From a virus, in the IMG/VR virus record IMGVR_UViG_3300023174_000038, positions 124,001 to 188,000 of that record: DNA of 64,000 nucleotides; one strand, 5' to 3'. The translations under genes and the position numbers were made by a program. Within the stretch, counting starts at the first letter, position 1; each line of letters begins with the position of its first letter. The notes under the pieces were generated by a model. It made no database searches. It had not been told where the DNA came from and saw nothing but the letters and a program-made list of their open reading frames with translations. This document shows, piece by piece, positions 1 through 64,000 of this stretch.

Positions 1-3000
1 CAACCAAACATAACTTCAGTTGGTAGTTTAACTGGCTTAACTGTAAGCAATGCAACTGGCGTAGTTAACTTCACTACAACAGCTAACGTAACACTAGGTG
101 CTGTGGCTAACTTACATATCTCCGGCGGAACAACTGGTCAGTATCTATCAACTGATGGGTCTGGTACATTAACATGGTCTACAGTTAGTTCTGGTTCAAG
201 TAGTAATATCAGTAATGGCAATAGTAATGTTAACATACCGGCTGCAAATGGCAATGTTAATATTAGTGCAGTTGGTAATGCAAATATCGTAGTTGTTACA
301 GGCACTGGTGTTAATGTAGCCGGTACACTAAATGTAACTGGTAATGCGACAGTTGGCAATATTGTCACATCTGGATCAGGTGGTAACGTATCTAATGTCA
401 ACGTTATCTCAGCAAATACGTTTATTGCGTCCGGTAACTTAACTGCAGGCAATATCAATACAACTGGTAGTGGTGGTAATATTGGTAATGCAAACGTTAT
501 CTCAGCTAATACATTCACTGCATCTGGTAACATAACTTCTGGTAATGCAAACTTAGGTAACGGTGTAACAGCTAATTACTTTACGGGTAACTTCTATGGG
601 ACAGCCAATCTAGCAACATATGCAACTACTGCTAATGCGGTTGCCGGGGGTAATGTCTCTGGGCAAGTAGCTAACAGTTTAATAGCCGGTACAGTATACA
701 CTAATGCACAACCAAATATAACAAGTGTTGGTAGTTTAACCGGTTTAACAGTAAGCAATGCAACAGGTGTTGTAAACTTTACAACATCAGCTAACGTAAC
801 ACTGGGTGCAGTAGCTAATCTACATATCTCGGGTGGTACAACTGGTCAATACTTATCTACAGATGGATCAGGAACATTGACATGGTCTACTGTTTCAAGC
901 GGGGCATCAAGTAACATCAGCAATGGTAATAGTAACGTAAACATTCCATCAGCAAACGGGAATGTTAATATCAGTGCAGTAGGTAATGCAAATATACTAG
1001 TTGTTACTGGAACAGGCGTTAATGTAGCCGGTACATTAAATGTTACAGGTAATGCTACCGTTGGCAATATTGTTACGTCGGGTAGTGGTGGTAATGTATC
1101 TAATGTTAATGTTATATCAGCTAATACATTTATTGCTAGTGGCAATCTTACAGCAGGTAATATTAACACAACAGGTAGTGGTGGTAATATTGGTAATGCA
1201 AACGTTATCTCAGCTAATACATTCACTGCATCTGCTAATATAACTAGTGGTAATGCAAACTTAGGTAATAGTGTAACTGCTAATTACTTTACTGGTAACT
1301 TCTATGGAACAGCTAATCTAGCAACATATGCTACAACTGCAAATGCGGTTGCCGGCGGCAATGTCTCTGGCCAAGTAGGTAACAGTTTAATAGCCGGTAC
1401 AGTATACACTAATGCACAACCAAATATAACTTCAGTTGGTAGTTTAACCGGATTAACAGTAAGTAATGCAACAGGTGTTGTAAACTTCACTACTACAGCT
1501 AACGTTACTTTAGGTACGGTTGCTAATTTACACATAGCCGGCGGTACAAATGGTCAATATTTACAGACAGATGGATCAGGAACATTAACTTGGGCTACGG
1601 TCAGTTCTGGTGCCGCAAGTAATATTAGTAACGGAAACAGTAATGTAAATATTCCGGCTGCAAATGGCAACATCAATTTAACTGCAGTTGGTAATACTGT
1701 AATGGTAGTAACCGGAACTGGAGTTAATGTTGCCGGATACACAACTATAACTGGTAATTTAACTGCTGGAAATATCAATGCTGGTTCAGGTACCGGTGGT
1801 AATATTACTGGTGCTAACTTAGTTAGTGCTAATTTCTTTACAGGCACATTAACAACTAATGCTCAACCAAATATAACAAGTGTTGGTACATTAACTAGTT
1901 TAACTGTTACTGGTAATATCACTGCCGGTAACGTCAATGCTGGTAATTTAATAACAGCAAATTACACAACTGCTGTAATTACCACAGCGGCACAACCAAA
2001 TATAACAAGTGTAGGTACACTAACTAGTTTAATTGTTTCAGGTAATGGTACATTTGGAAACATATTAGGACCACTTGCAAATGGCAATAGTAATGTAAAC
2101 ATACCAGCCGCAAATGGCAATGTAAACATTAGTGCTGCCGGCAATGCTAACGTAGTAGTAATTACCGGTACTGGTGCAAACATCACTGGTACAGCAAACA
2201 TAACAGGTAATTTAAGTGCAGGTAATATTAGTGCTGGTTCTGGTTCTGGTGGTAACATCACCGGCGGTAATGTTATTTCAGCTAATACGTTTACTGCATC
2301 CGGCAACATAACTGCAAGTAATTTATCTATAACCGGTCTATCTAATTTAGGAGCTGTGGGTAATGTAACAATCACCGGCGGTACTAATGGTTATGTATTA
2401 AGCACAAATGGTTCAGGTGTACTAAGTTGGATAGCTCAATCAGGTGGTAGCAGTGCAAATATCAGTAATGGCAATAGTAATGTTAACATACCAGCTGCAA
2501 ATGGCAATGTAAACATTAGTGCTGCCGGCAATGCTAATATATTAGTAATTACCGGTACTGGTGCAAATATATCCGGTACAGCAAATATTACTGGTAATTT
2601 AATTGCAGGTAATATTAGTGCTGGTTCTGGTTCAGGTGGTAACATCACCGGCGGTAATGTTATCTCAGCTAATACATTCACGGCTAGTGGTAATATCACT
2701 TCGGGTAATGCAAATTTAGGTAATGCAGTAACTGCTAACTACTTTATCGGTAACTTTTATGGAACAGCTAACTCAGCAACAACTGCAGGTACTGTAACAA
2801 CTGCGGCTCAACCAAACATAACTTCAGTCGGAAGTCTAACTGGTTTAACTGTAAGCAATGCAACTGGAGTAGTCAATTTCACTACTACAGCTAATGTCAC
2901 GTTAGGTGCTGTAGCTAACTTACATATCAGCGGTGGCACAAATGGTCAATATTTACAAACAGATGGTTCAGGAACATTAACCTGGGCTACAGTCAGTAGT

Positions 3001-4284
3001 GGTGCCGCAAGTAACATTGCAAATGGGAACAGTAACGTTAACATACCGGCCGCAAATGGCAATGTAAACATTAGTGCTGCCGGCAATGCTAATATATTAG
3101 TAATTACCGGTACTGGTGCAAATATATCCGGTACAGCAAATATTACTGGTAATCTAATTGCAGGTAATATTAGTGCTGGTTCTGGTTCAGGTGGTAACAT
3201 CACCGGCGGTAATGTTATCTCAGCTAACACATTTACCGCTTCAGGTAACATAACCGCCGGTAATGCTAACTTAGGTAATAGTGTAACTGCTAACTACTTT
3301 ACTGGTAATTTTTACGGCACTGCTAACTTAGCAACATACGCAACTACTGCAAATGCAGTAGCCGGCGGTAATGTATCCGGACAAGTAGCTAATGCATTAG
3401 TTGCTGGCACTGTATACACAAACGCTCAACCTAATATTACGTCAGTTGGTACACTAACAAGTTTAAGTGTTACTGGTAATATCACTGCGGGCAATGTTAA
3501 TGCCGGTAATTTATTAACAGCAAATTACTCAACTGCTGTGATTACAACTGCGGCTCAACCAAACATAACAAGCGTTGGTTCATTGACTGGATTGACAGTA
3601 AGCAATGCAACCGGTGTTGTCAATTTCACAACTACTGCTAACGTTACTTTGGGAGCGGTTGCAAATCTACATATCAGCGGTGGCACAAATGGTCAATATT
3701 TACAGACAGATGGATCTGGTACATTAACTTGGTCTACTGTCAGTAGTGGCGCCGCAAGTAACATTAGTAACGGAAATAGTAATGTAAATATTCCAAGTGC
3801 TAACGGAAATGTAAATATAAGTGCAGTTGGTAATGCAAATATACTAGTTGTAACTGGTACTGGTGCAAATATCACAGGAACATTAAAAGTTACTGGTCAA
3901 AGTAATTTAGGTGCTGTGAGTAATGTAGTTATTACAGGTGGAACAGCAAATTATTTACTTAAGACTGATGGTGCAGGAAACTTAAGTTGGACAGCTCCCC
4001 CGCAAAGTGCAAATATAACAGTAGATAACTTTACGGGCAATGGTGTACAAACAGTATTTACTTTAAGTACTACGCCAACAGGCATAAATCAAACTAGTGT
4101 TAACTATAACGGAGCAACAGTATTGCGTACGGATTATTCATTGACCGGGGCTAATATCACATTTAGCAGTGCGCCTGCAAATGGTAGTTTGATAGAAGTA
4201 ACAACAGTAAATCTAACCTCTGGAAGCGGAGGCGGAACATCAGCGGCAGCCGCAGTAGGCTATTCATTAATATTTGGAGGATAA
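1..4284 (+). CDS. Giant Asn/Gly/Thr-rich repeat fibre protein, 3' part (5' end outside window)
   Basis: The reading frame is open from base 1 (QPNITSVGSLTG...) and continues a repeat that recurs downstream, so the gene begins upstream of the window; a GTG at 103 is an internal codon. About 1427 residues are visible. They consist of several copies of a 230-250-residue module with landmarks NGNSNVNIP, VISANTF, NAQPNITSV and TDGSGTLTW, which are shared with the 4990-residue protein at 10833-25805. Charged residues are nearly absent apart from the Asp in TDGSG. The last ~100 residues are not repetitive and end in a Gly/Ala-rich tail. Regular Asn/Gly/Thr spacing suggests a stacked beta-solenoid shaft. 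By context it is a phage tail fibre or adhesin; this is inferred, as no characterised domain is recognised. Confidence 0.75.
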   Translation, partial: QPNITSVGSLTGLTVSNATGVVNFTTTANVTLGAVANLHISGGTTGQYLSTDGSGTLTWSTVSSGSSSNISNGNSNVNIPAANGNVNISAVGNANIVVVTGTGVNVAGTLNVTGNATVGNIVTSGSGGNVSNVNVISANTFIASGNLTAGNINTTGSGGNIGNANVISANTFTASGNITSGNANLGNGVTANYFTGNFYGTANLATYATTANAVAGGNVSGQVANSLIAGTVYTNAQPNITSVGSLTGLTVSNATGVVNFTTSANVTLGAVANLHISGGTTGQYLSTDGSGTLTWSTVSSGASSNISNGNSNVNIPSANGNVNISAVGNANILVVTGTGVNVAGTLNVTGNATVGNIVTSGSGGNVSNVNVISANTFIASGNLTAGNINTTGSGGNIGNANVISANTFTASANITSGNANLGNSVTANYFTGNFYGTANLATYATTANAVAGGNVSGQVGNSLIAGTVYTNAQPNITSVGSLTGLTVSNATGVVNFTTTANVTLGTVANLHIAGGTNGQYLQTDGSGTLTWATVSSGAASNISNGNSNVNIPAANGNINLTAVGNTVMVVTGTGVNVAGYTTITGNLTAGNINAGSGTGGNITGANLVSANFFTGTLTTNAQPNITSVGTLTSLTVTGNITAGNVNAGNLITANYTTAVITTAAQPNITSVGTLTSLIVSGNGTFGNILGPLANGNSNVNIPAANGNVNISAAGNANVVVITGTGANITGTANITGNLSAGNISAGSGSGGNITGGNVISANTFTASGNITASNLSITGLSNLGAVGNVTITGGTNGYVLSTNGSGVLSWIAQSGGSSANISNGNSNVNIPAANGNVNISAAGNANILVITGTGANISGTANITGNLIAGNISAGSGSGGNITGGNVISANTFTASGNITSGNANLGNAVTANYFIGNFYGTANSATTAGTVTTAAQPNITSVGSLTGLTVSNATGVVNFTTTANVTLGAVANLHISGGTNGQYLQTDGSGTLTWATVSSGAASNIANGNSNVNIPAANGNVNISAAGNANILVITGTGANISGTANITGNLIAGNISAGSGSGGNITGGNVISANTFTASGNITAGNANLGNSVTANYFTGNFYGTANLATYATTANAVAGGNVSGQVANALVAGTVYTNAQPNITSVGTLTSLSVTGNITAGNVNAGNLLTANYSTAVITTAAQPNITSVGSLTGLTVSNATGVVNFTTTANVTLGAVANLHISGGTNGQYLQTDGSGTLTWSTVSSGAASNISNGNSNVNIPSANGNVNISAVGNANILVVTGTGANITGTLKVTGQSNLGAVSNVVITGGTANYLLKTDGAGNLSWTAPPQSANITVDNFTGNGVQTVFTLSTTPTGINQTSVNYNGATVLRTDYSLTGANITFSSAPANGSLIEVTTVNLTSGSGGGTSAAAAVGYSLIFGG

Positions 4285-4285
4285 C

Positions 4286-4657
4286 ATGGCAGCACCAAAC
4301 ATAATCAGTGCAACAACAATCAATGGTAAAACAACGGGTGCAAACCTAACAACAACCAGCGCAACTACGGTATTAAACAATGCTAGTGGTAGTGGTAAAT
4401 GCTTAAAAGTTAACACACTAAATGTAGCTAACTATGGAAATGCAGCTGTCAGTATAACAATAGGTTATTATAATGCCGCTAACATCGGTGGAACATTATT
4501 TCAACTTGTAGGTAATGTTAGTGTTCCTGGCAATAGTACATTGAATGTTATTGACAAAACAAGTCAGTACTACTTAGAAGAAAACAGTAGTTTAGGAGCA
4601 ACAGCGGGAACAGCAAACACATTATGTGTTACTTGTAGTTATGAGGATATAAGCTAA
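4286..4657 (+). CDS. Small virion-associated protein of unknown function, 123 aa
   Basis: The ATG at 4286 is preceded by GGAGG (4276-4280), so it is preferred over an in-frame TTG at 4274. The start sits just after the stop of the giant repeat gene, which indicates translational coupling. The protein is Thr/Asn/Gly-rich with a beta-like pattern (AAVSITIGYYN, FQLVGNVSVPG) and three cysteines in the C-terminal part. No family is firmly recognised. Its position between a fibre and a glycine-rich adhesin suggests a structural or fibre-accessory role. Confidence 0.65.
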   Translation: MAAPNIISATTINGKTTGANLTTTSATTVLNNASGSGKCLKVNTLNVANYGNAAVSITIGYYNAANIGGTLFQLVGNVSVPGNSTLNVIDKTSQYYLEENSSLGATAGTANTLCVTCSYEDIS

Positions 4658-4658
4658 A

Positions 4659-5627
4659 ATGGTTAAAAGATATTATGGTGGTGTAATATCTGCTACACAA
4701 GCAGTAGCCAATGCTATATCAGCCTCTGGATTTTTTAATACTAGCCAGCAGATGCAGGCAACCCAAGCTCAAAACTGGCCATCACTCTTACCATCAATAG
4801 AATATCTAGTGATTGCTGGTGGCGGTGGTGGTGGTACGTTTGAGTCTTCAGCTTTTTCAGGTGGAGGTGGTGGAGCCGGTGGCTATAGAACTGCATCCGG
4901 ATTACAAGTTATTGCGGGATCTCCTATTACGGTTACAGTTGGTGCAGGTGGTGGTGGTAGTACTAACAGAACTGCGCCAGGTTCCAATGGATCTAATTCT
5001 GTGTTTGGTTCAATTACCTCTACTGGCGGAGGCGGCGGGGGTTCAGACGCCAGCTCTTCAGGCTTGTCTGGCGGGTCCGGAGGAGGTGGCGCTGCAAGTT
5101 TTAGCGCTAACGCCAATGGTGGCGCAGGAAATACCCCGTCAACTTCCCCTTCACAAGGAAATAACGGAGGTCTGAGTTATGGGGTCGCTGGCGGCTACGG
5201 AAATGGTGGAGGTGGAGGTGGAGCCGGTGCCGCCGGGCAAGCTTCTGGAACTACGCCGAGCTCTGCTAATAAAGGCGGCGATGGTGGTGCAGGTACATCA
5301 TCATCTATATCAGGCTCAACTGTCATCTATGCAGGTGGAGGTGGAGGAGCCGGATATCAAAACTCTGCCGCCGGAACTGGTGGAGGTGGGACTGGCTGGA
5401 GTAGTGTAGGACAAACAGCAACAGCAGGTACAGTTAACACCGGCGGAGGTGGCGGAGGTAATGGATATACAGGTGGAAACGGAATGTCAGGGGGTTCCGG
5501 CATTGTAATCATTCGCTATGGAGACACATATGCAGCCGCAACAAGTACAACAGGTAGTCCAACAATAACTGTAGCCGGTGGATATAGAGTTTACAAATGG
5601 ACCAGCTCAGGATCAATAACATTCTAA
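4659..5627 (+). CDS. Glycine-rich adhesin-like protein, 322 aa
   Basis: A short non-repetitive head (residues 1-48) is followed by YLVIAGGGGGG and many poly-Gly runs (GGGGGAGG, GGGGGS) up to about residue 275. A C-terminal module follows, with IVIIRYGDTY, TSTTGSPTITVAGGY and RVYKWTSSGSITF. The same end module closes the next two genes. In T-even phages, polyglycine sandwiches build receptor-binding tips such as the gp38 adhesins, so a role as a distal fibre adhesin is plausible but inferred. The ATG at 4659 lies one base after the upstream stop, with GAGGAT as a ribosome-binding site inside the upstream gene. Confidence 0.7.
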   Translation: MVKRYYGGVISATQAVANAISASGFFNTSQQMQATQAQNWPSLLPSIEYLVIAGGGGGGTFESSAFSGGGGGAGGYRTASGLQVIAGSPITVTVGAGGGGSTNRTAPGSNGSNSVFGSITSTGGGGGGSDASSSGLSGGSGGGGAASFSANANGGAGNTPSTSPSQGNNGGLSYGVAGGYGNGGGGGGAGAAGQASGTTPSSANKGGDGGAGTSSSISGSTVIYAGGGGGAGYQNSAAGTGGGGTGWSSVGQTATAGTVNTGGGGGGNGYTGGNGMSGGSGIVIIRYGDTYAAATSTTGSPTITVAGGYRVYKWTSSGSITF

Positions 5628-5646
5628 ATATAGGATAAAACAAATA

Positions 5647-6681
5647 ATGGCAATAACTTTTTCAGGCGTAAATTTTAGTGGTGGATTTCAAATTCAACCA
5701 ACCTTTGCACCCGATGCACCAACAGTTGGTTCAGCTACAGCTACAGGAAGTACAACTGCAACGGTAGCATTCACTGCTCCAAGTTACGGTGGCTCTACAA
5801 CTATAACAACTTATACAGCAACAAGTAGTCCAGGTGGTATCACCGGTACATTAAGTCAAGCTGGTTCTGGAACAATTACTGTTTCTGGATTAACAGCAAG
5901 TACAAGCTATACATTTACGGTAACTGCTACAAATAGTAATGGTACAAGTGTAGCAAGTAGTGCAAGTAATAGTATTACAACTCAATCTGCTCTTATACCA
6001 ATTACATATTTGGTAGTTGGGCCAGGCGGCTCATCTGGAGGAACTGCATCACCATACGGCTCTACTGGCGGCGGCGGCGGTTCTGGTGGTGCAGTATTTG
6101 GTACTTCAAGTCTTACCGGAACACTAACAGCAACTGTAGGTACTTCTACGGGTCCTTATTATGTGCAAGGTACTAATAGTTCATTAGTTAGTACCGGCTT
6201 TACTAGAACTGCATATGCAGGAGGAAATGGTGGTCTGCGACAAGGCAATACTAATTCAGCAGGCTATGATGGGTATGCAGGTTTGGGGGGTGCTCAGGGA
6301 GATGGTAGTACTTCTGTAGGCGGGTCATTAGGAGCTGGTTCGCTATACGGGGCGGCAGGAACCGGCGGAAATGGAACATTTAGTGGCGGCGGAGGCGGAG
6401 GCGCCGGTGGCAATACGACCGGTGGTTACCCGAACGGTGGTGCAGGCGGTGCAGGCGGCCAACGAAATTGGACTGCATCATCTTGGAATAATATTGGTAG
6501 TACTTGGGGAGCAGGAAAAGCCGCAGGAACATCTGATACCGGCGGTACTCAAGGTATTGTTGCAATACAATATCCAGATACATACCCGGCTGCTACTTCA
6601 ACAACCGGTAGCCCATCAATAGTGGTGACGGGCGGATATAGAGTATATACATGGACTAGTAGTGGTTCAATAACGTTTTAA
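5647..6681 (+). CDS. Fibronectin III plus glycine-rich adhesin-like protein, 344 aa
   Basis: The start MAITFSGVNFSGG belongs to an N-terminal module shared with at least eight other proteins in this window. Residues ~22-115 resemble a fibronectin type III domain (APTVGSATATGS, SYTFTVTATNSNGTS), a common surface-binding insert in phage virion proteins. Residues ~117-300 are poly-Gly-rich and the end carries the GGYRVYTWTSSGSITF module found in both neighbours. GGATAAAAC upstream of ATG 5647 is a weak ribosome-binding site, and TCTAAATA at 5623-5630 is a weak late-promoter-like octamer. Probably a virion adhesin; its receptor is unknown. Confidence 0.72.
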   Translation: MAITFSGVNFSGGFQIQPTFAPDAPTVGSATATGSTTATVAFTAPSYGGSTTITTYTATSSPGGITGTLSQAGSGTITVSGLTASTSYTFTVTATNSNGTSVASSASNSITTQSALIPITYLVVGPGGSSGGTASPYGSTGGGGGSGGAVFGTSSLTGTLTATVGTSTGPYYVQGTNSSLVSTGFTRTAYAGGNGGLRQGNTNSAGYDGYAGLGGAQGDGSTSVGGSLGAGSLYGAAGTGGNGTFSGGGGGGAGGNTTGGYPNGGAGGAGGQRNWTASSWNNIGSTWGAGKAAGTSDTGGTQGIVAIQYPDTYPAATSTTGSPSIVVTGGYRVYTWTSSGSITF

Positions 6682-6689
6682 GGTAAATT

Positions 6690-7574
6690 ATGGCAATAAC
6701 TTTTTCAGGTGTAACAATAACAGGAGGATGGACTATCACTGGTACTGATGGTCCAGGAGTCACACCTACAGTTGAATATCTTGTAGTTGCTGGGGGCGGT
6801 GGCGGGGCACAACTGGGTGGTGGCGGCGGCGCCGGTGGTTATAGAACTGCTACAGGATTTGCAGTAACTGCAGGATCTCCTATTACTGTTACAATTGGTG
6901 CTGGTGGCGCCGGCTCAACCTCTCTATCTGTCAGTGGTGTAAATGGTCAAAATTCAGTGTTTTCTTCAATTACATCAGCCGGCGGAGGTGGTGGTGGTAA
7001 CCCCGTTACTTATAATGGTTCAACCGGTGGATCAGGTGGTGGTGGTGGCGGCCGCGACTCAGGTGGTGTAGGGGCACCGGGCTCCGGTACAGTCGGTCAA
7101 GGATATGCAGGTGGAAATTCTTATGCCGGCGGAACAGCTGGTGGAGGTGGCGGTGGCGCTGGCGCAGTAGGTTTAGCGGGTTCTGCGACTAGAGTGCCCG
7201 GCAACGGTGGTGCTGGTCTACAATCTTCTATATCAGGTACTGCTACATATTATGCAGGTGGAGGTGGTGGTGGTGGCAATCAAGCTATCCCAGCGACTGC
7301 ATCGGTTGGAGGAATAGGAGGCGGGGGATACGGTACAATCACGCCCGTGGCGGGAGGTAGCGGTGATACTAATAGTGGTGGTGGTGGTGGTGGCAGTGGA
7401 TCAAATGATGGAATTTCTTTTGCTACCGGTGGAGCCGGTGGTTCCGGTATTGTAATAATTCGCTATGCAGATACATATACAGCCGCAACAAGTACTACTG
7501 GTAGTCCAACAATAACTGTAGCCGGTGGATATAGAGTATATAAATATACGTCAAGTGGTTCAATAACGTTTTAA
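6690..7574 (+). CDS. Glycine-rich adhesin-like protein, 294 aa
   Basis: It has the MAITFSGVTITGG start module, a YLVVAGGGGGA entry into a long poly-Gly region (residues ~30-245), and the shared C-terminal module IVIIRYADTY...RVYKYTSSGSITF. Compared with 5647-6681 it lacks the fibronectin-like domain, and compared with 4659-5627 it has a different head, so the three genes look like domain-shuffled paralogues. The start at 6690 lies 8 nt after the previous stop and AAGGTAAATT precedes it. A receptor-binding role at a fibre tip is inferred from the polyglycine architecture and position. Confidence 0.7.
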   Translation: MAITFSGVTITGGWTITGTDGPGVTPTVEYLVVAGGGGGAQLGGGGGAGGYRTATGFAVTAGSPITVTIGAGGAGSTSLSVSGVNGQNSVFSSITSAGGGGGGNPVTYNGSTGGSGGGGGGRDSGGVGAPGSGTVGQGYAGGNSYAGGTAGGGGGGAGAVGLAGSATRVPGNGGAGLQSSISGTATYYAGGGGGGGNQAIPATASVGGIGGGGYGTITPVAGGSGDTNSGGGGGGSGSNDGISFATGGAGGSGIVIIRYADTYTAATSTTGSPTITVAGGYRVYKYTSSGSITF

Positions 7575-7582
7575 GGTAAATT

Positions 7583-10363
7583 ATGGCAATATTAAGTGGG
7601 TTAACAATATCAGGCGGTGGAATAACTATTGTAGGCGGTCCTACGGCTGCCGCAAATGATCCATACTTTATGTACAATACATTATTGTTACCGGGCAATG
7701 GAACTAACGGTGCACAAAATAATACATTTACAGATGGTAGTACAAATAACTTTACTGTCACACGCTATGGTAATACTACTCAAGGTACATTCAGTCCGTA
7801 TGGTGGTAACTGGAGTAACTACTTTGATGGTACTGGCGATTATTTAACAACACCCTCGTCACTTGCAATGGCACTTGGATCAACATTTACAGTTGAATGT
7901 TGGATTTATGTTCTTGCATGGAATGTTAGTAGTCCAACTATTCTTGATGTTCGTGATTCAAATATTGTAGGTGCTATATATCTTGAAAATAACGGAACTG
8001 CAAGGATGCAAACAACAGGTACCGGTACTATAGCATCTCAAACCGGCATTACACTTAATACATGGATACATGTTGCTTTTGTAAGTGATGCAACTTCTTC
8101 TAGAGTTTATGTAAACGGATCAAACACAGGTGCAACAAATCAAGGTCAAGCATTATTCCCTACTACTGCTAAAGTTGGATTTATTGGCGCTGACTTTAGT
8201 GGTGGCTATGGTTTTAATGGGTACATTTCAAATATGCGTGTAGTTAAAGGTACAGCATTATATACTGCAAACTTTACTCCAAGCACAACACCATTAACCG
8301 CAATAGCAAACACAAGTTTATTGACTTGCCAATCTAATAGATTTATTGACAATAGTACTAATGCTTTTTCTATTACCGTAGTCGGTAATACTAACATACA
8401 ACGTTTCAGTCCATTCAGTCCATCATCATTAACCCCAACAAGTTATAGTGGTTATTTTGATGGTAATGGGGATTATTTAACTCCTACTGCTAGTTCTGAA
8501 TATGCATTTGCTACAGGTGATTTTACAGTTGAATGCTGGGTATATCTTCCTTCTGTTCCTGGAGGAGAAGTAGGTTTTGTTAGTACATTTAATACTGGTA
8601 GTGGACAAGGATTTATTCTAGGTACAGGTGGCGGTGGCAATGCTGGTAGATTACATATTGGTTTAGGAAATGGTACCGGTTCGGGTAACTTTGATTTGTA
8701 TGATTCTGTAAGTGTGGTAGCAAATACATGGATTCATGTTGCGGCAGTTCGTAGCTCGGGTACAGTAACTTTATATAAAAACGGTGTCTCAGTTGGTTCG
8801 GGTTCTGGAACAAATAATATTGAAAGAACTTTACTTGGTATTAGTATCTCATATCCTAATAGCCCTCAAGGTTATGTAACCGGTTATATTTCTAACGTGC
8901 GTATAGTTAAAGGTGTTGCTGTTTATACCGGAGCATTTACTGTACCCACAAGTCCATTAACAGCAACTCAAAGTAGTGGTACAAATATTGCCGCAATTAC
9001 AGGTACATCAACAAGTTTATTAACCTGTCAATCAACTACATTTATAGATAACAGTACAAACAACTTTACGATTACTGCTAACGGTGATACTAAACCAACA
9101 CAACAAAACCCATTCGGTTTTACTACTGCAACTACAAATGGTTACACAACAAGTACAATTGGCGGGTCAGGATACTTTGATGGTACAGGGGATTATTTAG
9201 TTACTCCTGCAAGTTCTGCGCTAGCACTAGCAACAAATGCGGCAGACTTTACTATGGAATGCTGGGTATATAATAATGGTGGTGCTGGTAGTCAATATGG
9301 TAGAGGAATTTCTATTTATTATCCTTCGGGAGGATATGGTTCTAATAGATTAATGTTTCGGTTAATAGCTGGAGGAGACAGATTAAATTTGTACCTGCTA
9401 GCTAATGGTAGTGCAGAGTTTGGCGGCCCCGGCGTTGATGGTACTGCTACAATAACTATTGGTGCATGGACGCATGTTGCCTTAGTAAGGAATACAGGCG
9501 TATTTTATGCATATGTAAATGGCGTATTAGACATTACCGTAAATTCGTCATCCGCTGCTTCAAGTATACCTTTCACTACTTTTAATACAATGGAGGTTGG
9601 TAGAACACAAGACGGCGCTAGCCCTGATTGGTTTGGTAATATTTCTAACTATCGTTTTGTTAAAGGTACAGCAGTCTATACTAGTAACTTTGTGCCACCA
9701 TCACAGTCAATAACAGCAGTAACAAATACAGCATTATTACTTGATATGACAAATGCCGGTATCATTGACAATGCAATGATGAACAACTTAGAAACAGTTG
9801 GTAATGCACAGATTTCTACTACACAAAGTAAGTTTGGTGGAAGTAGCATGTATTTTGATGGTACTGGTGACTGGTTAGTATCACCTGTCTCTACTAATTT
9901 AGGAATGGGAACTGGTGACTTTACAATTGAAGGATGGTTCTACGCAACAAGCCCAACTTATGCACAAGGCTTCTTTCATATCAATCAAACCGCTATAGGT
10001 GCAACTGTTGCGGGTTATGCAATTGGTGTAACAGCATCAGGTGCAATTCAATATTACGCTGGTAATACTTTTACAACTTCGTCATCTACTATAACTGCTA
10101 ACACATGGACACACTTAGCATTAGTTAGGTCGGCCGGTACTGTTAAGGTATATGTAAATGGAATCTTACCAGCTTCAGGCGGCTCAATAGCTGATTCACA
10201 AAATGTAACATCTGCGCTTGCATATCTAGGAGTGTTTTATACAGTATCCGGGGGTGTTGCATATACAATGACAGGATATATTGATGATTTCCGCATCACA
10301 AAAGGTTACGCACGTTATACTGCTAACTTTACTCCATCAACAACGGCATTCCCAACATATTAA
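7583..10363 (+). CDS. Four-domain LamG/concanavalin-like virion protein, 926 aa
   Basis: The start MAILSGLTISGGG is a variant of the shared N-terminal module. Four laminin-G-type jelly-roll domains (LamG_3-like) then follow, starting near residues 78, 290, 531 and 756. Each opens with YFDGxGDYL, continues with TVECWVY, has TWxHVAxVR and ends with GYISNxRxVKGxAxYT. Between domains there is a linker of the form LLTCQSxxFIDNST. Such domains bind carbohydrates in many surface proteins. Tandem copies in a phage late region suggest a carbohydrate-binding virion protein. AAGGTAAATT precedes the ATG. Family assignment is good; the ligand is unknown. Confidence 0.78.
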   Translation: MAILSGLTISGGGITIVGGPTAAANDPYFMYNTLLLPGNGTNGAQNNTFTDGSTNNFTVTRYGNTTQGTFSPYGGNWSNYFDGTGDYLTTPSSLAMALGSTFTVECWIYVLAWNVSSPTILDVRDSNIVGAIYLENNGTARMQTTGTGTIASQTGITLNTWIHVAFVSDATSSRVYVNGSNTGATNQGQALFPTTAKVGFIGADFSGGYGFNGYISNMRVVKGTALYTANFTPSTTPLTAIANTSLLTCQSNRFIDNSTNAFSITVVGNTNIQRFSPFSPSSLTPTSYSGYFDGNGDYLTPTASSEYAFATGDFTVECWVYLPSVPGGEVGFVSTFNTGSGQGFILGTGGGGNAGRLHIGLGNGTGSGNFDLYDSVSVVANTWIHVAAVRSSGTVTLYKNGVSVGSGSGTNNIERTLLGISISYPNSPQGYVTGYISNVRIVKGVAVYTGAFTVPTSPLTATQSSGTNIAAITGTSTSLLTCQSTTFIDNSTNNFTITANGDTKPTQQNPFGFTTATTNGYTTSTIGGSGYFDGTGDYLVTPASSALALATNAADFTMECWVYNNGGAGSQYGRGISIYYPSGGYGSNRLMFRLIAGGDRLNLYLLANGSAEFGGPGVDGTATITIGAWTHVALVRNTGVFYAYVNGVLDITVNSSSAASSIPFTTFNTMEVGRTQDGASPDWFGNISNYRFVKGTAVYTSNFVPPSQSITAVTNTALLLDMTNAGIIDNAMMNNLETVGNAQISTTQSKFGGSSMYFDGTGDWLVSPVSTNLGMGTGDFTIEGWFYATSPTYAQGFFHINQTAIGATVAGYAIGVTASGAIQYYAGNTFTTSSSTITANTWTHLALVRSAGTVKVYVNGILPASGGSIADSQNVTSALAYLGVFYTVSGGVAYTMTGYIDDFRITKGYARYTANFTPSTTAFPTY

Positions 10364-10393
10364 ACAAATAAATAACTTAAAGGAAATAAAAAA

Positions 10394-10753
10394 ATGAGTC
10401 ATTTCGCACAAATAGATGAAAATAACATCGTAACACAAGTAATCGTAATAGAACAGGATGTAGTAGATACTGGTCTATTTGGTGATCCAAATAGCTGGAT
10501 TCAAACAAGCTACAACACCTCTGGTGGTGTACATACATTAGGTGGTACACCATTACGTAAAAATTATGCTGGTATAGGCTATACATATGATAGTATCAGA
10601 GATGCATTTATACCACCAAAACCATTCAACAGCTGGACATTAAATGAATCTAGCTGTTTGTGGGAAGCTCCTACACCAATGCCAACTGATGATAAAATGT
10701 ATCGTTGGGATGAGGAAACAACAAGTTGGATTGAAATTGCTATGCCTGAGTAA
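10394..10753 (+). CDS. Conserved small phage protein of the fibre region, 119 aa
   Basis: The start is MSHFAQIDENNIVTQVIVI; the middle has LRKNYAGIGYTYD and RDAFIPPKPF, and the end has MYRWDEETTSW. From memory this family recurs beside tail-fibre genes in T4-like cyanophages and other aquatic phages; its function has not been established. Unlike the flanking repeat proteins it has normal composition with charged and aromatic residues. AAAGGAAAT ahead of ATG 10394 is a good ribosome-binding site, and AATAAATA at 10367-10374 is a weak late-promoter candidate. Confidence 0.75.
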   Translation: MSHFAQIDENNIVTQVIVIEQDVVDTGLFGDPNSWIQTSYNTSGGVHTLGGTPLRKNYAGIGYTYDSIRDAFIPPKPFNSWTLNESSCLWEAPTPMPTDDKMYRWDEETTSWIEIAMPE

Positions 10754-10772
10754 CTGTTAGGAGTTAAATTGG

Positions 10773-10803
10773 ATTAAATACATATATGCGATTTAAAAAA
10801 TAA
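10773..10803 (+). promoter_or_regulatory. Late-promoter-like octamer followed by a 5-codon mini-ORF
   Basis: ATTAAATA at 10773-10780 is a variant of the T4 late promoter. Exactly 5 nt later an ATG (10786) opens a reading frame of only five codons (MRFKK) closed by TAA at 10801-10803. This lies 30 nt before the 15-kb gene at 10833. It may be the promoter of the giant gene with an incidental mini-ORF. Function is unproven. Confidence 0.35.
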
Positions 10804-10832
10804 TCCAACTACACAAATAAGAGAATTACTAC

Positions 10833-13800
10833 ATGGCAATTACAAAGTTACAACCGTTCAACCTAGATACAACTGCTAATTACACCTTTGCCAATATTAC
10901 CGCAACTAATGCTAATTTAGGCAATGCGGCTACTGCTAATTATTTCATTGGATCTGGCAATAATCTAAGTAATATTCAAGGTGCAAACGTTACAGGTGCT
11001 GTATCTAGTGCTACCACTTCCGGTACGGTAACAACTGCCGCCCAACCAAATATCACTAGTGTTGGGACATTATCTGGTGTAATAAGCACCGGAAATGTTA
11101 ATTTAACTAGTGCAAGTAACGTAGCATTGGGTCCTGTAGCTAATGTACATATCACCGGTGGTACTACAGGACAATATTTACAAACAGATGGATCAGGAAA
11201 TCTTTCATGGTCTACTGTCAGTAGTGGTGCCGCAAGTAATATCAGCAATGGAAACAGTAATGTAAATATTCCTTCAGCAAATGGCAACATCAATTTAACC
11301 GCTGTTGGTAATACAACTATGGTAATTACTGGTACTGGTGTTAATGTAGCCGGTACATTAAATGTTACAGGTAATACTACTGTAGGTAACTTAGTTACTA
11401 GTGGATCAGGTGGTACATTATCTAATATTAACGTTGTTTCTGCTAATACATTTACTGCATCAGGTAACATAACATCCGGTAATGCTAACTTAGGTAATAG
11501 TGTAACTGCTAACTACTTTACCGGTAACTTCTATGGAACAGCTAATTTAGCTACATATGCAACTACCGCTAATAGTGTTGCTGGCGGAAACGTTTCTGGA
11601 CAAGTAGCTAATGCATTGATATCAGGTACAGTATATACAAATGCACAACCCAATATCACATCAGTTGGTACACTAAGTAGTTTAGCAGTAACAGCTAATA
11701 TAACATCTGGAAACGCTAACTTAGGTAATAATGTAACAGCTAATTATTTTACTGGTAATGGTAGTCTGTTAACCGGTATTACAACGTCCGGCTTATCAAA
11801 TGGTAATAGTAATGTAAATATACCGGCTGCTAATGGTAATGTTAATATTAGTGCAGTTGGAAACGCCAACATATTAGTAGTAACTGGTACTGGTGTTAAT
11901 GTAGCCGGCACACTAAATGTAACTGGAAATGCTACAGTTGGTAATATCGTCACATCAGGTAGTGGCGGTAATGTATCTAATGTTAATGTTATATCAGCTA
12001 ATACATTTATTGCTAGTGGAAATATCACTGCTGGCAATGTTGTAACATCTGGTTCAGGTGGCAATATTAGTAATGCCAATGTTATTTCAGCTAATACATT
12101 TACTGCATCAGGTAATATAACTTCAGCCAATGCTAATTTAGGTAATGCAGTAATTGCTAATTTCTTTATAGGAAGTGGCAACAACTTAAGCAATATACAG
12201 GCTGCTAATGTATCCGGTCAAGTAAGTAATAGTTTGATATCTGGTACAGTATATACAAATGCACAACCAAACATTACATCAGTTGGAAGTCTAACTGGTT
12301 TAACTGTAAGCAATGCAACCGGCGTAGTTAATTTTACTACGACCGCTAACGTCACTTTAGGTGCTGTAGCTAATTTGCACATCAGTGGTGGTACTAGTGG
12401 GCAATACTTATCTACTGATGGATCAGGTACTCTTTCATGGGCTACAGTAAGCTCAGGTGCATCAAGTAATATCAGCAATGGAAATAGTAATGTAAATATT
12501 CCATCAGCTAATGGCAATGTTAATATCAGTGCAGTAGGTAACGCTAACATATTAGTAGTTACTGGTACAGGCGTTAATGTAGCCGGTACACTAAACGCTA
12601 CAGGAAATGCGTCATTAGGTAATTTAGTTACAACTGGTTCAGGTGGTAATATTAGTAATGCCAACGTTGTATCAGCTAATACATTTATTGCTAGTGGAAA
12701 TATCACTGCTGGCAATGTTGTAACATCTGGTTCAGGTGGTAATATTAGTAATGCAAACGTTATTAGTGCAAATACATTTACTGCATCTGGTAATATCACT
12801 AGTGGTAATGCTAACTTAGGTAATAGTGCAGTAGCTAATTATTTCACTGGTAATCTTTACGGGACAGCTAACTTAGCTACATATGCTACAACTGCAAATG
12901 CAGTAGCCGGTGGTAACGTTTCTGGTCAAGTGGCTAATGCATTAATATCGGGTACTGTGTATACAAATGCACAACCAAATATAACAAGTGTTGGTACATT
13001 GAGTAGTCTAGCAGTAACAGCTAATATTACTTCTGGTAATGCTAATTTAGGTAATTTAGTAACTGCAAATTACTTTACAGGAAATGGTAGTCTATTAACT
13101 GGTATTACAGTTAGTGCTGGTAATTCAATTGTAAATGGTAACAGTAATGTAAGTATACCGGCCGCAAATGGCAATGTTAATATATCGGCAGTTGGTAATG
13201 CCAATATTGTTGTAGTCACTGGCACGGGTGCTAACATCTCTGGTACACTAAACATTTCAGGTAACACGACTGTAAGTAACTTAATATCATCTGGATCAGG
13301 CGGTAATATTAGTAATGCAAACGTTGTATCAGCTAATACGTTTACAGCATCAGGTAACATAACTGCAGGTAATATCACAACTGGTGCAGGATCTGGCGGC
13401 AACATTACTGGTGCAAATGTAATATCAGCTAATACTTTTACTGCATCTGGTAATATTACAGGAGCTAATGCTAACTTAGGTAATAGTGTAACAGCCAATT
13501 ACTTCATTGGTAACTTCTATGGAACTGCCAACTCAGCAACCACTGCAGGTACAGTTACAACTGCGGCACAACCAAATATTACAAGTGTTGGTACATTAAC
13601 TGGAATAACAAGTACAGGCACTGTCAATTTAACTAGTGCAAGTAACGTATCATTAGGACCAGTCGGTAATGTAAAAATCACAGGTGGTACTACTGGTCAA
13701 TACTTATCAACAGATGGATCAGGAAATCTATCTTGGTCTACTGTTAGTAGTGGTTCATCAAGCAATATAAGTAATGGCAATAGTAATGTAAATATACCAT

Positions 13801-16800
13801 CAGCAAATGGCAATATCAACTTAACTGCAGTTGGAAATACAACTATGGTTGTTACTGGAACTGGGGTTAACGTAGCAGGTACATTAAATGTAACCGGTAA
13901 TGCTACAATTGGTAATATCACTACAGGTGCAGGATCTGGCGGCAATATCACTGGTGCTAATGTAATATCAGCTAATACTTTTACTGCATCTGGTAATATA
14001 ACTGGTGGTAACGCCAACTTAGGTAATAACGTATCTGCTAACTACTTCACTGGCAATCTCTATGGCACAGCTAATCTAGCTACATATGCAACAACAGCTA
14101 ACAGTGTAGCCGGTGCTAATGTATCTGGTCAAGTAGCTAATAGTTTAATATCTGGTACAGTATATACAAACGCACAACCAAACATAACTAGTGTCGGTAC
14201 ATTGAGTAGTTTAGCAGTAACAGCTAATATTACTTCCGGTAATGCTAATTTAGGAAATAACGTAACAGCTAACTATTTTACAGGAAATGGTAGTTTATTA
14301 ACTGGTATTACAGTTAGTGCTGGTAATACTATAGTTAATGGGAATAGTAATGTATTAGTATCTGCAAACGGAAACGTAACTACTAGTGTTGCAGGTAATG
14401 CTAATATACTAATTGTAACTGGCACTGGTGTTAATGTAGCCGGTACGTTAAATGTTACAGGTAATGCGACTGTTGGCAACATTGTTACGTCTGGATCAGG
14501 GGGTAACGTATCTAATGTTAATGTTATATCAGCTAACACATTCATTGCATCCGGTAATCTTACAGCAGGTAACATCAATACAACTGGTTCAGGAGGTAAT
14601 ATTGGTAATGCCAATGTCATCTCAGCTAATACATTTACTGCATCCGGCAATATAACAGCAGGCAATGCTAACTTGGGTAATAGTGCAGTAGCTAATTATT
14701 TTACTGGTAACTTTTATGGAACAGCTAACTTAGCAACTTATGCAACTACTGCTAATAGTGTTGCCGGCGGTAATGTATCCGGACAAGTAGCTAATGCATT
14801 GATATCAGGCACTGTATATACAAATGCACAACCAAATATCACTAGTGTTGGAAGTTTAACTGGCTTAACTGTAAGTAACGCATCAGGTGTGGTTAATTTT
14901 ATAACTACTTCCAATGTATCATTGGGTGCTGTAGGCAATGTAAAAATTACAGGTGGTACTACTGGTCAATATTTATCTACTGATGGATCTGGTAATCTCT
15001 CATGGTCTACTGTAAGTAGTGGGTCAACCAGTAACATCAGCAATGGAAATAGTAATGTAAATATACCGGCTGCTAATGGCAATGTAAACATAAGCGCAGT
15101 TGGTAATGCAAACATACTAGTAGTAACAGGCACCGGGGTTAATGTAGCAGGTACATTAAATGTAACCGGTAACGCTACTGTGGGTAATATTGTCACGTCT
15201 GGTTCTGGTGGTAATGTATCTAACGTTAACGTCATATCCGCGAATACATTTATTGCTAGTGGCAACTTAACTGCGGGTAATATCAATACAACAGGTAGTG
15301 GTGGTAACATTGGTAATGCTAACGTTATCTCAGCAAACACATTCACAGCAAGTGGCAACATAACTTCTGCCAATGCTAATTTAGGTAATAGCGCAGTAGC
15401 TAATTACTTTACTGGTAACTTCTATGGAACAGCTAACTTGGCAACATATGCAACTACTGCTAATAGTGTTGCAGGTGCTAACGTTTCTGGACAAGTAGCT
15501 AATGCATTGATATCAGGTACTGTATACACAAATGCACAACCCAATATTACAAGTGTTGGCACCTTAACAGGTATAACAAGTACCGGTACTGCTAATTTAA
15601 CCGGTGCAAGTAACGTAGCATTAGGTCCAGTTGCCAATGTACATATTACCGGAGGTACATCAGGTCAATATCTATCAACAGATGGATCTGGTACATTATC
15701 ATGGTCTACTGTAAGTTCTGGCGCCGCAAGTAATATCAGCAACGGAAATAGTAATGTAAACATACCAGCCGCAAATGGAAATGTTAATATTAGTGCAGTG
15801 GGCAACGCCAACATATTAGTTGTAACAGGCACTGGTGTTAACGTAGCCGGCACATTAAATACAACAGGTAATACTACAGTTGGTAATCTATTCAGTAGTG
15901 GTAGTGGTGGTAACATATCCAACGTTAATGTTATATCAGCTAACACCTTTACTGCTAGTGGTAATATAACAGCAGGTAATGTGGTAACATCTGGCTCTGG
16001 TGGTAACATTAGCAACGCAAACGTTATATCAGCTAATACATTTACCGCATCCGGTAACATCACATCTTCTAATGCTAATTTAGGTAATGCAGCCACAGCT
16101 AATTTCTTTATTGGATCTGGTAACAACTTAAGTAACATACAAGCCGCCAATATATCCGGACAAGTAGCTAATAGTTTAATAGCCGGGACAGTCTATACAA
16201 ATGCACAACCTAACATAACAAGTGTTGGTTCATTGACTGGCTTAACAGTAAGTAATGCAACAGGTGTTGTAAATCTTACAACTACTGCAAACGTAACTCT
16301 CGGAGCCGTAGCTAATTTACATATTAGTGGTGGTACCTCAGGTCAATACTTATCAACGGATGGATCTGGTACATTATCTTGGTCTACAGTTTCTAGCGGC
16401 TCAACAAGTAATATCAGCAATGGAAATAGTAATGTAAATATACCAGCTGCAAATGGTAACGTTAATATATCTAGTGCTGGTAATGCAAACATATTAATTG
16501 TAACTGGCACTGGCGTTAATGTAGCAGGAACATTAAACACAACAGGTAATACAACTGTTGGTAATCTATTCAGTAGTGGTAGTGGTGGTAACATTAGCAA
16601 TGTCAATGTTATATCAGCTAACACCTTTACTGCAAGCGGTAACATAACTGCTGGCAATGTTGTAACATCTGGTTCAGGTGGTAATATTAGTAATGCAAAC
16701 GTTATTAGTGCAAATACATTTAGTGCATCTGGTAACATTACTTCGGGTAATGCTAACTTAGGTAATAGCGCAATTGCTAACTACTTCACTGGTAACTTCT

Positions 16801-19800
16801 ATGGAACAGCTAATCTAGCTACCTATGCCACTACTGCAAATGCGGTAGCAGGAGCTAATGTTTCTGGACAAGTGGCTAATGCATTAGTTGCGGGAACAGT
16901 TTATACAAACGCACAACCAAATATAACTTCAGTTGGTAGTTTAACTGGCTTAACAGTAAGCAATGCAACTGGGGTGGTTAATTTAACAACTACAGCAAAC
17001 GTAACTCTTGGTGCTGTAGCTAACTTACACATCAGTGGTGGTACTAGTGGTCAATATCTATCAACTGATGGATCTGGCACATTAACCTGGTCTACAGTAA
17101 GTGCAGGAGCCGCAAGTAACATCAGTAATGGCAATAGTAATGTAAACATACCAGCCGCAAATGGTAACGTTAATATATCTAGTGCCGGTAATGCTAATAT
17201 TGTAGTAGTTACCGGTACTGGAGCAAATATAACCGGCACACTAAATGTAACTGGCAATGCAACAGTTGGTAATATAGTAACTAGTGGTTCAGGTGGTAAT
17301 GTATCTAATGTTAACGTTATATCTGCAAACACTTTTATTGCATCTGGTAATCTTACTGCAGGAAACATCAGTACAACAGGCAGTGGTGGCAACATTGGTA
17401 ATGCTAATGTTATATCAGCTAATACATTCACTGCATCCGGTAATATCACATCTGCTAATGCTAATTTAGGTAATAGTGTTGTAGCTAATTACTTTACTGG
17501 TAACTTCTATGGAACGTCAAACTTAGCTACATATGCTACAACTGCAAATGCAGTAGCCGGAGGCAATGTCTCTGGTCAAGTAGCTAATGCACTAGTAGCC
17601 GGTACAGTGTATACAAATGCACAACCAAACATAACTTCAGTTGGTTCATTAACCGGCTTAACTGTAAGCAACGCAACCGGTGTAGTTAATCTAACTACGA
17701 CAGCTAATGTAACGTTAGGAGCCGTGGCTAACTTGCACATATCAGGCGGTACATCAGGTCAATATCTATCAACTGATGGATCTGGCACATTAACTTGGTC
17801 TACGGTAAGTGCAGGAGCTGCGAGTAACATTGCAAATGGCAATAGTAATGTAAATATACCAGCCGCAAATGGTAATGTTAACATCAGTGCTGTAGGTAAT
17901 GCTAACGTATTAGTTGTAACAGGTACGGGAGTCAACGTAGCGGGTACATTGAATGTGTCAGGTAATACAACGGTAAGTAATTTGATATCATCAGGCGCCG
18001 GAGGTAATATTAGTAATGCTAATGTCATTAGTGCTAACACATTTAGTGCTACTGGTAATATCACGGTAGGTAATTTAGTAACTAGTGGTAGTGGTGGTAA
18101 TATTACAGGTGGTAATGTTATTAGTGCTAATACATTAACTGCTAGCGGTAATATTACAGCCGCTAATGCAAACTTAGGCAACAGTGTTGTAGCTAATTAC
18201 TTTACTGGTAATTTCTATGGAACAGCTAATACTGCAACAACAGCCGGTACTGTAACTACTGCGGCACAACCAAATATCACATCAGTTGGAAGTTTAACTG
18301 GCTTAACAGTAAGCAATGCAACTGGGGTGGTTAATTTAACAACTACAGCTAATGTCACTTTAGGTGCAGTAGGTAACTTACACATCAGTGGTGGTACATC
18401 AGGTCAATATTTACAAACAGATGGCTCTGGTACATTAACTTGGGCTACTGTAAGTTCCGGATCAACTAGTAACATCAGTAATGGAAATAGTAATGTAAAC
18501 ATCCCAACTGCAAATGGTAATGTTAACATTAGTGCTGTTGGTAATGCAAATATATTAGTTGTGACCGGTACGGGAGTTAATGTAACAGGTACATTGAACA
18601 CAACAGGTAACACGACTGTCGGTAATCTATTCAGTAGTGGATCCGGTGGTAACATATCTAATGTCAACGTTATATCAGCTAATACATTTACTGCATCCGG
18701 TAACATCACATCTGCTAATGCTAACTTGGGTAATAGTGCAGTAGCTAATTATTTCACTGGTAACTTTTATGGAACAGCTAACTTAGCAACTTATGCAACT
18801 ACTGCAAATGCGGTAGCAGGTGGTAATGTATCTGGACAAGTAGCTAATGCATTAGTCTCAGGTACTGTATATACAAATGCACAACCTAATATCACTAGCG
18901 TAGGTAGCTTAACTGGTCTAACTGTAAGTAATGCAACAGGTGTAGTTAATTTCACTACTACTGCAAATGTAACATTGGGTGCAGTAGCTAATTTACATAT
19001 AGCAGGTGGTACTAATGGACAATACTTATCAACAGATGGATCTGGAACATTAACATGGTCTACTGTCAGTTCTGGATCTACTAGTAACATCAGTAACGGA
19101 AACAGTAATGTAAATATCCCAGCTGCAAATGGTAATGTTAACATCAGTGCTGTAGGTAATGCTAACATATTAGTTGTAACTGGTACAGGGGTTAACGTAG
19201 CAGGTACACTAAACGTTTCAGGCAATACTACTGTAAGTAATTTAATATCATCGGGCACTGGTGGAAATATTAGTAATGCAAATGTCATTAGTGCTAACAC
19301 ATTTAGTGCTACTGGTAATATAACAGTAGGTAATTTAGTAACTAGTGGTAGCGGTGGCAATATAACTGGTGGTAACGTTGTATCTGCAAACACACTAATC
19401 GCTAGCGGCAACATTACAGCCGCTAATGCTAACTTAGGTAATAGCGTAGTAGCTAATTACTTTACTGGTAACTTCTATGGAACTGCTAATTCAGCAACTA
19501 CTGCTAGCACGGTCACAACTGCGGCACAACCAAATATCACATCAGTTGGTACATTATCTGGCGTAACAAGTACAGGAACAGTTAATTTAACTGGTGCTAG
19601 TAATGTATCATTGGGACCAGTCGGTAATGTAAAAATTACAGGTGGTACCAATGGTCAATATCTACAAACAGATGGCTCTGGTACATTAACATGGGCTACA
19701 GTCAGTAGTGGTTCATCAAGTAACATCAGTAACGGAAACAGTAATGTAAATATTCCATCAGCTAATGGCAATATCAATCTAACTGCAGTTGGTAATACAA

Positions 19801-22800
19801 CTATGGTAATTACTGGTACTGGTGTTAATGTAGCCGGTACATTAAACACTTCAGGTAATACTACAGTTGGTAATCTATTCAGTAGCGGATCTGGTGGTAA
19901 TATTAGTAATGTTAATGTCATATCAGCTAATACATTTACTGCATCCGGTAATATTACATCAGGTAACGCTAATTTAGGTAATAGTGTAGTAGCTAATTAC
20001 TTCACTGGTAACTTCTATGGAACAGCCAATCTAGCAACTTATGCAACTACTGCTAATGCGGTAGCCGGTGGTAATGTTTCAGGACAAGTAGCTAATGCAT
20101 TGATAGCAGGTACAGTATATACAAATGCACAACCAAATATCACAAGTGTTGGTAGCTTAACTGGATTAACAGTTAGTAATGCAACCGGTGTAGTAAACTT
20201 TACAACTACGGCTAATGTAACTCTCGGAGCTGTGGCAAATCTACACATAGCAGGTGGTACTAATGGTCAATACTTGTCAACAGATGGTTCTGGTACATTA
20301 ACATGGTCTACGGTTAGTAGTGGTTCATCAAGTAATGTCAGTAATGGCAATAGTAACGTAAACATACCGGCAGCTAATGGCAACGTTAACATTAGTGCTG
20401 TAGGTAATGCAAATATTGTAGTTGTAACTGGCACTGGAGTTAATGTAGCCGGTACACTAAACGTTTCAGGTAATACAACTGTTGCTAATTTGGCTACAAC
20501 TGGCACTGGTGGCAATATATCTAATGTTAATGTTATATCAGCTAATACATTTACTGCTAGTGGTAATATCACTGCCGGTAATGCTAATTTGGGTAATGCA
20601 GTAATCGCTAATTTCTTCATTGGTTCAGGTGCTAATTTAACAAGTTTAACCGGTGCTAATGTATCTGGACAAGTAGCCAATAGCTTAATAGCTGGCACAG
20701 TTTATACAAACGCACAACCAAATATTACAAGTGTTGGTACACTAACCGGAATAACAAGTACCGGAACAGTCAATTTAACTGGTGCTAGTAATGTATCATT
20801 AGGTCCTGTAGGTAATGTAAAAATCACAGGTGGTACTAATGGTCAATATCTATCTACTGATGGATCAGGAAATCTATCTTGGTCTACCGTTGCAGGTGGT
20901 TCATCAAGCAACATAAGTAATGGAAACAGCAACGTAAACATACCGGCAGCTAATGGTAACGTTAACATTAGTGCTGTGGGTAATGCAAACATATTAGTTG
21001 TAACAGGCACCGGTGTTAATGTAGCCGGCACATTAAATGTTTCAGGCAACACCACTGTTGCTAATTTGGCTACAACTGGCACCGGTGGTAATATCAGTAA
21101 CGTAAATGTAGTTTCAGCTAATACATTCACTGCTAGCGGCAATATAACTGGCGGTAATTTAGTAACCAGTGGTGGTAATATTACAGGTGGTAATGTCGTT
21201 TCAGCTAATACGTTAATTGCTAGTGGTAATATTACATCAGGTAATGCTAACTTAGGTAATTTAGTTACAGCTAACTTCTTTAGTGGTAATGGCAGTTTAT
21301 TAACTGGTATTACCGTTAGTGCAGGCAATTCAATTGTAAATGGCAACAGTAATGTAGTAGTATTTGCAAATGGTAATGTAACGACTAGTGTTGCAGGCAA
21401 CGCAAACATTTTAATTGTAACTGGCACCGGAGTTAACGTCTCTGGTACATTGAATGTTACAGGTAATACTACTGTAGGTAACTTAGTTACTAGTGGATCA
21501 GGTGGTACATTATCTAATATTAACGTTGTATCAGCTAATACTTTTACTGCATCTGGTAATATTACAGGAGCTAATGCTAACTTAGGTAATAGTGTAATTG
21601 CTAATTACTTCACGGGTAATTTTTACGGAACTGCCAACTCAGCAACAACTGCAGGTACAGTTACAACTGCGGCACAACCAAATATTACATCAGTTGGTAC
21701 ATTAACTGGTGTAACAAGTACAGGCACTGTCAATTTAACTGGTGCTAGTAATGTATCATTGGGCCCAGTAGCTAATGTACATATTACAGGTGGTACTAAT
21801 GGTCAATATCTATCTACTGACGGGTCTGGTACATTATCTTGGTCTACCGTCAGTTCAGGCGCCGCAAGTAATATTGCAAATGGCAATAGTAATGTAAACA
21901 TACCATCAGCTAATGGCAATGTTAATATCAGTGCAGTTGGTAATGCCAATGTTGTAGTAGTCACTGGCACAGGAGCTAACATTGCTGGTACACTAAATGC
22001 TACAGGTAATATTATTGCCGGTGGAGGGACCGGTGGTAGTATAACTGGTGCTAACTCAATTAGTGCTAATTACTTTATTGGTACCTTATATGGAACAGCT
22101 AACTTAGCAACTTATGCAACAACAGCTAATAGTGTAGCTGGTGGTAATGTCTCCGGACAAGTAGCTAACGCATTAGTCTCAGGTACTGTCTATACAAATG
22201 CACAGCCAAACATCACATCAGTTGGATCATTAACTGGATTAACAGTAAGCAATGCAACAGGAATTGTTAATTTCACAACTACCGCAAACGTAACTCTTGG
22301 TGCTGTAGCTAACTTACATATAGCAGGTGGTACTAATGGTCAATATCTGTCTACTGATGGATCAGGAAATCTATCTTGGTCTACAGTTAGTAGTGGTTCA
22401 TCAAGTAATGTCAGTAATGGAAATAGTAATGTAAACATCCCGACAGCTAACGGTAATATTAACTTAACTGCAGTTGGTAATACAACTATGGTGGTAACTG
22501 GCACTGGTGTTAATGTAGCCGGTACATTAAATGTTACAGGTAATACTACTGTAGGTAACTTAGTTACTAGTGGATCAGGTGGTACATTATCTAATATTAA
22601 CGTTGTTTCTGCTAATACATTTACTGCATCAGGTAACATAACATCCGGTAATGCTAACTTAGGTAATAGTGTAACTGCTAATTATTTTATTGGATCCGGT
22701 AATAACTTAAGTAACATACAAGCCGCTAATGTATCTGGACAAGTAGCCAACGCATTAGTCTCAGGTACTGTCTATACAAATGCACAACCAAATATAACAA

Positions 22801-25800
22801 GTGTCGGTTCACTAACTGGGTTAACTGTAAGCAATGCAACAGGTGTAGTTGATTTTACAACTACAGCTAATGTCACATTAGGAGCAGTTGCTAACGTACA
22901 TATCAGTGGTGGCACTAATGGATATGTATTAAGTACAAATGGATCAGGCGCATTAAGTTGGGTAGCTCAATCGGGTGGAGGTGGTGGTAGTAATATCAGT
23001 AATGGAAACAGTAATGTTAACATACCGGCTGCTAATGGAAACGTTAACATAAGTGCAGTTGGTAATGCTAATGTAGTAGTAATTACTGGTACTGGAGCAA
23101 ATATCACCGGTACAGCAAATATTACCGGTAATCTAAGTGCAGGTAATATCATTGCTGGTTCAGGTTCAGGTGGTAACATATCTAATGCAAATGTTATTTC
23201 AGCTAATACATTCACCGCTACTGGTAATATAACTAGTGGTAATGCTAATTTGGGTAATAGTGTAACTGCTAATTACTTCACTGGTAACTTCTATGGTACA
23301 GCTAACTTAGCTACATACGCAACTACTGCTAATAGTGTTGCCGGTGCTAATGTATCTGGACAAGTAGCTAATAGTTTAATAGCCGGCACAGTATATACAA
23401 ATGCACAACCAAACATAACATCAGTTGGTACATTAACCGGTATAACAAGTACCGGAACAGTTAATTTAACTGGTGCAAGTAACGTATCATTGGGACCTGT
23501 AGGTAATGTAAAAATTACAGGTGGTACTAATGGGCAATATCTATCTACTGATGGATCAGGAAATCTATCTTGGTCTACTGTAGCAAGCGGTTCATCAAGT
23601 AATATCAGTAATGGAAACAGTAATGTAAATATACCAGCCGCTAATGGCAATATTAATCTAACTGCAGTTGGTAATACAACTATGGTTATTACTGGCACAG
23701 GGGTTAATATAGCAGGGACATTAAACACTTCAGGTAATATTACATCAGGTAATGCTAATTTAGGTAACAGTGTAACTGCTAATTACTTCACTGGTAACTT
23801 CTATGGAACAGCTAACTTAGCAACTTATGCAACAACAGCTAATAGTGTAGCTGGTGGTAATGTCTCCGGACAAGTAGCTAACGCATTAGTCTCAGGTACT
23901 GTCTATACAAATGATCAACCAAATATCACTAGTGTTGGATCATTAACTGGTTTAACTGTAAGCAACGCCTCAGGTGTAGTTAATTTCACTACTACTGCAA
24001 ATGTAACACTAGGTGCAGTTACTAACGTACATATCAGTGGTGGCACTAATGGTTATGTATTAAGTACAGATGGATCAGGAACATTAAGTTGGGTAGCCCA
24101 ATCAGGTGGAGGTGGAGGCGGTAGTAATATCAGTAATGGAAACAGTAATGTAAACATACCAGCCGCTAATGGAAACGTTAACATATCAGCAGTTGGTAAT
24201 GCTAATGTAGTAGTAATTACTGGTACCGGGGCAAACATCACTGGTACAGCAAATATTACCGGTAATCTAAGTGCAGGTAATATCATTGCTGGTTCAGGTT
24301 CAGGTGGTAATATATCTAATGCAAACGTTATCTCAGCTAATACATTTACTGCATCTGGTAATATCACATCCGGTAATGCTAACTTGGGTAATAGTGCAAC
24401 TGCTAATTATTTTACTGGTAACTTTTATGGAACAGCTAACTTAGCAACTTATGCCACTACAGCTAATAGTGTTGCAGGAGCTAATGTATCTGGACAAGTA
24501 GCTAATGCATTGATATCAGGCACCGTATATACAAATGCACAACCCAATATCACATCAGTTGGTACACTAAGTAGTTTAGCAGTAACAGCTAATATCACAT
24601 CCGGTAATGCTAACTTGGGTAATAGTGCAGTAGCTAATTATTTTACTGGTAACTTTTATGGAACAGCTAACTTAGCAACTTATGCCACTACAGCTAATAG
24701 TGTTGCAGGTGCTAATGTATCTGGACAAGTAGCTAATAGTTTAATAGCCGGCACAGTATATACAAATGCACAACCTAATATCACTAGCGTAGGTAGCTTA
24801 ACTGGTCTAACTGTAAGCAACGCAACCGGTGTAGTTAATTTCACTACTACTGCAAATGTAACATTAGGTGCAGTTGGAAATCTACATATTTCTGGTGGTA
24901 CAAGTGCATATGTGTTAAGCACTGATGGTGCTGGTAATTTAAGTTGGGTAGCTCAAACAGGAGGTGGAGGCGGCAGTAATATCAGTAATGGAAACAGTAA
25001 TGTAAACATACCGTCTGCTAATGGAAACATTAATTTAACCGCAGTTGGCAATACAACTATGGTAATTACTGGTACTGGTGCAAACATAGCCGGTACAGCA
25101 AACATAACTGGTAATTTAAGTGCAGGAAATATCATTGCTGGTTCAGGATCAGGTGGTAATATATCTAATGCAAATGTTATCTCAGCTAACACATTTACTG
25201 CATCCGGCAACATAACTGCAGGTAATTTATCTATAACTGGTCTATCTAATTTAGGTGCAGTAGGTAATGTTGTCATTACAGGCGGAACCAATGGTTATGT
25301 GTTAAGTACAAATGGCTCAGGTGGATTAAGTTGGATTGCATCTGGTGGCGGTGGAGCCAATATTAGTAACGGCACAAGTAATATTAATATTGCGGCATCA
25401 GGTGGTAACATCACAATGGGTGTTGGTGGAACAGCAAATGTAGTAGTTGTTAGTACTACTGGCATTTCAGCTGCCATACAACCTAGAGTTGTAACTATTG
25501 CAGACGGAACATCAATTAGTATAAATGCTGATACTACTGATATGGCTATTCAAACAAATACACAAGCGGCCGGTACATTAACTATTAATGCACCATCAGG
25601 GACCTTATATCAAGGTCAAAAAATTATGTTAAGATTGCAATCTACTAATGTACAAACGTTCAGTTGGAATGCAGTGTTTAATAGTTCAACAGATTTAAAT
25701 TTACCTACAACATCATCCGGAAGTAGTAAATATGATTATATAGGATTTATATATAATTCAACTCAATCAAAATGGAATATAATTGCCAAAAACTTTGGCT

Positions 25801-25805
25801 TCTAA
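10833..25805 (+). CDS. Giant 4990-aa Asn/Gly/Thr repeat fibre protein
   Basis: This single uninterrupted 15-kb gene starts MAITKLQPFNLDTTANYTF and contains about 24 copies of a module marked by NGNSNV, NVISANTF, NANLGNSVTANYF, NAQPNITSVG and GGTNGQYLSTDGSG. Copies are usually 150-250 residues and differ by omission or swapping of sub-blocks. Lys, Arg and Glu are almost absent for thousands of residues; Asp occurs mainly in TDGSG. The last ~110 residues are a different, non-repetitive cap (from VVTIADGTSISINADTT to the end KNFGF). Regular Asn/Gly/Thr spacing suggests a beta-solenoid with Asn ladders. It is a paralogue of the protein at 1-4284. A very long tail-fibre or whisker shaft is the most likely role, by inference from context. 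Confidence 0.75.
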   Translation: MAITKLQPFNLDTTANYTFANITATNANLGNAATANYFIGSGNNLSNIQGANVTGAVSSATTSGTVTTAAQPNITSVGTLSGVISTGNVNLTSASNVALGPVANVHITGGTTGQYLQTDGSGNLSWSTVSSGAASNISNGNSNVNIPSANGNINLTAVGNTTMVITGTGVNVAGTLNVTGNTTVGNLVTSGSGGTLSNINVVSANTFTASGNITSGNANLGNSVTANYFTGNFYGTANLATYATTANSVAGGNVSGQVANALISGTVYTNAQPNITSVGTLSSLAVTANITSGNANLGNNVTANYFTGNGSLLTGITTSGLSNGNSNVNIPAANGNVNISAVGNANILVVTGTGVNVAGTLNVTGNATVGNIVTSGSGGNVSNVNVISANTFIASGNITAGNVVTSGSGGNISNANVISANTFTASGNITSANANLGNAVIANFFIGSGNNLSNIQAANVSGQVSNSLISGTVYTNAQPNITSVGSLTGLTVSNATGVVNFTTTANVTLGAVANLHISGGTSGQYLSTDGSGTLSWATVSSGASSNISNGNSNVNIPSANGNVNISAVGNANILVVTGTGVNVAGTLNATGNASLGNLVTTGSGGNISNANVVSANTFIASGNITAGNVVTSGSGGNISNANVISANTFTASGNITSGNANLGNSAVANYFTGNLYGTANLATYATTANAVAGGNVSGQVANALISGTVYTNAQPNITSVGTLSSLAVTANITSGNANLGNLVTANYFTGNGSLLTGITVSAGNSIVNGNSNVSIPAANGNVNISAVGNANIVVVTGTGANISGTLNISGNTTVSNLISSGSGGNISNANVVSANTFTASGNITAGNITTGAGSGGNITGANVISANTFTASGNITGANANLGNSVTANYFIGNFYGTANSATTAGTVTTAAQPNITSVGTLTGITSTGTVNLTSASNVSLGPVGNVKITGGTTGQYLSTDGSGNLSWSTVSSGSSSNISNGNSNVNIPSANGNINLTAVGNTTMVVTGTGVNVAGTLNVTGNATIGNITTGAGSGGNITGANVISANTFTASGNITGGNANLGNNVSANYFTGNLYGTANLATYATTANSVAGANVSGQVANSLISGTVYTNAQPNITSVGTLSSLAVTANITSGNANLGNNVTANYFTGNGSLLTGITVSAGNTIVNGNSNVLVSANGNVTTSVAGNANILIVTGTGVNVAGTLNVTGNATVGNIVTSGSGGNVSNVNVISANTFIASGNLTAGNINTTGSGGNIGNANVISANTFTASGNITAGNANLGNSAVANYFTGNFYGTANLATYATTANSVAGGNVSGQVANALISGTVYTNAQPNITSVGSLTGLTVSNASGVVNFITTSNVSLGAVGNVKITGGTTGQYLSTDGSGNLSWSTVSSGSTSNISNGNSNVNIPAANGNVNISAVGNANILVVTGTGVNVAGTLNVTGNATVGNIVTSGSGGNVSNVNVISANTFIASGNLTAGNINTTGSGGNIGNANVISANTFTASGNITSANANLGNSAVANYFTGNFYGTANLATYATTANSVAGANVSGQVANALISGTVYTNAQPNITSVGTLTGITSTGTANLTGASNVALGPVANVHITGGTSGQYLSTDGSGTLSWSTVSSGAASNISNGNSNVNIPAANGNVNISAVGNANILVVTGTGVNVAGTLNTTGNTTVGNLFSSGSGGNISNVNVISANTFTASGNITAGNVVTSGSGGNISNANVISANTFTASGNITSSNANLGNAATANFFIGSGNNLSNIQAANISGQVANSLIAGTVYTNAQPNITSVGSLTGLTVSNATGVVNLTTTANVTLGAVANLHISGGTSGQYLSTDGSGTLSWSTVSSGSTSNISNGNSNVNIPAANGNVNISSAGNANILIVTGTGVNVAGTLNTTGNTTVGNLFSSGSGGNISNVNVISANTFTASGNITAGNVVTSGSGGNISNANVISANTFSASGNITSGNANLGNSAIANYFTGNFYGTANLATYATTANAVAGANVSGQVANALVAGTVYTNAQPNITSVGSLTGLTVSNATGVVNLTTTANVTLGAVANLHISGGTSGQYLSTDGSGTLTWSTVSAGAASNISNGNSNVNIPAANGNVNISSAGNANIVVVTGTGANITGTLNVTGNATVGNIVTSGSGGNVSNVNVISANTFIASGNLTAGNISTTGSGGNIGNANVISANTFTASGNITSANANLGNSVVANYFTGNFYGTSNLATYATTANAVAGGNVSGQVANALVAGTVYTNAQPNITSVGSLTGLTVSNATGVVNLTTTANVTLGAVANLHISGGTSGQYLSTDGSGTLTWSTVSAGAASNIANGNSNVNIPAANGNVNISAVGNANVLVVTGTGVNVAGTLNVSGNTTVSNLISSGAGGNISNANVISANTFSATGNITVGNLVTSGSGGNITGGNVISANTLTASGNITAANANLGNSVVANYFTGNFYGTANTATTAGTVTTAAQPNITSVGSLTGLTVSNATGVVNLTTTANVTLGAVGNLHISGGTSGQYLQTDGSGTLTWATVSSGSTSNISNGNSNVNIPTANGNVNISAVGNANILVVTGTGVNVTGTLNTTGNTTVGNLFSSGSGGNISNVNVISANTFTASGNITSANANLGNSAVANYFTGNFYGTANLATYATTANAVAGGNVSGQVANALVSGTVYTNAQPNITSVGSLTGLTVSNATGVVNFTTTANVTLGAVANLHIAGGTNGQYLSTDGSGTLTWSTVSSGSTSNISNGNSNVNIPAANGNVNISAVGNANILVVTGTGVNVAGTLNVSGNTTVSNLISSGTGGNISNANVISANTFSATGNITVGNLVTSGSGGNITGGNVVSANTLIASGNITAANANLGNSVVANYFTGNFYGTANSATTASTVTTAAQPNITSVGTLSGVTSTGTVNLTGASNVSLGPVGNVKITGGTNGQYLQTDGSGTLTWATVSSGSSSNISNGNSNVNIPSANGNINLTAVGNTTMVITGTGVNVAGTLNTSGNTTVGNLFSSGSGGNISNVNVISANTFTASGNITSGNANLGNSVVANYFTGNFYGTANLATYATTANAVAGGNVSGQVANALIAGTVYTNAQPNITSVGSLTGLTVSNATGVVNFTTTANVTLGAVANLHIAGGTNGQYLSTDGSGTLTWSTVSSGSSSNVSNGNSNVNIPAANGNVNISAVGNANIVVVTGTGVNVAGTLNVSGNTTVANLATTGTGGNISNVNVISANTFTASGNITAGNANLGNAVIANFFIGSGANLTSLTGANVSGQVANSLIAGTVYTNAQPNITSVGTLTGITSTGTVNLTGASNVSLGPVGNVKITGGTNGQYLSTDGSGNLSWSTVAGGSSSNISNGNSNVNIPAANGNVNISAVGNANILVVTGTGVNVAGTLNVSGNTTVANLATTGTGGNISNVNVVSANTFTASGNITGGNLVTSGGNITGGNVVSANTLIASGNITSGNANLGNLVTANFFSGNGSLLTGITVSAGNSIVNGNSNVVVFANGNVTTSVAGNANILIVTGTGVNVSGTLNVTGNTTVGNLVTSGSGGTLSNINVVSANTFTASGNITGANANLGNSVIANYFTGNFYGTANSATTAGTVTTAAQPNITSVGTLTGVTSTGTVNLTGASNVSLGPVANVHITGGTNGQYLSTDGSGTLSWSTVSSGAASNIANGNSNVNIPSANGNVNISAVGNANVVVVTGTGANIAGTLNATGNIIAGGGTGGSITGANSISANYFIGTLYGTANLATYATTANSVAGGNVSGQVANALVSGTVYTNAQPNITSVGSLTGLTVSNATGIVNFTTTANVTLGAVANLHIAGGTNGQYLSTDGSGNLSWSTVSSGSSSNVSNGNSNVNIPTANGNINLTAVGNTTMVVTGTGVNVAGTLNVTGNTTVGNLVTSGSGGTLSNINVVSANTFTASGNITSGNANLGNSVTANYFIGSGNNLSNIQAANVSGQVANALVSGTVYTNAQPNITSVGSLTGLTVSNATGVVDFTTTANVTLGAVANVHISGGTNGYVLSTNGSGALSWVAQSGGGGGSNISNGNSNVNIPAANGNVNISAVGNANVVVITGTGANITGTANITGNLSAGNIIAGSGSGGNISNANVISANTFTATGNITSGNANLGNSVTANYFTGNFYGTANLATYATTANSVAGANVSGQVANSLIAGTVYTNAQPNITSVGTLTGITSTGTVNLTGASNVSLGPVGNVKITGGTNGQYLSTDGSGNLSWSTVASGSSSNISNGNSNVNIPAANGNINLTAVGNTTMVITGTGVNIAGTLNTSGNITSGNANLGNSVTANYFTGNFYGTANLATYATTANSVAGGNVSGQVANALVSGTVYTNDQPNITSVGSLTGLTVSNASGVVNFTTTANVTLGAVTNVHISGGTNGYVLSTDGSGTLSWVAQSGGGGGGSNISNGNSNVNIPAANGNVNISAVGNANVVVITGTGANITGTANITGNLSAGNIIAGSGSGGNISNANVISANTFTASGNITSGNANLGNSATANYFTGNFYGTANLATYATTANSVAGANVSGQVANALISGTVYTNAQPNITSVGTLSSLAVTANITSGNANLGNSAVANYFTGNFYGTANLATYATTANSVAGANVSGQVANSLIAGTVYTNAQPNITSVGSLTGLTVSNATGVVNFTTTANVTLGAVGNLHISGGTSAYVLSTDGAGNLSWVAQTGGGGGSNISNGNSNVNIPSANGNINLTAVGNTTMVITGTGANIAGTANITGNLSAGNIIAGSGSGGNISNANVISANTFTASGNITAGNLSITGLSNLGAVGNVVITGGTNGYVLSTNGSGGLSWIASGGGGANISNGTSNINIAASGGNITMGVGGTANVVVVSTTGISAAIQPRVVTIADGTSISINADTTDMAIQTNTQAAGTLTINAPSGTLYQGQKIMLRLQSTNVQTFSWNAVFNSSTDLNLPTTSSGSSKYDYIGFIYNSTQSKWNIIAKNFGF
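11336..11512 (+). repeat. 177-nt direct repeat, copy A
   Basis: By direct comparison, this stretch inside the giant gene is identical base for base to 22505-22681, about 11.2 kb away, whereas most module copies differ at many synonymous sites. Recent duplication or gene conversion is the likely cause. Confidence 0.8.
22505..22681 (+). repeat. 177-nt direct repeat, copy B
   Basis: Identical to 11336-11512. A shorter related stretch sits at about 21450-21540. All lie inside the giant repeat gene. Confidence 0.8.
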
Positions 25806-25824
25806 TTAACAAGGAAAATTTAAA

Positions 25825-26040
25825 ATGGATGATATTATTAATCAAATAGATGGACAGGTGCAAATCATATTTGAAAAAACTGACAGCACTATTAATCAAA
25901 CGTTTCGTGATGCTTTATGGATGACACAAGAGGAGTATGATGCTTCATCTATTGACAGAATTAATGAATTAAAGCAAGAAAGATTTGCTAATTGGTTAGC
26001 CATTGTAACTGAAACTTATACTACAGTAACACCTGAGTAA
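25825..26040 (+). CDS. Small acidic protein of unknown function, 71 aa
   Basis: It starts MDDIINQIDGQVQ and contains TFRDALWMTQEEYDASS followed by a probable helix, IDRINELKQERFANW. AAGGAAAATT upstream of ATG 25825 is a clear ribosome-binding site. Composition is normal, unlike the low-charge giant gene just before it. Its position between two large virion proteins suggests a fibre accessory or assembly protein, but no family is recognised. Confidence 0.6.
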   Translation: MDDIINQIDGQVQIIFEKTDSTINQTFRDALWMTQEEYDASSIDRINELKQERFANWLAIVTETYTTVTPE

Positions 26041-26046
26041 TAAAAT

Positions 26047-29000
26047 ATGGCAAACAGATATTGGGTCGGCGGAACAGCACAGTGGACTTCATCCAATACA
26101 GCATTATGGAGTGCCAGTTCTGGCGGATCTAGTGGTGCAAGTGTCCCTACTGCATCAGATTCTGTATTCTTTGACCAAGCAGGCCCTTATACAGTAACAA
26201 TGGGTAACTTTACCCTCAACTGTTTAGATTTTACTATATCAGGGGCAAGTGTAACTATAGCGGGTGTTGCTGGACCCCCTCAACTTAATATATATGGTAG
26301 TTTTTCTATAGTTTCAACAACTGTTTGGAGTGCTACTCAGATAACTGTTAACTTTGTTGCAACTACAACTGGTAAAACAATTAATACTAATGGCGTAACT
26401 GTTAATTTTAATGGTCTTACTTTTAACGGCGCAGGCGGTGGCTGGACATTAAGTGGTGCACTTACTACTGGTACTAGTTGCACTACAACTTTAACTGCAG
26501 GCAGTTTAGATATAGCAGGATTTACACTTAGTACAGGTTTATTTAGTTCAAATAATTCAAATACTCGTTCAATTGCATTTGGAGCAGGTTTTATAGCATT
26601 AACAACTACTTCCACTGCACAAACTGTGTTACAAATGTCAACTCTTACTGGTTATTCACAAACAGGAACTGGTGGATTTTCTACGGCAACAAACGTGACA
26701 AAAACGTTTTCATCAGGTATTACTGCGGGCGGTTCTGCAACTACCGGCCCAAGTATGTTTGTTACAGCTGGGGCAGGAGTAATTACATTGAACGGATCCA
26801 GTTACTGGAATACTCTTAATTTTGTGGGTTCAACTTCTACTGTTAATTCTAGTGGTGCTCAAACTTTAGTATATGCTAATAATTTAATTTTTGGAAGCGG
26901 TAGTTATTATATAAACGCAACACCGACTTTTAATATGACTGTTACAGGCAATACTAAAAGTTTAATTGGTACATTAACTGTTAACAATGCTGCCGTTACC
27001 TTTACTTGGGATACTTCTGGAGGTCTTTGTTTTGCAACTACTACTATTTTAAGTGCGGGGAAAATAGCATGTACTGGTGCCGGGACAATAGGTTCTACTA
27101 CTGGGGGTACTATGGCTCACAGTGGTGGGGAATTAGCCATTAATGGATGTACATGGAGAAATCTTACATATACTTATACCGGTGGTACAATTACTGATAC
27201 CGGTGGTGGCACTATTAGGGTCAGTGATAACGTTGGAAATAATGGAACATTTACATTAAACGGACCAACTCTAAGTCTACCTATCACTCCCACTACTAGT
27301 TTTATAATAGATCGCCGATTTGTCTTAACTTCTGGAGCTATCACATTAACTGCAAACGCTAGTATGACAACAACTGGTGTAAGTTGTTTTGTTGAATTTG
27401 CTGCCGGTACAATTACACTTAATAATTACAATTTAACCCTTGGTACTTTGACTGGCGCTACTATTTTGAGCGTTTATAGTACTGCTGCTAGGACAATAGC
27501 TTTTGGTACGGGTTATATATATTGTACCACTGTAGATATGGCTGTAGCAAATAATATTACTTTGACGGGAGACGGGGGGTTTGGACCGCCCGGTGGTGTA
27601 GCTAGTGTAACAACTGGCTTTACTTGGGGAACAACATCAGGGGCCTCAATATCTATGGCACCTAATATTTATTATGCTAGTGGAGCAACTGCATCAACTT
27701 TAACTACAGGTAGTTGGTTTAATAAAGTTGATTACGGTGCCTCTTCATTTACAATGGCTGTTACATCAGTAAATTTAAATACATTAATTTTAGGTTCCGG
27801 TACATATACTAGTTTAACCGCAAATATGCGAGGTACAGGTACAATCAATACTAACAGCAGACCGTGTATTTTAGTAATAAACAACGATGTAAATACTACT
27901 ACTTTAACTGCTGCCGCAAATGCCGCAACATTTACAATGACAGCAGGAACTATTAATTTTGCTACATTTAATTTAACTTGCACTACTACAGCAACATATA
28001 CTAGTGGCACACTAAGTAATATTGGTACTATTAGTTGTACTACTTTTACAGTTAGTACCGGTACATTTACATTAACTAGTGGTAATATTACACCTAGTAC
28101 TAGTGTTGTAATTTCTTCAAATGGCACATTTAACTATAACGGTGGAACATTAGGCTCGGTTGCAACATTTACTCAAACTTTAGGAACAATGAATTTTAAT
28201 AAAGCATATTCATTGACCGCAACCGGAGCATATACATTAACCGCAGGTTCATTAACATTAAATGGATTTGATTTGACTACAGGTAGATTTTCCTCAACTA
28301 ATCTAAACACTCGGTCAATAAGTTTTGGATCAGGTAACATCATACTATCAACTTCTAGCTCCGGTCAGACATGTTTGGATATGGCAGATACTCGTAATTT
28401 TACTTATACTGGAGTAGGTGGATTCACTTCCCCAATGAGTGTAACTAGGACCTTTCAATTTGGTACCGGTGGTACAGGTAGTGCATCTATTAGTTGTAAT
28501 TTAACATTAACATCAGGTTCAGCAGTTCCAACTTTTACAACTGGTAGTTATTTTAATAAACTTGATTTTAGTGGTACTAGTGCCGGTGTAGTACCATTAA
28601 CAACAGTAAATCTTAATAGTTTGACACTAAGTAGCGGTGGAACATTTACTAGCTTCACTGCAAATTTTGTAGGTTCTGGTACTATTATAAGCAGTACAAA
28701 TACTACACTATTTGCATTAACACTAGCTACTGCAGGTGTAACAACTACCTTAGGATCTGATGTTTCGCTGACTGCAACCGGTACAACAACAGTAACAGCC
28801 GGTACATTAAACTTAAATGGATATACACTAACCACCGGTATCTTTAGTTCAACTGGTACCGGCGTTCGTTCTATTACATTTGGTACTAATAATATTGTAT
28901 TAGCACATACAACGGCTGCTACAACTGTATTATCAATGGCAGATGTTACTAACTTTACATATACGGGTACTGGTGGGTTTACTGCAGCCGCAAATATAAC

Positions 29001-29913
29001 AAGAACATACACCTTTGGAACTACGGGCGGTAGCGCAACGAATGCACCTAATTTAACCTTAACTGGTAGTGGTATCGCAATACAAACATTAACTACTGGT
29101 AGTTATTTTAATAAATTAGATTTTGGAACTACCGCATTCACGCTAGCTATCACTACACAAAATGTTAATAGTCTAACACTAGCGTCAGGAGGAACTTATA
29201 CTAATTTGACAGTTACTGCAGTGGGAACTGGTAATATTATATCTAATGGTAGAACATTTGGTTCTATTACAATTAATCATTCCGGCACTACTACTTTAGG
29301 TGATGCACTAACCACTAGTGGTACTACAACAATAACTGCAGGAACATTAAATCTAGCCACATTTACAATGACTACTACAACTGTATCTTCTAGCTCTTCC
29401 TCTGCAAGATCAATTACCGGAGCAGGTACTCTTGCAGTAACCGGCAGTTGGTCAATCAGTGATGGAACTAATTTTACAGGAAATAACTATACAATTAATA
29501 TGACTAGTGCTTCTGGAAAAACATTTGGTGGCGGTGGTGGTAGCTATGGAAATTTAGTTCAAGCAGGAGCCGGAGCATTAACTATATCCGGATCAAATCA
29601 ACTTAATAACATATCTGCAAACACACGACCATCTACTATTAGTTTTACCGCTGGCACAACTCAAACATTAACAAACTTCACTGCATCCGGTACTTTGGGT
29701 AGTCTAGTAACTATTAATAGTGTGACTGTAGGTACAAAATTTAATTTACTTAAAACTTCGGGTACAGTTAATGTAAGTTACTTAAATATTACTGATAGTA
29801 ATGTTAGCGCGGCATTTTTTGCTAATATTAATTCAACTAATTCAGGCAATAATATTGGTTGGAATTTTGCCGCACCGGCTACAGTACAAAGCGGATTCAA
29901 CGCATTCTTCTAA
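26047..29913 (+). CDS. Large Thr/Ser/Gly-rich beta-helix-like virion protein, 1288 aa
   Basis: The N-terminus MANRYWVGGTAQWTSSN followed by VPTASDSVFFD matches a start seen in many phage and bacterial surface proteins. The rest is repetitive: a unit of ~150-190 residues recurs with landmarks LTTGSYFNKLDF, NSLTLxSGGTxT, RSITFGxxNIVL and TYTGTGGF. Composition is dominated by Thr, Ser, Gly, Asn and small hydrophobics with very few charged residues. This fits a right-handed beta-helix adhesin, probably virion-bound. The start lies 7 nt after the previous stop; no strong ribosome-binding site is visible. Confidence 0.65.
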   Translation: MANRYWVGGTAQWTSSNTALWSASSGGSSGASVPTASDSVFFDQAGPYTVTMGNFTLNCLDFTISGASVTIAGVAGPPQLNIYGSFSIVSTTVWSATQITVNFVATTTGKTINTNGVTVNFNGLTFNGAGGGWTLSGALTTGTSCTTTLTAGSLDIAGFTLSTGLFSSNNSNTRSIAFGAGFIALTTTSTAQTVLQMSTLTGYSQTGTGGFSTATNVTKTFSSGITAGGSATTGPSMFVTAGAGVITLNGSSYWNTLNFVGSTSTVNSSGAQTLVYANNLIFGSGSYYINATPTFNMTVTGNTKSLIGTLTVNNAAVTFTWDTSGGLCFATTTILSAGKIACTGAGTIGSTTGGTMAHSGGELAINGCTWRNLTYTYTGGTITDTGGGTIRVSDNVGNNGTFTLNGPTLSLPITPTTSFIIDRRFVLTSGAITLTANASMTTTGVSCFVEFAAGTITLNNYNLTLGTLTGATILSVYSTAARTIAFGTGYIYCTTVDMAVANNITLTGDGGFGPPGGVASVTTGFTWGTTSGASISMAPNIYYASGATASTLTTGSWFNKVDYGASSFTMAVTSVNLNTLILGSGTYTSLTANMRGTGTINTNSRPCILVINNDVNTTTLTAAANAATFTMTAGTINFATFNLTCTTTATYTSGTLSNIGTISCTTFTVSTGTFTLTSGNITPSTSVVISSNGTFNYNGGTLGSVATFTQTLGTMNFNKAYSLTATGAYTLTAGSLTLNGFDLTTGRFSSTNLNTRSISFGSGNIILSTSSSGQTCLDMADTRNFTYTGVGGFTSPMSVTRTFQFGTGGTGSASISCNLTLTSGSAVPTFTTGSYFNKLDFSGTSAGVVPLTTVNLNSLTLSSGGTFTSFTANFVGSGTIISSTNTTLFALTLATAGVTTTLGSDVSLTATGTTTVTAGTLNLNGYTLTTGIFSSTGTGVRSITFGTNNIVLAHTTAATTVLSMADVTNFTYTGTGGFTAAANITRTYTFGTTGGSATNAPNLTLTGSGIAIQTLTTGSYFNKLDFGTTAFTLAITTQNVNSLTLASGGTYTNLTVTAVGTGNIISNGRTFGSITINHSGTTTLGDALTTSGTTTITAGTLNLATFTMTTTTVSSSSSSARSITGAGTLAVTGSWSISDGTNFTGNNYTINMTSASGKTFGGGGGSYGNLVQAGAGALTISGSNQLNNISANTRPSTISFTAGTTQTLTNFTASGTLGSLVTINSVTVGTKFNLLKTSGTVNVSYLNITDSNVSAAFFANINSTNSGNNIGWNFAAPATVQSGFNAFF

Positions 29914-29939
29914 CTAATTTTTTCAGCATCAACTCTCCT

Positions 29940-29947
29940 ACTAAATA
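29940..29947 (+). promoter_or_regulatory. Late promoter (ACTAAATA), 5 nt before ATG
   Basis: ACTAAATA resembles the T4 late consensus TATAAATA. The ATG of the next gene is exactly 5 nt downstream and no ribosome-binding site is present. Transcription at the usual T4 late spacing would start at or next to the A of the ATG. Confidence 0.5.
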
Positions 29948-29952
29948 TCTAC

Positions 29953-30609
29953 ATGTCAATATTAATAGGATTACCCTGCTACGGTGGAGTAGTATCAGAT
30001 AAAACAACTAACGCCCTCTTTAAATTGGGTAAACAATTCGTTAGAAATAACATAGACCACGGCATTCTCACACTAGCAAACGAAAGTTTAATAAGTCGTG
30101 GTCGTAGCCGTATCGCTAACTTCTTCATCAACAATACCGATTTTGAATATCTATTCTTCTTGGATAGCGATGTTGGATTTGAAGCTGATGATGTACTAAA
30201 ACTTCTTAATCACAATAAAGAAATGGTATGTGGTGCTTACCCAATGAAAACAGTACCACTAAAATGGAACTTTACTCTCACTCAACCACAACAACGTGAA
30301 GGTGATCTAGTTGCTATAGATAAAATAGGTATTGGGTTCAGTCTAATTCATCGTGATGTATTAATTCGTATAGCAAAACAATACCCAGAACTTAAATATA
30401 TACCAACAAACGAAAGTACTACACATAACCCAACTGAAGCTGAATACGATAATAGCTATCACTACTTCCATGAAATGCGTCAAGGTGATATCTATCTACC
30501 AGAAGATTTAAGCTTCTTCACACGGGCACGTAGTATTGGTATGCAGGCTTGGATGGATACTAGTATCAATCTATGTCACGTTGGTAGTCATGTTTTTCAG
30601 GAACAATAA
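29953..30609 (+). CDS. Glycosyltransferase family 2-like protein, 218 aa
   Basis: A probable GT-A-fold sugar transferase. The start MSILIGLPCYGG is the usual first beta-strand, and FLDSDVGF (Asp71-Asp73) is the DxD-type motif that binds metal and nucleotide sugar; VCGAYPMK follows. Length is short for GT2, as in many phage members. It begins a run of overlapping genes (30609, 31220, 31719) encoding an oxygenase, an unknown and a sulfotransferase, which suggests joint decoration of virion proteins or host surface sugars. Expression appears to start from a late promoter directly at the ATG. Acceptor and sugar are unknown. Confidence 0.75.
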   Translation: MSILIGLPCYGGVVSDKTTNALFKLGKQFVRNNIDHGILTLANESLISRGRSRIANFFINNTDFEYLFFLDSDVGFEADDVLKLLNHNKEMVCGAYPMKTVPLKWNFTLTQPQQREGDLVAIDKIGIGFSLIHRDVLIRIAKQYPELKYIPTNESTTHNPTEAEYDNSYHYFHEMRQGDIYLPEDLSFFTRARSIGMQAWMDTSINLCHVGSHVFQEQ

Positions 30610-31223
30610 TGAAAACTAATATTGTAATCATTGATGATTTCTTAGATGATCCATATACAATGCGATTAAACGCATTAAATGCTAATTATCCAACACCAGA
30701 AAGCCATACTTATCCAGGTAGAAACTCTGACAAATCTTACTTCACAGAAGAAATGTTAGAGAAGGTACAAAATCGTTGGGGTGATTACTTAATACCAGCA
30801 GAGGGTAGCAGTTGTGGTTACTTTAGAATTAGTTTAGCAACTGATACCTTTGAACAAAACATACATATTGATCCAGGTTGGGATGTGGGTGGTGTACTAT
30901 ACCTTAATACACCAAATCAATGTCGTCCAGAATCTGGCACACACTTCTACTATCATAACAGATTAGGTATAGAACGTGCTCCAGCTACACCAGAAGAAGG
31001 TAAATATTTAGGCTTCACTAACTATGAAGAAATACGTAAAAATATAATCTATGGTGATGGGCTTGATAAAACATTATGGACAAGATATGCATCTAGTCCA
31101 ATGAAATATAATCGTTTAGTATTGTTTGATCCGTTATTATGGCACAGTCATGGTGATAACTTTGGTGATTGTATGGATAACGGCAGGTTGGTTATGCTAT
31201 TCTTCTTCACAAAACAAAAATGA
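30609..31223 (+). CDS. 2OG-Fe(II) oxygenase-like protein (DUF6445-like), 204 aa
   Basis: A predicted Fe(II)/2-oxoglutarate-dependent hydroxylase. IHIDPGWDVGGVLYLN holds the HxD metal pair (His86, Asp88). The distal part WHSHGDNFGDCMDNGRLV supplies candidate His (179 or 181) and Arg193 for 2-oxoglutarate. This arrangement matches a phage-enriched family I recall as DUF6445. The ATG overlaps the stop of the glycosyltransferase (TAATG), indicating coupled translation. The substrate is unknown; a protein side chain is a reasonable guess given the fibre context. Confidence 0.7.
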   Translation: MKTNIVIIDDFLDDPYTMRLNALNANYPTPESHTYPGRNSDKSYFTEEMLEKVQNRWGDYLIPAEGSSCGYFRISLATDTFEQNIHIDPGWDVGGVLYLNTPNQCRPESGTHFYYHNRLGIERAPATPEEGKYLGFTNYEEIRKNIIYGDGLDKTLWTRYASSPMKYNRLVLFDPLLWHSHGDNFGDCMDNGRLVMLFFFTKQK

Positions 31224-31717
31224 AACAGGCATACTTTGTACCAAACTTCCCCATAAATCGTATCACACAAACCGGAGAAGATGGTTGGTGTCACATGCCA
31301 AATCATCCAAGAAATCTATATAATTATCTAGGTGCAATACTAGAACATATGGATAACAGTAAACGTATAGATCCAATACAAATAACTATACATGATGAAC
31401 AACAGGTACATGCTGGACCAAGTGGTGTATCCAGATTGTTTGCATTAACCCATCAAAGACAGTATACTCATATACCATGTATTGTTAGTAGTCCAATACA
31501 CTATGAATGGTTTGGGGAAAATGTAGTTAAAATCAATACAACTGAAGAATTACTAAGTTACTTTGATCCACAATATTTACCTAAAAGCTATGAAGTAGAT
31601 GAAAATGGTGTAGCTTGGCATAATGGTGCTTGGAGTTATGAGGAACTAGAACGTACTATGAATGTGTCCGAAGCTACTAAACTACGTATGAAACAAATGA
31701 TGACAGAGACAAATTAA
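31220..31717 (+). CDS. Unknown protein, 165 aa
   Basis: Not recognised with confidence. It starts MKQAYFVPNFPINRITQTG and contains ITIHDEQQVHAGPSGVSRLF, which faintly recalls the substrate-loop style of ParB-like folds but is too weak to call. The C-terminus is helical and charged. The ATG overlaps the previous stop by 4 nt and the next gene starts 2 nt after its stop, so it is part of a tight glycosyltransferase-oxygenase-unknown-sulfotransferase group and may act in the same pathway. Confidence 0.6.
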   Translation: MKQAYFVPNFPINRITQTGEDGWCHMPNHPRNLYNYLGAILEHMDNSKRIDPIQITIHDEQQVHAGPSGVSRLFALTHQRQYTHIPCIVSSPIHYEWFGENVVKINTTEELLSYFDPQYLPKSYEVDENGVAWHNGAWSYEELERTMNVSEATKLRMKQMMTETN

Positions 31718-31718
31718 T

Positions 31719-32564
31719 ATGAAACAAGAATTCTTTTTCTATAGTGGATTGCCAAGAGCCGGTGGAACAATGTTAGCTTCAGTAATGAATCAACATCCAG
31801 ACATGTATGTAAGCCCATTAAGTCCAACTGTAGAGTTACTATATTACACAGAGAAATACTTTGATGAAGGTAGTGAAGCATATAACGCTAATCCACAACC
31901 AGTAGCTAAACAAAGTGTTTTAGAATCACTGCCCAGAGAGTATTACAAGAATATACCTAAGAAGTATATTATGGATAATAATCGTGCATGGCCTAACAAT
32001 ACTGATAGAATTTGTAAATTTATTACTAAAACTCCAAAGATTGTATGTATTGTTAGAGATGTACCATCTATCTTAGCTAGTTTTATTGATTTAGTTAATC
32101 GTAGCAATAATCCAGGAAATAACTTTATTGATCGTTGGTTAGTAGACAATCGTATGGAATTGAACACTAAGAACAGATGTTATTATTTGATGCAACCAAC
32201 TGGTATTGTGAACCAGAGTTTATGGAGTATGTATCAGGGTTATAGTAATCCAAATGTAAAATCCTGTATGCATATGGTAGAGTATGATGATTTGATTAGT
32301 AATCCGGAAGAAACATTGAGTGATATTATTGATTTTTTAGATATTCCATCGTATAAGTTTGTTTTTAACAATATTAAGAATGTAACACCCGTAGATGATG
32401 TAACTTACAATTTAGAAGGTATGCATAGTGTACGTCCTAAGTTAGCTAGTAGAAACTTAGATCCTATGGAAATATTAGGTCCTGAATTAGTTAGAGAGTA
32501 TTCTGGATTAGAATATTGGAGAGAAGTTGTAAAACCGAGCAAAGTCAAGCTGTTTAGTATATAA
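31719..32564 (+). CDS. Sulfotransferase family protein, 281 aa
   Basis: Predicted to move a sulfonate group from PAPS to an acceptor. FYSGLPRAGGTML (residues ~7-19) is the 5'-phosphosulfate-binding loop typical of sulfotransferases. VCIVRDVPSILASF resembles the 3'-phosphate-binding segment (RDP-like) and VEYDDLISNPEETL the conserved Y-D-L-x-x-x-P-E motif. Length is normal for the family. It sits beside a glycosyltransferase and upstream of an APS-kinase-like gene (41469), so the phage may supply both PAPS and the transferase. The acceptor is unknown. Confidence 0.82.
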   Translation: MKQEFFFYSGLPRAGGTMLASVMNQHPDMYVSPLSPTVELLYYTEKYFDEGSEAYNANPQPVAKQSVLESLPREYYKNIPKKYIMDNNRAWPNNTDRICKFITKTPKIVCIVRDVPSILASFIDLVNRSNNPGNNFIDRWLVDNRMELNTKNRCYYLMQPTGIVNQSLWSMYQGYSNPNVKSCMHMVEYDDLISNPEETLSDIIDFLDIPSYKFVFNNIKNVTPVDDVTYNLEGMHSVRPKLASRNLDPMEILGPELVREYSGLEYWREVVKPSKVKLFSI

Positions 32565-32568
32565 TATT

Positions 32569-32576
32569 GATAAATA
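32569..32576 (+). promoter_or_regulatory. Late promoter (GATAAATA)
   Basis: GATAAATA, 21 nt upstream of ATG 32598, with a GAGAGAG ribosome-binding site in between. It probably drives the first propeller-like gene. Confidence 0.55.
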
Positions 32577-32597
32577 TACTAAAGAGAGAGAGATATT

Positions 32598-33569
32598 ATG
32601 CCAGTAACGATAACAGCGGGAATTACATTTAGTGGGGGTGGATTGACTATGGCCTTTGCACCACCCTCAGGACCAACAGCAGGTTGGTTTGGTAGCGGGA
32701 TAACTTCGGGGGTAACGGTATCATTAGTAAATAGAATAACATATGCAATTGATACGGCGACAGCTAGTGTGCGCGGTCCGCTAAGTTTAGGGAGAAAAGG
32801 ATTAGTTGCTACCGGTAATCTTGATTATGGTTGGTTTGGTGGAGGTACTATAGCAGCTGGTAGTGGCGTTCTTGTAACTCTAGTTGATCGCATTATATAT
32901 GCGACAGATACCGCTACTGCAGGCGTTCGCGGCCCATTAAGTACAGCTAGAGGATATTTAGGCGCAACAGGTAATACAACTGATGGTTGGTTTGGGGGAG
33001 GTGCTGCCACCTCCCCCTTCGTATATTATTCAACTGTAGACCGCATCACTTATGCAACTGATACTGCAACAGCAACTACACGTGGACCGTTGAGTTCAGC
33101 AAGAGTCAATGTGATTGCAACGGGCAATACAACTAATGGATGGTGGGCAGGCGGCTACGCAGGTAGCCCAACTCCCGCAGGATTCCGGTCTACTATAGAT
33201 CGTGTAACATTTTCAACTGACACTGCAACCGCTAGTGTTCGTGGTCCATTAAATAATACAAATGGGAGAATGGCTGCAACCGGTACTCCAACTGACGGAT
33301 GGTTTGGCGGCGGCTATAGAGGCTCTATCGTAGAACGAGTAACATTTTCAACAGATACGGCGACAGCTAGTGTTCGCGGTCCGTTAAGTTCAGGAAGAAG
33401 CTATTTGGCGGCATCAACCGATAGTACAACATATGGTTGGTTTGGTGGCGGTGGATCAATTTCTACAGTAGACCGAATAACATATGCTACAGACACTGCA
33501 ACTGCAACTGCACGTGGACCGTTGAGTTCAGCAAGAAGCTACTTGGCAGCAACCTCAGGTGTCCAATAA
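32598..33569 (+). CDS. Six-repeat propeller-like virion protein, 323 aa (paralogue 1)
   Basis: The start MPVTITAGITFSGGG belongs to the shared N-terminal module. Six repeats of ~45-53 residues follow, each of the form GWFGGG...STVDRITYATDTATAxxRGPLSxARxxLAATGNTT. This resembles kelch/galactose-oxidase-type blades, so six repeats would make one closed beta-propeller. It ends LAATSGVQ. Five close paralogues lie downstream (33585, 37584, 38553, 39513, 40473). A ligand-binding virion protein is likely by context. GAGAGAGAG precedes the ATG. Confidence 0.7.
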   Translation: MPVTITAGITFSGGGLTMAFAPPSGPTAGWFGSGITSGVTVSLVNRITYAIDTATASVRGPLSLGRKGLVATGNLDYGWFGGGTIAAGSGVLVTLVDRIIYATDTATAGVRGPLSTARGYLGATGNTTDGWFGGGAATSPFVYYSTVDRITYATDTATATTRGPLSSARVNVIATGNTTNGWWAGGYAGSPTPAGFRSTIDRVTFSTDTATASVRGPLNNTNGRMAATGTPTDGWFGGGYRGSIVERVTFSTDTATASVRGPLSSGRSYLAASTDSTTYGWFGGGGSISTVDRITYATDTATATARGPLSSARSYLAATSGVQ

Positions 33570-33584
33570 TAGAAAGAATATCTA

Positions 33585-34598
33585 ATGCCAGTAACAATAA
33601 CAGGTGGAGTAACAATTACAGGGACCGGTGTCACAATGTTTGGTCCAGCCCCGGGCCCGGCTCCAGTATCTACAGCAGGATGGTTTGGTGGTGGATATGC
33701 TCCTGGAGCAGGTCCTGGAGCAGGAAACTATTCTACAGTAACTAGACTTACTTTTGCAACAGATACCGCAACAGCTACAGTTCGTGGACCATTAAGTTTG
33801 GCTAGATATGGATTCGCTGGATCAGGTACTTCAACTAATGGCTGGTTTAGTGGTGGACAAACATCTACATTAGAATCAACTATTGACCGTATAACTTATT
33901 CAAATGATACAGCTACTGCAAGTGTACGTGGACCATTAAGTTCAGCTAGAAGATATGCTTCTTCGGTAAGTGATAACTCAACTTATAGTTGGGTTAGCGG
34001 AGGAATAGATATATCTTTACCGAGCGTATATTCATCACAGGTAGCTCGCATAATTTATGCCACAGATACTGCTACTACAACTAACCGAGGACCATTAAGT
34101 ATAGCTAGATATGCAATTACTAGTATTGGTACTACTCAATATGGATGGAATATGGCAGGATATGAGGTGAATGGGTTTGTATCTACAGTTGACCGTATAA
34201 CTTATTCAAATGACACAGCTACAGCAAGTGTACGTGGTCCATTAACCGGTGGCAAATATAAAGCATCAACATTAACTGATAGTACTACATATGGTTGGTA
34301 TGCAGGTGGAACTAGCGGCTTCCCACTTTCAATAGTTAACCGTATCACATATGCAACAGATACAACTACCGCAAGTACACGAGGTTTTTTATCTGTGCCA
34401 AGAAGTAACTCAGCTGGCGTATATGACAATACAGCTGGGTGGGTTGGAGCTGGCCTAGCCAATGGCGGACCTCTTCCTACAGTATTATCATCAAGTATTG
34501 ATAGAATAATTTATGCTACTGATACCGCTACTGCAACCTCTAGAGGTTCAGTAGGCACAGCTAGAGCATATCCCGGCAGTTCATCTGGCGTACAATAA
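33585..34598 (+). CDS. Six-repeat propeller-like virion protein, 337 aa (paralogue 2)
   Basis: It starts MPVTITGGVTITGTG and has six repeats of the GWFGGG...DRITYSNDTATASVRGPLS type, more diverged than its paralogues (repeat 3 has YSWVSGG, repeat 4 YGWNMAG, repeat 6 AGWVGAG). Divergence lies mainly in the loops after the GG, where a propeller would bind ligand. It ends in SSSGVQ. It is separated from paralogue 1 by a short conserved spacer with tandem stop codons (TAATAG), and the next gene begins 4 nt after its stop. Confidence 0.7.
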   Translation: MPVTITGGVTITGTGVTMFGPAPGPAPVSTAGWFGGGYAPGAGPGAGNYSTVTRLTFATDTATATVRGPLSLARYGFAGSGTSTNGWFSGGQTSTLESTIDRITYSNDTATASVRGPLSSARRYASSVSDNSTYSWVSGGIDISLPSVYSSQVARIIYATDTATTTNRGPLSIARYAITSIGTTQYGWNMAGYEVNGFVSTVDRITYSNDTATASVRGPLTGGKYKASTLTDSTTYGWYAGGTSGFPLSIVNRITYATDTTTASTRGFLSVPRSNSAGVYDNTAGWVGAGLANGGPLPTVLSSSIDRIIYATDTATATSRGSVGTARAYPGSSSGVQ

Positions 34599-34601
34599 AA
34601 C

Positions 34602-36419
34602 ATGATCTCAGGCGCTACCCAATCAGGGTTTCACTTTCTACAACAACATATCAATTTCTCGTCTGATACTTCAGTAGATTTTGACCCGCATAAACTAATC
34701 AATAGCAATAAACAAATAAAGATATTATGGGCACACTATGCTCACGATCAACCAATCTTTTTAAACGTAGATTGGACTAAAATAACACATATAGTATGTG
34801 TAAGTAATTGGCAAAAAACTCAATTCATTAAGTATTTTAAGATACCACAACATAAAATATCTGTAATACGTAACGGTGGTGCAGACTATTTTACATATAA
34901 ACAAAAAACAAACAAAACTCTTATATACGCTAGTACACCATTTCGTGGACTAAAATATCTACCCTATATCTTTAAACAAGTACTAAAATGTCATCCAGAC
35001 GCCATTCTTAAAGTATTCTCGGGTATGAAACTGTACGGAGATAATGATACACAAGAGTTCAAACAAATATACAATGAACTAAAAAACACACCAAATACAA
35101 TCTACAGTGAACCAATTAGTCATCAACAACTAGCTAATGAGTTTAAAGAAGCATCAGTATTAGTTTATCCAAATATATGGGAAGAAACAAGCTGTGTAAC
35201 ATTGATTGAAGCAATGCGTTCAGGATGTTACCCAATATTAAGTGATATAGGTGCATTGCCCGAAACAAGTAATGGTTATGGGACTATTGTTCCATTAGAT
35301 GCAACATATCATGCAAGTGGATGGATACCAAGTGTACAGTTTTTAGATGATTTTGTAGATAATATTTGCCAAGTACTATCACAAACTAAATATACTCATA
35401 CTAAAGAGCAGGCTGAGTGGGCTTGTGAATACTATAACTGGAACACTATTGCTATTGAATGGCATACATTACTAAACAAACTATCAACAAAAGGATCAAC
35501 AATGAAAAAGAAAATGGAAATCTCTAGTCTAACATCACATACAGGTGATAAAATTGTACATGATGAAAAAGTACTATCACAAGTATTTGATGAAATCTTC
35601 CGCTGGGAAGAAGCAGATAAAGAACATGCTCAAGGACGTAGCAACTTCCAAATTGAAAAGTTTATCACATTAGATAACTATACAATTCCAAGTGCTTTCA
35701 ATGCTATGTTGAAGAATCGTAGAATTATGGCAGAAGGATTATTCAGCAAGATTACTGAGATGAAAGAACATCAACGTGAGTTTGATTATAAGTGGAATAA
35801 GAAAAACAAAGAAGAACCAATTCAATGGCCAACTAAAGATGGTGGCACTAAGTTGTGCTGGTATGATTTAGATTACTTAAATCTACAAAATTTCTTAAAG
35901 AGTAGTGAGTTAGAGATCCGTGATCGGGTACAACAGATTGCTACGTTTGATAAGATACTAGATAGATTAGTAGAACAGAATGGTGGTCCAATCACACGTG
36001 AACAGTTTGAGAATGAAGATCATGTATATTGGGAACGTAGATTAGCTAACCAAGCTATGGATGAGATGATTAGTCGTAACACTGGTATTGGTGTTGGTAA
36101 CATTCACAGTATGCGTAGAGCCAGTGCTCCTACATTAATTTCTGGTGATGTAAATCGTGTTAAGAATGATTTCCCTGATTTAGGTAAAGCATTGACTGGT
36201 GGCGAACATAGTGTAGAGTTCTTATTAGAGTTGCAAAAGAAAGTTGTTGCTGGTATTGAAGAAGTAACTAGTAGTGATATACTAGCATTAGCTAATGAAA
36301 AGGTTACAGAGCGTATTGGCATTACTGAACGGTTAGACAGAATGCATGAGAAACCGGCACAAGGTAAATCAGAAGTATCACCAAAGAGTTTGTTTAATGA
36401 CAAATGGAATAGTAAATGA
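34602..36419 (+). CDS. Glycosyltransferase (GT4-like) fused to an unknown helical domain, 605 aa
   Basis: Residues ~20-290 look like a GT-B retaining glycosyltransferase: HIVCVSNWQK, ISVIRNGG, LIYASTPFRG and the E-x7-E signature in EETSCVTLIEAMRSG. From Met301 the protein changes to a charged, helical region (EISSLTSHTGDKIVHDE...) with no sugar-transferase features, which resembles a stand-alone phage protein. Met301 (35502) is preceded by AAGGA, so the second half may also be made separately as a 305-residue product. The 3' end overlaps the next oxygenase gene by 4 nt. Sugar and acceptor are unknown. Confidence 0.72.
   Translation: MISGATQSGFHFLQQHINFSSDTSVDFDPHKLINSNKQIKILWAHYAHDQPIFLNVDWTKITHIVCVSNWQKTQFIKYFKIPQHKISVIRNGGADYFTYKQKTNKTLIYASTPFRGLKYLPYIFKQVLKCHPDAILKVFSGMKLYGDNDTQEFKQIYNELKNTPNTIYSEPISHQQLANEFKEASVLVYPNIWEETSCVTLIEAMRSGCYPILSDIGALPETSNGYGTIVPLDATYHASGWIPSVQFLDDFVDNICQVLSQTKYTHTKEQAEWACEYYNWNTIAIEWHTLLNKLSTKGSTMKKKMEISSLTSHTGDKIVHDEKVLSQVFDEIFRWEEADKEHAQGRSNFQIEKFITLDNYTIPSAFNAMLKNRRIMAEGLFSKITEMKEHQREFDYKWNKKNKEEPIQWPTKDGGTKLCWYDLDYLNLQNFLKSSELEIRDRVQQIATFDKILDRLVEQNGGPITREQFENEDHVYWERRLANQAMDEMISRNTGIGVGNIHSMRRASAPTLISGDVNRVKNDFPDLGKALTGGEHSVEFLLELQKKVVAGIEEVTSSDILALANEKVTERIGITERLDRMHEKPAQGKSEVSPKSLFNDKWNSK
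35491..35504 (+). promoter_or_regulatory. Possible internal ribosome-binding site and start
   Basis: AAGGATCAACAATG: a Shine-Dalgarno-like AAGGA six nt before an in-frame ATG, exactly at the junction of the glycosyltransferase and the C-terminal domain. It could give a separate 305-residue protein (35502-36419). Confidence 0.5.
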
Positions 36420-37123
36420 AAAACAATTTATTAACTAACATATTAATTGCACCCAATGTAATATCAAAAGAGGGTGTAGCTTTTATTATGGAGCATGCCA
36501 AGAGTCAACGAAAAGAAGATTTATCTGTATTTGATCCAGAACAAAGTAACAAAAGTGGCAACACCAAATTTAGTGTAGACAAGAAGGTTAGAGATACACA
36601 GATGATTGACCTAGAAGATATTGCTAGTGAGATTATTGATTTGTTTCGTAATGTTGTAACCAATGTTATTAATCCATTTTATGAGTTTGAGGTTAAAGAT
36701 TCTGAGTTGCCACAACTATTACATTATGGTGTAGATGGGCATTATATGCCGCATTGTGATGGTGAGTCACTATGGAAGCCACCTGGTAATGAGCCATTGA
36801 TTTGGCGTAAGAGTACTGATAGAGATTTAAGTACAGTATTGTTTTTGAATGATGATTTTGAAGGTGGGGATTTTGTATTCCCTGAATTAAAAGTAAGAGT
36901 TCGCCCAGAGCCGGGTATGTTAGTTTGTTTCCCTTCTACACATGAGTATTTGCATGGAGTTGAGCCAGTTACTAAAGGAACTAGATATAGTATTGTAAAT
37001 TGGATGACAGTTAAGGGTTTTCCAAGTATGGCAGACGAAACTAATATGATTAATCATAAATACAATATAGGTATTGATAAGCCTATATCTAATAAAAAGG
37101 AAAAAACATGGCTAAGTACATAA
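36416..37123 (+). CDS. 2OG-Fe(II) oxygenase, prolyl-hydroxylase-like, 235 aa
   Basis: A predicted Fe(II)/2-oxoglutarate hydroxylase of the prolyl-4-hydroxylase type. HYMPHCDGES gives the HxD metal ligands (His113, Asp115), EYLHGVEPV the distal His180, and TKGTRYSIVNW Arg190 for 2-oxoglutarate. FLNDDFEGGDFVFPE is the usual central segment. The ATG overlaps the stop of the glycosyltransferase fusion (ATGA), implying co-translation. T4-like aquatic phages often carry such genes; targets are unknown. Fibre or structural proteins are candidates. Confidence 0.82.
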   Translation: MKNNLLTNILIAPNVISKEGVAFIMEHAKSQRKEDLSVFDPEQSNKSGNTKFSVDKKVRDTQMIDLEDIASEIIDLFRNVVTNVINPFYEFEVKDSELPQLLHYGVDGHYMPHCDGESLWKPPGNEPLIWRKSTDRDLSTVLFLNDDFEGGDFVFPELKVRVRPEPGMLVCFPSTHEYLHGVEPVTKGTRYSIVNWMTVKGFPSMADETNMINHKYNIGIDKPISNKKEKTWLST

Positions 37124-37521
37124 AGCATTATTACGTAGATGGTGAGAATTTAGTAGAGTTCTTTGTTGATAAGAACATGGGACCAAACGGTAAGACACAT
37201 CCAAGAATTGACGGATTAGATGTTAAGTTTTGGTTTGTAGACACTAATGGTATTGATTACTGTATGAGTGTAGTACCAGATGAGACTGTTATTACTCCAG
37301 AAAATGGCTTGGGTGAGGGTACATATGAGCAGTGGTCCAATGAAATTGCTGGTCAATTTGAGTCACAGAGAGCAAGTGTAGCTAGCAATAGTGATATGTT
37401 GACACGATTGAGTAAGACTGAAGCTGAAGTATTAGCTATGGCTTTTGACAATAGTAGTGTTGAGTCAATGTTAGCTAGTTTTGCACAATTAGCACCCACT
37501 CCAGAAGTATTAGGCAGTTGA
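37108..37521 (+). CDS. Conserved phage protein of unknown function, 137 aa
   Basis: It starts MAKYIKHYYVDGENLVEFF, has a beta-rich N-terminal half (FWFVDTNGIDYCMSVVPDE) and a helical C-terminal half (DMLTRLSKTEAEVLAMAFDN). AAAAGGAAAAAAC precedes ATG 37108, which overlaps the end of the oxygenase gene by 16 nt. It resembles small uncharacterised proteins of T4-like aquatic phages, but no function is known. It closes the enzyme block between the two propeller clusters. Confidence 0.65.
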   Translation: MAKYIKHYYVDGENLVEFFVDKNMGPNGKTHPRIDGLDVKFWFVDTNGIDYCMSVVPDETVITPENGLGEGTYEQWSNEIAGQFESQRASVASNSDMLTRLSKTEAEVLAMAFDNSSVESMLASFAQLAPTPEVLGS

Positions 37522-37542
37522 TCCTTAAGCCATATTAGAAGT

Positions 37543-37568
37543 TATAAATAGTGTGATAAATACACTAT
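37543..37568 (+). promoter_or_regulatory. Two late-promoter octamers with an overlapping hairpin
   Basis: TATAAATA (37543-37550) and GATAAATA (37555-37562) lie in tandem. ATAGTGT (37548-37554) and ACACTAT (37562-37568) form a perfect 7-bp inverted repeat with the second octamer mostly in the loop. The next gene starts at 37584. Confidence 0.55.
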
Positions 37569-37583
37569 GATAAAGGTAAATAT

Positions 37584-38537
37584 ATGGCGATTGAGATAGG
37601 ACCAGGTTGGACGATAGGTGGTGGAATAACAGTTTCCAGTCCACCTTCTGCTCCTACAGTAGCAACAGCAGGCTGGTTTGTAGGTGGTACAGGTGGTGGC
37701 GCCGGCATTACCACTGTAAATAGAGTAACATTTGCAAATGACACAGCAACAGCAAGTGTTCGAGGTCCACTAAGTGTAGCCTTAAATGGGGGAGCAGGCA
37801 CCGGTAATACGACTTATGGTTGGTTTGGTGGCAGTTCCCTTAGTTCAGTGTATCAATCAACGGTCCAACGAATCACATATGCAACTGATTCAGCAACTGC
37901 AAGTGTGCGTGGTCCATTAAGTACAGCTAGAGGATATTTAGCCGCAACCGGTAACACAACTGATGGTTGGTTTGCTGATGGATTTGGTAGCATATCAATA
38001 GTAGACCGTATTACATATGCATCTGATACAGCAACTGCAAGTGTGCGCGGCCCCTTAAACTTGGGGGTATATGCCTTAGCCGCTACCGGCGATAGCACTA
38101 ATGGTTGGTTTGGCGGCGGAAGTGGAACTAGTGCAATACAACGTATCACCTATGCAACAGATACAGCCACTGGAACTATACGAGGGGCATTAAGCGGTAC
38201 AATAAGAGGTTTGGCGGCATCAACTGATAGCACTACATATGGCTGGTTTGGCGGAGGATACCAAACTATTGCACCTGTTTGGGCATCATTAGTTCAACGT
38301 ATTACTTATGCAACTGATACAGCCGCAGTAAGTGTTCGTGGTCCATTAAGTGCAGGAAGATTTTATTTAGCGGCATGCGGTAATACAACTGATGGTTGGT
38401 TTGGTTCAGGATACACACCTGCAGCAGTGTCATTAATAGATAGAATTACCTATGCAACAGATACAGCAACAGCCAGTGTGCGTGGTCCGTTAAGTTTAAG
38501 CACCTACTATCTCTCAGCGGCAGCAGGGACACAATAA
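37584..38537 (+). CDS. Six-repeat propeller-like virion protein, 317 aa (paralogue 3)
   Basis: It starts MAIEIGPGWTIGGG, a diverged form of the shared N-terminal module, and carries six repeats beginning AGWFVGG, YGWFGGS, DGWFADG, NGWFGGG, YGWFGGG and DGWFGSG. It first-in-line opens the second cluster of four paralogues. AAAGGTAAATAT precedes the ATG. Tandem late promoters lie 21 and 33 nt upstream. Probable beta-propeller adhesin; ligand unknown. Confidence 0.7.
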   Translation: MAIEIGPGWTIGGGITVSSPPSAPTVATAGWFVGGTGGGAGITTVNRVTFANDTATASVRGPLSVALNGGAGTGNTTYGWFGGSSLSSVYQSTVQRITYATDSATASVRGPLSTARGYLAATGNTTDGWFADGFGSISIVDRITYASDTATASVRGPLNLGVYALAATGDSTNGWFGGGSGTSAIQRITYATDTATGTIRGALSGTIRGLAASTDSTTYGWFGGGYQTIAPVWASLVQRITYATDTAAVSVRGPLSAGRFYLAACGNTTDGWFGSGYTPAAVSLIDRITYATDTATASVRGPLSLSTYYLSAAAGTQ

Positions 38538-38552
38538 TAGAAAGAATAATAT
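38531..38552 (+). repeat. Conserved spacer between propeller genes
   Basis: A spacer with tandem stops and AGAAAGAATAATAT, ending at ATG 38553, recurs nearly identically at 40451-40472 and, slightly altered, at about 33563-33584. It suggests that the propeller genes duplicated together with their leader. Confidence 0.7.
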
Positions 38553-39494
38553 ATGTCAGTAACATTTAGTGGTGGAATAACATTTACAGGTGGAGGGTTT
38601 AGTTTCACTGCCGCACCTCCGGTTGGTGCTACAGCTGGTTGGTTTGGTGGTGGTATACCAACGTATAGCACAGTACAACGTATGACATTTGCAACAGATA
38701 CTAGTGCTACTAGTATACGAGGCCCACTTAGTTCCGGCAGATACGGTCTATCGGGTGCCGGTACTCTCACAAATGGTTGGTTTGGCGGCGGCGCCACACC
38801 CGCATTATTATCAACAGTAGACCGAGTAACATATGCAACTGACACAGCAACTGCTAGTGTACGTGGTCCATTAACTGTTGCAAGAATGCAACTAGGAGCA
38901 TCAACTGATAGTACTACTTACGGTTGGTTTGGTGCGGGATATCTTGGATATCCGACTACTCTATCTACAGTAGACCGAATAACATATGCCACTGATACAG
39001 CAACAGCAATTAGTCGAGGGCCGGTACATCAGGCACTTGGGGTAGCGGCTACGGGTACAACTGCATATGGTTGGTTTGGTGGAGGTTATAAATACCCTAC
39101 TGGAAGCATGTCAACCATAAGCCGTATTGATTATTCAAGTGATGCATCAACTGCTAGTGTGCGCGGCCCATTAAGTGTGGCAAGGTTCCTGACCGGGGCT
39201 ACAGGTAATGATACTAATGGCTGGTTTGCTGGTGGGCAAGGTACCGTTGTAGATAGAATTACATATGCAACAGATACTGCAACAGCTAGTGTGCGTGGAC
39301 CATTAAATAGTCCGACACGTGAAGGTATAGCTGGTGTTGGTAATACTACAAACGGTTGGTTTGCCGGTGGCTTTAATACTAGTACTATAAACCGTATTAC
39401 ATATGCAACTGATACTGCGACGGCAAGCCTAACCGGTACTTTAAGTGAATACTTTCAAATTACAAAAGTCGGCGGCACCTCCGGTCAACAATAA
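38553..39494 (+). CDS. Six-repeat propeller-like virion protein, 313 aa (paralogue 4)
   Basis: It starts MSVTFSGGITFTGGG, followed by six blades opening AGWFGGG, NGWFGGG, YGWFGAG, YGWFGGG, NGWFAGG and NGWFAGG. Each blade contains DRITYATDTATASVRGPL or a variant. The last blade is shortened and altered (ASLTGTLSEYFQITKVGG), and the protein ends GTSGQQ. It is the third of the longest run of paralogues when counted from 37584. Predicted to be a virion adhesin by similarity among the six copies and by context only. Confidence 0.7.
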   Translation: MSVTFSGGITFTGGGFSFTAAPPVGATAGWFGGGIPTYSTVQRMTFATDTSATSIRGPLSSGRYGLSGAGTLTNGWFGGGATPALLSTVDRVTYATDTATASVRGPLTVARMQLGASTDSTTYGWFGAGYLGYPTTLSTVDRITYATDTATAISRGPVHQALGVAATGTTAYGWFGGGYKYPTGSMSTISRIDYSSDASTASVRGPLSVARFLTGATGNDTNGWFAGGQGTVVDRITYATDTATASVRGPLNSPTREGIAGVGNTTNGWFAGGFNTSTINRITYATDTATASLTGTLSEYFQITKVGGTSGQQ

Positions 39495-39512
39495 CATAAA
39501 GGTTTAAAAAGA

Positions 39513-40457
39513 ATGAGTATAACAATAACTGGCGGATTTACAATGGCAGGCGGTGGATTTACACTGGTAGCTGCACCTCCATCTGATCCTACTGCTAGTT
39601 GGGTTGCCGGCGGAGTAGCTAGTGGAGTTGATATATCTACTGTGCAACGTATCACCTATGCAACAGATACAGCTACTGCAACTATACGTGGTTCATTAAA
39701 TTTAGCAAGAGATAGATTTGCGGCAACAGGTAATACAACTGATGGTTGGTTTGGCGGCGGAGCTTACCCTGCAAATTCTACAATACAACGAATAACATAC
39801 GCAACAGATACCGCAACAGCATCAGTGCGTGGCCCCTTAAGTTCAGCTAGATATAATTTGGGAGCAAGCGGTAATACAACTAATGGTTGGTTTGGCGGCG
39901 GTACTGATTACCCCGGAGTTTCTACAGTAGACCGTGTCACTTACTCAACAGATACAATAACCGCAAGTATACGTGGTCCATTAAGTTTGGCCCGCATTAC
40001 CCCGGCTGCAGCCGGTAATACAACTGATGGTTGGTTTGGTGGAGGAGCAACTGGAGCAACAGTGGTGTCAACAGTAGATCGCATTACATACGCTACAGAT
40101 ACAGCAACAGCAAGTGTACGTGGTCCACTAAGTTTAGCCCGCAAACAGGCTGCAGCCGCAGGTAATACAACGTACGGATGGTATGCTGGTGGCTATGCCG
40201 GCGGCTCGGTTGGTGGACTAGTGGATCGTATAACATATGCAACAGATACCGCAACCGCATCGGTACGTGGGCCGGTATATGATTCTTATCAAATAGCAGC
40301 ATCTGGAAATTCAACGTACGGATGGTTTGCTGGCGGTAGTGGTGACCTATCAACAGTACAACGTATCACTTATTCAAATGATACTGTTGCGGCAACTCCG
40401 CGTGGTCCATTAAGTGTAGGCGCCACAGGACAAGCGGCTGCATCAGGCGTACAATAA
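39513..40457 (+). CDS. Six-repeat propeller-like virion protein, 314 aa (paralogue 5)
   Basis: It starts MSITITGGFTMAGGG. Six repeats open ASWVAGG, DGWFGGG, NGWFGGG, DGWFGGG, YGWYAGG and YGWFAGG. Most differences from paralogue 4 are in the variable loop after the GG and in the outer strand after RGPLS, the pattern expected when a scaffold is kept and binding loops vary. AAAGGTTTAAAAAG is the leader here, not the spacer used by its neighbours. It ends in SGVQ. Confidence 0.7.
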   Translation: MSITITGGFTMAGGGFTLVAAPPSDPTASWVAGGVASGVDISTVQRITYATDTATATIRGSLNLARDRFAATGNTTDGWFGGGAYPANSTIQRITYATDTATASVRGPLSSARYNLGASGNTTNGWFGGGTDYPGVSTVDRVTYSTDTITASIRGPLSLARITPAAAGNTTDGWFGGGATGATVVSTVDRITYATDTATASVRGPLSLARKQAAAAGNTTYGWYAGGYAGGSVGGLVDRITYATDTATASVRGPVYDSYQIAASGNSTYGWFAGGSGDLSTVQRITYSNDTVAATPRGPLSVGATGQAAASGVQ

Positions 40458-40472
40458 TAGAAAGAATAATAT

Positions 40473-41414
40473 ATGTCAATAACAATAACAACGGGTGGAA
40501 TAACAATGACTGGTGGAGGTGTAAGCTTTAGTGCCGCACCACCCTCCACACCAACAGCCAGTTGGGTAGCCGGCGGAGGAAATATATTATCAACGGTAGA
40601 TCGTATTACATATGCTACTGATACTGCTACTGCAAGTGTGCGTGGCCCTCTTAGTTGGGCAACTAACAAACAGGCAGCTACTGGTAATTTGACTTATGGT
40701 TGGTGGGCCGGCGGATTTGATGGTGTTGCTCCTACTGATTTTGCAAGTACAGTACAACGAATTACATATGCCACAGATACTGCTGCCTCAAGTATTCGCG
40801 GTCCAATAAATTCAGAAAAAACTATGTTGGCTGCTGCAGGAACCACAGATTATGGATGGTTTGCCGGTGGAGCTTTGTATGTACAAACAGAACAATCAAC
40901 AGTAGATCGTATAACATATGCAACTGATACAGCAACTGCATCATTACGTGGTACAATAAGTTTAGCTAGATACTATTTGGGCGGAACATCAGATGGTAGT
41001 ACGTATGGATGGTTTGGTGGTGGTTATGCACCTTATAGAAGTAGGGTGGATCGTATAACATATGCAACAGATACAGCAACTGCTAGTGTACGTGGTCCAT
41101 TAAATATATCTATAATAATACCGGCAGCAACAGGTAATACAACTAATGGTTGGTGGGGAGGCGGATATGCTTCCGGTGCTTCAACAGCAGTATATCGTGT
41201 AACTTATGCAACCGATACAAATACAGCAAGTGTTCGTGGACCATTAAGTCAATCTGTGGGTACTGCATCAGGAAACTTGTCTTATGGTTGGTTTATGGGT
41301 GCTATTAACGTAGATAGAATTGATTATTCAAATGATACTGCTACTGCAAGTTTGCGTGGACAACTAGCAACAAATAGATCTACTTATGGTGCATCAGCTT
41401 CGGGTGTACAATAA
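40473..41414 (+). CDS. Six-repeat propeller-like virion protein, 313 aa (paralogue 6)
   Basis: It starts MSITITTGGITMTGGG. Six repeats open ASWVAGG, YGWWAGG, YGWFAGG, YGWFGGG, NGWWGGG and YGWFMGA; the last blade lacks the usual loop and goes directly to NVDRIDYSND. It ends ASGVQ. This last copy of the second cluster is followed by a late promoter and the APS-kinase fusion gene. Its role is inferred as for its paralogues. Confidence 0.7.
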   Translation: MSITITTGGITMTGGGVSFSAAPPSTPTASWVAGGGNILSTVDRITYATDTATASVRGPLSWATNKQAATGNLTYGWWAGGFDGVAPTDFASTVQRITYATDTAASSIRGPINSEKTMLAAAGTTDYGWFAGGALYVQTEQSTVDRITYATDTATASLRGTISLARYYLGGTSDGSTYGWFGGGYAPYRSRVDRITYATDTATASVRGPLNISIIIPAATGNTTNGWWGGGYASGASTAVYRVTYATDTNTASVRGPLSQSVGTASGNLSYGWFMGAINVDRIDYSNDTATASLRGQLATNRSTYGASASGVQ

Positions 41415-41438
41415 AATATACGGGTAAGCTATCTCTAC

Positions 41439-41446
41439 TATAAATA
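41439..41446 (+). promoter_or_regulatory. Late promoter (TATAAATA)
   Basis: An exact T4 late octamer 22 nt before ATG 41469, with AGGAG between them. Confidence 0.7.
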
Positions 41447-41468
41447 TTTTTATATCAGGAGATAAAAC

Positions 41469-42260
41469 ATGACACAACGTATTCTTATTATGGGCTTGCC
41501 CGGCGCAGGCAAAACTTATTTGGCACAACACTTACTTGGGCATCTACAAACGGCTAATAAACGAGTAGCTTGGCTTAACGCAGACGATGTCCGTAAAAAA
41601 TATAACGACTGGGACTTCAGTAAAGAAGGTCGCATTCGTCAAAGTCTACGTATGCGTGAACTAGCAGATAACATGACTGACACTGACTACGTTATATGCG
41701 ATTTTGTTGCACCATTGGTTGAAATGCGTAATAACTTTAAAGCTGATTGGACTATCTGGGTTGATACTATCAGTGAAGGTAGATACGAAGATACTAATAA
41801 AGCATTCGTCCCACCAGAAGTATATGACTTCCGTATCACAGAACAAAATAGTGAAAAATGGAGTGAGTTCATCTTTGCACATATATACGATAATAGACGT
41901 AGACCAACATTCAATTGGCAAAAAGAAACGGTACAGATGCTAGGAAGGTGGCAACCATGGCATGATGGTCATCGTGCATTGTTTGAACGTGCTATTGCTA
42001 AAACAGGACAAGTAATTATTCAAATACGTGACTGTCAAGGCTGGCAAGGTAGTAACCCATTTGAAATAGAAAAGGTCAAATCATTCATTAAACGTGATTT
42101 GGACATGTTATATCAAGGTCAATATGAAATTCAAGTTGTACCAAATATCACTAACATTACTTATGGGCGTGATGTTGGTTATAAAATTGAACAAGAAACA
42201 TTTGACGAAAAAATTCATGCTATAAGTGCCACAAGTATACGTAAAATGTTAGGATTATAA
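41469..42260 (+). CDS. APS kinase-like / nucleotidyltransferase fusion, 263 aa
   Basis: Residues 1-~125 match adenylylsulfate kinase (CysC): P-loop GLPGAGKT (9-16), NADDVRKKY, a DFVAP segment and WVDTISEGRYEDTNKAF. This enzyme makes PAPS from APS and ATP. Residues ~155-263 are a second domain of the HxGH nucleotidyltransferase fold, with GRWQPWHDGH (159-168) and ISATSIRKM (252-260). The order, kinase then transferase, is that of animal PAPS synthetase. However, the C-terminal domain is only ~110 residues and its motifs are closer to NMN-adenylyltransferase or cytidylyltransferases than to ATP sulfurylase. It probably supplies PAPS to the sulfotransferase at 31719. The second activity is open. 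Confidence 0.78.
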   Translation: MTQRILIMGLPGAGKTYLAQHLLGHLQTANKRVAWLNADDVRKKYNDWDFSKEGRIRQSLRMRELADNMTDTDYVICDFVAPLVEMRNNFKADWTIWVDTISEGRYEDTNKAFVPPEVYDFRITEQNSEKWSEFIFAHIYDNRRRPTFNWQKETVQMLGRWQPWHDGHRALFERAIAKTGQVIIQIRDCQGWQGSNPFEIEKVKSFIKRDLDMLYQGQYEIQVVPNITNITYGRDVGYKIEQETFDEKIHAISATSIRKMLGL

Positions 42261-42274
42261 ACCAGTCTTTTTAA

Positions 42275-42296
42275 ATTAGATAAGTAGTTATCTAAT
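42275..42296 (+). promoter_or_regulatory. Hairpin covering a start codon
   Basis: ATTAGATAA (42275-42283), loop GTAG, TTATCTAAT (42288-42296): a perfect 9-bp stem. The A and T of the ATG at 42295-42297 are in the 3' arm, and no ribosome-binding site is visible. A possible control of translation. Confidence 0.5.
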
Positions 42297-42732
42297 GAAT
42301 ACATTTCAATCGTCTTACGACAATAGATTACAATCTTGGTATAATTTACGCAATCAAATCAAATCACTTGATTTAGCTCAACAATGTGTGGAAATTGACA
42401 AGTGGTGGCAACAAGCCCCACTTGTCAACCACTATCTACACCCAATTGATTTACCCACATGGCCCGGGCCTTGGGAGCTTTTGGTAGAAAACACCTACTG
42501 TACGCTTGCAAGAGGACTAGGAATGTGCTATACTCTACTATTAATGAATATTACTGATATAGAGTTTGTGTTAGCTACTGATAGTCAAGGAAATGACACA
42601 TCATTAGTCTTGGTAGACAACGCAAAATATCTGCTTAATTACTGGCCAAACACCGTGATAAGTAATAATCTACAAGATTTTAAAATAGTAAGCAAATTAG
42701 ATATAACAACAATTAATAATAAGATAGGGTAA
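42295..42732 (+). CDS. Unknown phage protein, 145 aa
   Basis: Not recognised functionally. It is rich in Trp and Tyr, with IDKWWQQAPLVNHYLH, LPTWPGPWELL and TLARGLGMCYTLLLM. It lies directly upstream of nrdA with a 2-nt gap, so it may be co-transcribed with the nucleotide-reduction genes. The start codon lies in a hairpin. I recall similar proteins in T4-like aquatic phages, without an assigned role. Confidence 0.6.
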   Translation: MNTFQSSYDNRLQSWYNLRNQIKSLDLAQQCVEIDKWWQQAPLVNHYLHPIDLPTWPGPWELLVENTYCTLARGLGMCYTLLLMNITDIEFVLATDSQGNDTSLVLVDNAKYLLNYWPNTVISNNLQDFKIVSKLDITTINNKIG

Positions 42733-42734
42733 AA

Positions 42735-44207
42735 ATGAAAATATACGTCACCAAAAGAGATGGGACAAAAGAGCCATTAATGTTAGAAAAATGGCAAGCG
42801 CAAGTAGCAAAAATATGTGTGGGGATACCTGATGTTAGCCCTTCAATGGTAGAGATAAAATCACAACTACACTTCTATGATGGAATTTCAACACAAGAAA
42901 TTGATGGAATTACATTACGTGCAGTTGTTGATTTGATTGACGTAGAAAACAATCCAGATGTAGGACATACAAACTATCAATATGTAGCAGGTAAACAACG
43001 TCTATCAATGTTACGTAAAGATGTATATGGTAACTACGAGCCTCCCCGTCTGTATGATATCGTAGTAACTAATGTAGCTACAGGATTATATACACCAGAA
43101 TTACTAGAATGGTATAGTGAAGAAGATTGGAACAAGATGGATGACATGCTTGACCATTCTAAGGACGAGCAATATAGTTATGCCGCCATTGAACAATTGA
43201 TTGAAAAATATCTAGTAAAGAATAGATCAACAAAACAAACATATGAAACACCTCAAGTTAGATACATGGTTGCAGCCGCTACAGTTTTTCATAAAGAAGA
43301 ACCTAATAGTGCCCGTATGCGTTATATTAAAGAATATTATAATGCAGCCAGTGATGGGTTGTTTACTCTTGCTACTCCTGTGCTTGCAGGCTTGGGTACT
43401 CCAACAAAGCAATTTTCATCCTGTGTTCTTATTCGCTCCGACGACGATTTGGATAGTATTTTTGCTAGCGGAGAAATGATGGCAAAATATGCTAGTAAAC
43501 GTGCTGGCATTGGTTTAGAAATAGGAAGACTACGACCATTAGGCAGTCCTATTCGTGGTGGTGAGATTATGCATACAGGCATGATCCCATTCTTAAAGAA
43601 ATGGTTTGGTGACTTAAGAAGTTGCAGTCAAGGAGGTATTCGTAATGCAAGTGCTACAGTATTTTATCCCATTTGGCATCATCAGTTTGATGACCTTATC
43701 GTACTTAAAAACAATCAAGGAACAGACGAAACTAGAGTCAGGTTCATGGACTATGGGGTTGTTCTTAGTGCATTCTTCTGGAGACGATTTAAAAACAAAG
43801 AACAAATAACATTCTTTGATCCCAATGAAGTGCCTGACTTATATGAAGCATTTTACAAAAACACAGAACTATTTGAAGAACTATATGTAAAATACGAAAA
43901 ACGTAAAGACTTACGAAAGAAAACAATGTCGGCCGAAGAAGTATTCAAGTCGGGCATTCTTAAAGAACGAACAGATACAGGACGTATCTACCTAGTGTTC
44001 GTTGATAATGTTATGAATCAAGGACCATTTGATCCTGAATATCATACAATTTACCAGTCAAATTTATGTTGCGAGATCCTTTTGCCCACCAAGAGTTTCA
44101 AGAGAATGAATCCGGAACGCAAGTTAATTCGTGTCAAGAAATCTAATGTTGACGAGTTTATGAAAACGAAATCAAACGACATTGTTAACATTAGGAAGAT
44201 AAAATAG
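42735..44207 (+). CDS. nrdA: Ribonucleotide reductase alpha subunit, N-terminal piece, 490 aa
   Basis: First part of class I NDP reductase. Residues ~1-90 form an ATP-cone-like regulatory region. FSSCVLI gives Cys230 (E. coli Cys225). SNLCCEILLPT (442-452) gives Asn443, Cys445 and Glu447, matching E. coli Asn437, radical Cys439 and Glu441. Homology stops near residue 461; 462-490 is an unrelated basic tail ending in two consecutive TAG codons. The remaining part, with the Cys462 equivalent, is encoded at 45840-46856 after an endonuclease and three small genes. The pieces most likely assemble as two polypeptides, as known for the split NrdA of phage Aeh1. Confidence 0.88.
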   Translation: MKIYVTKRDGTKEPLMLEKWQAQVAKICVGIPDVSPSMVEIKSQLHFYDGISTQEIDGITLRAVVDLIDVENNPDVGHTNYQYVAGKQRLSMLRKDVYGNYEPPRLYDIVVTNVATGLYTPELLEWYSEEDWNKMDDMLDHSKDEQYSYAAIEQLIEKYLVKNRSTKQTYETPQVRYMVAAATVFHKEEPNSARMRYIKEYYNAASDGLFTLATPVLAGLGTPTKQFSSCVLIRSDDDLDSIFASGEMMAKYASKRAGIGLEIGRLRPLGSPIRGGEIMHTGMIPFLKKWFGDLRSCSQGGIRNASATVFYPIWHHQFDDLIVLKNNQGTDETRVRFMDYGVVLSAFFWRRFKNKEQITFFDPNEVPDLYEAFYKNTELFEELYVKYEKRKDLRKKTMSAEEVFKSGILKERTDTGRIYLVFVDNVMNQGPFDPEYHTIYQSNLCCEILLPTKSFKRMNPERKLIRVKKSNVDEFMKTKSNDIVNIRKIK

Positions 44208-44226
44208 TAGGTAATAGTATTTCAAG

Positions 44227-44234
44227 TATAAATA
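44227..44234 (+). promoter_or_regulatory. Late promoter (TATAAATA)
   Basis: An exact T4 late octamer 20 nt before the ATG of the GIY-YIG gene at 44255. It gives the inserted endonuclease, and possibly the genes behind it including the nrdA 3' piece, their own transcription. Confidence 0.65.
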
Positions 44235-44254
44235 AGAGTATAGGAAATACTTTT

Positions 44255-45079
44255 ATGAAGAAATACATTATCTATTGTCATACACTAAATGGTAAGAAAT
44301 ACATAGGTTATACAAGTAAAACGATGGAAGAACGATTGCAGGATCATATTGGAGAAGCATTAGAAGGAAGTGATAGACATTTCCATCGTGCTATCAAAAA
44401 GTATGGGTCTGAAAATATTGTCTCAGAAATCTTAGCAGAAGTATACAATAAAGACGAAGCCAAAAAGTTAGAAGAAACTTTCGTTGAAAAGTTAGATACT
44501 TTCAAAAATGGCTATAATATGACTCGCGGCGGTGATGGTGGCAACACTCTTGAAAAATATACAGACGAAAAGATGAAAGAGCATCGTAAATTGAAATCTT
44601 ATAACGCTGTTGGAATGAACAATGGCAACGCAAAGCCTAATATTACCAAAGAAATGATAGTAGATGCTGTAGTTCAATTTTGTATTGAGAACAATAAACA
44701 AGGCGATTATTTGTTAAGAAAAGAGATTGAATCGATCCTCAAAGAGCAATTGGGCGTTAGTCAAATGATATTAAAGAATAGAATTGATAATGGGCTAAAA
44801 CAGTTAATTGATGAAGTAAACAAGAAGTTATCTACCCCTGTAAAATATGATCCATACTATAGAGGTGAGGATCATAAGAAGCGGTTAGCATCGGCAACAT
44901 CAAAGTTGCGCTGGGCGACAAATGGTATTGATAATGTAAAACTACCGGCAGATGAATTGGATAAATTTCTCAAAGAAAACCCAACATATAAACAAGGTAG
45001 AAAATTGAAGAATAGTGAAGATAGAAAAGAAATTAAATCAAAGTTGGGTTATAGTAGAATAGGATTAGGGAATGTATGA
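44255..45079 (+). CDS. GIY-YIG homing endonuclease, 274 aa
   Basis: The catalytic domain is at residues ~1-95: YIIYCHTLNGKKYIGYT is the GIY-YIG motif, followed by EERLQDHIGEA, a HRAIKKYG segment and EETFVEKLDTFKNGYNMTRGG. The C-terminal half is basic and helical, suiting DNA binding. It separates the two halves of nrdA and has its own late promoter. Endonucleases of this type cut phage genomes lacking the insert and so spread their own gene. The stop overlaps the next ATG by 4 nt. It could instead be called a Seg-like endonuclease. Confidence 0.85.
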   Translation: MKKYIIYCHTLNGKKYIGYTSKTMEERLQDHIGEALEGSDRHFHRAIKKYGSENIVSEILAEVYNKDEAKKLEETFVEKLDTFKNGYNMTRGGDGGNTLEKYTDEKMKEHRKLKSYNAVGMNNGNAKPNITKEMIVDAVVQFCIENNKQGDYLLRKEIESILKEQLGVSQMILKNRIDNGLKQLIDEVNKKLSTPVKYDPYYRGEDHKKRLASATSKLRWATNGIDNVKLPADELDKFLKENPTYKQGRKLKNSEDRKEIKSKLGYSRIGLGNV

Positions 45080-45372
45080 ACAAACGAATCAAACAGTTAG
45101 CAACAGAAGTTGGTATCAGTGTTGAATACTTAAACAATACCAAACAGTGGCCATTGATAGAGGCATTAGCCGAAAGAATTGTAGAAGAATGTATCGGATG
45201 TTGTGAACAAGTTATTAGTGATCCTGTTCCTGAATCAGTTGATACTTTTGAACAAGGTGGAATTCATTGTATAGATGAGATTCGACAACACTTTGGTATT
45301 GGTATGAGCACAGAAGATAAAAAGATCCTAATCAAAGAACTGTTAGGAGTAAAAAATGAACGATCGGATTAA
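45076..45372 (+). CDS. Small phage protein inside split nrdA, 98 aa
   Basis: It starts MNKRIKQLATEVGIS and contains LAERIVEECIGCCEQV. It is a paralogue of the next gene (shared RIKQLA near the start and AExIxxEC in the middle). Such short acidic proteins are common in T4-like aquatic phages and have no known function. Its ATG overlaps the stop of the endonuclease by 4 nt, so it is translated with it. Confidence 0.6.
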   Translation: MNKRIKQLATEVGISVEYLNNTKQWPLIEALAERIVEECIGCCEQVISDPVPESVDTFEQGGIHCIDEIRQHFGIGMSTEDKKILIKELLGVKNERSD

Positions 45373-45574
45373 ACAACTCGCTGAACAGGCTAGACAAGAA
45401 TTTTTACAATTGCCAACAGGATACACAGCAGAACAAGTTGGAATGTATCCCCAGTTGATGGAACGGTTCGCCGAACTAATCATCACAGAATGTTTGGATA
45501 TTGCCAACGACACACGATATGATGGCAAGGTAGTTGCCAACCGTATCAAGTTTGTTTTTGAAGTTGAAGAATGA
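45356..45574 (+). CDS. Small phage protein inside split nrdA, 72 aa
   Basis: It starts MNDRIKQLAEQARQEFL and continues MERFAELIITECLDIAND, which repeats the pattern of the preceding gene; the two look like tandem duplicates. TTAGGAGTAAAAA upstream is a strong ribosome-binding site inside the previous gene, and the ATG overlaps its 3' end by 17 nt. No function known. Confidence 0.6.
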   Translation: MNDRIKQLAEQARQEFLQLPTGYTAEQVGMYPQLMERFAELIITECLDIANDTRYDGKVVANRIKFVFEVEE

Positions 45575-45843
45575 TTGATTATTACCAAGCACTAAGAGAA
45601 ATGCACCAGGGCAATGTAGTTAAATATGTTGGCACGGTAAATGGAAATGTAATGAGCGACAAGGGTGCTAGTTTCTGTATGTGCCGTGGTTGTATCTTTT
45701 TATTCGACAACGGTGTAATCAAATGGAACAAGTTGGGATATATGGTTTACGACCCAGACTATCGTTATGAGCTAACTGGAGAGACAGTTGATCCAAGGGC
45801 ATGGAAACCAGAAGAGACAAAAAAGCAAAAGGATAAAGAATGA
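45571..45843 (+). CDS. Small phage protein inside split nrdA, 90 aa
   Basis: It starts MIDYYQALREMHQGN. The middle is beta-rich with CMCRGCIFLF, and the C-terminus is charged (KPEETKKQKDKE). The ATG overlaps the previous stop by 4 nt, and its own stop overlaps the start of the nrdA 3' piece (ATGA), so all four inserted genes and nrdA-b form one overlapping chain. Unknown function; similar small proteins are frequent in aquatic T4-like phages. Confidence 0.58.
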   Translation: MIDYYQALREMHQGNVVKYVGTVNGNVMSDKGASFCMCRGCIFLFDNGVIKWNKLGYMVYDPDYRYELTGETVDPRAWKPEETKKQKDKE

Positions 45844-46856
45844 ACAAGTTATACGAAGAAATAGAATATCTACCCGAAGAGTTAGATGACGAATATGAAT
45901 ACTATGAAATTGACGAAGCGGAGGGACGAATCGCTTTATGTACGCTGGGATCTATTAACTGGGGTGCGTTCCGTAATCCTGAAGACATGCGCCGTGCTTG
46001 TCGCATATTGCATCGTAGCCTCAATAACATTCTTGACTATCAAGATTTTCTATCCATTCAATCTAAACTATCAAACGATGAAATCAGACCTCTTGGAATT
46101 GGAATCACTAATCTTGCCTACTGGCACGCCAAGCGAAGTCTTAAGTACGGAGAGAAAGACTCCTTGGCTGAAGTCAAGACGTGGATGGAACACTTATCCT
46201 TCTACTTAACTGAAGCAAGTGTAGAACTAGCACAAGAACGCGGTCGTTGTGAACATAGCGATAAAACACGTTATGGTCAAGGCATCTTCCCCTGGGAACT
46301 ACGTGCTAAAGGTGTAAACGAATTAACTAACTTTGATCCAGAACTTAATTGGGAAGGACTACGTGCTATGATGCGTAGTCATGGTGTCCGTAATGCTACG
46401 CAAATGGCTGTTGCTCCTGTAGAATCAAGTAGTGTAGTTATTAATAGCACTAATGGTATTGAAATGCCAATGAGTTTGATAAGTGTTAAAGAAAGTAAAG
46501 CAGGAAGTTTTGTACAAGTTGTTCCAGAATATCATAAGTTGAAAAACAAATATCAATTGATGTGGGATCAAAAAGATTGTGATGGTTATCTAAAAACAGC
46601 GGCAGTGATTGCAGCCTATGTTGACCAAAGCATAAGTACTAATACGTTTTATAATCCAGCACATTTCCCTGAGCGTAAAGTCCCAACAACATTGATTGCT
46701 AAGAACTTAATGCAGGCACACTATTATGGTATCAAGACCTTCTATTATAGCTTGATTAACAAAGCAGGTAGTAAGAGCCAAGATGAAACTGTATTAGATT
46801 TACCAAGTGGCTTTAATGATATGGATGAAGAAGATTGCGAGGCTTGTAAATTATAA
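45840..46856 (+). CDS. nrdA: Ribonucleotide reductase alpha subunit, C-terminal piece, 338 aa
   Basis: Second part of class I NDP reductase. IALCTLGSIN gives Cys34, equivalent to E. coli Cys462, the partner of Cys225. TFYYS near residue 308 holds the Tyr pair of the radical pathway (E. coli Tyr730-Tyr731), and the C-terminal CEAC is the redox-active tail pair reduced by glutaredoxin. The first ~25 residues are an acidic tail (EEIEYLPEELDDEYEYY) probably acquired at the split; it could pair with the basic tail of the N-terminal piece. AAGGATAAAGA precedes the ATG. It must associate with the 42735-44207 product to form an active site. Confidence 0.87.
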   Translation: MNKLYEEIEYLPEELDDEYEYYEIDEAEGRIALCTLGSINWGAFRNPEDMRRACRILHRSLNNILDYQDFLSIQSKLSNDEIRPLGIGITNLAYWHAKRSLKYGEKDSLAEVKTWMEHLSFYLTEASVELAQERGRCEHSDKTRYGQGIFPWELRAKGVNELTNFDPELNWEGLRAMMRSHGVRNATQMAVAPVESSSVVINSTNGIEMPMSLISVKESKAGSFVQVVPEYHKLKNKYQLMWDQKDCDGYLKTAAVIAAYVDQSISTNTFYNPAHFPERKVPTTLIAKNLMQAHYYGIKTFYYSLINKAGSKSQDETVLDLPSGFNDMDEEDCEACKL

Positions 46857-47563
46857 TGAACTATCAAAAAATATATAATAATTTAATAGAGCGTTCAAAA
46901 AACCGATTAGTTGAAGGATATAGTGAAAAACATCACATTATCCCTCGCTGCCTAGGTGGAACAAATGAAAAAGAAAATATTACTCGGTTAACTGCGGAAG
47001 AACACTATTTGGCTCATCAACTTCTTGTTAAGATGTATCCTAACAATTTTAAACTAATTCGTGCAATGCATATGATGACAGTTAATAGTAATTATACTAT
47101 AAGAAACAATAAATCATTTGGTTGGATTCGCAGACAAAACGCCATTGCAATGTCGGTAAGTATGAAGGTATATCAAAAAGAAAACGGTCACCCAAGAGGT
47201 ATGGCAGGTAAAACTAATACAATAGCGTCTAACATTAAACGCTCGGGTAGTATGAAGGGTATACCGTGCCCAAGTCGCGGTGTAAGAGGGCCGAGAGGAT
47301 CACGGGCATCCCCGCTAAAAGTAGTATGTCGGTTAGATAATAGAAAAGAGTTAGATATGGCAAATTTTATGGCATACTGCAAGAGATTAGATAATCCTGC
47401 AAAAGCAATAGAACAAGATGCTAATCGTTCAAAAGCAACAAAAGGTATTCCAAAACCGCAAGAAAAAGTTAAATGTCCGCATTGTCTATTAATCGGCGGA
47501 GCAAATATTATGAAGCATCATCATTTTGATAATTGTAAAGAAAAGAAAGAAGAACATGTCTAA
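46856..47563 (+). CDS. HNH homing endonuclease, 235 aa
   Basis: KHHIIPRCLGGTNEKENI (residues ~25-42) followed by EEHYLAHQLL is an HNH nuclease core. The middle is basic and Gly/Arg-rich. The C-terminus has a Cys4/His-type finger, KCPHC...KHHHFDNC, like that of the reverse-strand endonuclease at 48899. It sits exactly between nrdA-b and nrdB, its start overlapping the nrdA-b stop (TAATG) and its end overlapping the nrdB start by 8 nt, so insertion left both neighbours intact. Confidence 0.82.
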   Translation: MNYQKIYNNLIERSKNRLVEGYSEKHHIIPRCLGGTNEKENITRLTAEEHYLAHQLLVKMYPNNFKLIRAMHMMTVNSNYTIRNNKSFGWIRRQNAIAMSVSMKVYQKENGHPRGMAGKTNTIASNIKRSGSMKGIPCPSRGVRGPRGSRASPLKVVCRLDNRKELDMANFMAYCKRLDNPAKAIEQDANRSKATKGIPKPQEKVKCPHCLLIGGANIMKHHHFDNCKEKKEEHV

Positions 47564-48656
47564 AGCACAGTATAATTTATCTAAACCAACTGATTACCTA
47601 AATCGTAAAATGTTTTTAGATCCTGCAGGTCCGGTCACCGTACAGAGATTTGAAGAATTTAAATATCCCAAAATTGCTAATTTTGAAGCAACGGCACGTG
47701 GTTTCTTTTGGGTTCCAGAAGAAATTTCACTAACTAAAGATGCCAATGATTTCAAAGATGCAAGCGATGCGGTTAAGCATATCTTTACTAGTAATCTATT
47801 ACGACAAACCGCATTAGATAGTTTACAGGGTAGAGGTCCAACTCAAGTTTTTACTCCGGTAGTATCTTTACCTGAATTAGAAGCATTGATGTTTAATTGG
47901 GGATTTTTTGAATCAAATATTCATAGTAGGTCATACAGTCATATTATTCGTAACATTTATGCTGTGCCAAAATCTGTATTCAATACTATCCATGATACAA
48001 AAGAAATTGTAGACATGGCAAGTAGTGTTGGACTTTATTATGATGAATTACATAAAGTTAATTGCCGTAAAGAGTTAGGTCAAGATGTTAACGAAAAAGA
48101 ACACATCAAAGCAATCTATATGGCATTACATGCTAGTTACGCATTAGAAGCATTTAGATTTATGGTATCATTTGCTACAAGTTTAGCAATGGTTGAGAAC
48201 AAAATCTTTATTGGTAATGGTAACATTATTAGTTTAATTCTCCAAGACGAATTGTTACATAAAGGTTGGACTGCTTACCTTATCAATCAAGTAGTAAAAG
48301 AAGATAGCAGATTTGCACAAGTAAAATCAGAGTGTGAAGCTGAAGTATATCAACTTTATCTAGATGTGATTCGTGAAGAAAAAGATTGGGCCGATTACCT
48401 GTTTAAGATGGGTCCAGTTATTGGTTTAAATGCAACTGTATTAAAAGACTTTGTAGATTATACTGCTGTTAGCGCATTGAAAGAGATAGGTATACGATAT
48501 AATAGTCCCGCACCAAAGAGTACACCTATTCCCTGGTTCAATAAACACAGTGATACAAGTAAAAAACAATCTGCATTGCAAGAAACAGAATCAACAAATT
48601 ATGTTATAGGAATAATGAGTGAATCATTAGACTATGATGACTTACCAAATATTTAA
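47556..48656 (+). CDS. nrdB: Ribonucleotide reductase beta subunit, 366 aa
   Basis: Class I radical-generating subunit. LDSLQGR holds the first Asp ligand, FESNIHSRSY a Glu, His and the radical Tyr, LEAFRF the next Glu, and LQDELLHKGW the last Glu and His. The C-terminal acidic tail SESLDYDDLPNI should bind NrdA. ATG 47556 is chosen because homology (MSKAQYNLSKPTDYL) begins there and AGAAAGAAG precedes it. Oddity: Glu and His in FESNIH are four residues apart, where E. coli SETIH has three. It partners the split NrdA. Confidence 0.9.
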   Translation: MSKAQYNLSKPTDYLNRKMFLDPAGPVTVQRFEEFKYPKIANFEATARGFFWVPEEISLTKDANDFKDASDAVKHIFTSNLLRQTALDSLQGRGPTQVFTPVVSLPELEALMFNWGFFESNIHSRSYSHIIRNIYAVPKSVFNTIHDTKEIVDMASSVGLYYDELHKVNCRKELGQDVNEKEHIKAIYMALHASYALEAFRFMVSFATSLAMVENKIFIGNGNIISLILQDELLHKGWTAYLINQVVKEDSRFAQVKSECEAEVYQLYLDVIREEKDWADYLFKMGPVIGLNATVLKDFVDYTAVSALKEIGIRYNSPAPKSTPIPWFNKHSDTSKKQSALQETESTNYVIGIMSESLDYDDLPNI

Positions 48657-48667
48657 GGAGAACAAAA

Positions 48668-48898
48668 ATGAAAGCAGTTATTTGGTCAAAGTACCATTGT
48701 CCCTATTGTGACCAAGCAAAGGCATTATTGGGACAACTAGATATACCGTTTGAAGAAAAGAAAATCGGAGACGGGTATACAAAAGAAGAACTATTAGAAG
48801 CAATTCCATCAGCAAGAACAGTACCACAGATTATTATCAATGGTGAATTAATCGGTGGATTTAACGAACTTAAACAATTTTTAACAAAGGCAGCGTAG
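48668..48898 (+). CDS. Glutaredoxin, 76 aa
   Basis: A small thiol-redox protein that can reduce the C-terminal Cys pair of NrdA. CPYC (residues 11-14) is the active site, TVPQIIING carries the cis-Pro of glutaredoxins, and LIGGFNEL the conserved GG-F. Length is typical of NrdH/GrxC-type or T4 NrdC-like proteins. AAGGAG overlaps the nrdB stop, so it is translated with nrdB. Confidence 0.9.
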   Translation: MKAVIWSKYHCPYCDQAKALLGQLDIPFEEKKIGDGYTKEELLEAIPSARTVPQIIINGELIGGFNELKQFLTKAA

Positions 48899-49483
48899 TT
48901 ATTTAAACTTGCACTTATTACCATGTGATCTGGCAAAGTTCCTTATGTCCACCTCTTTATTGCAGTGTGGACATAATTTTTTAGGTACTGGTTTTCCGTA
49001 CATAGGATTCTTTTCACCCTTATTAGCACACTGTGGTAGTTTATATCCTGATTTACCTTTATTCCATACCGTCTTACCTAGCATTTTTAATCTTCTTTTT
49101 TCAACTGACTCAGAAGATTGTTTCCTCCCGATAGCTTTATTTCTAATCAATTCCTTTGAATCATTAGACATAGTTGAACCTAATTTCCTTCCAGCTCCTG
49201 AACCTGATTCAGGTATTTTGTTAGCCCAAATTTTATTACCGTAATCATCTTGTGCTGATACTATATTCCAAAGTGTGCTATAAAAAATACCCCAATGGAT
49301 TAATACTGCTTTATCATCAGTTTGTAACAATACTTCTGTATCTATCATGTATCCATACTTACTAAGGTGCTTTTTCCAATCGGTACCTGAACCATAATAC
49401 GTATATGGATTTTGTTTTGTGTAACCAAAGTATCTAAGACCTGTCTTTTTATGGGTCTTTATATATAGTGAATAAATAGTCAT
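48899..49483 (-). CDS. GIY-YIG homing endonuclease, 194 aa (reverse strand)
   Basis: MTIYSLYIKTHKKTGLRYFG is the opening of a diverged GIY-YIG domain (YSLYI...YFGYT). A basic region with a NUMOD-like KNPMYGKP and a finger CPHC...HGNKC follow. ATG at 49483 is preferred over an upstream TTG because AAGGAATCACAGC precedes it. It is the only reverse-strand gene before 57 kb and its stop adjoins the glutaredoxin stop. A late promoter lies upstream on the same strand. The opposite-strand ORF at 48909-49244 is its shadow. Confidence 0.75.
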   Translation of the reverse strand: MTIYSLYIKTHKKTGLRYFGYTKQNPYTYYGSGTDWKKHLSKYGYMIDTEVLLQTDDKAVLIHWGIFYSTLWNIVSAQDDYGNKIWANKIPESGSGAGRKLGSTMSNDSKELIRNKAIGRKQSSESVEKRRLKMLGKTVWNKGKSGYKLPQCANKGEKNPMYGKPVPKKLCPHCNKEVDIRNFARSHGNKCKFK

Positions 49484-49543
49484 GCTGTGATTCCTTTTCA
49501 ATCATAGAGTAGTTGGGAACTCCAATTCCGCGAACTACACTCT

Positions 49544-49551
49544 TATTTATA
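49544..49551 (-). promoter_or_regulatory. Late promoter (TATAAATA), reverse strand
   Basis: TATTTATA on the plus strand reads TATAAATA on the minus strand, 60 nt upstream of the reverse GIY-YIG start at 49483. No plus-strand octamer is seen for the next forward gene at 49566, which has AAAAAGGA as its ribosome-binding site. Confidence 0.55.
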
Positions 49552-49565
49552 CAAAAAGGATAAAA

Positions 49566-49871
49566 ATGAAATTTATAACAGGGTCGGTCATGACGATAAA
49601 AATGAATAGCGGAGAAGAGTTAATAGCCAAAGTGACTAGCACACCTGATGAAGGTGGGTTTATCACCATTGAAGAACCAGTATCTATTGCACCAAGTCAA
49701 CAGGGTATGCAAATGATTCCAAGTATCTTTACCGCAGATCCGAAGGGTGAATTTAAGCTAAATACTACTAGTGTTGCAATGTATGCAGAGACAGATGATA
49801 ACATCAAAGACAAGTACCTAGAAGCAACAACTGGCATTAAGGTACCTAGTAAAAAAATCGTATTGGGATAA
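49566..49871 (+). CDS. Conserved T4-like phage protein, 101 aa
   Basis: MKFITGSVMTIKMNSGEEL opens a small beta-rich protein, with PSIFTADPKGEFKLNTTSV and a conserved end TGIKVPSKKIVLG. Similar proteins recur in T4-like cyanophages and other aquatic phages without assigned function; the fold may be Sm-like, but this is a guess. AAAAAGGATAAAA is the ribosome-binding region. It is adjacent to the PAAR gene, so a link to the baseplate is possible. Confidence 0.68.
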   Translation: MKFITGSVMTIKMNSGEELIAKVTSTPDEGGFITIEEPVSIAPSQQGMQMIPSIFTADPKGEFKLNTTSVAMYAETDDNIKDKYLEATTGIKVPSKKIVLG

Positions 49872-49872
49872 A

Positions 49873-50160
49873 ATGGCACAATTAAGTCGTGTGGGTGATA
49901 CAAATCAGGAAGGTGGCGCAATAATGCGTGGTGCTGATACTGTATTTGCTAATGGAATTAAAGTTGGATTACATGTTAGTCAGCTTACCCCACATGCGCC
50001 TTGGAAGTCAGCAAAAACTCATGCACCACATAAAGTAGCAACAACTACTAGTGGTAGTCCTACTGTATTTTGTGAAGGTGTACCAGTACTCAGAGTGGGG
50101 TCAGGAAACAGTTGCGGTCATAGTATCGTACAAGGTAGTCCTGATATTAATGTTCCATGA
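49873..50160 (+). CDS. PAAR-like spike-tip protein, 95 aa
   Basis: PAAR proteins form a sharp cone on the central spike of contractile tails (T4 gp5.4, type VI secretion). Here MAQLSRVGDTN, NGIKVGLHVSQLTPHAP, SGSPTVFCEGVPVLRVGS and CGHSIVQGSPDI show the repeated Gly-rich turns and the His/Cys metal-binding residues (C58/C75-type positions not assigned). Length fits the family. The start is 2 nt after the upstream stop and the end overlaps the next ATG. This supports a contractile tail. Confidence 0.78.
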   Translation: MAQLSRVGDTNQEGGAIMRGADTVFANGIKVGLHVSQLTPHAPWKSAKTHAPHKVATTTSGSPTVFCEGVPVLRVGSGNSCGHSIVQGSPDINVP

Positions 50161-51425
50161 GTGATACAGGAAAACAAAGTCCCTTAGGTGTTAACACATT
50201 AAGTTCATTATTACAAAATATTGGATTTAATATTAATCCTATAATGGTAACCTTTACTGGTTCTAGCACCACTGCATCATCCGCTACACAATTAGGTAAA
50301 ATTGTTAATGAAACTTGTTTACGATTACTTACATATGCTATTAATGATGCTTATACTAGAGGTGCACCTAATAGCGGAACAACAGTATCTAATGCTGTAT
50401 ATGATAATTTGATTACTATTGGAGCCAACTCTATTCCTGCATTAGGTAATACTCCACCTACAACATATGATTGGACCGGCTATCCTAATTGGGTATATGA
50501 TACTAGTACAACTCCGCAACCTAATTATAACCATACTAATTCAGTAACTCAATGGGGTTATACTAGATTATTTGCATTGCAAGGTTATAATGAATTTAAT
50601 TACAACAGTGGACTATCAGCCGATAGCGGGGCATATAAAGATTTCTTATCTGGCTTTATGTCATCTTATAGTTTTATTGAATATAGTAATGAGTCTATCT
50701 TAGCAGTACACAATTCACAAGAATTTTTAGATGGTACATATAGTAATATGAACGATTTAATAACGGCTGATATTACCGGTGTTAGTATTGCAACTACCGT
50801 ATTTGGACAAGATTTAATTGCTAGTGGTAAAGCAATAAATTTACAATCAATTGCTACATTTGGTTTGCCTAGTAATTTATTATCTACCCTACAGAAAAAC
50901 AACGCTATTACTAAATCAGTAAGCCTTGCATTGATTGCAAGCAATATAACTGCAACAGAGTTAGAACAGATATTAGGTAATATTTCATCTGTAACTAAAG
51001 ACCAAGAACGTAAAATATACGGAGCATTTGGTATTATATTAGGACAAGATTTAAAAGATGTATTAGTATCATTAAATTGTAAGACCGTAGGGTTAGAATC
51101 ACTAGCAGATTTATTGAATCCGCAAAAGTTATTCCCTAATAGTTATCAAACATTAACCGTACCGGTATATAATACAGTAGGTGGTAATGCAAATAGTAAA
51201 ATATATTATCCTATCTATGTAAATGAAGGATTGAACAGCCAATTAAATTCACCTACAATTGGGTCACAATTAGTAAATGCATCAGCTGGTAAGAGTGTAA
51301 CTGAAGTATCTACCGATACTATCGCCGCACCCGTTTGGGATAACCAAGGTGGAGGCGATGGCGGTGGTGGAGGAGGAGCCGGAGGCGGTGGAGCCGGCGG
51401 TGGCGGCGGTGGAGGTGCAATGTAA
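50157..51425 (+). CDS. Probable virion structural protein with poly-Gly tail, 422 aa
   Basis: It starts MSDTGKQSPLGVNTLSSLL; residues ~1-385 are an ordinary mixed alpha/beta sequence (INETCLRL-type helices, NGLWGY-like aromatic patches), and the last ~30 residues are GGGDGGGGGGAGGGG-type. It overlaps PAAR by 4 nt and is followed, with a 1-nt overlap, by another large unknown gene, which suggests a baseplate or spike module. No family is named with confidence. Confidence 0.6.
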   Translation: MSDTGKQSPLGVNTLSSLLQNIGFNINPIMVTFTGSSTTASSATQLGKIVNETCLRLLTYAINDAYTRGAPNSGTTVSNAVYDNLITIGANSIPALGNTPPTTYDWTGYPNWVYDTSTTPQPNYNHTNSVTQWGYTRLFALQGYNEFNYNSGLSADSGAYKDFLSGFMSSYSFIEYSNESILAVHNSQEFLDGTYSNMNDLITADITGVSIATTVFGQDLIASGKAINLQSIATFGLPSNLLSTLQKNNAITKSVSLALIASNITATELEQILGNISSVTKDQERKIYGAFGIILGQDLKDVLVSLNCKTVGLESLADLLNPQKLFPNSYQTLTVPVYNTVGGNANSKIYYPIYVNEGLNSQLNSPTIGSQLVNASAGKSVTEVSTDTIAAPVWDNQGGGDGGGGGGAGGGGAGGGGGGGAM

Positions 51426-52933
51426 TGGCAGGCTTTTTTCAAAATATAATAAATTTACAAGAGGATAGAAGTGCTCCTCCTAGTAGTGAAGCCTATGCAA
51501 CTACTGGTCCTACGTCTACAGACCAAACAGTAGCAATACCTTCACAAAATAATACATTAACAGTACAAGCTATTCCACAAGGATTTGGTGCATATTTAAG
51601 TGGTATATTGCCACCTGATATTGCTAAAGCAGCCGGCTCATTTAGTGTTTCAATGCAACAGATTAAAAACATTTCTAGTGTGCCTATTGAAAAGTTTGCA
51701 CAAGTAGTTAATAGTTTAGAAACAATTAAAAATTTAAATGTTAATGGTACTAATGTCCCGACTGATACTACATTAGCACAACAGGGATTAGCATTAATTG
51801 CACTAGGTAACGGTCCATTTGGTACTTATACAATGAGTAATTTCTTAGGATGTATGAGTGGATTACCTTATCTTGGTATAGATATTGACGGATTAACAAA
51901 GAATTTACAAACTACTACCCTATCTGATATATATAAAAATCTATATCTAGCAGTTACATGGGAACAAGCAACTGCTACATGGAATGGAACATCTTTTACT
52001 TACACCGATACAGGTGGAGGATATGCAACTGCTCCGGTAGTAACAATAGGTGGTAATCCTGCAACTGCTACAATAGGTACTGATTCTACAGATATAGCTA
52101 CATATGGTAGACTTATATCTATCAGTTATTCTGGTGCAGCCGATACTGTAGTCATAGCTCCTCCTCCCGGTGGCGGCTGGCCAACAATGAATACAGTAGT
52201 TCAAGGTTACATTGATGCGGCTAATGCAGAAATACTAGCAATTAAAAATTCTAAGCCTGCAACTGCACAACAATTAATTACTAATTGGGAATTGACTGGT
52301 ACAATTCTCTCAACTGAACAACGTGCAATTGCTACAGGAATGTCAATTGGTGTACCAAACAGTTCACCCGATCATTTAAGAGAACCAACAATAGCTTCAT
52401 ATCCTACAACACAATATTCGTTTGTAGATAGTATACCACGTTATGCAATGTTCACACAACCACATATGTATTCACAAACATTAGAAGCTATTGCTGATTT
52501 AAATACAGTCGGTGGAAGAAGTCTTGTAGCAATGTTGCGTGAATCTCGCAATCAAGCTAGATTGCAAGAAGCAGGTATACCAGTAGATAATAACATAGAA
52601 AACAAATTAACTAAACAACAAGAAGCAGAGTTAATTGCTAATGGAACATTGGGTGGTAGTGTTCCCGCAACCTTAAAAACTTCATTAGGATCACCTGATC
52701 CGTTTGGATACTATGATCCAATTGATGACCGTTATTATAGTGACGGTGTAGCAATAGATATAGGTGAAGCAGTTGAGCCGGGTAGTTTTGCAGGCTCAAG
52801 ATATAGTAATTTAATACCACCTCAGCTTTCGGTAATATATGCATCTGATGTACTATTACCTGCAACTTATTCCGTACCAGAAGCAATTGATGAAGTAATT
52901 CGTTGTAATTGTGACTGCTGGGATAACATTTAA
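51425..52933 (+). CDS. Probable virion/baseplate protein, 502 aa
   Basis: It starts MAGFFQNIINLQEDRSAPP. It contains a repeat-poor N-terminal half (GAYLSGILPPDIAKAAGS), a beta-rich insert around residues 185-255 (TYTDTGGGYATAPVVTIGG, resembling YDG/fibre-type inserts) and a helical region with RESRNQARLQEAGIPVDN. It is translationally coupled to the preceding gene. The context of PAAR upstream and wall hydrolase downstream favours a baseplate or tail component; the exact role is unknown. Confidence 0.6.
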   Translation: MAGFFQNIINLQEDRSAPPSSEAYATTGPTSTDQTVAIPSQNNTLTVQAIPQGFGAYLSGILPPDIAKAAGSFSVSMQQIKNISSVPIEKFAQVVNSLETIKNLNVNGTNVPTDTTLAQQGLALIALGNGPFGTYTMSNFLGCMSGLPYLGIDIDGLTKNLQTTTLSDIYKNLYLAVTWEQATATWNGTSFTYTDTGGGYATAPVVTIGGNPATATIGTDSTDIATYGRLISISYSGAADTVVIAPPPGGGWPTMNTVVQGYIDAANAEILAIKNSKPATAQQLITNWELTGTILSTEQRAIATGMSIGVPNSSPDHLREPTIASYPTTQYSFVDSIPRYAMFTQPHMYSQTLEAIADLNTVGGRSLVAMLRESRNQARLQEAGIPVDNNIENKLTKQQEAELIANGTLGGSVPATLKTSLGSPDPFGYYDPIDDRYYSDGVAIDIGEAVEPGSFAGSRYSNLIPPQLSVIYASDVLLPATYSVPEAIDEVIRCNCDCWDNI

Positions 52934-52961
52934 ATTCTCTATAGTTTGGAAAGGAAAACTT

Positions 52962-53549
52962 ATGAATTTGAGCCAACCTATTAAAATTTTAGTAGTACTA
53001 CTACTGTTAACCGTATTACTTACATTTGACCAATTAATAGTAGAAAATACTATTGTAGAAGAAACTAAGGTAGCAAAAATAGTAGATCCAAAACAATTAA
53101 ACTGTTTAGCAAAAAACATATTTTATGAAGCTGGTAGCGAACCATTGAATGGTCAAGCGGCAGTAGCACGGGTAGTGATGAATAGAATAGCACATGGTTT
53201 TGGTAAAAACCCCTGTGCAGTGGTATATCAAACTACACATGTGGATAAACTTGTAGATGATGAAGTACAAAAAGTTAAACTATGTCAGTTTAGTTGGGTA
53301 TGTGAGGGTAAGGGCGACCCAAATAAAAACAGTACAAAATACAAACAAGCTGAACAAGTGGCATATGATGTACTAGCATATGACGCATACAAAGATGTAA
53401 TACCTAAATCAGCACTATTTTTTCATAATTTAAGTGTAGACCCATTATGGCCCTATAAACAAGTAGCTAAAATTGGTAATCATATATTCTATAGTAAGGC
53501 TAAAAAGCCTACCCAAAATACTGTTACTAAATCAGAAAATAATATATAA
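52962..53549 (+). CDS. Membrane-anchored SleB-type cell-wall hydrolase, 195 aa
   Basis: Residues ~8-22 (ILVVLLLLTVLLTF) are a membrane or signal-anchor segment. Residues ~45-180 match Hydrolase_2/SleB: CLAKNIFYEAGSEPLNGQ with candidate catalytic Glu56, then AAVARVVMNRI and a region FSWVCEGK. SleB proteins are lytic transglycosylases cutting peptidoglycan. The start at 52962 is chosen because AAAGGAAA precedes it and the TM segment follows; an in-frame start at 52911 would overlap the upstream gene. Its likely role is host lysis or wall degradation at entry. Confidence 0.82.
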   Translation: MNLSQPIKILVVLLLLTVLLTFDQLIVENTIVEETKVAKIVDPKQLNCLAKNIFYEAGSEPLNGQAAVARVVMNRIAHGFGKNPCAVVYQTTHVDKLVDDEVQKVKLCQFSWVCEGKGDPNKNSTKYKQAEQVAYDVLAYDAYKDVIPKSALFFHNLSVDPLWPYKQVAKIGNHIFYSKAKKPTQNTVTKSENNI

Positions 53550-53555
53550 TAGCTA

Positions 53556-54032
53556 ATGAGTGACAAACCAAATTCAGCTAACGGTGTCAGTAGTTATGAT
53601 TCTACTGGTACCGGATCACTAATTCATTTTTTTAATCGTAATGTTACACCCTACGCTACGGAATCTAGTGGGCCTAAATTTGATTTAGTACCCGTTGAGA
53701 AGCATAAAGATATTATGCTTAATGTTGCAAGATTACATGCCAAGCAAGAATATGATAGAATTATGGAGCTTGTTGCTGTATTACAGAAACAAGCTGAACA
53801 GATTAAACATAGATTAGACTTAACTGATATGGTTCACGCAGCCAAATATGACTTTCAATTATTCAATGGACAAATATATTGGTTGTTATACGACCATAGA
53901 AAACAATTTACTAGATTAAGTATTAATGGTCCCAATGATTGGTCAACTGGTAAACCTGTTGATTATGAATATATATGTAAAGTTAAATGGTTAGGTGACC
54001 ACACTTGGATAGAGGTAGAAGATGATAAGTAG
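53556..54032 (+). CDS. DUF2452-like conserved protein, 158 aa
   Basis: PYATESSGPKFDLVPVEKHK, MLNVARLHAKQEYDRIMELV and NGPNDWSTGKPVDYEYICKV match my recollection of the DUF2452 family, present in phages and bacteria with no known function. A central amphipathic helix (residues ~55-90) is likely to form a coiled coil. The next gene overlaps its end by 11 nt. Confidence 0.72.
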   Translation: MSDKPNSANGVSSYDSTGTGSLIHFFNRNVTPYATESSGPKFDLVPVEKHKDIMLNVARLHAKQEYDRIMELVAVLQKQAEQIKHRLDLTDMVHAAKYDFQLFNGQIYWLLYDHRKQFTRLSINGPNDWSTGKPVDYEYICKVKWLGDHTWIEVEDDK

Positions 54033-54585
54033 TAGTCCAGAAAAACATACCTTTCAGAAAGAAGGTTATGTTAAACGTTGTGAAGAAGAAGGAAAGTTGC
54101 CTAATCCTGACTATATTGAAATGTATAAGTCTTGGAAACAGCAAACATTAGAACTTGAAGAATCTGATGAGTGGAAAGTAGATAACATGGAGTATGACCT
54201 ACGTTCTACTCAATGGATCATTGACAAAGTAAAGGCTGATGATGTATATGCACAACATCTTTATGCTTCTATGTGTAACAATGATTTCACTAAGAATGAT
54301 GTATGGCCTATATTAACTGAGAAAAAATGGAGTTGTAGTTGGAGACATGCCGGCGGTATAATTGCTGATATGCAAGAGAAGGGCGACTATATTGATTGGT
54401 ATTGTTCTGGTATTAAAGATAGTAAGATACTAGATGATGATGAATTTCGTGCCCTTACTAAAGAACAACAAGAATCGTACATTCAAGGTAAAAAGTTTGT
54501 TCCAGAAAGTTGTGTAACTGATGAGATACGAGAAGATTTGTTAAAGTTGGGTTGGATTGTAATTGATGATAAAGAAGAATACTAA
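54022..54585 (+). CDS. Conserved phage protein of unknown function, 187 aa
   Basis: An acidic protein starting MISSSPEKHTFQKEGYVKRC, with LRSTQWIIDKVKADDVYAQHLYA and WSCSWRHAGGIIADMQEKGDY. Similar proteins recur next to DUF2452-like genes in T4-like aquatic phages as far as I recall; no function has been assigned. Translation is coupled to the previous gene by an 11-nt overlap. Confidence 0.65.
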   Translation: MISSSPEKHTFQKEGYVKRCEEEGKLPNPDYIEMYKSWKQQTLELEESDEWKVDNMEYDLRSTQWIIDKVKADDVYAQHLYASMCNNDFTKNDVWPILTEKKWSCSWRHAGGIIADMQEKGDYIDWYCSGIKDSKILDDDEFRALTKEQQESYIQGKKFVPESCVTDEIREDLLKLGWIVIDDKEEY

Positions 54586-54588
54586 ATA
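54581..54588 (+). promoter_or_regulatory. Late promoter (ACTAAATA)
   Basis: This variant late octamer overlaps the stop of the preceding gene and lies 22 nt before the 38-residue ORF at 54611, with AAGGAG in between. Confidence 0.5.
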
Positions 54589-54610
54589 CAATACATACAA
54601 GGAGTATATT

Positions 54611-54727
54611 ATGTTAGAAACATTATTTTGGTTAGCACTAGGTGCTTTTATTGGTTGGAATTTCCCTCAACCTCAGTTTGCAAAGAACATTCAAACAAAA
54701 ATTTTAACTATGTTCAAAAAGGATTAA
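54611..54727 (+). CDS. Small single-span membrane protein, 38 aa
   Basis: MLETLFWLALGAFIGWNF is a hydrophobic N-terminal helix, followed by PQPQFAKNIQTK and a basic end (MFKKD). AAGGAG (54599-54604) is well placed. Small proteins of this layout occur in T4-like aquatic phages. Inner-membrane location is predicted; the role is unknown. Confidence 0.65.
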   Translation: MLETLFWLALGAFIGWNFPQPQFAKNIQTKILTMFKKD

Positions 54728-54752
54728 TAACCCTCACAAACGGGAGCACCTA

Positions 54753-54760
54753 GATAAATA
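54753..54760 (+). promoter_or_regulatory. Late promoter (GATAAATA), 5 nt before ATG
   Basis: GATAAATA with exactly 5 nt (GTTAT) before ATG 54766 and no ribosome-binding site; probably a leaderless transcript of the HNH gene. Confidence 0.55.
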
Positions 54761-54765
54761 GTTAT

Positions 54766-55371
54766 ATGAAAAATAAATATGGCTTATTAGTGTATTGCTC
54801 GCATTGTGGAACTGAGTTTGTAACTAAACCTAGATTTTTAGAGTTTTGTTCAACTCCTTGTAAAAACCCGATCAATCGTGTAGGTAATATACCTTGGAAC
54901 AAGGGTATAAAAATGACACCTGATCAGGTGTCCAAATTAAACACAAAAGGTCTTAAAAAGGGTCACGGATGGAACAAGGGGAAAGATAATCCAAGACAAA
55001 AAGAAAAATGGACTGGCTCATCAAATCCAAATTGGGAAGGAAAATTAAACAATCAAAGGCCTAAAAAACAAATAAATGATGAATTAGTTAAATACAAGAG
55101 GGAATGTAGGAAAGCAACTCGCCGGTCTCTATACAGACTTAGAAAGCAAAATTTAATGCCAGTCACTGGCAAAAAGAAAACAGATATTCAAGTAGATCAT
55201 ATCATACCCTTTAGACAGGGATATGAACTTAAAATTGACCCTATAATTATAGGACATCTATGCAATTTAAGATTTATAACAGGTGAAGAAAACAGAAAGA
55301 AATGGGATACGTTTCAATCTGAGGAAATAATTAATAATATATTGGAGAACTATAATGGCATATTCAGATAA
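54766..55371 (+). CDS. HNH homing endonuclease next to iscU, 201 aa
   Basis: The N-terminal zinc finger YCSHCGTEF...FCSTPCKN (residues ~10-35) is followed by NUMOD3-like DNA-binding repeats (IPWNKGIKMTP, GHGWNKGKDNP, SSNPNWEGK). The HNH core is IQVDHIIPFRQGYE...HLCNLRFITGEENR. The last 17 nt overlap the start of iscU, which itself carries a stop-containing insertion about 100 nt further on. This mirrors the T4 arrangement of MobA and the bypass-containing gene 60. No ribosome-binding site is seen; a late promoter ends 5 nt before the ATG. Confidence 0.85.
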   Translation: MKNKYGLLVYCSHCGTEFVTKPRFLEFCSTPCKNPINRVGNIPWNKGIKMTPDQVSKLNTKGLKKGHGWNKGKDNPRQKEKWTGSSNPNWEGKLNNQRPKKQINDELVKYKRECRKATRRSLYRLRKQNLMPVTGKKKTDIQVDHIIPFRQGYELKIDPIIIGHLCNLRFITGEENRKKWDTFQSEEIINNILENYNGIFR

Positions 55372-55753
55372 AGTGGTTGACCACTACGAAAACCCACGAA
55401 ATGTGGGAACTTTTAATAAGGAGGACACGCACGTTGGGACTGGTATGGTAGGAGCCCCGGCGTGTGGTTAGTTAGGTGATGTAATGAAACTCCAAATAAA
55501 AGTAAATAAAGAAACAGGAATTATAACAGATGCCAAATTTAAAACATATGGGTGTGGGTCGGCAATTGCTTCTTCAAGTCTTGTCACAGACTGGGTCAAG
55601 GGTAAAACATTGGATGAAGCAACATCCATTAAAAACTCCCATATTGCCGACGAACTCAGCCTCCCCCCAGTCAAAATCCACTGCAGTATCCTCGCCGAAG
55701 ACGCCATCAAAGCCGCAGTAGAAGATTATAGAAAGAAGTATAATGGCCAATAA
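55355..55753 (+). CDS. iscU: IscU Fe-S scaffold, interrupted by an in-frame TAG insert
   Basis: IscU assembles 2Fe-2S clusters on three cysteines. MAYSDKVVDHYENPRNVG and GMVGAPACG (Cys37) are followed in frame by TAG-TTA-GGT (55469-55477) and then DVMKLQIKV, KTYGCGSAIASSS and VKIHCSILAEDA. E. coli IscU reads GAPACGDVMKLQ, so the only departure is a 9-nt insert with a stop between two GGT codons. Because all other active residues are intact, the gene is probably functional through ribosome hopping or stop readthrough; a recent disruption or base-calling error is the alternative. A restart at ATG 55484 would lack Cys37. TTGGAGAAC precedes the start. Confidence 0.8.
55466..55477 (+). other. Candidate translational bypass site GGT-TAG-TTA-GGT
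   Basis: Take-off codon GGT (55466-55468), stop TAG (55469-55471), TTA, then a matching landing codon GGT (55475-55477). Slippage of the Gly peptidyl-tRNA from the first GGT to the second omits 9 nt and yields the normal IscU sequence. T4 gene 60 uses the same logic (GGA, UAG, later GGA) over 50 nt. SD-like AAGGAGG lies upstream at 55418-55424. Not proven. Confidence 0.5.
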
Positions 55754-56045
55754 ATTAGCAAAATTTTTAAACTCACAACGCCGTCATCGGGACGAACTAG
55801 CAGTTAAGAAACAAGTTAAGATAGCAAAAGCACACGGATTAACAAATAAAGATAAAGCAATAAAAGAACCACATAGATTAGCAAAACATCATGCTATGGA
55901 TTGTGGTATCCCAGGATGTCCTTTATGTAGTAACCCACGTAGGTCACATAAAGACAAACTTACAGCACAAGAGAAACGTTTGTTTCAGGACGTTGAGAAA
56001 ACGACAGATAAACACAGTAACGGATTACCACCTAGTAACGAATAA
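55743..56045 (+). CDS. Small basic Cys-motif protein, 100 aa
   Basis: MANKLAKFLNSQRRHRDEL begins a Lys/Arg-rich protein with CGIPGCPLCSNPRRSH, a possible metal-binding knuckle (Cys-x4-Cys-x2-Cys plus His). Its ATG overlaps the iscU end by 11 nt. Proteins like this are found in aquatic T4-like phages without known role; nucleic-acid binding is possible given the charge. Confidence 0.62.
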   Translation: MANKLAKFLNSQRRHRDELAVKKQVKIAKAHGLTNKDKAIKEPHRLAKHHAMDCGIPGCPLCSNPRRSHKDKLTAQEKRLFQDVEKTTDKHSNGLPPSNE

Positions 56046-56061
56046 GTTACCCGTTTCAATG

Positions 56062-56091
56062 TATAAATAATATTGAGTATGTTATACTCAA
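56062..56091 (+). promoter_or_regulatory. Late promoter (TATAAATA) and leader hairpin
   Basis: TATAAATA at 56062-56069, followed by TTGAGTAT-GTT-ATACTCAA (56073-56091), a perfect 8-bp stem at the very 5' end of the predicted ahpC transcript. AAGGAGA lies 8-9 nt before ATG 56119. Confidence 0.65.
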
Positions 56092-56118
56092 ACAGACTAT
56101 TACACACAAGGAGAAAAT

Positions 56119-56694
56119 ATGAAAACAGTCGGAGATAAATTAACAGCATTTGCAATTACAGGTGTCAAACCAGGACAACCAGAAGATGCATACTTCACAA
56201 TTACAGAGAAATCATTTGAAGGTAAGTGGAAAGTAATCGTTTACTATCCAAAAGACTTTACATTTGTATGTCCTACAGAAATTGTAGCCTATGACAAGTT
56301 GACTACGGACTTTGCTGACCGTGATGCAGTATTGCTCACAGGATCAACAGACAATGAGTTCTGTAAGACTGCTTGGCAAAAAGCACATCCTGACTTAGCA
56401 AAGATTAGTCATACTCAGTTTGCTGACACACAACGCCGTAGCAGTGAGTATAATGAAGACACCGGACGCTATGAAAACTTCAGTCTGATTGAACAATTAG
56501 GTGTATTCTATGCCCCCGCTGGTGCGGCACTACGTGCAACATTTATTGTTGATCCACAAAATGTTATTCAACATATTACAGTTAACAACTTAGATGTTGG
56601 TCGTAACCCAGAAGAAACATTGCGTGTATTAGATGCATTACAAACTGGCGAACTATGTCCATGTAATCGTGCTATCGGTGGAGAAACACTATAA
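56119..56694 (+). CDS. ahpC: Alkyl hydroperoxide reductase C-type peroxiredoxin, 191 aa
   Basis: Reduces organic peroxides and H2O2. FTFVCPTEI gives the peroxidatic Cys51 and GELCPCNR the C-terminal Cys180/Cys182. A double C-terminal cysteine of this kind is characteristic of the mycobacterial-type AhpC, which is regenerated by AhpD rather than AhpF. The next gene is indeed an AhpD-like protein, overlapping it by one base (TAATG). Expression is from a late promoter with a hairpin leader and a strong ribosome-binding site, so it likely protects late infection. Confidence 0.9.
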   Translation: MKTVGDKLTAFAITGVKPGQPEDAYFTITEKSFEGKWKVIVYYPKDFTFVCPTEIVAYDKLTTDFADRDAVLLTGSTDNEFCKTAWQKAHPDLAKISHTQFADTQRRSSEYNEDTGRYENFSLIEQLGVFYAPAGAALRATFIVDPQNVIQHITVNNLDVGRNPEETLRVLDALQTGELCPCNRAIGGETL

Positions 56695-57233
56695 TGAATC
56701 CAATCACCTTAAATGGTGATTGGGTACAATCTGTAAAAGATAGTATTCCAGATCACTCTAAAGACATTAAACTAAACATTGATGCAGTTATTAATCGTTC
56801 AGGATTAGATCCAGTTGATACACATGCTATTGCTTATGTATCAGCATTAGCCGCAGGCAATGGTGGTTTAGCATTTGAGATTGAGCATAACAGTCCATTG
56901 TTTAGTAACGAAGCAGAGCGTGAAGCCGCAAAGACAGCCGCAAGTTTGATGGGTCAAAACAATATTTGGTATCCATTTACTGAGATGGCTAATGACGAAT
57001 CAATGAAGGGTTTACCAGCTAGTTTGCGTATGAATGCTTATGCAACTCACGGTGGTGTATCTAAGAAGAAATTTGAAATGTATTCATTAGCCGCAAGTAT
57101 TATTGGTAAATGTCATTTCTGTGTGAAAGCACATTATGATACATTAAAGAAAGAAGGCATGACTACACAAGAGTTGATGGCTATTGGCCGTATTGCTGCC
57201 GTAGTTAATGCTATAGGTAAAGTATCTATTTAA
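56694..57233 (+). CDS. ahpD: AhpD-like alkylhydroperoxidase, 179 aa
   Basis: A carboxymuconolactone-decarboxylase-fold redox protein that reduces AhpC. Glu128, Cys140-x2-Cys143 and His147 match the spacing of M. tuberculosis AhpD (Glu118, Cys130, Cys133, His137). The histidine that sits just before the second Cys in that enzyme is Phe142 here, with His at 141 instead, so proton relay may differ. Length is nearly the same as in bacteria. Its start overlaps the AhpC stop by one base, supporting a working pair. Confidence 0.85.
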   Translation: MNPITLNGDWVQSVKDSIPDHSKDIKLNIDAVINRSGLDPVDTHAIAYVSALAAGNGGLAFEIEHNSPLFSNEAEREAAKTAASLMGQNNIWYPFTEMANDESMKGLPASLRMNAYATHGGVSKKKFEMYSLAASIIGKCHFCVKAHYDTLKKEGMTTQELMAIGRIAAVVNAIGKVSI

Positions 57234-57825
57234 TTAAATTCCAATCAAAATCAAACGATGAATCAAGTTTTTCATACATGATCCATTGTTTTGTGTATTG
57301 AATAGTAACAGGGAACTCCAGTTCATTCACTCCATTATAAAATATGTGATGTGACTGTCTAGGAGTTCTTTTTTCGCCAAAACGAATACGTTGCCATATT
57401 TTAGGCATGTTCTTATTATAATCATTAAAGCAAATAGCAATAGCTTTAAATTTGTTCTCAATAGCCCATGCTTTTTCTGTAGGTAATAACATCTCTCTTG
57501 CTACTGAGTTATTCCTATAATCTTTATGAATCCAAGTTCTTGTTCCACCAATTGCTAGTTCAGGACAAAATGTACTTGTGTATACACCGCTACAACCTAC
57601 TATAGTATCATTATCAAACACAATATGATATTTTCCATCTATCTTAAATCTGTCAGTCTTTTCTAATAGATATGGTAATGTACTGTTTTTATTAATCCAA
57701 TCATCATCCCACATATTAACATGTGCGGGTTGTGTTGTTTCTTTACTTGCATCTTTAAGAAAGTCAAAGAAAGCGTTATGTTGGTGATGAGTTAAATCAG
57801 AATAGGATACTATTTTGTATTGCAT
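57226..57825 (-). CDS. GNAT-like acetyltransferase, 199 aa (reverse strand)
   Basis: IVGCSGVYTSTFCPELAIGG and TWIHKDYRNNSVAREMLLP fit strands and the acetyl-CoA-binding region of a GNAT fold (the R-x-x-G-x-A motif is altered to RNNSVA). KAIAICFNDYNKN and IWQRIRFGEK follow the usual C-terminal pattern. ATG 57825 is chosen because the late octamer lies just 4 nt upstream and the longer TTG-initiated frame runs through that promoter. It converges on ahpD with an 8-nt overlap. Substrate unknown. Confidence 0.65.
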   Translation of the reverse strand: MQYKIVSYSDLTHHQHNAFFDFLKDASKETTQPAHVNMWDDDWINKNSTLPYLLEKTDRFKIDGKYHIVFDNDTIVGCSGVYTSTFCPELAIGGTRTWIHKDYRNNSVAREMLLPTEKAWAIENKFKAIAICFNDYNKNMPKIWQRIRFGEKRTPRQSHHIFYNGVNELEFPVTIQYTKQWIMYEKLDSSFDFDWNLIK

Positions 57826-57855
57826 AAGATATTTATAAATACTTGTATGCAATAC
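57817..57855. promoter_or_regulatory. Palindromic bidirectional late promoter
   Basis: TATTTATAAATA (57830-57841) contains TATAAATA on both strands. Flanking arms GTATTGCATA (57817-57826) and TATGCAATAC (57846-57855) are exact inverted repeats and hold both start codons: ATG 57847 forward after 5 nt and ATG 57825 reverse after 4 nt. Both proteins therefore begin MQY. Neither has a ribosome-binding site. Confidence 0.7.
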
Positions 57856-58395
57856 TATAAAAAGATAGATATAGATTACTATGATGACATAGTAAATGAT
57901 ACCTTAAAATATCTCAAAGAACAAAAGCCAAATATTTATAATAAAACGCTTGAGGCTACATACTATGTACTTGATTTAAATGAGTTTAAAAAACATTGTC
58001 CTAAACTAGATTTAGGATTTGCAAAATACAATTTAGTATGTAATTTTGCAGTAGCATTTGTTATGCACAACTCTATGGATGTAAAAATACATATTGATAA
58101 TTATTCAATGGGTGTCGCTAGAATAAACATACCTATATTAAACACAAAAAATACGTTTACTAGATTTTTTACAGGCGGTGAATTTACTAAGATTACAAAC
58201 CCTTTAACTAATATAACCGCATTACGTTTAACAGGGCCAAAAGACCTACAGTTTGTAGATAAAGTAGAGATTGACCAACCTACTGTTATTCGTGTAAATG
58301 AACCACACGATATAGTCAAATTAAATAAAGAAATTCCTAGAATTACACTTACATTGGGATTTGATAAAGATCCTGTATTCTTACTAGAAGATTAA
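57847..58395 (+). CDS. Aspartyl-hydroxylase-like 2OG oxygenase, 182 aa
   Basis: VKIHIDNYSMGVARINIPI gives candidate HxD metal ligands His82 and Asp84 and Arg92; VNEPHDIVKLN gives the distal His154 and PRITLTLGF Arg165 for 2-oxoglutarate. This is the pattern of the aspartyl/asparaginyl beta-hydroxylase branch of the cupin oxygenases. The start at 57847 follows the late octamer by 5 nt; there is no leader. It converges with the radical SAM gene, overlapping by 4 nt. The substrate is unknown. Confidence 0.62.
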   Translation: MQYYKKIDIDYYDDIVNDTLKYLKEQKPNIYNKTLEATYYVLDLNEFKKHCPKLDLGFAKYNLVCNFAVAFVMHNSMDVKIHIDNYSMGVARINIPILNTKNTFTRFFTGGEFTKITNPLTNITALRLTGPKDLQFVDKVEIDQPTVIRVNEPHDIVKLNKEIPRITLTLGFDKDPVFLLED

Positions 58396-59861
58396 ATCAT
58401 CATTAACTGTTCTCTATAGTTATTCTTTAATACATTACTTTCGGTAAGTAATCTGTTATTGATTATAGTATGATTTAAAGTAGGGTCTTGCATTATCTTA
58501 AAGATATCTTCTACTGAGTATCCTAAATTAATTACTCTGCCAATCCAAGTAGCGGCGTGAAATTTACTTTTTTGATTTACTCTAGGGTCGGTCATAATAC
58601 GATGAACTAACATAGAAGCATCTTTGAACGACATAGAAGTATTTTGCCATTGATTACCATCTTCTATTATATAGCCAAATTTATTAGGATCCTGATCAAT
58701 TTTGCTTGTTCCCCTACCATCATGGTCAGAGCGAATATATAAAGGTAAAAATCCAAACACATCTAATGGGCAATCATTGCTAGTTAAGTAATTTACTGTA
58801 CTGTTTATACTAGCCTCGTCCTCACCTGGCAATCCTACAATAAAATTGCTACTGGTAATGATATTACCTTTCCAAGTTTCGGCACAGTAATTTAATGTAT
58901 CTTTAACTCGTTTCTCTCCAAGACCTTTACCGATCTTTTTACCGGCAACTTCATTAAGTGTTTCTATACCAAATGCTAAACTTTTAGCACCGGATTCAAG
59001 CAATAGTTCTCGCATTTCAGGGAATTTCCAAATCAAATCTAATCTAGCATAACTTGTATATGAAATCTTAAATGGTAGTTTAGTAAACACCCTATGTAGC
59101 ATTTCCATCTTAGGTAGACTTTCATTAATTAGTTCATCTGTAAACATAAAATGAGTAGTACCATACAATTCATAATTACGTATTAATTCATTACGTAAGC
59201 TATCTTCTGCTTTTTGCCAATCCCCAACTTTTTTACCAATCAAATCAAAATGACAAAAAGCGCATTGAAATACACATCCTCTAGCCACTTCTACTGGTAA
59301 TGCCTCATTATGAAATATAATATCATTTGGAATATATTCTATAATGCTTCTAGCAAATTGTTCTTGTGTATAAAAATAATCATTACCATCTAATACTTTA
59401 CACTTATGTTCTTTTGCAACTTTTAAATCAGCACCATTGGCTAAATGGTCTAGTAGTTTAAGAATTACAGTATCACCTTTATTTACAACAACATAGTCAA
59501 CTCCTTCCCAATATGAGAAGTATGTCATTCTTGCACCACCTAATACAATTTTAGTAGTACTGTTTTTTGTTTTAATATGGTCTACAATAGAAACAAATTC
59601 TTCTGTAGGTCTTCCAAAGTTAAAGACTTGTCCGCCTTTTCTTTTTTCCATAAGGGTACAGCTAAAACCTACAAGTAGTGTGTCACTAGTTACAAACTTG
59701 TCAACAATCTTTTCTAATTGGTCATATGTGTAATAGCTGAATAAATCAACAACCTGACATGAATAGCCGGCGTTACGTATTTCAGTAGCTATCTTATAAG
59801 ATCCAGCATACTTCCCATAACCCAAAGTATCAGCTACGTCGGTAAATAAAATAACTTGCAT
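58392..59861 (-). CDS. B12-binding-type radical SAM enzyme, 489 aa (reverse strand)
   Basis: Residues ~1-140 look like a cobalamin-binding Rossmann domain (VILFTDVADTLGYG, LLVGFSCTLME, KIVLGGARMTYF) but the cobalamin His motif DxHxxG is not evident. Residues ~190-420 are a radical SAM core: RGCVFQCAFC places Cys196, Cys200 and Cys203 around the 4Fe-4S cluster, followed by FMFTDELINES, KSLAFGIETLNE and NFIVGLPGED. Chemistry could be methylation or another C-H activation. An ACTAAATA octamer lies 7 nt upstream of the ATG without ribosome-binding site. Its need for Fe-S clusters fits with phage IscU. Substrate unknown. Confidence 0.82.
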   Translation of the reverse strand: MQVILFTDVADTLGYGKYAGSYKIATEIRNAGYSCQVVDLFSYYTYDQLEKIVDKFVTSDTLLVGFSCTLMEKRKGGQVFNFGRPTEEFVSIVDHIKTKNSTTKIVLGGARMTYFSYWEGVDYVVVNKGDTVILKLLDHLANGADLKVAKEHKCKVLDGNDYFYTQEQFARSIIEYIPNDIIFHNEALPVEVARGCVFQCAFCHFDLIGKKVGDWQKAEDSLRNELIRNYELYGTTHFMFTDELINESLPKMEMLHRVFTKLPFKISYTSYARLDLIWKFPEMRELLLESGAKSLAFGIETLNEVAGKKIGKGLGEKRVKDTLNYCAETWKGNIITSSNFIVGLPGEDEASINSTVNYLTSNDCPLDVFGFLPLYIRSDHDGRGTSKIDQDPNKFGYIIEDGNQWQNTSMSFKDASMLVHRIMTDPRVNQKSKFHAATWIGRVINLGYSVEDIFKIMQDPTLNHTIINNRLLTESNVLKNNYREQLMMI

Positions 59862-59868
59862 TGTTGAT

Positions 59869-59876
59869 TATTTAGT
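59869..59876 (-). promoter_or_regulatory. Late promoter (ACTAAATA), reverse strand
   Basis: It reads ACTAAATA on the minus strand, 7 nt before the radical SAM ATG at 59861; no ribosome-binding site in between. Confidence 0.45.
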
Positions 59877-59892
59877 TCAATAAGACATACTG

Positions 59893-59900
59893 TATAAATA
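59893..59900 (+). promoter_or_regulatory. Late promoter (TATAAATA)
   Basis: An exact octamer 15 nt before ATG 59916, with TGAGGA between them. It is divergent from the radical SAM promoter 17 nt away. Confidence 0.7.
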
Positions 59901-59915
59901 CTCTGAGGAACATAT

Positions 59916-60674
59916 ATGAAATTCGGATCCACTGCAACAAATATTAATATATTAACTATATGTACATCTACTGTAACTGTATTAGGTCTATATAATACTA
60001 GTATGTTTACTTGGACTAACGTTATTATAATGCTAATTAGTTTTTATGTTCTTAATATATTAGGCATATGGATGACCCTCCACAGATATTATTCACATAA
60101 ATCATTTGAATTTAAAAATGTTTTTTTAAAATGGATTTTTACTTTATTAGCTGTAATTGCAGGTAGAGGCAGTCCTTTAGGGTGGGTATATTTACATCGT
60201 AAACATCATGCATATTCTGATACTGAACAAGATCCGCACAGCCCTAAATATTTAGGATATAAGCTATTTGGGTTTAGTCATTATAAAAAACAAGAAGAAA
60301 AAATGCAACTGTTTTTGATTAAAGACATGATGATTAAAGAACACCTATTCATACATAAATGGTATATGTTAATTATATTATCTTTTATTACAATATTTGT
60401 TTTAGTAGATGTTGAATTATTTTATTTTATTTGGATAGTTCCGTCGTTTTTAATACAGCTTAGTCAGTACAATTTTAATTATTTTGGTCATATGCATGGT
60501 TATCGTAACTTTGAAACAAAAGATGATAGCAGAAATAATAAATGGTTATTTCCTATTCTATTAGGAGAAGCTTGGCACAACAATCATCATTATGATGCTA
60601 AAAATTATTCTATGAAAAAGAATGAATACGAATATGATCCAATGGCAACATTTATCCAGTACATTAAAAAATGA
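59916..60674 (+). CDS. Fatty-acid desaturase (acyl-CoA/acyl-lipid type), 252 aa
   Basis: A membrane di-iron enzyme that inserts a double bond into an acyl chain. It has the three His boxes: HRYYSH (56-61), HRKHH (94-98) and HNNHH (221-225), with RGSPLGWVYLHR and SDTEQDPHSP typical of the delta-9 family. Four or so hydrophobic segments surround them. Length is near the short end of the family. Its own late promoter and GAGGAAC ribosome-binding site precede it; the next gene overlaps by 4 nt. A second desaturase lies at 61306. Confidence 0.87.
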   Translation: MKFGSTATNINILTICTSTVTVLGLYNTSMFTWTNVIIMLISFYVLNILGIWMTLHRYYSHKSFEFKNVFLKWIFTLLAVIAGRGSPLGWVYLHRKHHAYSDTEQDPHSPKYLGYKLFGFSHYKKQEEKMQLFLIKDMMIKEHLFIHKWYMLIILSFITIFVLVDVELFYFIWIVPSFLIQLSQYNFNYFGHMHGYRNFETKDDSRNNKWLFPILLGEAWHNNHHYDAKNYSMKKNEYEYDPMATFIQYIKK

Positions 60675-61264
60675 TATTATACACACCTATTAATATTCCT
60701 AAACTACAGATAAATGATTGGACCGAATGGTGGGATGTGTGGAACGCTAATATAGATTTTATTAATAAAGTATCAGTTAATCATAATCAAACTAATAGAG
60801 ATATGTTAAAGGGATTTGATATATATCAGGATGGGGATACGATCAAGTATTCATTATACAAAGCTGTAATGGCACCAAAATGTAATGTCATAGATAATTT
60901 AATAGAGCAAATATTTGAGCATGTTCCGTTGATTCCTAAATTAATTAGAGTTATGGAAAACACTAGTAAAGTAGGAGCACATTCAGATTATTCATCACCG
61001 CGTGATGAGTTTAGAGCATTATTATGGAATACATATAATGAACCCATATGGGAATTCTCCTACATGAATGAAAAAAGAAAGTTACATCTACCCGAAGATA
61101 CAAATTCATTTTATTATAAAGACTATCCATTAACACATTCTGCAATACACAATAGTGATAAAACAAAAGGTTTACTTCTTGTATACGGTCCTTTAAAGGA
61201 TAACCACAGTGAGCTAATACAAGAAAGTGCAAGAAAATACAAAGAACATGCATGGGTAATATAG
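60671..61264 (+). CDS. Possible 2OG-oxygenase-like protein, 197 aa
   Basis: KVGAHSDYSSPRDEFRALLW offers an HxD pair (His104, Asp106), SFYYKDYPLTHSAIHNSDKTKG possible distal histidines, and LLLVYG a closing strand. This recalls the aspartyl-hydroxylase-like oxygenase at 57847 but similarity is weak and the 2-oxoglutarate Arg is not obvious. The ATG overlaps the desaturase stop by 4 nt, so the two are co-translated and may act on linked substrates. Treat the assignment as tentative. Confidence 0.45.
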   Translation: MILYTPINIPKLQINDWTEWWDVWNANIDFINKVSVNHNQTNRDMLKGFDIYQDGDTIKYSLYKAVMAPKCNVIDNLIEQIFEHVPLIPKLIRVMENTSKVGAHSDYSSPRDEFRALLWNTYNEPIWEFSYMNEKRKLHLPEDTNSFYYKDYPLTHSAIHNSDKTKGLLLVYGPLKDNHSELIQESARKYKEHAWVI

Positions 61265-61292
61265 ATTTTTATCATTTAGTTGCATAATAATT

Positions 61293-61300
61293 TATAAATA
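61293..61300 (+). promoter_or_regulatory. Late promoter (TATAAATA), 5 nt before ATG
   Basis: An exact octamer, then GAGAT, then ATG 61306. No room for a normal leader if transcription starts at the usual T4 late spacing. Confidence 0.65.
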
Positions 61301-61305
61301 GAGAT

Positions 61306-62079
61306 ATGACACACTTTCTAGCATCAAGCACTCGCGGAGCACAAACATTTATGATTCTATCATTGATAGGAACTATATCAGCCATTGGCTTATATGGTAT
61401 ATCAACTGAGGAATTATTATTAGTATTATTAGGATATTTCTTGTATGGTTGTTTGGGTATTGTAGTAACCTACCATAGACGATTAACACATGATAGCTAT
61501 CAAACATATCCTTTACTAACTAAAACTATGTCAGTATTGGGATGTTTTGCCGGTACAGGTAGTCCATTAGCATGGGTAGCAATACATATTAACCATCATT
61601 TAAAAAGTGATAAGATAGATGATCCGCATAGCCCGTTGTACAAAGGTATCAAAATATTCACACTTGACTATGTAAACGAAGTAAATGATGATACTAAATG
61701 GCGTATGCGTAGTTTAGTAACTAACAAGTTCCAACAGTTCTTACACCGTTACTACTTTGCTATCTTAGCTGTATATAGTATAACATTGTTTATTATAGGT
61801 GGTTTTTGGTTAATGATATTTCTACATTGGGCACCTGCATTAATTACAGGTCTTATGAGTAATGTAGTTAATTATGTAGGACATAAACCAAGTTGGTGGG
61901 GAGGTTATCGTTCATATAATCTTAATGACCAAAGTGCTAATAATTGGTTATGGTCTATCCCTAGTTGGGGTGAAGCATGGCATAACAATCATCATAGATT
62001 CCCAAAAGATTATACGTTTAAAAAGCAATGGTGGGAATTTGACATATCTGGACTTATCATAAAACTGATAAAAATTTAA
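61306..62079 (+). CDS. Second fatty-acid desaturase, 257 aa
   Basis: A paralogue of the 59916 product with His boxes HRRLTH (57-62), HINHH (94-98) and EAWHNNHHRFP near the C-terminus, plus GTGSPLAWVAIH and KIDDPHSPLYKG. Hydrophobic segments flank the boxes. A second enzyme with different loops may act at another chain position. Its late promoter ends 5 nt before the ATG. The fatty-acid-hydroxylase-like gene follows with no gap. Confidence 0.87.
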   Translation: MTHFLASSTRGAQTFMILSLIGTISAIGLYGISTEELLLVLLGYFLYGCLGIVVTYHRRLTHDSYQTYPLLTKTMSVLGCFAGTGSPLAWVAIHINHHLKSDKIDDPHSPLYKGIKIFTLDYVNEVNDDTKWRMRSLVTNKFQQFLHRYYFAILAVYSITLFIIGGFWLMIFLHWAPALITGLMSNVVNYVGHKPSWWGGYRSYNLNDQSANNWLWSIPSWGEAWHNNHHRFPKDYTFKKQWWEFDISGLIIKLIKI

Positions 62080-62511
62080 ATGTTTGTTTTGTATTTTTTG
62101 TTATGGACTCTAATGTTATATTGGATCCATAGAATAGGTCATTATCTACCTGTGATGCGTAATATACATATGCATCATCATAGATTTGTACTACAACATA
62201 AGACCACGTGGCATTGGTCTAATCTATTCTTGTTTAATGATGACTGGACTAGTACTATAGATTTATGGCTTACTGAAGTTATACCTACATTACTTTTTAG
62301 TCTAGTAACAGGACAATGGTGGATAAGTATATTTTATTATATATGGGCAGCGTTTATACAAGAAACAATAGAACACAATAAAAATTTTAACACCCCTATA
62401 TTAACTAGTGGCAAATGGCATTTAATACATCACCGCTCTACTTTTAATTACGGGTTGTTTATACCCATATGGGATATAATATTTAGGACATACATACGTG
62501 TACACAAGTGA
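62080..62511 (+). CDS. Fatty-acid hydroxylase / sterol desaturase-like membrane protein, 143 aa
   Basis: His clusters HRIGH (17-21), HMHHH (30-34), a HNKNF and WHLIHHRS fit the di-iron fatty-acid-hydroxylase superfamily, with three hydrophobic stretches. At 143 residues it is shorter than usual (about 200), possibly a minimal form. ATG follows the desaturase stop directly (TAAATG). It could hydroxylate or otherwise oxidise an acyl or isoprenoid chain. Confidence 0.72.
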   Translation: MFVLYFLLWTLMLYWIHRIGHYLPVMRNIHMHHHRFVLQHKTTWHWSNLFLFNDDWTSTIDLWLTEVIPTLLFSLVTGQWWISIFYYIWAAFIQETIEHNKNFNTPILTSGKWHLIHHRSTFNYGLFIPIWDIIFRTYIRVHK

Positions 62512-63424
62512 AAACAATTGGTATCAATGGCAATATGGTGATGAACCACTATTTGGTCGTCAAACAAGTAATTTGCCGTTTAACACATTCTACAGTAAAT
62601 CAGATGTGCTGATTGGTTCCTTTAAGGAAGAATTACAGAAGGCAGCAAAAAGTACATTGGATCATTACCCCGGATTAAAACCTTGCATATTCTTTAGTGG
62701 TGGGGTAGATAGTGAATTGATTCTACGTGCTTATTTAGATATAGGTGCTAATCCTGAAGTATATATTGTACGATATAAAAACGATTTAAACATTTATGAT
62801 GTAAGCTATGCTATAACCATTTGTACGATATTAAAAGTTGAATATAATTTAATAGATTTTAATTTACAACAATTTTATGAAAATGATGCTGAAAAAATAG
62901 CAGAGGATGCTCAGATAGATCGTCCTAGAATGTTGCCTCACATTAAATTTACTGAATGTGCAGATGGATTAATTATTGTAGGTCATAGCGATATCCGATG
63001 GTATAGACCACACGATGATTATACTAAAAAAGCTACGTGGTTAGCACAAGACTTTGAGCATGATATTGGTTGTGACAAATATAATATATTGCACAATCGT
63101 CCTGCAATCTATCAATGGTGGAAATGGACACCCGGTTTAGTAATATCTTATACTCAACTTAAATGGTTTAAACAATTAGTCAATGATGAAATAATAGGAA
63201 AATTGGGACTTAATTCTTCAAAACTATTAGGATTCAGAGAAGCATATCCCGACTTAATAACTAGAGAAAAACAAACTGGTTTTGAAAAGACTGATGAATT
63301 AATAAATGAATTTGAATCTTTCCTCAAACAAAAATATAAAGGTTTGCCTTATAGACAACTAGTAAATAGAACGTTAGATGACCTATTGACAGAGATAATT
63401 GGAATCCCGCATGATATTAAGTAA
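62498..63424 (+). CDS. PP-loop ATPase, asparagine-synthase-like, 308 aa
   Basis: CIFFSGGVDSELIL (residues 63-76) is the ATP-pyrophosphatase loop SGGxDS that adenylates a carboxyl or similar group. No N-terminal glutaminase domain is present. Start is the GTG at 62498, which overlaps the previous gene by 14 nt; no later Met fits before the conserved region. The C-terminus (TDELINEFESFLKQKYK) is helical. It is followed by a second PP-loop gene with a 14-nt overlap. The reaction is likely amide or thio-group formation, substrate unknown. Confidence 0.7.
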   Translation: MYTSENNWYQWQYGDEPLFGRQTSNLPFNTFYSKSDVLIGSFKEELQKAAKSTLDHYPGLKPCIFFSGGVDSELILRAYLDIGANPEVYIVRYKNDLNIYDVSYAITICTILKVEYNLIDFNLQQFYENDAEKIAEDAQIDRPRMLPHIKFTECADGLIIVGHSDIRWYRPHDDYTKKATWLAQDFEHDIGCDKYNILHNRPAIYQWWKWTPGLVISYTQLKWFKQLVNDEIIGKLGLNSSKLLGFREAYPDLITREKQTGFEKTDELINEFESFLKQKYKGLPYRQLVNRTLDDLLTEIIGIPHDIK

Positions 63425-64000
63425 TAAAACTAATGGCTATTACATTGTCAATGGTGTCTCTACTGGTAACAAATTACAAGCAATACTTGAGGCTAGTAAA
63501 ACAAAATCAGAATTACGTTGGAATTTCTATGATGATATATTTTCTGCAGCCAGTAGTAAATTCAACAACAATCACATATTGCTTAAAGAATTATATAGAG
63601 CAAGAGCCCAGCAATTAAGAGATAGTAATGAATATCTAATTCTAAATTATAGTGGCGGTAGCGATAGTCATAATATACTAATGACTTTTTTAGAGTATAA
63701 TATAAAACTAGATCATATTTTTGTTCAATGGCCTGAACAATTAATGGACAAAGGTATATATACTCCTAATAGATTAGACAGAACTAACGCAAATTTTCAC
63801 AGTGAATGGGATTTAGTATTAAAGAAAGACTTAGTTTGGTTGAGTAGTAAGTATCCTGAAATTACTATTGAGATAGCAGATTGGACTACTACAGTAAAAG
63901 AGCAATTTTACAAAGATGATATATTTGCCAATGATGTTAGTAACCTGCCTAGCATTGCTAGGGCCCAAAAACAAAATACATTTAGTATAACAGAAGGTAC
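63411..64000 (+). CDS. Second PP-loop protein, truncated by window end
   Basis: The frame opens at ATG 63411 (MILSNKTNGYYIV), overlaps the previous stop by 14 nt and is still open at base 64000 after 196 residues. EYLILNYSGGSDSHNIL gives the PP-loop Ser81-Gly-Gly-Ser-Asp-Ser86. It looks like a paralogue or partner of the preceding PP-loop protein. The short ORF at 63433-63618 in another frame is a shadow. Confidence 0.68.
   Translation, partial: MILSNKTNGYYIVNGVSTGNKLQAILEASKTKSELRWNFYDDIFSAASSKFNNNHILLKELYRARAQQLRDSNEYLILNYSGGSDSHNILMTFLEYNIKLDHIFVQWPEQLMDKGIYTPNRLDRTNANFHSEWDLVLKKDLVWLSSKYPEITIEIADWTTTVKEQFYKDDIFANDVSNLPSIARAQKQNTFSITEG

Follow-up and report, generated by a model that had tools for sequence, protein, structure and literature searches.

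Does this phage make its own PAPS, and is it for sulfation? The question is raised by two genes in the window, the whole 64,000-nucleotide stretch of viral DNA analysed here: a sulfotransferase, and a fusion of an APS-kinase-type kinase to a tiny nucleotidyltransferase. Our answer, to which we give a probability of roughly 75%, is that the fusion acts as a minimal PAPS synthetase, non-orthologous to the known ones, and supplies sulfotransferases. The features concerned are the following.

31719..32564, + strand: sulfotransferase, 281 aa, presumed PAPS user (PF13469, PF00685, phrog_27463)
34602..36419, + strand: glycosyltransferase group 1 domain protein, a neighbour (PF00534, 37.0 bits)
36416..37123, + strand: 2OG-Fe(II) oxygenase, a neighbour (PF13640, 60.9 bits)
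41469..42260, + strand: kinase-nucleotidyltransferase fusion, 263 aa, putative minimal PAPS synthetase (ORF; phrog_10255 "kinase"; AlphaFold2)
41469..41900, + strand: APS-kinase-like domain, residues 1-144 (PF01583; structural match to 7yq0)
41493..41516, + strand: P-loop GLPGAGKT, residues 9-16 (conservation in alignment A3)
41913..42257, + strand: nucleotidyltransferase domain, residues 149-263, putative mini ATP sulfurylase (AlphaFold2, HxGH-superfamily fold)
41943..41972, + strand: HxGH nucleotide-binding motif GRWQPWHDGH, residues 159-168 (conservation, 62 sequences)
42165..42182, + strand: GRDVGY motif, residues 233-238 (conservation; compare GRDHAG of ATP sulfurylase)
42222..42242, + strand: ISATSIR motif, residues 252-258 (conservation; compare ISGTELR of ATP sulfurylase)

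A first-pass annotation had named both reading frames, and both were found where it placed them, the sulfotransferase by Pfam and the fusion by PF01583. They lie on the same strand, 8.9 kb apart, and are the one sulfotransferase and the one fusion in the 349-kb phage record, nearly all of which was checked. By chance such a spacing has a probability of roughly 5%, which is only mildly unusual, so the case against a chance pairing is built on homologues and not on this single spacing.

Judged by its sequence, 31719-32564 is a real sulfotransferase. It matches Sulfotransfer_3 (PF13469) at 48.8 bits versus 27, Sulfotransfer_1 (PF00685) at 35.7 versus 22, and phrog_27463 at 250 bits; its best PDB match is protein-tyrosine sulfotransferase 1 (E 1e-4), and the 5' PAPS-binding loop reads SGLPRAGGT (alignment A7). 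The neighbouring glycosyltransferase and oxygenase may be linked to sulfation as well.

As for the fusion, phrog_10255 spans its full length (173 bits), and the AlphaFold2 model of the whole protein has a mean pLDDT of 92. In this model the N-terminal half has the APS-kinase fold over the whole domain: the nearest structure is the APS kinase 7yq0 (Z 19.3, rmsd 2.1, 143 residues aligned), and the best 30 structural matches are APS kinases or PAPS synthetases only (Z 19.3 to 16.0); gluconate kinase follows at Z 15.3. Pfam places PF01583 on residues 5-92 at 45.6 bits (cut-off 21.1); the NCBIfam apsK equivalog cut-off is not reached (36.0 vs 138.7 bits). With APS kinase CysC the domain shares, besides the fold of residues 1-144, the P-loop, DxxR, DFS..GR and FVAP. 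In the alignment with the E. coli enzyme, the D and R of "DGDNVR", the Phe of GFS and the Arg of DR are common to both, Phe/Tyr stands at the FTG position, and the sole loss is the lid segment KGLYKKARAGE. Across 53 divergent homologues, GLPGAGKT, GRWQPWHDGH, GRDVGY and ISATSIR are mostly invariant or near-invariant: all P-loop positions save A13 and T16 (alignment A3); G, R, Q, P, H, G and H of the HxGH motif (62 sequences); G, R, V and G of GRDVGY; and S, T and R of ISATSIR.

Another question is what the second domain does. It has about 110 residues, is modelled at a mean pLDDT of 89, and takes an HxGH-superfamily fold for which PPAT (Z 10.4) and NMNAT (Z 9.6) are tied; the fold search gave no separation among PPAT, NMNAT and ATP sulfurylase. 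By sequence, the earlier impression of an NMN-adenylyltransferase-like domain was right: the nearest PDB profile match is an archaeal NMN adenylyltransferase (E 5.6e-9). The C-terminal part of the fusion also weakly matches models of this type, far under their cut-offs (TIGR01527, 23.7 vs 181.2 bits; PRK01153, 25.6 vs 127). With archaeal NadM and with NadR, the fusion has in common the GRFQPxHxGH and IS[AG]TxIR motifs and the HxGH fold; it differs in its GRD motif, its APS-kinase-type partner on the N-terminal side and its sulfation context. Compared with MJ0541, the domain lacks about 25 residues of the NMNAT fold, after strand 3 and before the C-terminal motif; this stretch may hold the nicotinamide-binding segment of NMNAT. 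The HxxH, GRD and ISxTxxR motifs are shared with ATP sulfurylase Sat (PF01747), for which the true enzyme of locus L246 served as reference (QTRNPLHRAH, GRDHAG, ISGTELR). However, there is no sequence-level match to Sat, PF01747 being absent from the 25 best Pfam matches of the fusion, there is no N-terminal PUA-like domain, and GRWQ takes the place of the sulfate-binding QTRN. The domain seems to descend from NMNAT-like proteins, not from a classical ATP sulfurylase.

How does this compare with known bifunctional PAPS synthetases, which also include bacterial Sat-CysC and CysN-CysC? The order of the two domains is that of animal PAPSS1/2, as had been noticed at the outset: N-terminal APS kinase, C-terminal HxGH-type nucleotidyltransferase, and a link to sulfotransferases. 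The animal enzymes have about 600 aa, whereas the fusion has 263, with a shortened kinase lid and a far smaller, NMNAT-like second domain, and many bacteria encode the two halves as separate genes. Both domains can be aligned with human PAPSS1, though at an rmsd of about 20, since the domain arrangement differs. In the proposed mechanism, the C-terminal domain would convert ATP and sulfate to APS and pyrophosphate, the N-terminal domain would add a phosphate at the 3'-OH of APS, yielding PAPS, and the phage-encoded sulfotransferase would spend PAPS on sulfating an acceptor, for which the first-pass annotation put forward virion proteins and host glycans as hypothetical candidates.

Is this cassette a peculiarity of phages? 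The first-pass annotation spoke of a phage-encoded route, but a phage-specific system is not supported. The fusion is present in hundreds of viral contigs, and in SAR86, SAR11 and further marine bacteria the cassette is either one fused gene or a pair of overlapping genes; we found no description of it in any paper among the open-licence literature. The suspected link to sulfotransferases is borne out by gene neighbours in bacteria and phages. A sulfotransferase directly adjoins the cassette in three bacterial groups and in T4-like phages: at 9 SAR86 loci, mostly about 15 b upstream (locus L200 was checked with Pfam); 61 b downstream at SAR116 locus L174; overlapping it at SAR11 locus L176; and within 60 b of the fusion in 16 of 159 T4-like loci, mostly overlapping. 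In a fourth bacterial group, a large marine alphaproteobacterial one, the PAP phosphatase gene cysQ lies directly upstream (285 bits vs a cut-off of 228.8), and a CysQ homologue lies downstream at SAR86 locus L235.

Among phages, a sulfotransferase is near 25 of 132 non-redundant fusion loci, compared with zero in 474 kb of sequence surrounding nrdB in related phages; in most fusion-bearing phages a recognisable one was not found within 6 kb. With phage records taken by themselves, a random-placement test for clustering was weak (p 0.014). Equally weak was a test of co-occurrence: of 30 large fusion records, 5 have a sulfotransferase over cut-off, against none of 20 records chosen by nrdB, and two of these 20 themselves contain the fusion. 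In profile comparisons with sulfotransferases, the unassigned neighbour family A6 gave a suggestive match only (E 1.8e-5, 166 columns), and A5 gave E 1.8e-4 over 59 columns against 1.7e-4 for a P-loop-only negative control.

The foremost alternative, though an improbable one, is that the fusion serves NAD salvage or restoration as an inverted NadR, the kinase converting nicotinamide riboside (NR) to NMN and the nucleotidyltransferase NMN to NAD. NADAR, whose family has ties to NAD/ADP-ribose metabolism, directly adjoins the fusion in Casjensviridae, for example in a Stenotrophomonas phage, and from this NAD salvage was our initial hypothesis; the archaeal NMNAT profile match agrees with it. 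It was weakened by the sulfotransferase and CysQ neighbours, which it leaves unexplained, and further when the gene before NADAR turned out to be a sulfotransferase (Sulfotransfer_4, 26.2 bits vs a cut-off of 22.8), giving the order sulfotransferase-NADAR-fusion. The kinase fold, the missing residues of the NMNAT fold and the scores far under the NMNAT equivalog cut-offs also speak against it; NadR itself has NMNAT before NR kinase, the reverse of the fusion, which does not reach the NadR model TIGR01526 (14.4 bits vs 341).

Genome-wide co-occurrence bears on the same choice (counts are both, cassette only, other gene only, neither). In 116 SAR86-order genomes, the presence of the cassette goes with that of sulfotransferases (67/4/6/39; Fisher p 6e-20), and the cassette is rarer where NadD is present (17/54/28/17; p 7e-5), as NAD salvage would have it; both p-values overstate, since related genomes are not independent. 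However, the cassette follows sulfotransferases with NadD (17/0/2/26) and without it (50/4/4/13) alike, and the anticorrelation disappears among sulfotransferase-bearing genomes (p 0.65). Seventeen genomes carry NadD alongside the cassette, and 13 lack NadD, cassette and sulfotransferase alike, so absence of NadD needs no cassette. NAD salvage stays the main rival because of one complete SAR86 genome, in which NAD kinase is the only NAD biosynthesis enzyme among those tested; no nadA/C/D/E/R or pncB homologue was found, which makes the cassette its sole candidate NMNAT. Taken as a whole, genome context favours PAPS synthesis over NAD synthesis.

More doubtful still is that the pair makes a 3'-phosphoadenylyl donor of a non-sulfate group, for instance phosphonate or phosphoramidate. 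APS kinase homologues acting on other nucleotides exist, the Campylobacter phosphoramidate pathway uses one, and the fusion does not keep the residues with which ATP sulfurylase binds sulfate; yet the recurrent neighbours are bona fide sulfotransferases and CysQ, not other transferases. Least probable is a true APS kinase using host-supplied APS beside a nucleotidyltransferase with an unrelated job, as the unmatched PF01747 might suggest: nearly every locus has the two domains fused or side by side in tandem, and such a reading would leave no APS source, since 40 of 44 cassette genomes lack Sat (present in 4) and only two have a strong CysD/CysH-type match.

For PAPS synthesis, the same 44 genomes are telling: the cassette kinase is the only APS kinase in 42, a full-length one occurs in 2, and sulfotransferases over cut-off occur in 29. 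A canonical APS kinase was not found in the 116 SAR86-order genomes (best 37.6 bits, partial). Cassette-bearing ocean bacteria have sulfotransferases but no other known PAPS-making route, and in them the cassette would stand in for Sat or CysDN plus CysC. With somewhat less confidence than for the fusion itself, we consider it probable that an NMNAT-derived domain of about 110 residues has turned ATP sulfurylase, that this previously unrecognised cassette is the chief source of PAPS in SAR86, in many SAR11-type bacteria and in other marine ones without assimilatory sulfate reduction, and that phages acquired it and couple it to sulfotransferases of their own for sulfation during infection.

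Sulfotransferases in marine phages have been reported with "unclear" function (PMC10580990), and SAR11 lacks assimilatory sulfate reduction (PMC5069961), so that the origin of PAPS in such cells is not obvious. A compact PAPS cassette common to bacteria and phages would, if real, explain both; it would predict sulfated surface or virion molecules, and would point to a further origin of ATP sulfurylase activity, from an NMNAT-like ancestor. The cassette offers a simple biochemical test for phage sulfation, and it may be the missing, previously unrecognised route to sulfation in abundant ocean bacteria.

Both genes of the phage sulfation route proposed in the first-pass annotation are real open reading frames on the + strand, with the domains named there, in a virus record of 349 kb of which the window spans positions 124001-188000:

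31719-32564, + strand, sulfotransferase, real open reading frame with a domain match
41469-42260, + strand, kinase-nucleotidyltransferase fusion, real open reading frame with a domain match

The rest of the record, all but its last 0.7 kb, holds neither a second sulfotransferase nor a second fusion. Along its full length the fusion matches phrog_10255 ("kinase"); it is 37-41% identical to relatives in isolated Casjensviridae phages and DLP_6, and over 590 relatives occur on IMG/VR contigs. The open-licence papers searched yielded no description of this cassette, that is, the two halves either fused or as overlapping genes.

How might the fusion work? Its second domain would convert ATP and sulfate to APS, its first would convert APS to PAPS, and the sulfotransferase would carry out the transfer step. 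The basis for this reading is the folds, motifs, gene linkage, co-occurrence and absence of the usual enzymes.

The AlphaFold2 model of the fusion, built from 50 homologues, has a mean pLDDT of 92. By predicted fold, residues 1-144 are an APS kinase: each of the 30 best structural matches is an APS kinase or a PAPS synthetase, with Z from 19.3 down to 16.0, and the next match, gluconate kinase, scores 15.3. Alignment with E. coli CysC shows the P-loop and, in the DGDNVR motif, the D and R to be common to both; the GFS Phe, DR Arg and FxxP are retained and the FTG position is also aromatic, whereas the fusion has lost the KGLYKKARAGE lid. A separate model of residues 149-263 (pLDDT 89) has an HxGH nucleotidyltransferase fold to which PPAT and NMNAT are equally near. 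Archaeal NMNAT is the nearest sequence profile (E 5.6e-9), with about 25 NMNAT residues between strand 3 and the C-terminal motif skipped in the HMMER alignment. The GRD motif, its G and R invariant, resembles the GRDHAG of a true ATP sulfurylase (locus L246), which also carries the motifs QTRNPLHRAH and ISGTELR. The QTRN residues, which bind sulfate in ATP sulfurylase, are not conserved in the fusion.

Bacterial members of the family, located by genome scan, belong to SAR86, SAR11, SAR116 and other marine alphaproteobacteria. SAR86 and many alphaproteobacteria encode the halves as two genes that overlap slightly, by a few bases; other SAR11 and SAR116 genomes have them fused, as the phage does. 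SAR11 is reported to lack assimilatory sulfate reduction (PMC5069961). A sulfotransferase lies immediately upstream of the cassette at nine SAR86 loci (checked by Pfam at L200, E 3.9e-37), downstream and overlapping at SAR11 locus L176, and 61 bases downstream at SAR116 locus L174. CysQ, the PAP phosphatase on which use of PAPS depends, is immediately upstream in a large set of related loci from marine alphaproteobacteria (285 bits; cut-off 228.8), and a homologue follows the cassette at SAR86 locus L235.

In phages, a sulfotransferase is at most 60 bases from the fusion in 16 of 159 loci, representatives being confirmed with Pfam. After removal of redundant loci, one occurs within 6 kb in 25 of 132, or in 39 if two sulfotransferase-like families are also counted; the same models found no sulfotransferase in a control of 474 kb from the nrdB regions of related phages.

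Few other enzymes for making PAPS turned up: of 44 genomes with the cassette, 4 have Sat, 2 a strong PF01507 (CysD/CysH) match and 2 a full-length APS kinase, while 29 have a sulfotransferase over the cut-off. A canonical APS kinase was found in none of 116 SAR86-order genomes. In these, cassette and sulfotransferase occur together in 67, the cassette alone in 4, the sulfotransferase alone in 6 and neither in 39 (p 6e-20, which overstates the number of independent events because the genomes are related).

Could the cassette instead serve NAD salvage? We consider this quite unlikely. Searches of a complete SAR86 genome (CP097973.1) with E. coli proteins (phmmer/tblastn) did not find nadA, nadC, nadD, nadE, nadR or pncB, and the HxGH motif picked out only CoaD-like and RibF-like enzymes there besides the cassette itself; nadK is present. 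NadD and the cassette also anticorrelate across SAR86 (17/54/28/17: both, cassette alone, NadD alone, neither), and co-occurrence was therefore stratified by NadD and by sulfotransferase. The cassette tracks sulfotransferases both in genomes with NadD (17/0/2/26) and in those without (50/4/4/13), NadD has no effect on the cassette among sulfotransferase-bearing genomes (p 0.65), and 17 genomes hold both NadD and cassette. PAPS synthesis is the better explanation, because of the stratified co-occurrence, the APS-kinase fold and the repeated sulfotransferase and CysQ neighbours in distinct lineages.

Several further genes accompany the phage fusions. Casjensviridae phages have the order sulfotransferase, NADAR, fusion (NADAR-family gene at L084 8565-9008). 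In up to 28 viral loci a 163-aa CTP_transf_like protein (L007 5508-5999) is encoded close to the fusion or immediately before it, and a gene of this type, by motifs and length, lies elsewhere in the present phage (269517-270008 of the record). Some phages carry a kinase-only second paralogue immediately before the fusion (L099 5540-6004, L158 5102-5995).

Elsewhere in the window, what reads as the large ribonucleotide reductase gene is apparently split (42735-44207 and 45840-46856), with a GIY-YIG-like homing endonuclease frame between (44255-45079) and an HNH-like frame after (46856-47563). Two fatty acid desaturase genes lie close together (59916-60674 and 61306-62079; PF00487, 62.6 and 55.6 bits). 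The radical SAM protein at 58392-59861 (- strand), which also matches a B12-binding domain weakly, is unusual for a phage. Positions 56119-57233 hold a peroxiredoxin-like frame, by reading, then a carboxymuconolactone decarboxylase/AhpD-like gene (PF02627), and 10833-25805 is a single frame of 4990 aa.

One phage paper says of the sulfotransferases in phage genomes that their function "remains unclear" (PMC10580990). Near the fusion, a sulfotransferase-like P-loop family (A5, GAPGSKWSS) adjoins a 2OG-oxygenase-like family (A8, RIHVQ..HID...PHSTAN) in 12 of 14 cases, the pair recurring at L026, L050, L053, L116, L144 and other phage loci, with a second family (A6, GPQGSGNH) also close by; the pair possibly hydroxylates and then sulfates. 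In the window, the sulfotransferase and the fusion are separated or flanked by glycosyltransferase, 2OG oxygenase and repeat-rich genes, surroundings that are compatible with a role in decoration.

Follow-up and report, generated by a model that had tools for sequence, protein, structure and literature searches.

Short stop-containing inserts in phage iscU genes, with an adjoining HNH-like gene and a covarying RNA hairpin: a candidate family of minimal ribosomal bypass

The interrupted iscU gene

The DNA that we analyzed is a 64,000-nt stretch (here called the window) of a 348.7-kb virus record, in which profile searches recovered a single NifU_N match, the iscU gene at 55355-55753 on the plus strand. 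Its frame is unbroken apart from 9 nt, TAG-TTA-GGT, lying between Gly38 and Asp39, and translation from 55355 reads MAYSDKVVDHYENPRNVGTFNKEDTHVGTGMVGAPACG, a stop, LGDVMKLQIKV...YNGQ, and a final stop. The gene is best described in three segments, all on the plus strand: (i) a 5' part encoding Met1 to Gly38 (55355-55468), which ends in the GGT codon of Gly38 (55466-55468), the putative take-off codon of the hop discussed below; (ii) the insert (55469-55477), composed of TAG (55469-55471), TTA (55472-55474), and a second GGT, the putative landing codon (55475-55477); and (iii) a 3' part (55478-55753), in which the frame resumes at Asp39 (GAT from 55478) and runs to the stop, with a NifU_N match at E = 5.1e-36. 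An earlier note on this DNA had described an IscU frame intact save for a 9-nt insert after Cys37-Gly38, with the GGT before the stop repeated at the end of the insert. Both observations were borne out, the former by the reading of the frame and by the Pfam NifU_N profile, which covers both halves (profile positions 1-35 and 37-124), and the latter at the two codon positions given above. The note had also called for a look at related contigs; a 21-mer spanning the insert junction has exact matches in seven other IMG/VR contigs, and a sequencing error is therefore very unlikely. The window protein keeps Cys37, Asp39, and Cys63, which we take to be ligand residues of IscU, along with the LPPVK motif, and the product of a hop, ACGDVMKLQ across the junction, would presumably match Escherichia coli IscU there. 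Elsewhere in the window, a peroxiredoxin (AhpC/TSA) gene lies a short way 3' of iscU (56119-56694), and positions 10833-25805 hold a 4,990-codon open reading frame (ORF).

Immediately upstream, and overlapping the start of iscU by 17 nt, lies an ORF of 201 aa (54766-55371, plus strand) that putatively encodes a free-standing HNH-type homing endonuclease. A DHIIP...N...EENRKKW motif and Cys pairs are kept in 14 aligned relatives, and the protein matches PHROG 5104 (function not known; E = 7.8e-14). Pfam searches gave no match at E ≤ 0.01, and in a relative, HNH_4 appeared below the cutoff. A structural model of the ORF product (pLDDT, 72.3; pTM, 0.49) gave no Foldseek hit at E ≤ 0.001, and a sequence search of solved structures with the HNH-like protein returned nothing relevant. 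Among the families listed by VIA-align, comparisons of residues 108 to 195 recovered weak matches (Z, 2.0 to 3.3), mostly to HNH/beta-beta-alpha-metal nucleases. The closest matches from isolates are Acinetobacter phage proteins (35 to 45% identity over 36 to 66% of the length).

A family of inserts at a single codon boundary

Alleles of iscU were gathered from IMG/VR by searches with the iscU 3' part (the best 80 matches of each of two), the HNH-like protein, and patterns describing the insert, and loci without a readable N-terminal part were excluded from the allele counts. The alleles in all sets are related, such that the counts below do not represent independent events. Among 206 distinct alleles read on both sides of the junction, 65 are interrupted, every one of them at the same codon boundary, Gly38|Asp39, and the insert is therefore not a chance occurrence. 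The inserts are 6 nt (2 alleles), 7 nt (29), 8 nt (16), 9 nt (16), or 10 nt (2) long and thus fall into all three frame classes. Their first codon is TGA in 36, TAG in 20, TAA in 8, and TGT in 1 of the distinct alleles (a stop in 64/65); every one of the 65 ends in GGN, with a take-off codon that is likewise GGN; and the spacer between the stop and the landing codon is 0 to 4 nt of variable sequence. Altogether, 23 kinds of take-off codon plus insert are represented. As loci found by the insert patterns had been selected for an insert followed by GGN-GAY-GTN-ATG, the landing codon and the ensuing Asp-Val are best judged from the set chosen by the HNH-like protein, which is free of that demand; all 22 distinct alleles of this set have the same anatomy, including the terminal GGN. 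The canonical sequence GMVGAPACG|DVM(K/R) is found in 129 of 132 distinct uninterrupted phage alleles that have no HNH gene.

The take-off and landing Gly codons are identical in 15 of 38 distinct combinations. Both fall in the same decoding half in 27 of the 38, where 20.5 would be expected (P = 0.023); the signal is weak but lies in the direction that a hop would predict, and the other 11 would require re-pairing across decoding halves. A few alleles depart from the general anatomy. Those of the L094/L095/L380 type have the insert TGTTGGA, with TGT in place of the stop and the landing GGA retained, and a later find that lies outside the 65 (L407) has TGTTGAC, with neither a stop as the first codon nor a landing Gly; these alleles may be decaying or may be read by a +1 shift. 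In L130 (3555-4832), L131, and L192, a probable intein is seen at Cys63 of iscU, besides the stop insert at Gly38. In L130 its Hint domains fall below the cutoff and NifU_N resumes in frame, and the far side is also seen in L131.

We also scanned for longer inserts with gaps of 31 to 60 nt and obtained eight matches, five of them iscU genes without an insert at this site and three without an iscU match; the 0- to 4-nt spacer range is therefore not imposed by the 0- to 30-nt limit of the main search. When 84,980 species genomes of bacteria and archaea were scanned for the insert pattern, 23 matches were obtained, and an IscU-like 3' part was found at none of these loci. Among isolate phages, 17 records have an IscU-like match, and the four at ≥60% identity are each in one piece and no longer than the query, with that of C48C1 annotated as a single 372-nt gene.

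Linkage to the HNH-like gene, an empty site, and co-conversion

In 51 of the 60 relatives of the HNH-like ORF that we found, iscU lies 3' of it. Among the best matches listed for the set chosen by the iscU 3' part, the HNH gene or a remnant adjoins five of six interrupted alleles versus 1 of 133 distinct uninterrupted ones (P = 9e-8). Conversely, within the 206-allele set, the 49 alleles with an intact HNH gene include 42 that are interrupted, 7 in which residues of the site are replaced (e.g., DVLQ, DLMK, SCG, and TGLTGSP), and none that is uninterrupted with a canonical site. When remnants are included, eight distinct alleles (L103, L110, L112, L123, L129, L134, L124, and L135) combine an HNH gene or remnant with an uninterrupted iscU; all eight have Leu for Met31 in addition to other site changes, and resistance through substitution rather than insertion is possible in these. 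An allele found after the main count (L383) has a canonical uninterrupted site and, 5' of it, a distant HNH-like match (26% identity over 231 aa; E = 5e-10). Some interrupted alleles retain just the tail of the HNH gene, and 15 of the 65 have no trace of it; one of these (L206) has a GIY-YIG/NUMOD3 endonuclease gene (4206-4790, minus strand) in the HNH place, 5' of the interrupted iscU.

A relative with the same gene order (L001) represents the empty site. In it, the upstream gene passes straight into iscU, and alignment shows that a 624-nt segment of the window (54731-55354, plus strand), which contains the endonuclease gene, is missing. Identity between the two sequences is 84.8% in the upstream region, 71.1% (81/114 nt) in the iscU 5' part, which travels with the cassette, and 96.7% (267/276) in the 3' part. 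After the insert, mismatches occur at offsets 12, 14, 17, and 20 and next at 162, such that the co-conversion signature ends about 21 nt beyond the insert; such a pattern would be expected after gene conversion initiated at a break close to the insert. The cassettes of L012 and L085, both of which have TAGTTAGG as their insert, have 99% of the iscU 5' part and 94% of the HNH 3' end in common, but only 80% of the iscU 3' part. The putative HNH gene is thus located beside its presumed target, is absent from the sister allele, and is accompanied by a co-conversion signature.

A covarying hairpin that ends at the take-off codon

In interrupted alleles, the RNA 5' of the insert can form an 11-bp helix. 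Its 5' arm in the window (CGCACGUUGGG, 55428-55438, plus strand) was found again by folding with no structure imposed, and the last base of its 3' arm (55456-55466, plus strand) is the first base of the take-off codon. Across 32 distinct interrupted sequences, 96.9% of the cells are paired and 37 cells are changed on both sides; the covariation score was reached by none of 500 shuffles, and sliding the partner arm destroys the signal. A total of four doubly changed pairs is by itself ordinary, being reached in 130 of 500 shuffles. The same positions in 80 uninterrupted sequences (of 130 distinct rows) do not rise above shuffles, and RNAalifold recovered the helix unprompted in the interrupted alleles but not in these 80 controls. 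The mean folding energy of the 48-nt stretch is −25.0 kcal/mol in interrupted versus −13.1 kcal/mol in uninterrupted alleles, and 10 or 11 of the 11 pairs form in the 32 interrupted sequences, as against 3 to 9 in all 130 uninterrupted ones. Taken alone, the window sequence folds modestly better than its shuffles (z = −1.99).

The constraint is also visible in the codons. Codon −13 is NCG in 62/65 interrupted versus 2/130 uninterrupted alleles; at codon −12, the corresponding counts for CAN (His or Gln) are 65/65 and 2/130. Pair 12-42 is Watson-Crick in all 32 interrupted sequences as AU (14), CG (14), UA (3), or GC (1); a change on one side alters the amino acid (His or Gln), and a change on the other is silent in Ala36. 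We further searched with a pattern for the 5' arm; among the matches listed, 68 distinct alleles (56 interrupted, 9 uninterrupted, 2 other, and 1 incomplete) were recovered, a pool that includes loci chosen for the insert. At least 25 distinct alleles were newly found by the 5' arm alone (15 interrupted, 9 uninterrupted, and 1 other). These provide the most stringent comparison: among those listed, pair 12-42 is Watson-Crick in 15/15 interrupted versus 2/9 uninterrupted alleles. Pair 15-39, which forms in 15/15 and 8/9, respectively, does not discriminate between them. Since pair 12-42 varies freely and yet stays paired where the insert is present, with one side silent, its behavior points to selection acting on the RNA.

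The complete hairpin also occurs in L350 and L353, later finds that are uninterrupted and have no HNH match and that may represent losses of the insert. The consensus of 64 extended sequences contains the 5' hairpin only, with neither a take-off stem-loop holding the stop nor a 3' stem-loop. As for known RNA families or introns, Rfam gave no match in L130, L131, or L081, and in window positions 54000-56800 it gave a snoRNA hit at chance level and nothing else.

Selection on the 3' part and alternative readings

Over 70 codons 3' of the insert, dN/dS is 0.098 in interrupted alleles (57 distinct, 50 close pairs; L165, which has a further frameshift, was left out) versus 0.083 in uninterrupted ones, indicating that the 3' part is under purifying selection. 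Random further stops, which the earlier note had named as a sign of decay, were looked for and found in only 1 of the 58 interrupted alleles tested. The Asp39-Val40 pair that follows the landing codon is invariant in 65/65, with synonymous changes only (Asp39, GAT in 50 and GAC in 15; Val40, GTA in 38, GTC in 17, GTT in 7, and GTG in 3), and is likewise conserved in the 22 alleles chosen by the HNH-like protein, which were not selected for it.

How the 3' part comes to be translated can be accounted for in more than one way. The Gly-to-Gly hop that the earlier note had proposed is supported by our survey, as it alone gives the same IscU from inserts of 6 to 10 nt, regardless of which of the three stops and which spacer they contain; we favor it because a single mechanism thereby yields an uninterrupted IscU from all five insert lengths. 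Of the alternatives, termination at the stop followed by reinitiation at Met41, to give a split IscU (a 38-residue N-terminal part and the rest), is improbable but the least so. Reinitiation would be indifferent to frame, the window has an ATG 12 nt past the stop, and in alleles with a GGA landing codon, a GGAGA before the ATG could serve as a ribosome-binding site. Under this reading, however, the Gly-Asp-Val preceding Met41 would be untranslated, against its invariance with purely synonymous changes, the HNH-chosen alleles included; L117, with CTT in place of the Met41 ATG, would lack the start; the hairpin 5' of the stop would have no role; and Cys37 and Asp39 would end up on separate chains or be lost. 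Restart through an ATGA start overlap was also considered; it is in frame solely in the 8-nt GGA-TGA alleles and is thus not a general explanation.

Readthrough of the stop or a +1/−1 frameshift at it, yielding IscU with one to three extra residues beside Cys37, appears slightly less probable still. Inserts of 6 and 9 nt keep the frame, those of 7, 8, and 10 nt could be reached by single-base shifts, and a +1 shift would suit the stopless L095/L380 and L407. Nevertheless, readthrough is not a common answer, because the 7-, 8-, and 10-nt inserts are out of frame; each length class would require its own event, and all would add a varying set of residues to the metal-binding loop, while the GGN that ends every insert read except that of L407 would go unexplained. 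Stimulators of readthrough and −1 shifting are usually not located 5' of the site, whereas this hairpin is. No suppressor tRNA is present among the 25 tRNAs of an array in the one phage checked (L344; G000:C1:193400-203100), in which the single tRNA-Gly has the anticodon UCC and which contains all 24 tRNA hits of its record; no tRNA genes were found within the window.

That the insert simply truncates a dead iscU, with the host protein being sufficient, is the least credible reading: HNH remnants and a further lesion (L165) do occur, and one 524-kb record holds a second, intact iscU copy, but the 3' dN/dS of 0.098, the single additional stop in 58 alleles, the probable intein retained in three interrupted alleles, and the covarying hairpin all speak against it. 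The record with two copies, one intact and one interrupted, is that of L090 (G001; 524,565 bp).

A probable homing cassette crossed by a proposed ribosomal bypass

Returning to the hop, we infer from these sequence comparisons that the locus is a homing endonuclease cassette with an insert that protects its carrier and that ribosomes cross by a minimal bypass, aided by the 5' hairpin, a reading to which we assign a probability of roughly 0.85. The cassette would consist of the HNH gene, the iscU 5' half, and the 9-nt insert. The endonuclease probably cuts the intact iscU of rival phages at the conserved cluster-ligand codons APACG|DVMK, and the insert, by splitting this target, would protect its carrier. 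With the ribosome at Gly38 and the stop in the A site, the peptidyl-tRNA-Gly would leave the first GGN, the mRNA would shift by 6 to 10 nt, and the tRNA would re-pair with the second GGN, skipping the stop and 0 to 4 nt; decoding would then resume at Asp39 to give the normal IscU sequence. In the wake of the ribosome, the 5' hairpin probably folds again and draws the mRNA along, an action also suggested for the 5' stem-loop of T4 gene 60; that the hairpin ends at the take-off codon would suit such a role. For the hop, the hairpin would supply a signal and the endonuclease cassette an origin, neither of which was part of the first note.

Viewed more broadly, the alleles probably constitute a widespread, modular class in which a stop, 0 to 4 nt, and a second Gly codon, served mainly by one 5' hairpin, form the protective scar of an HNH or GIY-YIG endonuclease, a generalization that we hold with somewhat less assurance than the reading of the locus itself. 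Within such a class, the lodging of the hairpin in coding sequence would force His or Gln at residue 26.

The primary literature on bypass reportedly includes Weiss 1987 and, for the mobA cassette, Bonocora 2011. The closest counterpart is T4 gene 60 with MobA, with which the iscU element has in common a Gly take-off codon followed by a stop, a Gly landing codon, a 5' hairpin, an adjoining HNH homing endonuclease (putative in the case of iscU), and an insert in a conserved gene that is uninterrupted in relatives (PMC5009743, PMC3014915, PMC2988022, PMC11194080). In the model described for gene 60, the 5' stem-loop folds as the mRNA exits the ribosome and drives its movement (PMC5009743, PMC11194080). 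There are also clear differences. The gene 60 gap is 50 nt, against 6 to 10 nt in iscU; the T4 take-off stem-loop holding the stop and the 3' stem-loop were not found in the iscU consensus; the KKYK nascent-peptide signal of T4 has no equivalent in the 38 residues of the window IscU, where another peptide signal is possible; and the 3' arm of the iscU hairpin extends to the take-off codon, whereas the T4 5' stem-loop lies upstream of it. The gene and the endonuclease family are other than those of T4, and there are many alleles instead of one, with the endonuclease intact in 42 of the 65 interrupted alleles. By this analogy, the iscU element would work like gene 60 with mobA but be a different element. 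The earlier note had envisaged an independent bypass between matched codons, far shorter than that of T4: the shortness stands, whereas the element belongs to a 65-allele family and an exact codon match, seen in 15 of 38 combinations, is evidently not needed.

The other large set of bypass elements is that of yeast mitochondria (PMC5009743). As in iscU, those of Magnusiomyces capitatus comprise many short bypassed inserts with take-off and landing codons that are not always matched; they differ in relying on an unused codon, not a stop, and in being described as independent of mRNA context (PMC5009743), whereas in iscU the site is constant, translation is of the bacterial type, and a hairpin is conserved. 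In-frame stop hopping has no known natural occurrences according to the same review (PMC5009743), and in comparison with the synthetic stop hops made in E. coli, the iscU inserts are natural, under selection, and hairpin bearing and include out-of-frame versions. Another phage gene covered in that review also has a gap much shorter than that of T4, but that gap is described as linked to a UUA codon and a Shine-Dalgarno-like sequence and not to a stop, an insert, or an endonuclease (PMC5009743). Inteins and intron-borne homing elements similarly strike conserved active-site codons of genes that survive; there, survival is through protein or RNA splicing, whereas the iscU insert would be tolerated at the ribosome. 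Homing endonucleases are described as preferring codons for essential residues, and a single gene may be the target of several classes (PMC2988022), an account that the occurrence of both HNH and GIY-YIG genes at iscU fits. Among the matches listed in a literature search that mostly covered sources other than subscription journals, no title or abstract opening concerned a phage iscU with a stop or a bypass.

Implications

Knowledge of efficient bypass in bacterial-type translation comes nearly entirely from one gene, T4 gene 60, which was apparently unique in this respect as of 2010 (PMC3014915), even though counterparts spanning shorter distances have long been presumed (PMC5009743). The stop-hop class, if true, would be the first natural family of its kind and the simplest programmed bypass known. 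With 65 alleles, five insert lengths, three stops, and a covarying hairpin, it would make the minimal requirements of hopping testable with natural variants. The inserts also caution that annotation may label such interrupted genes as broken, and they suggest a route by which homing endonucleases could avoid the cost of scarring an essential site.
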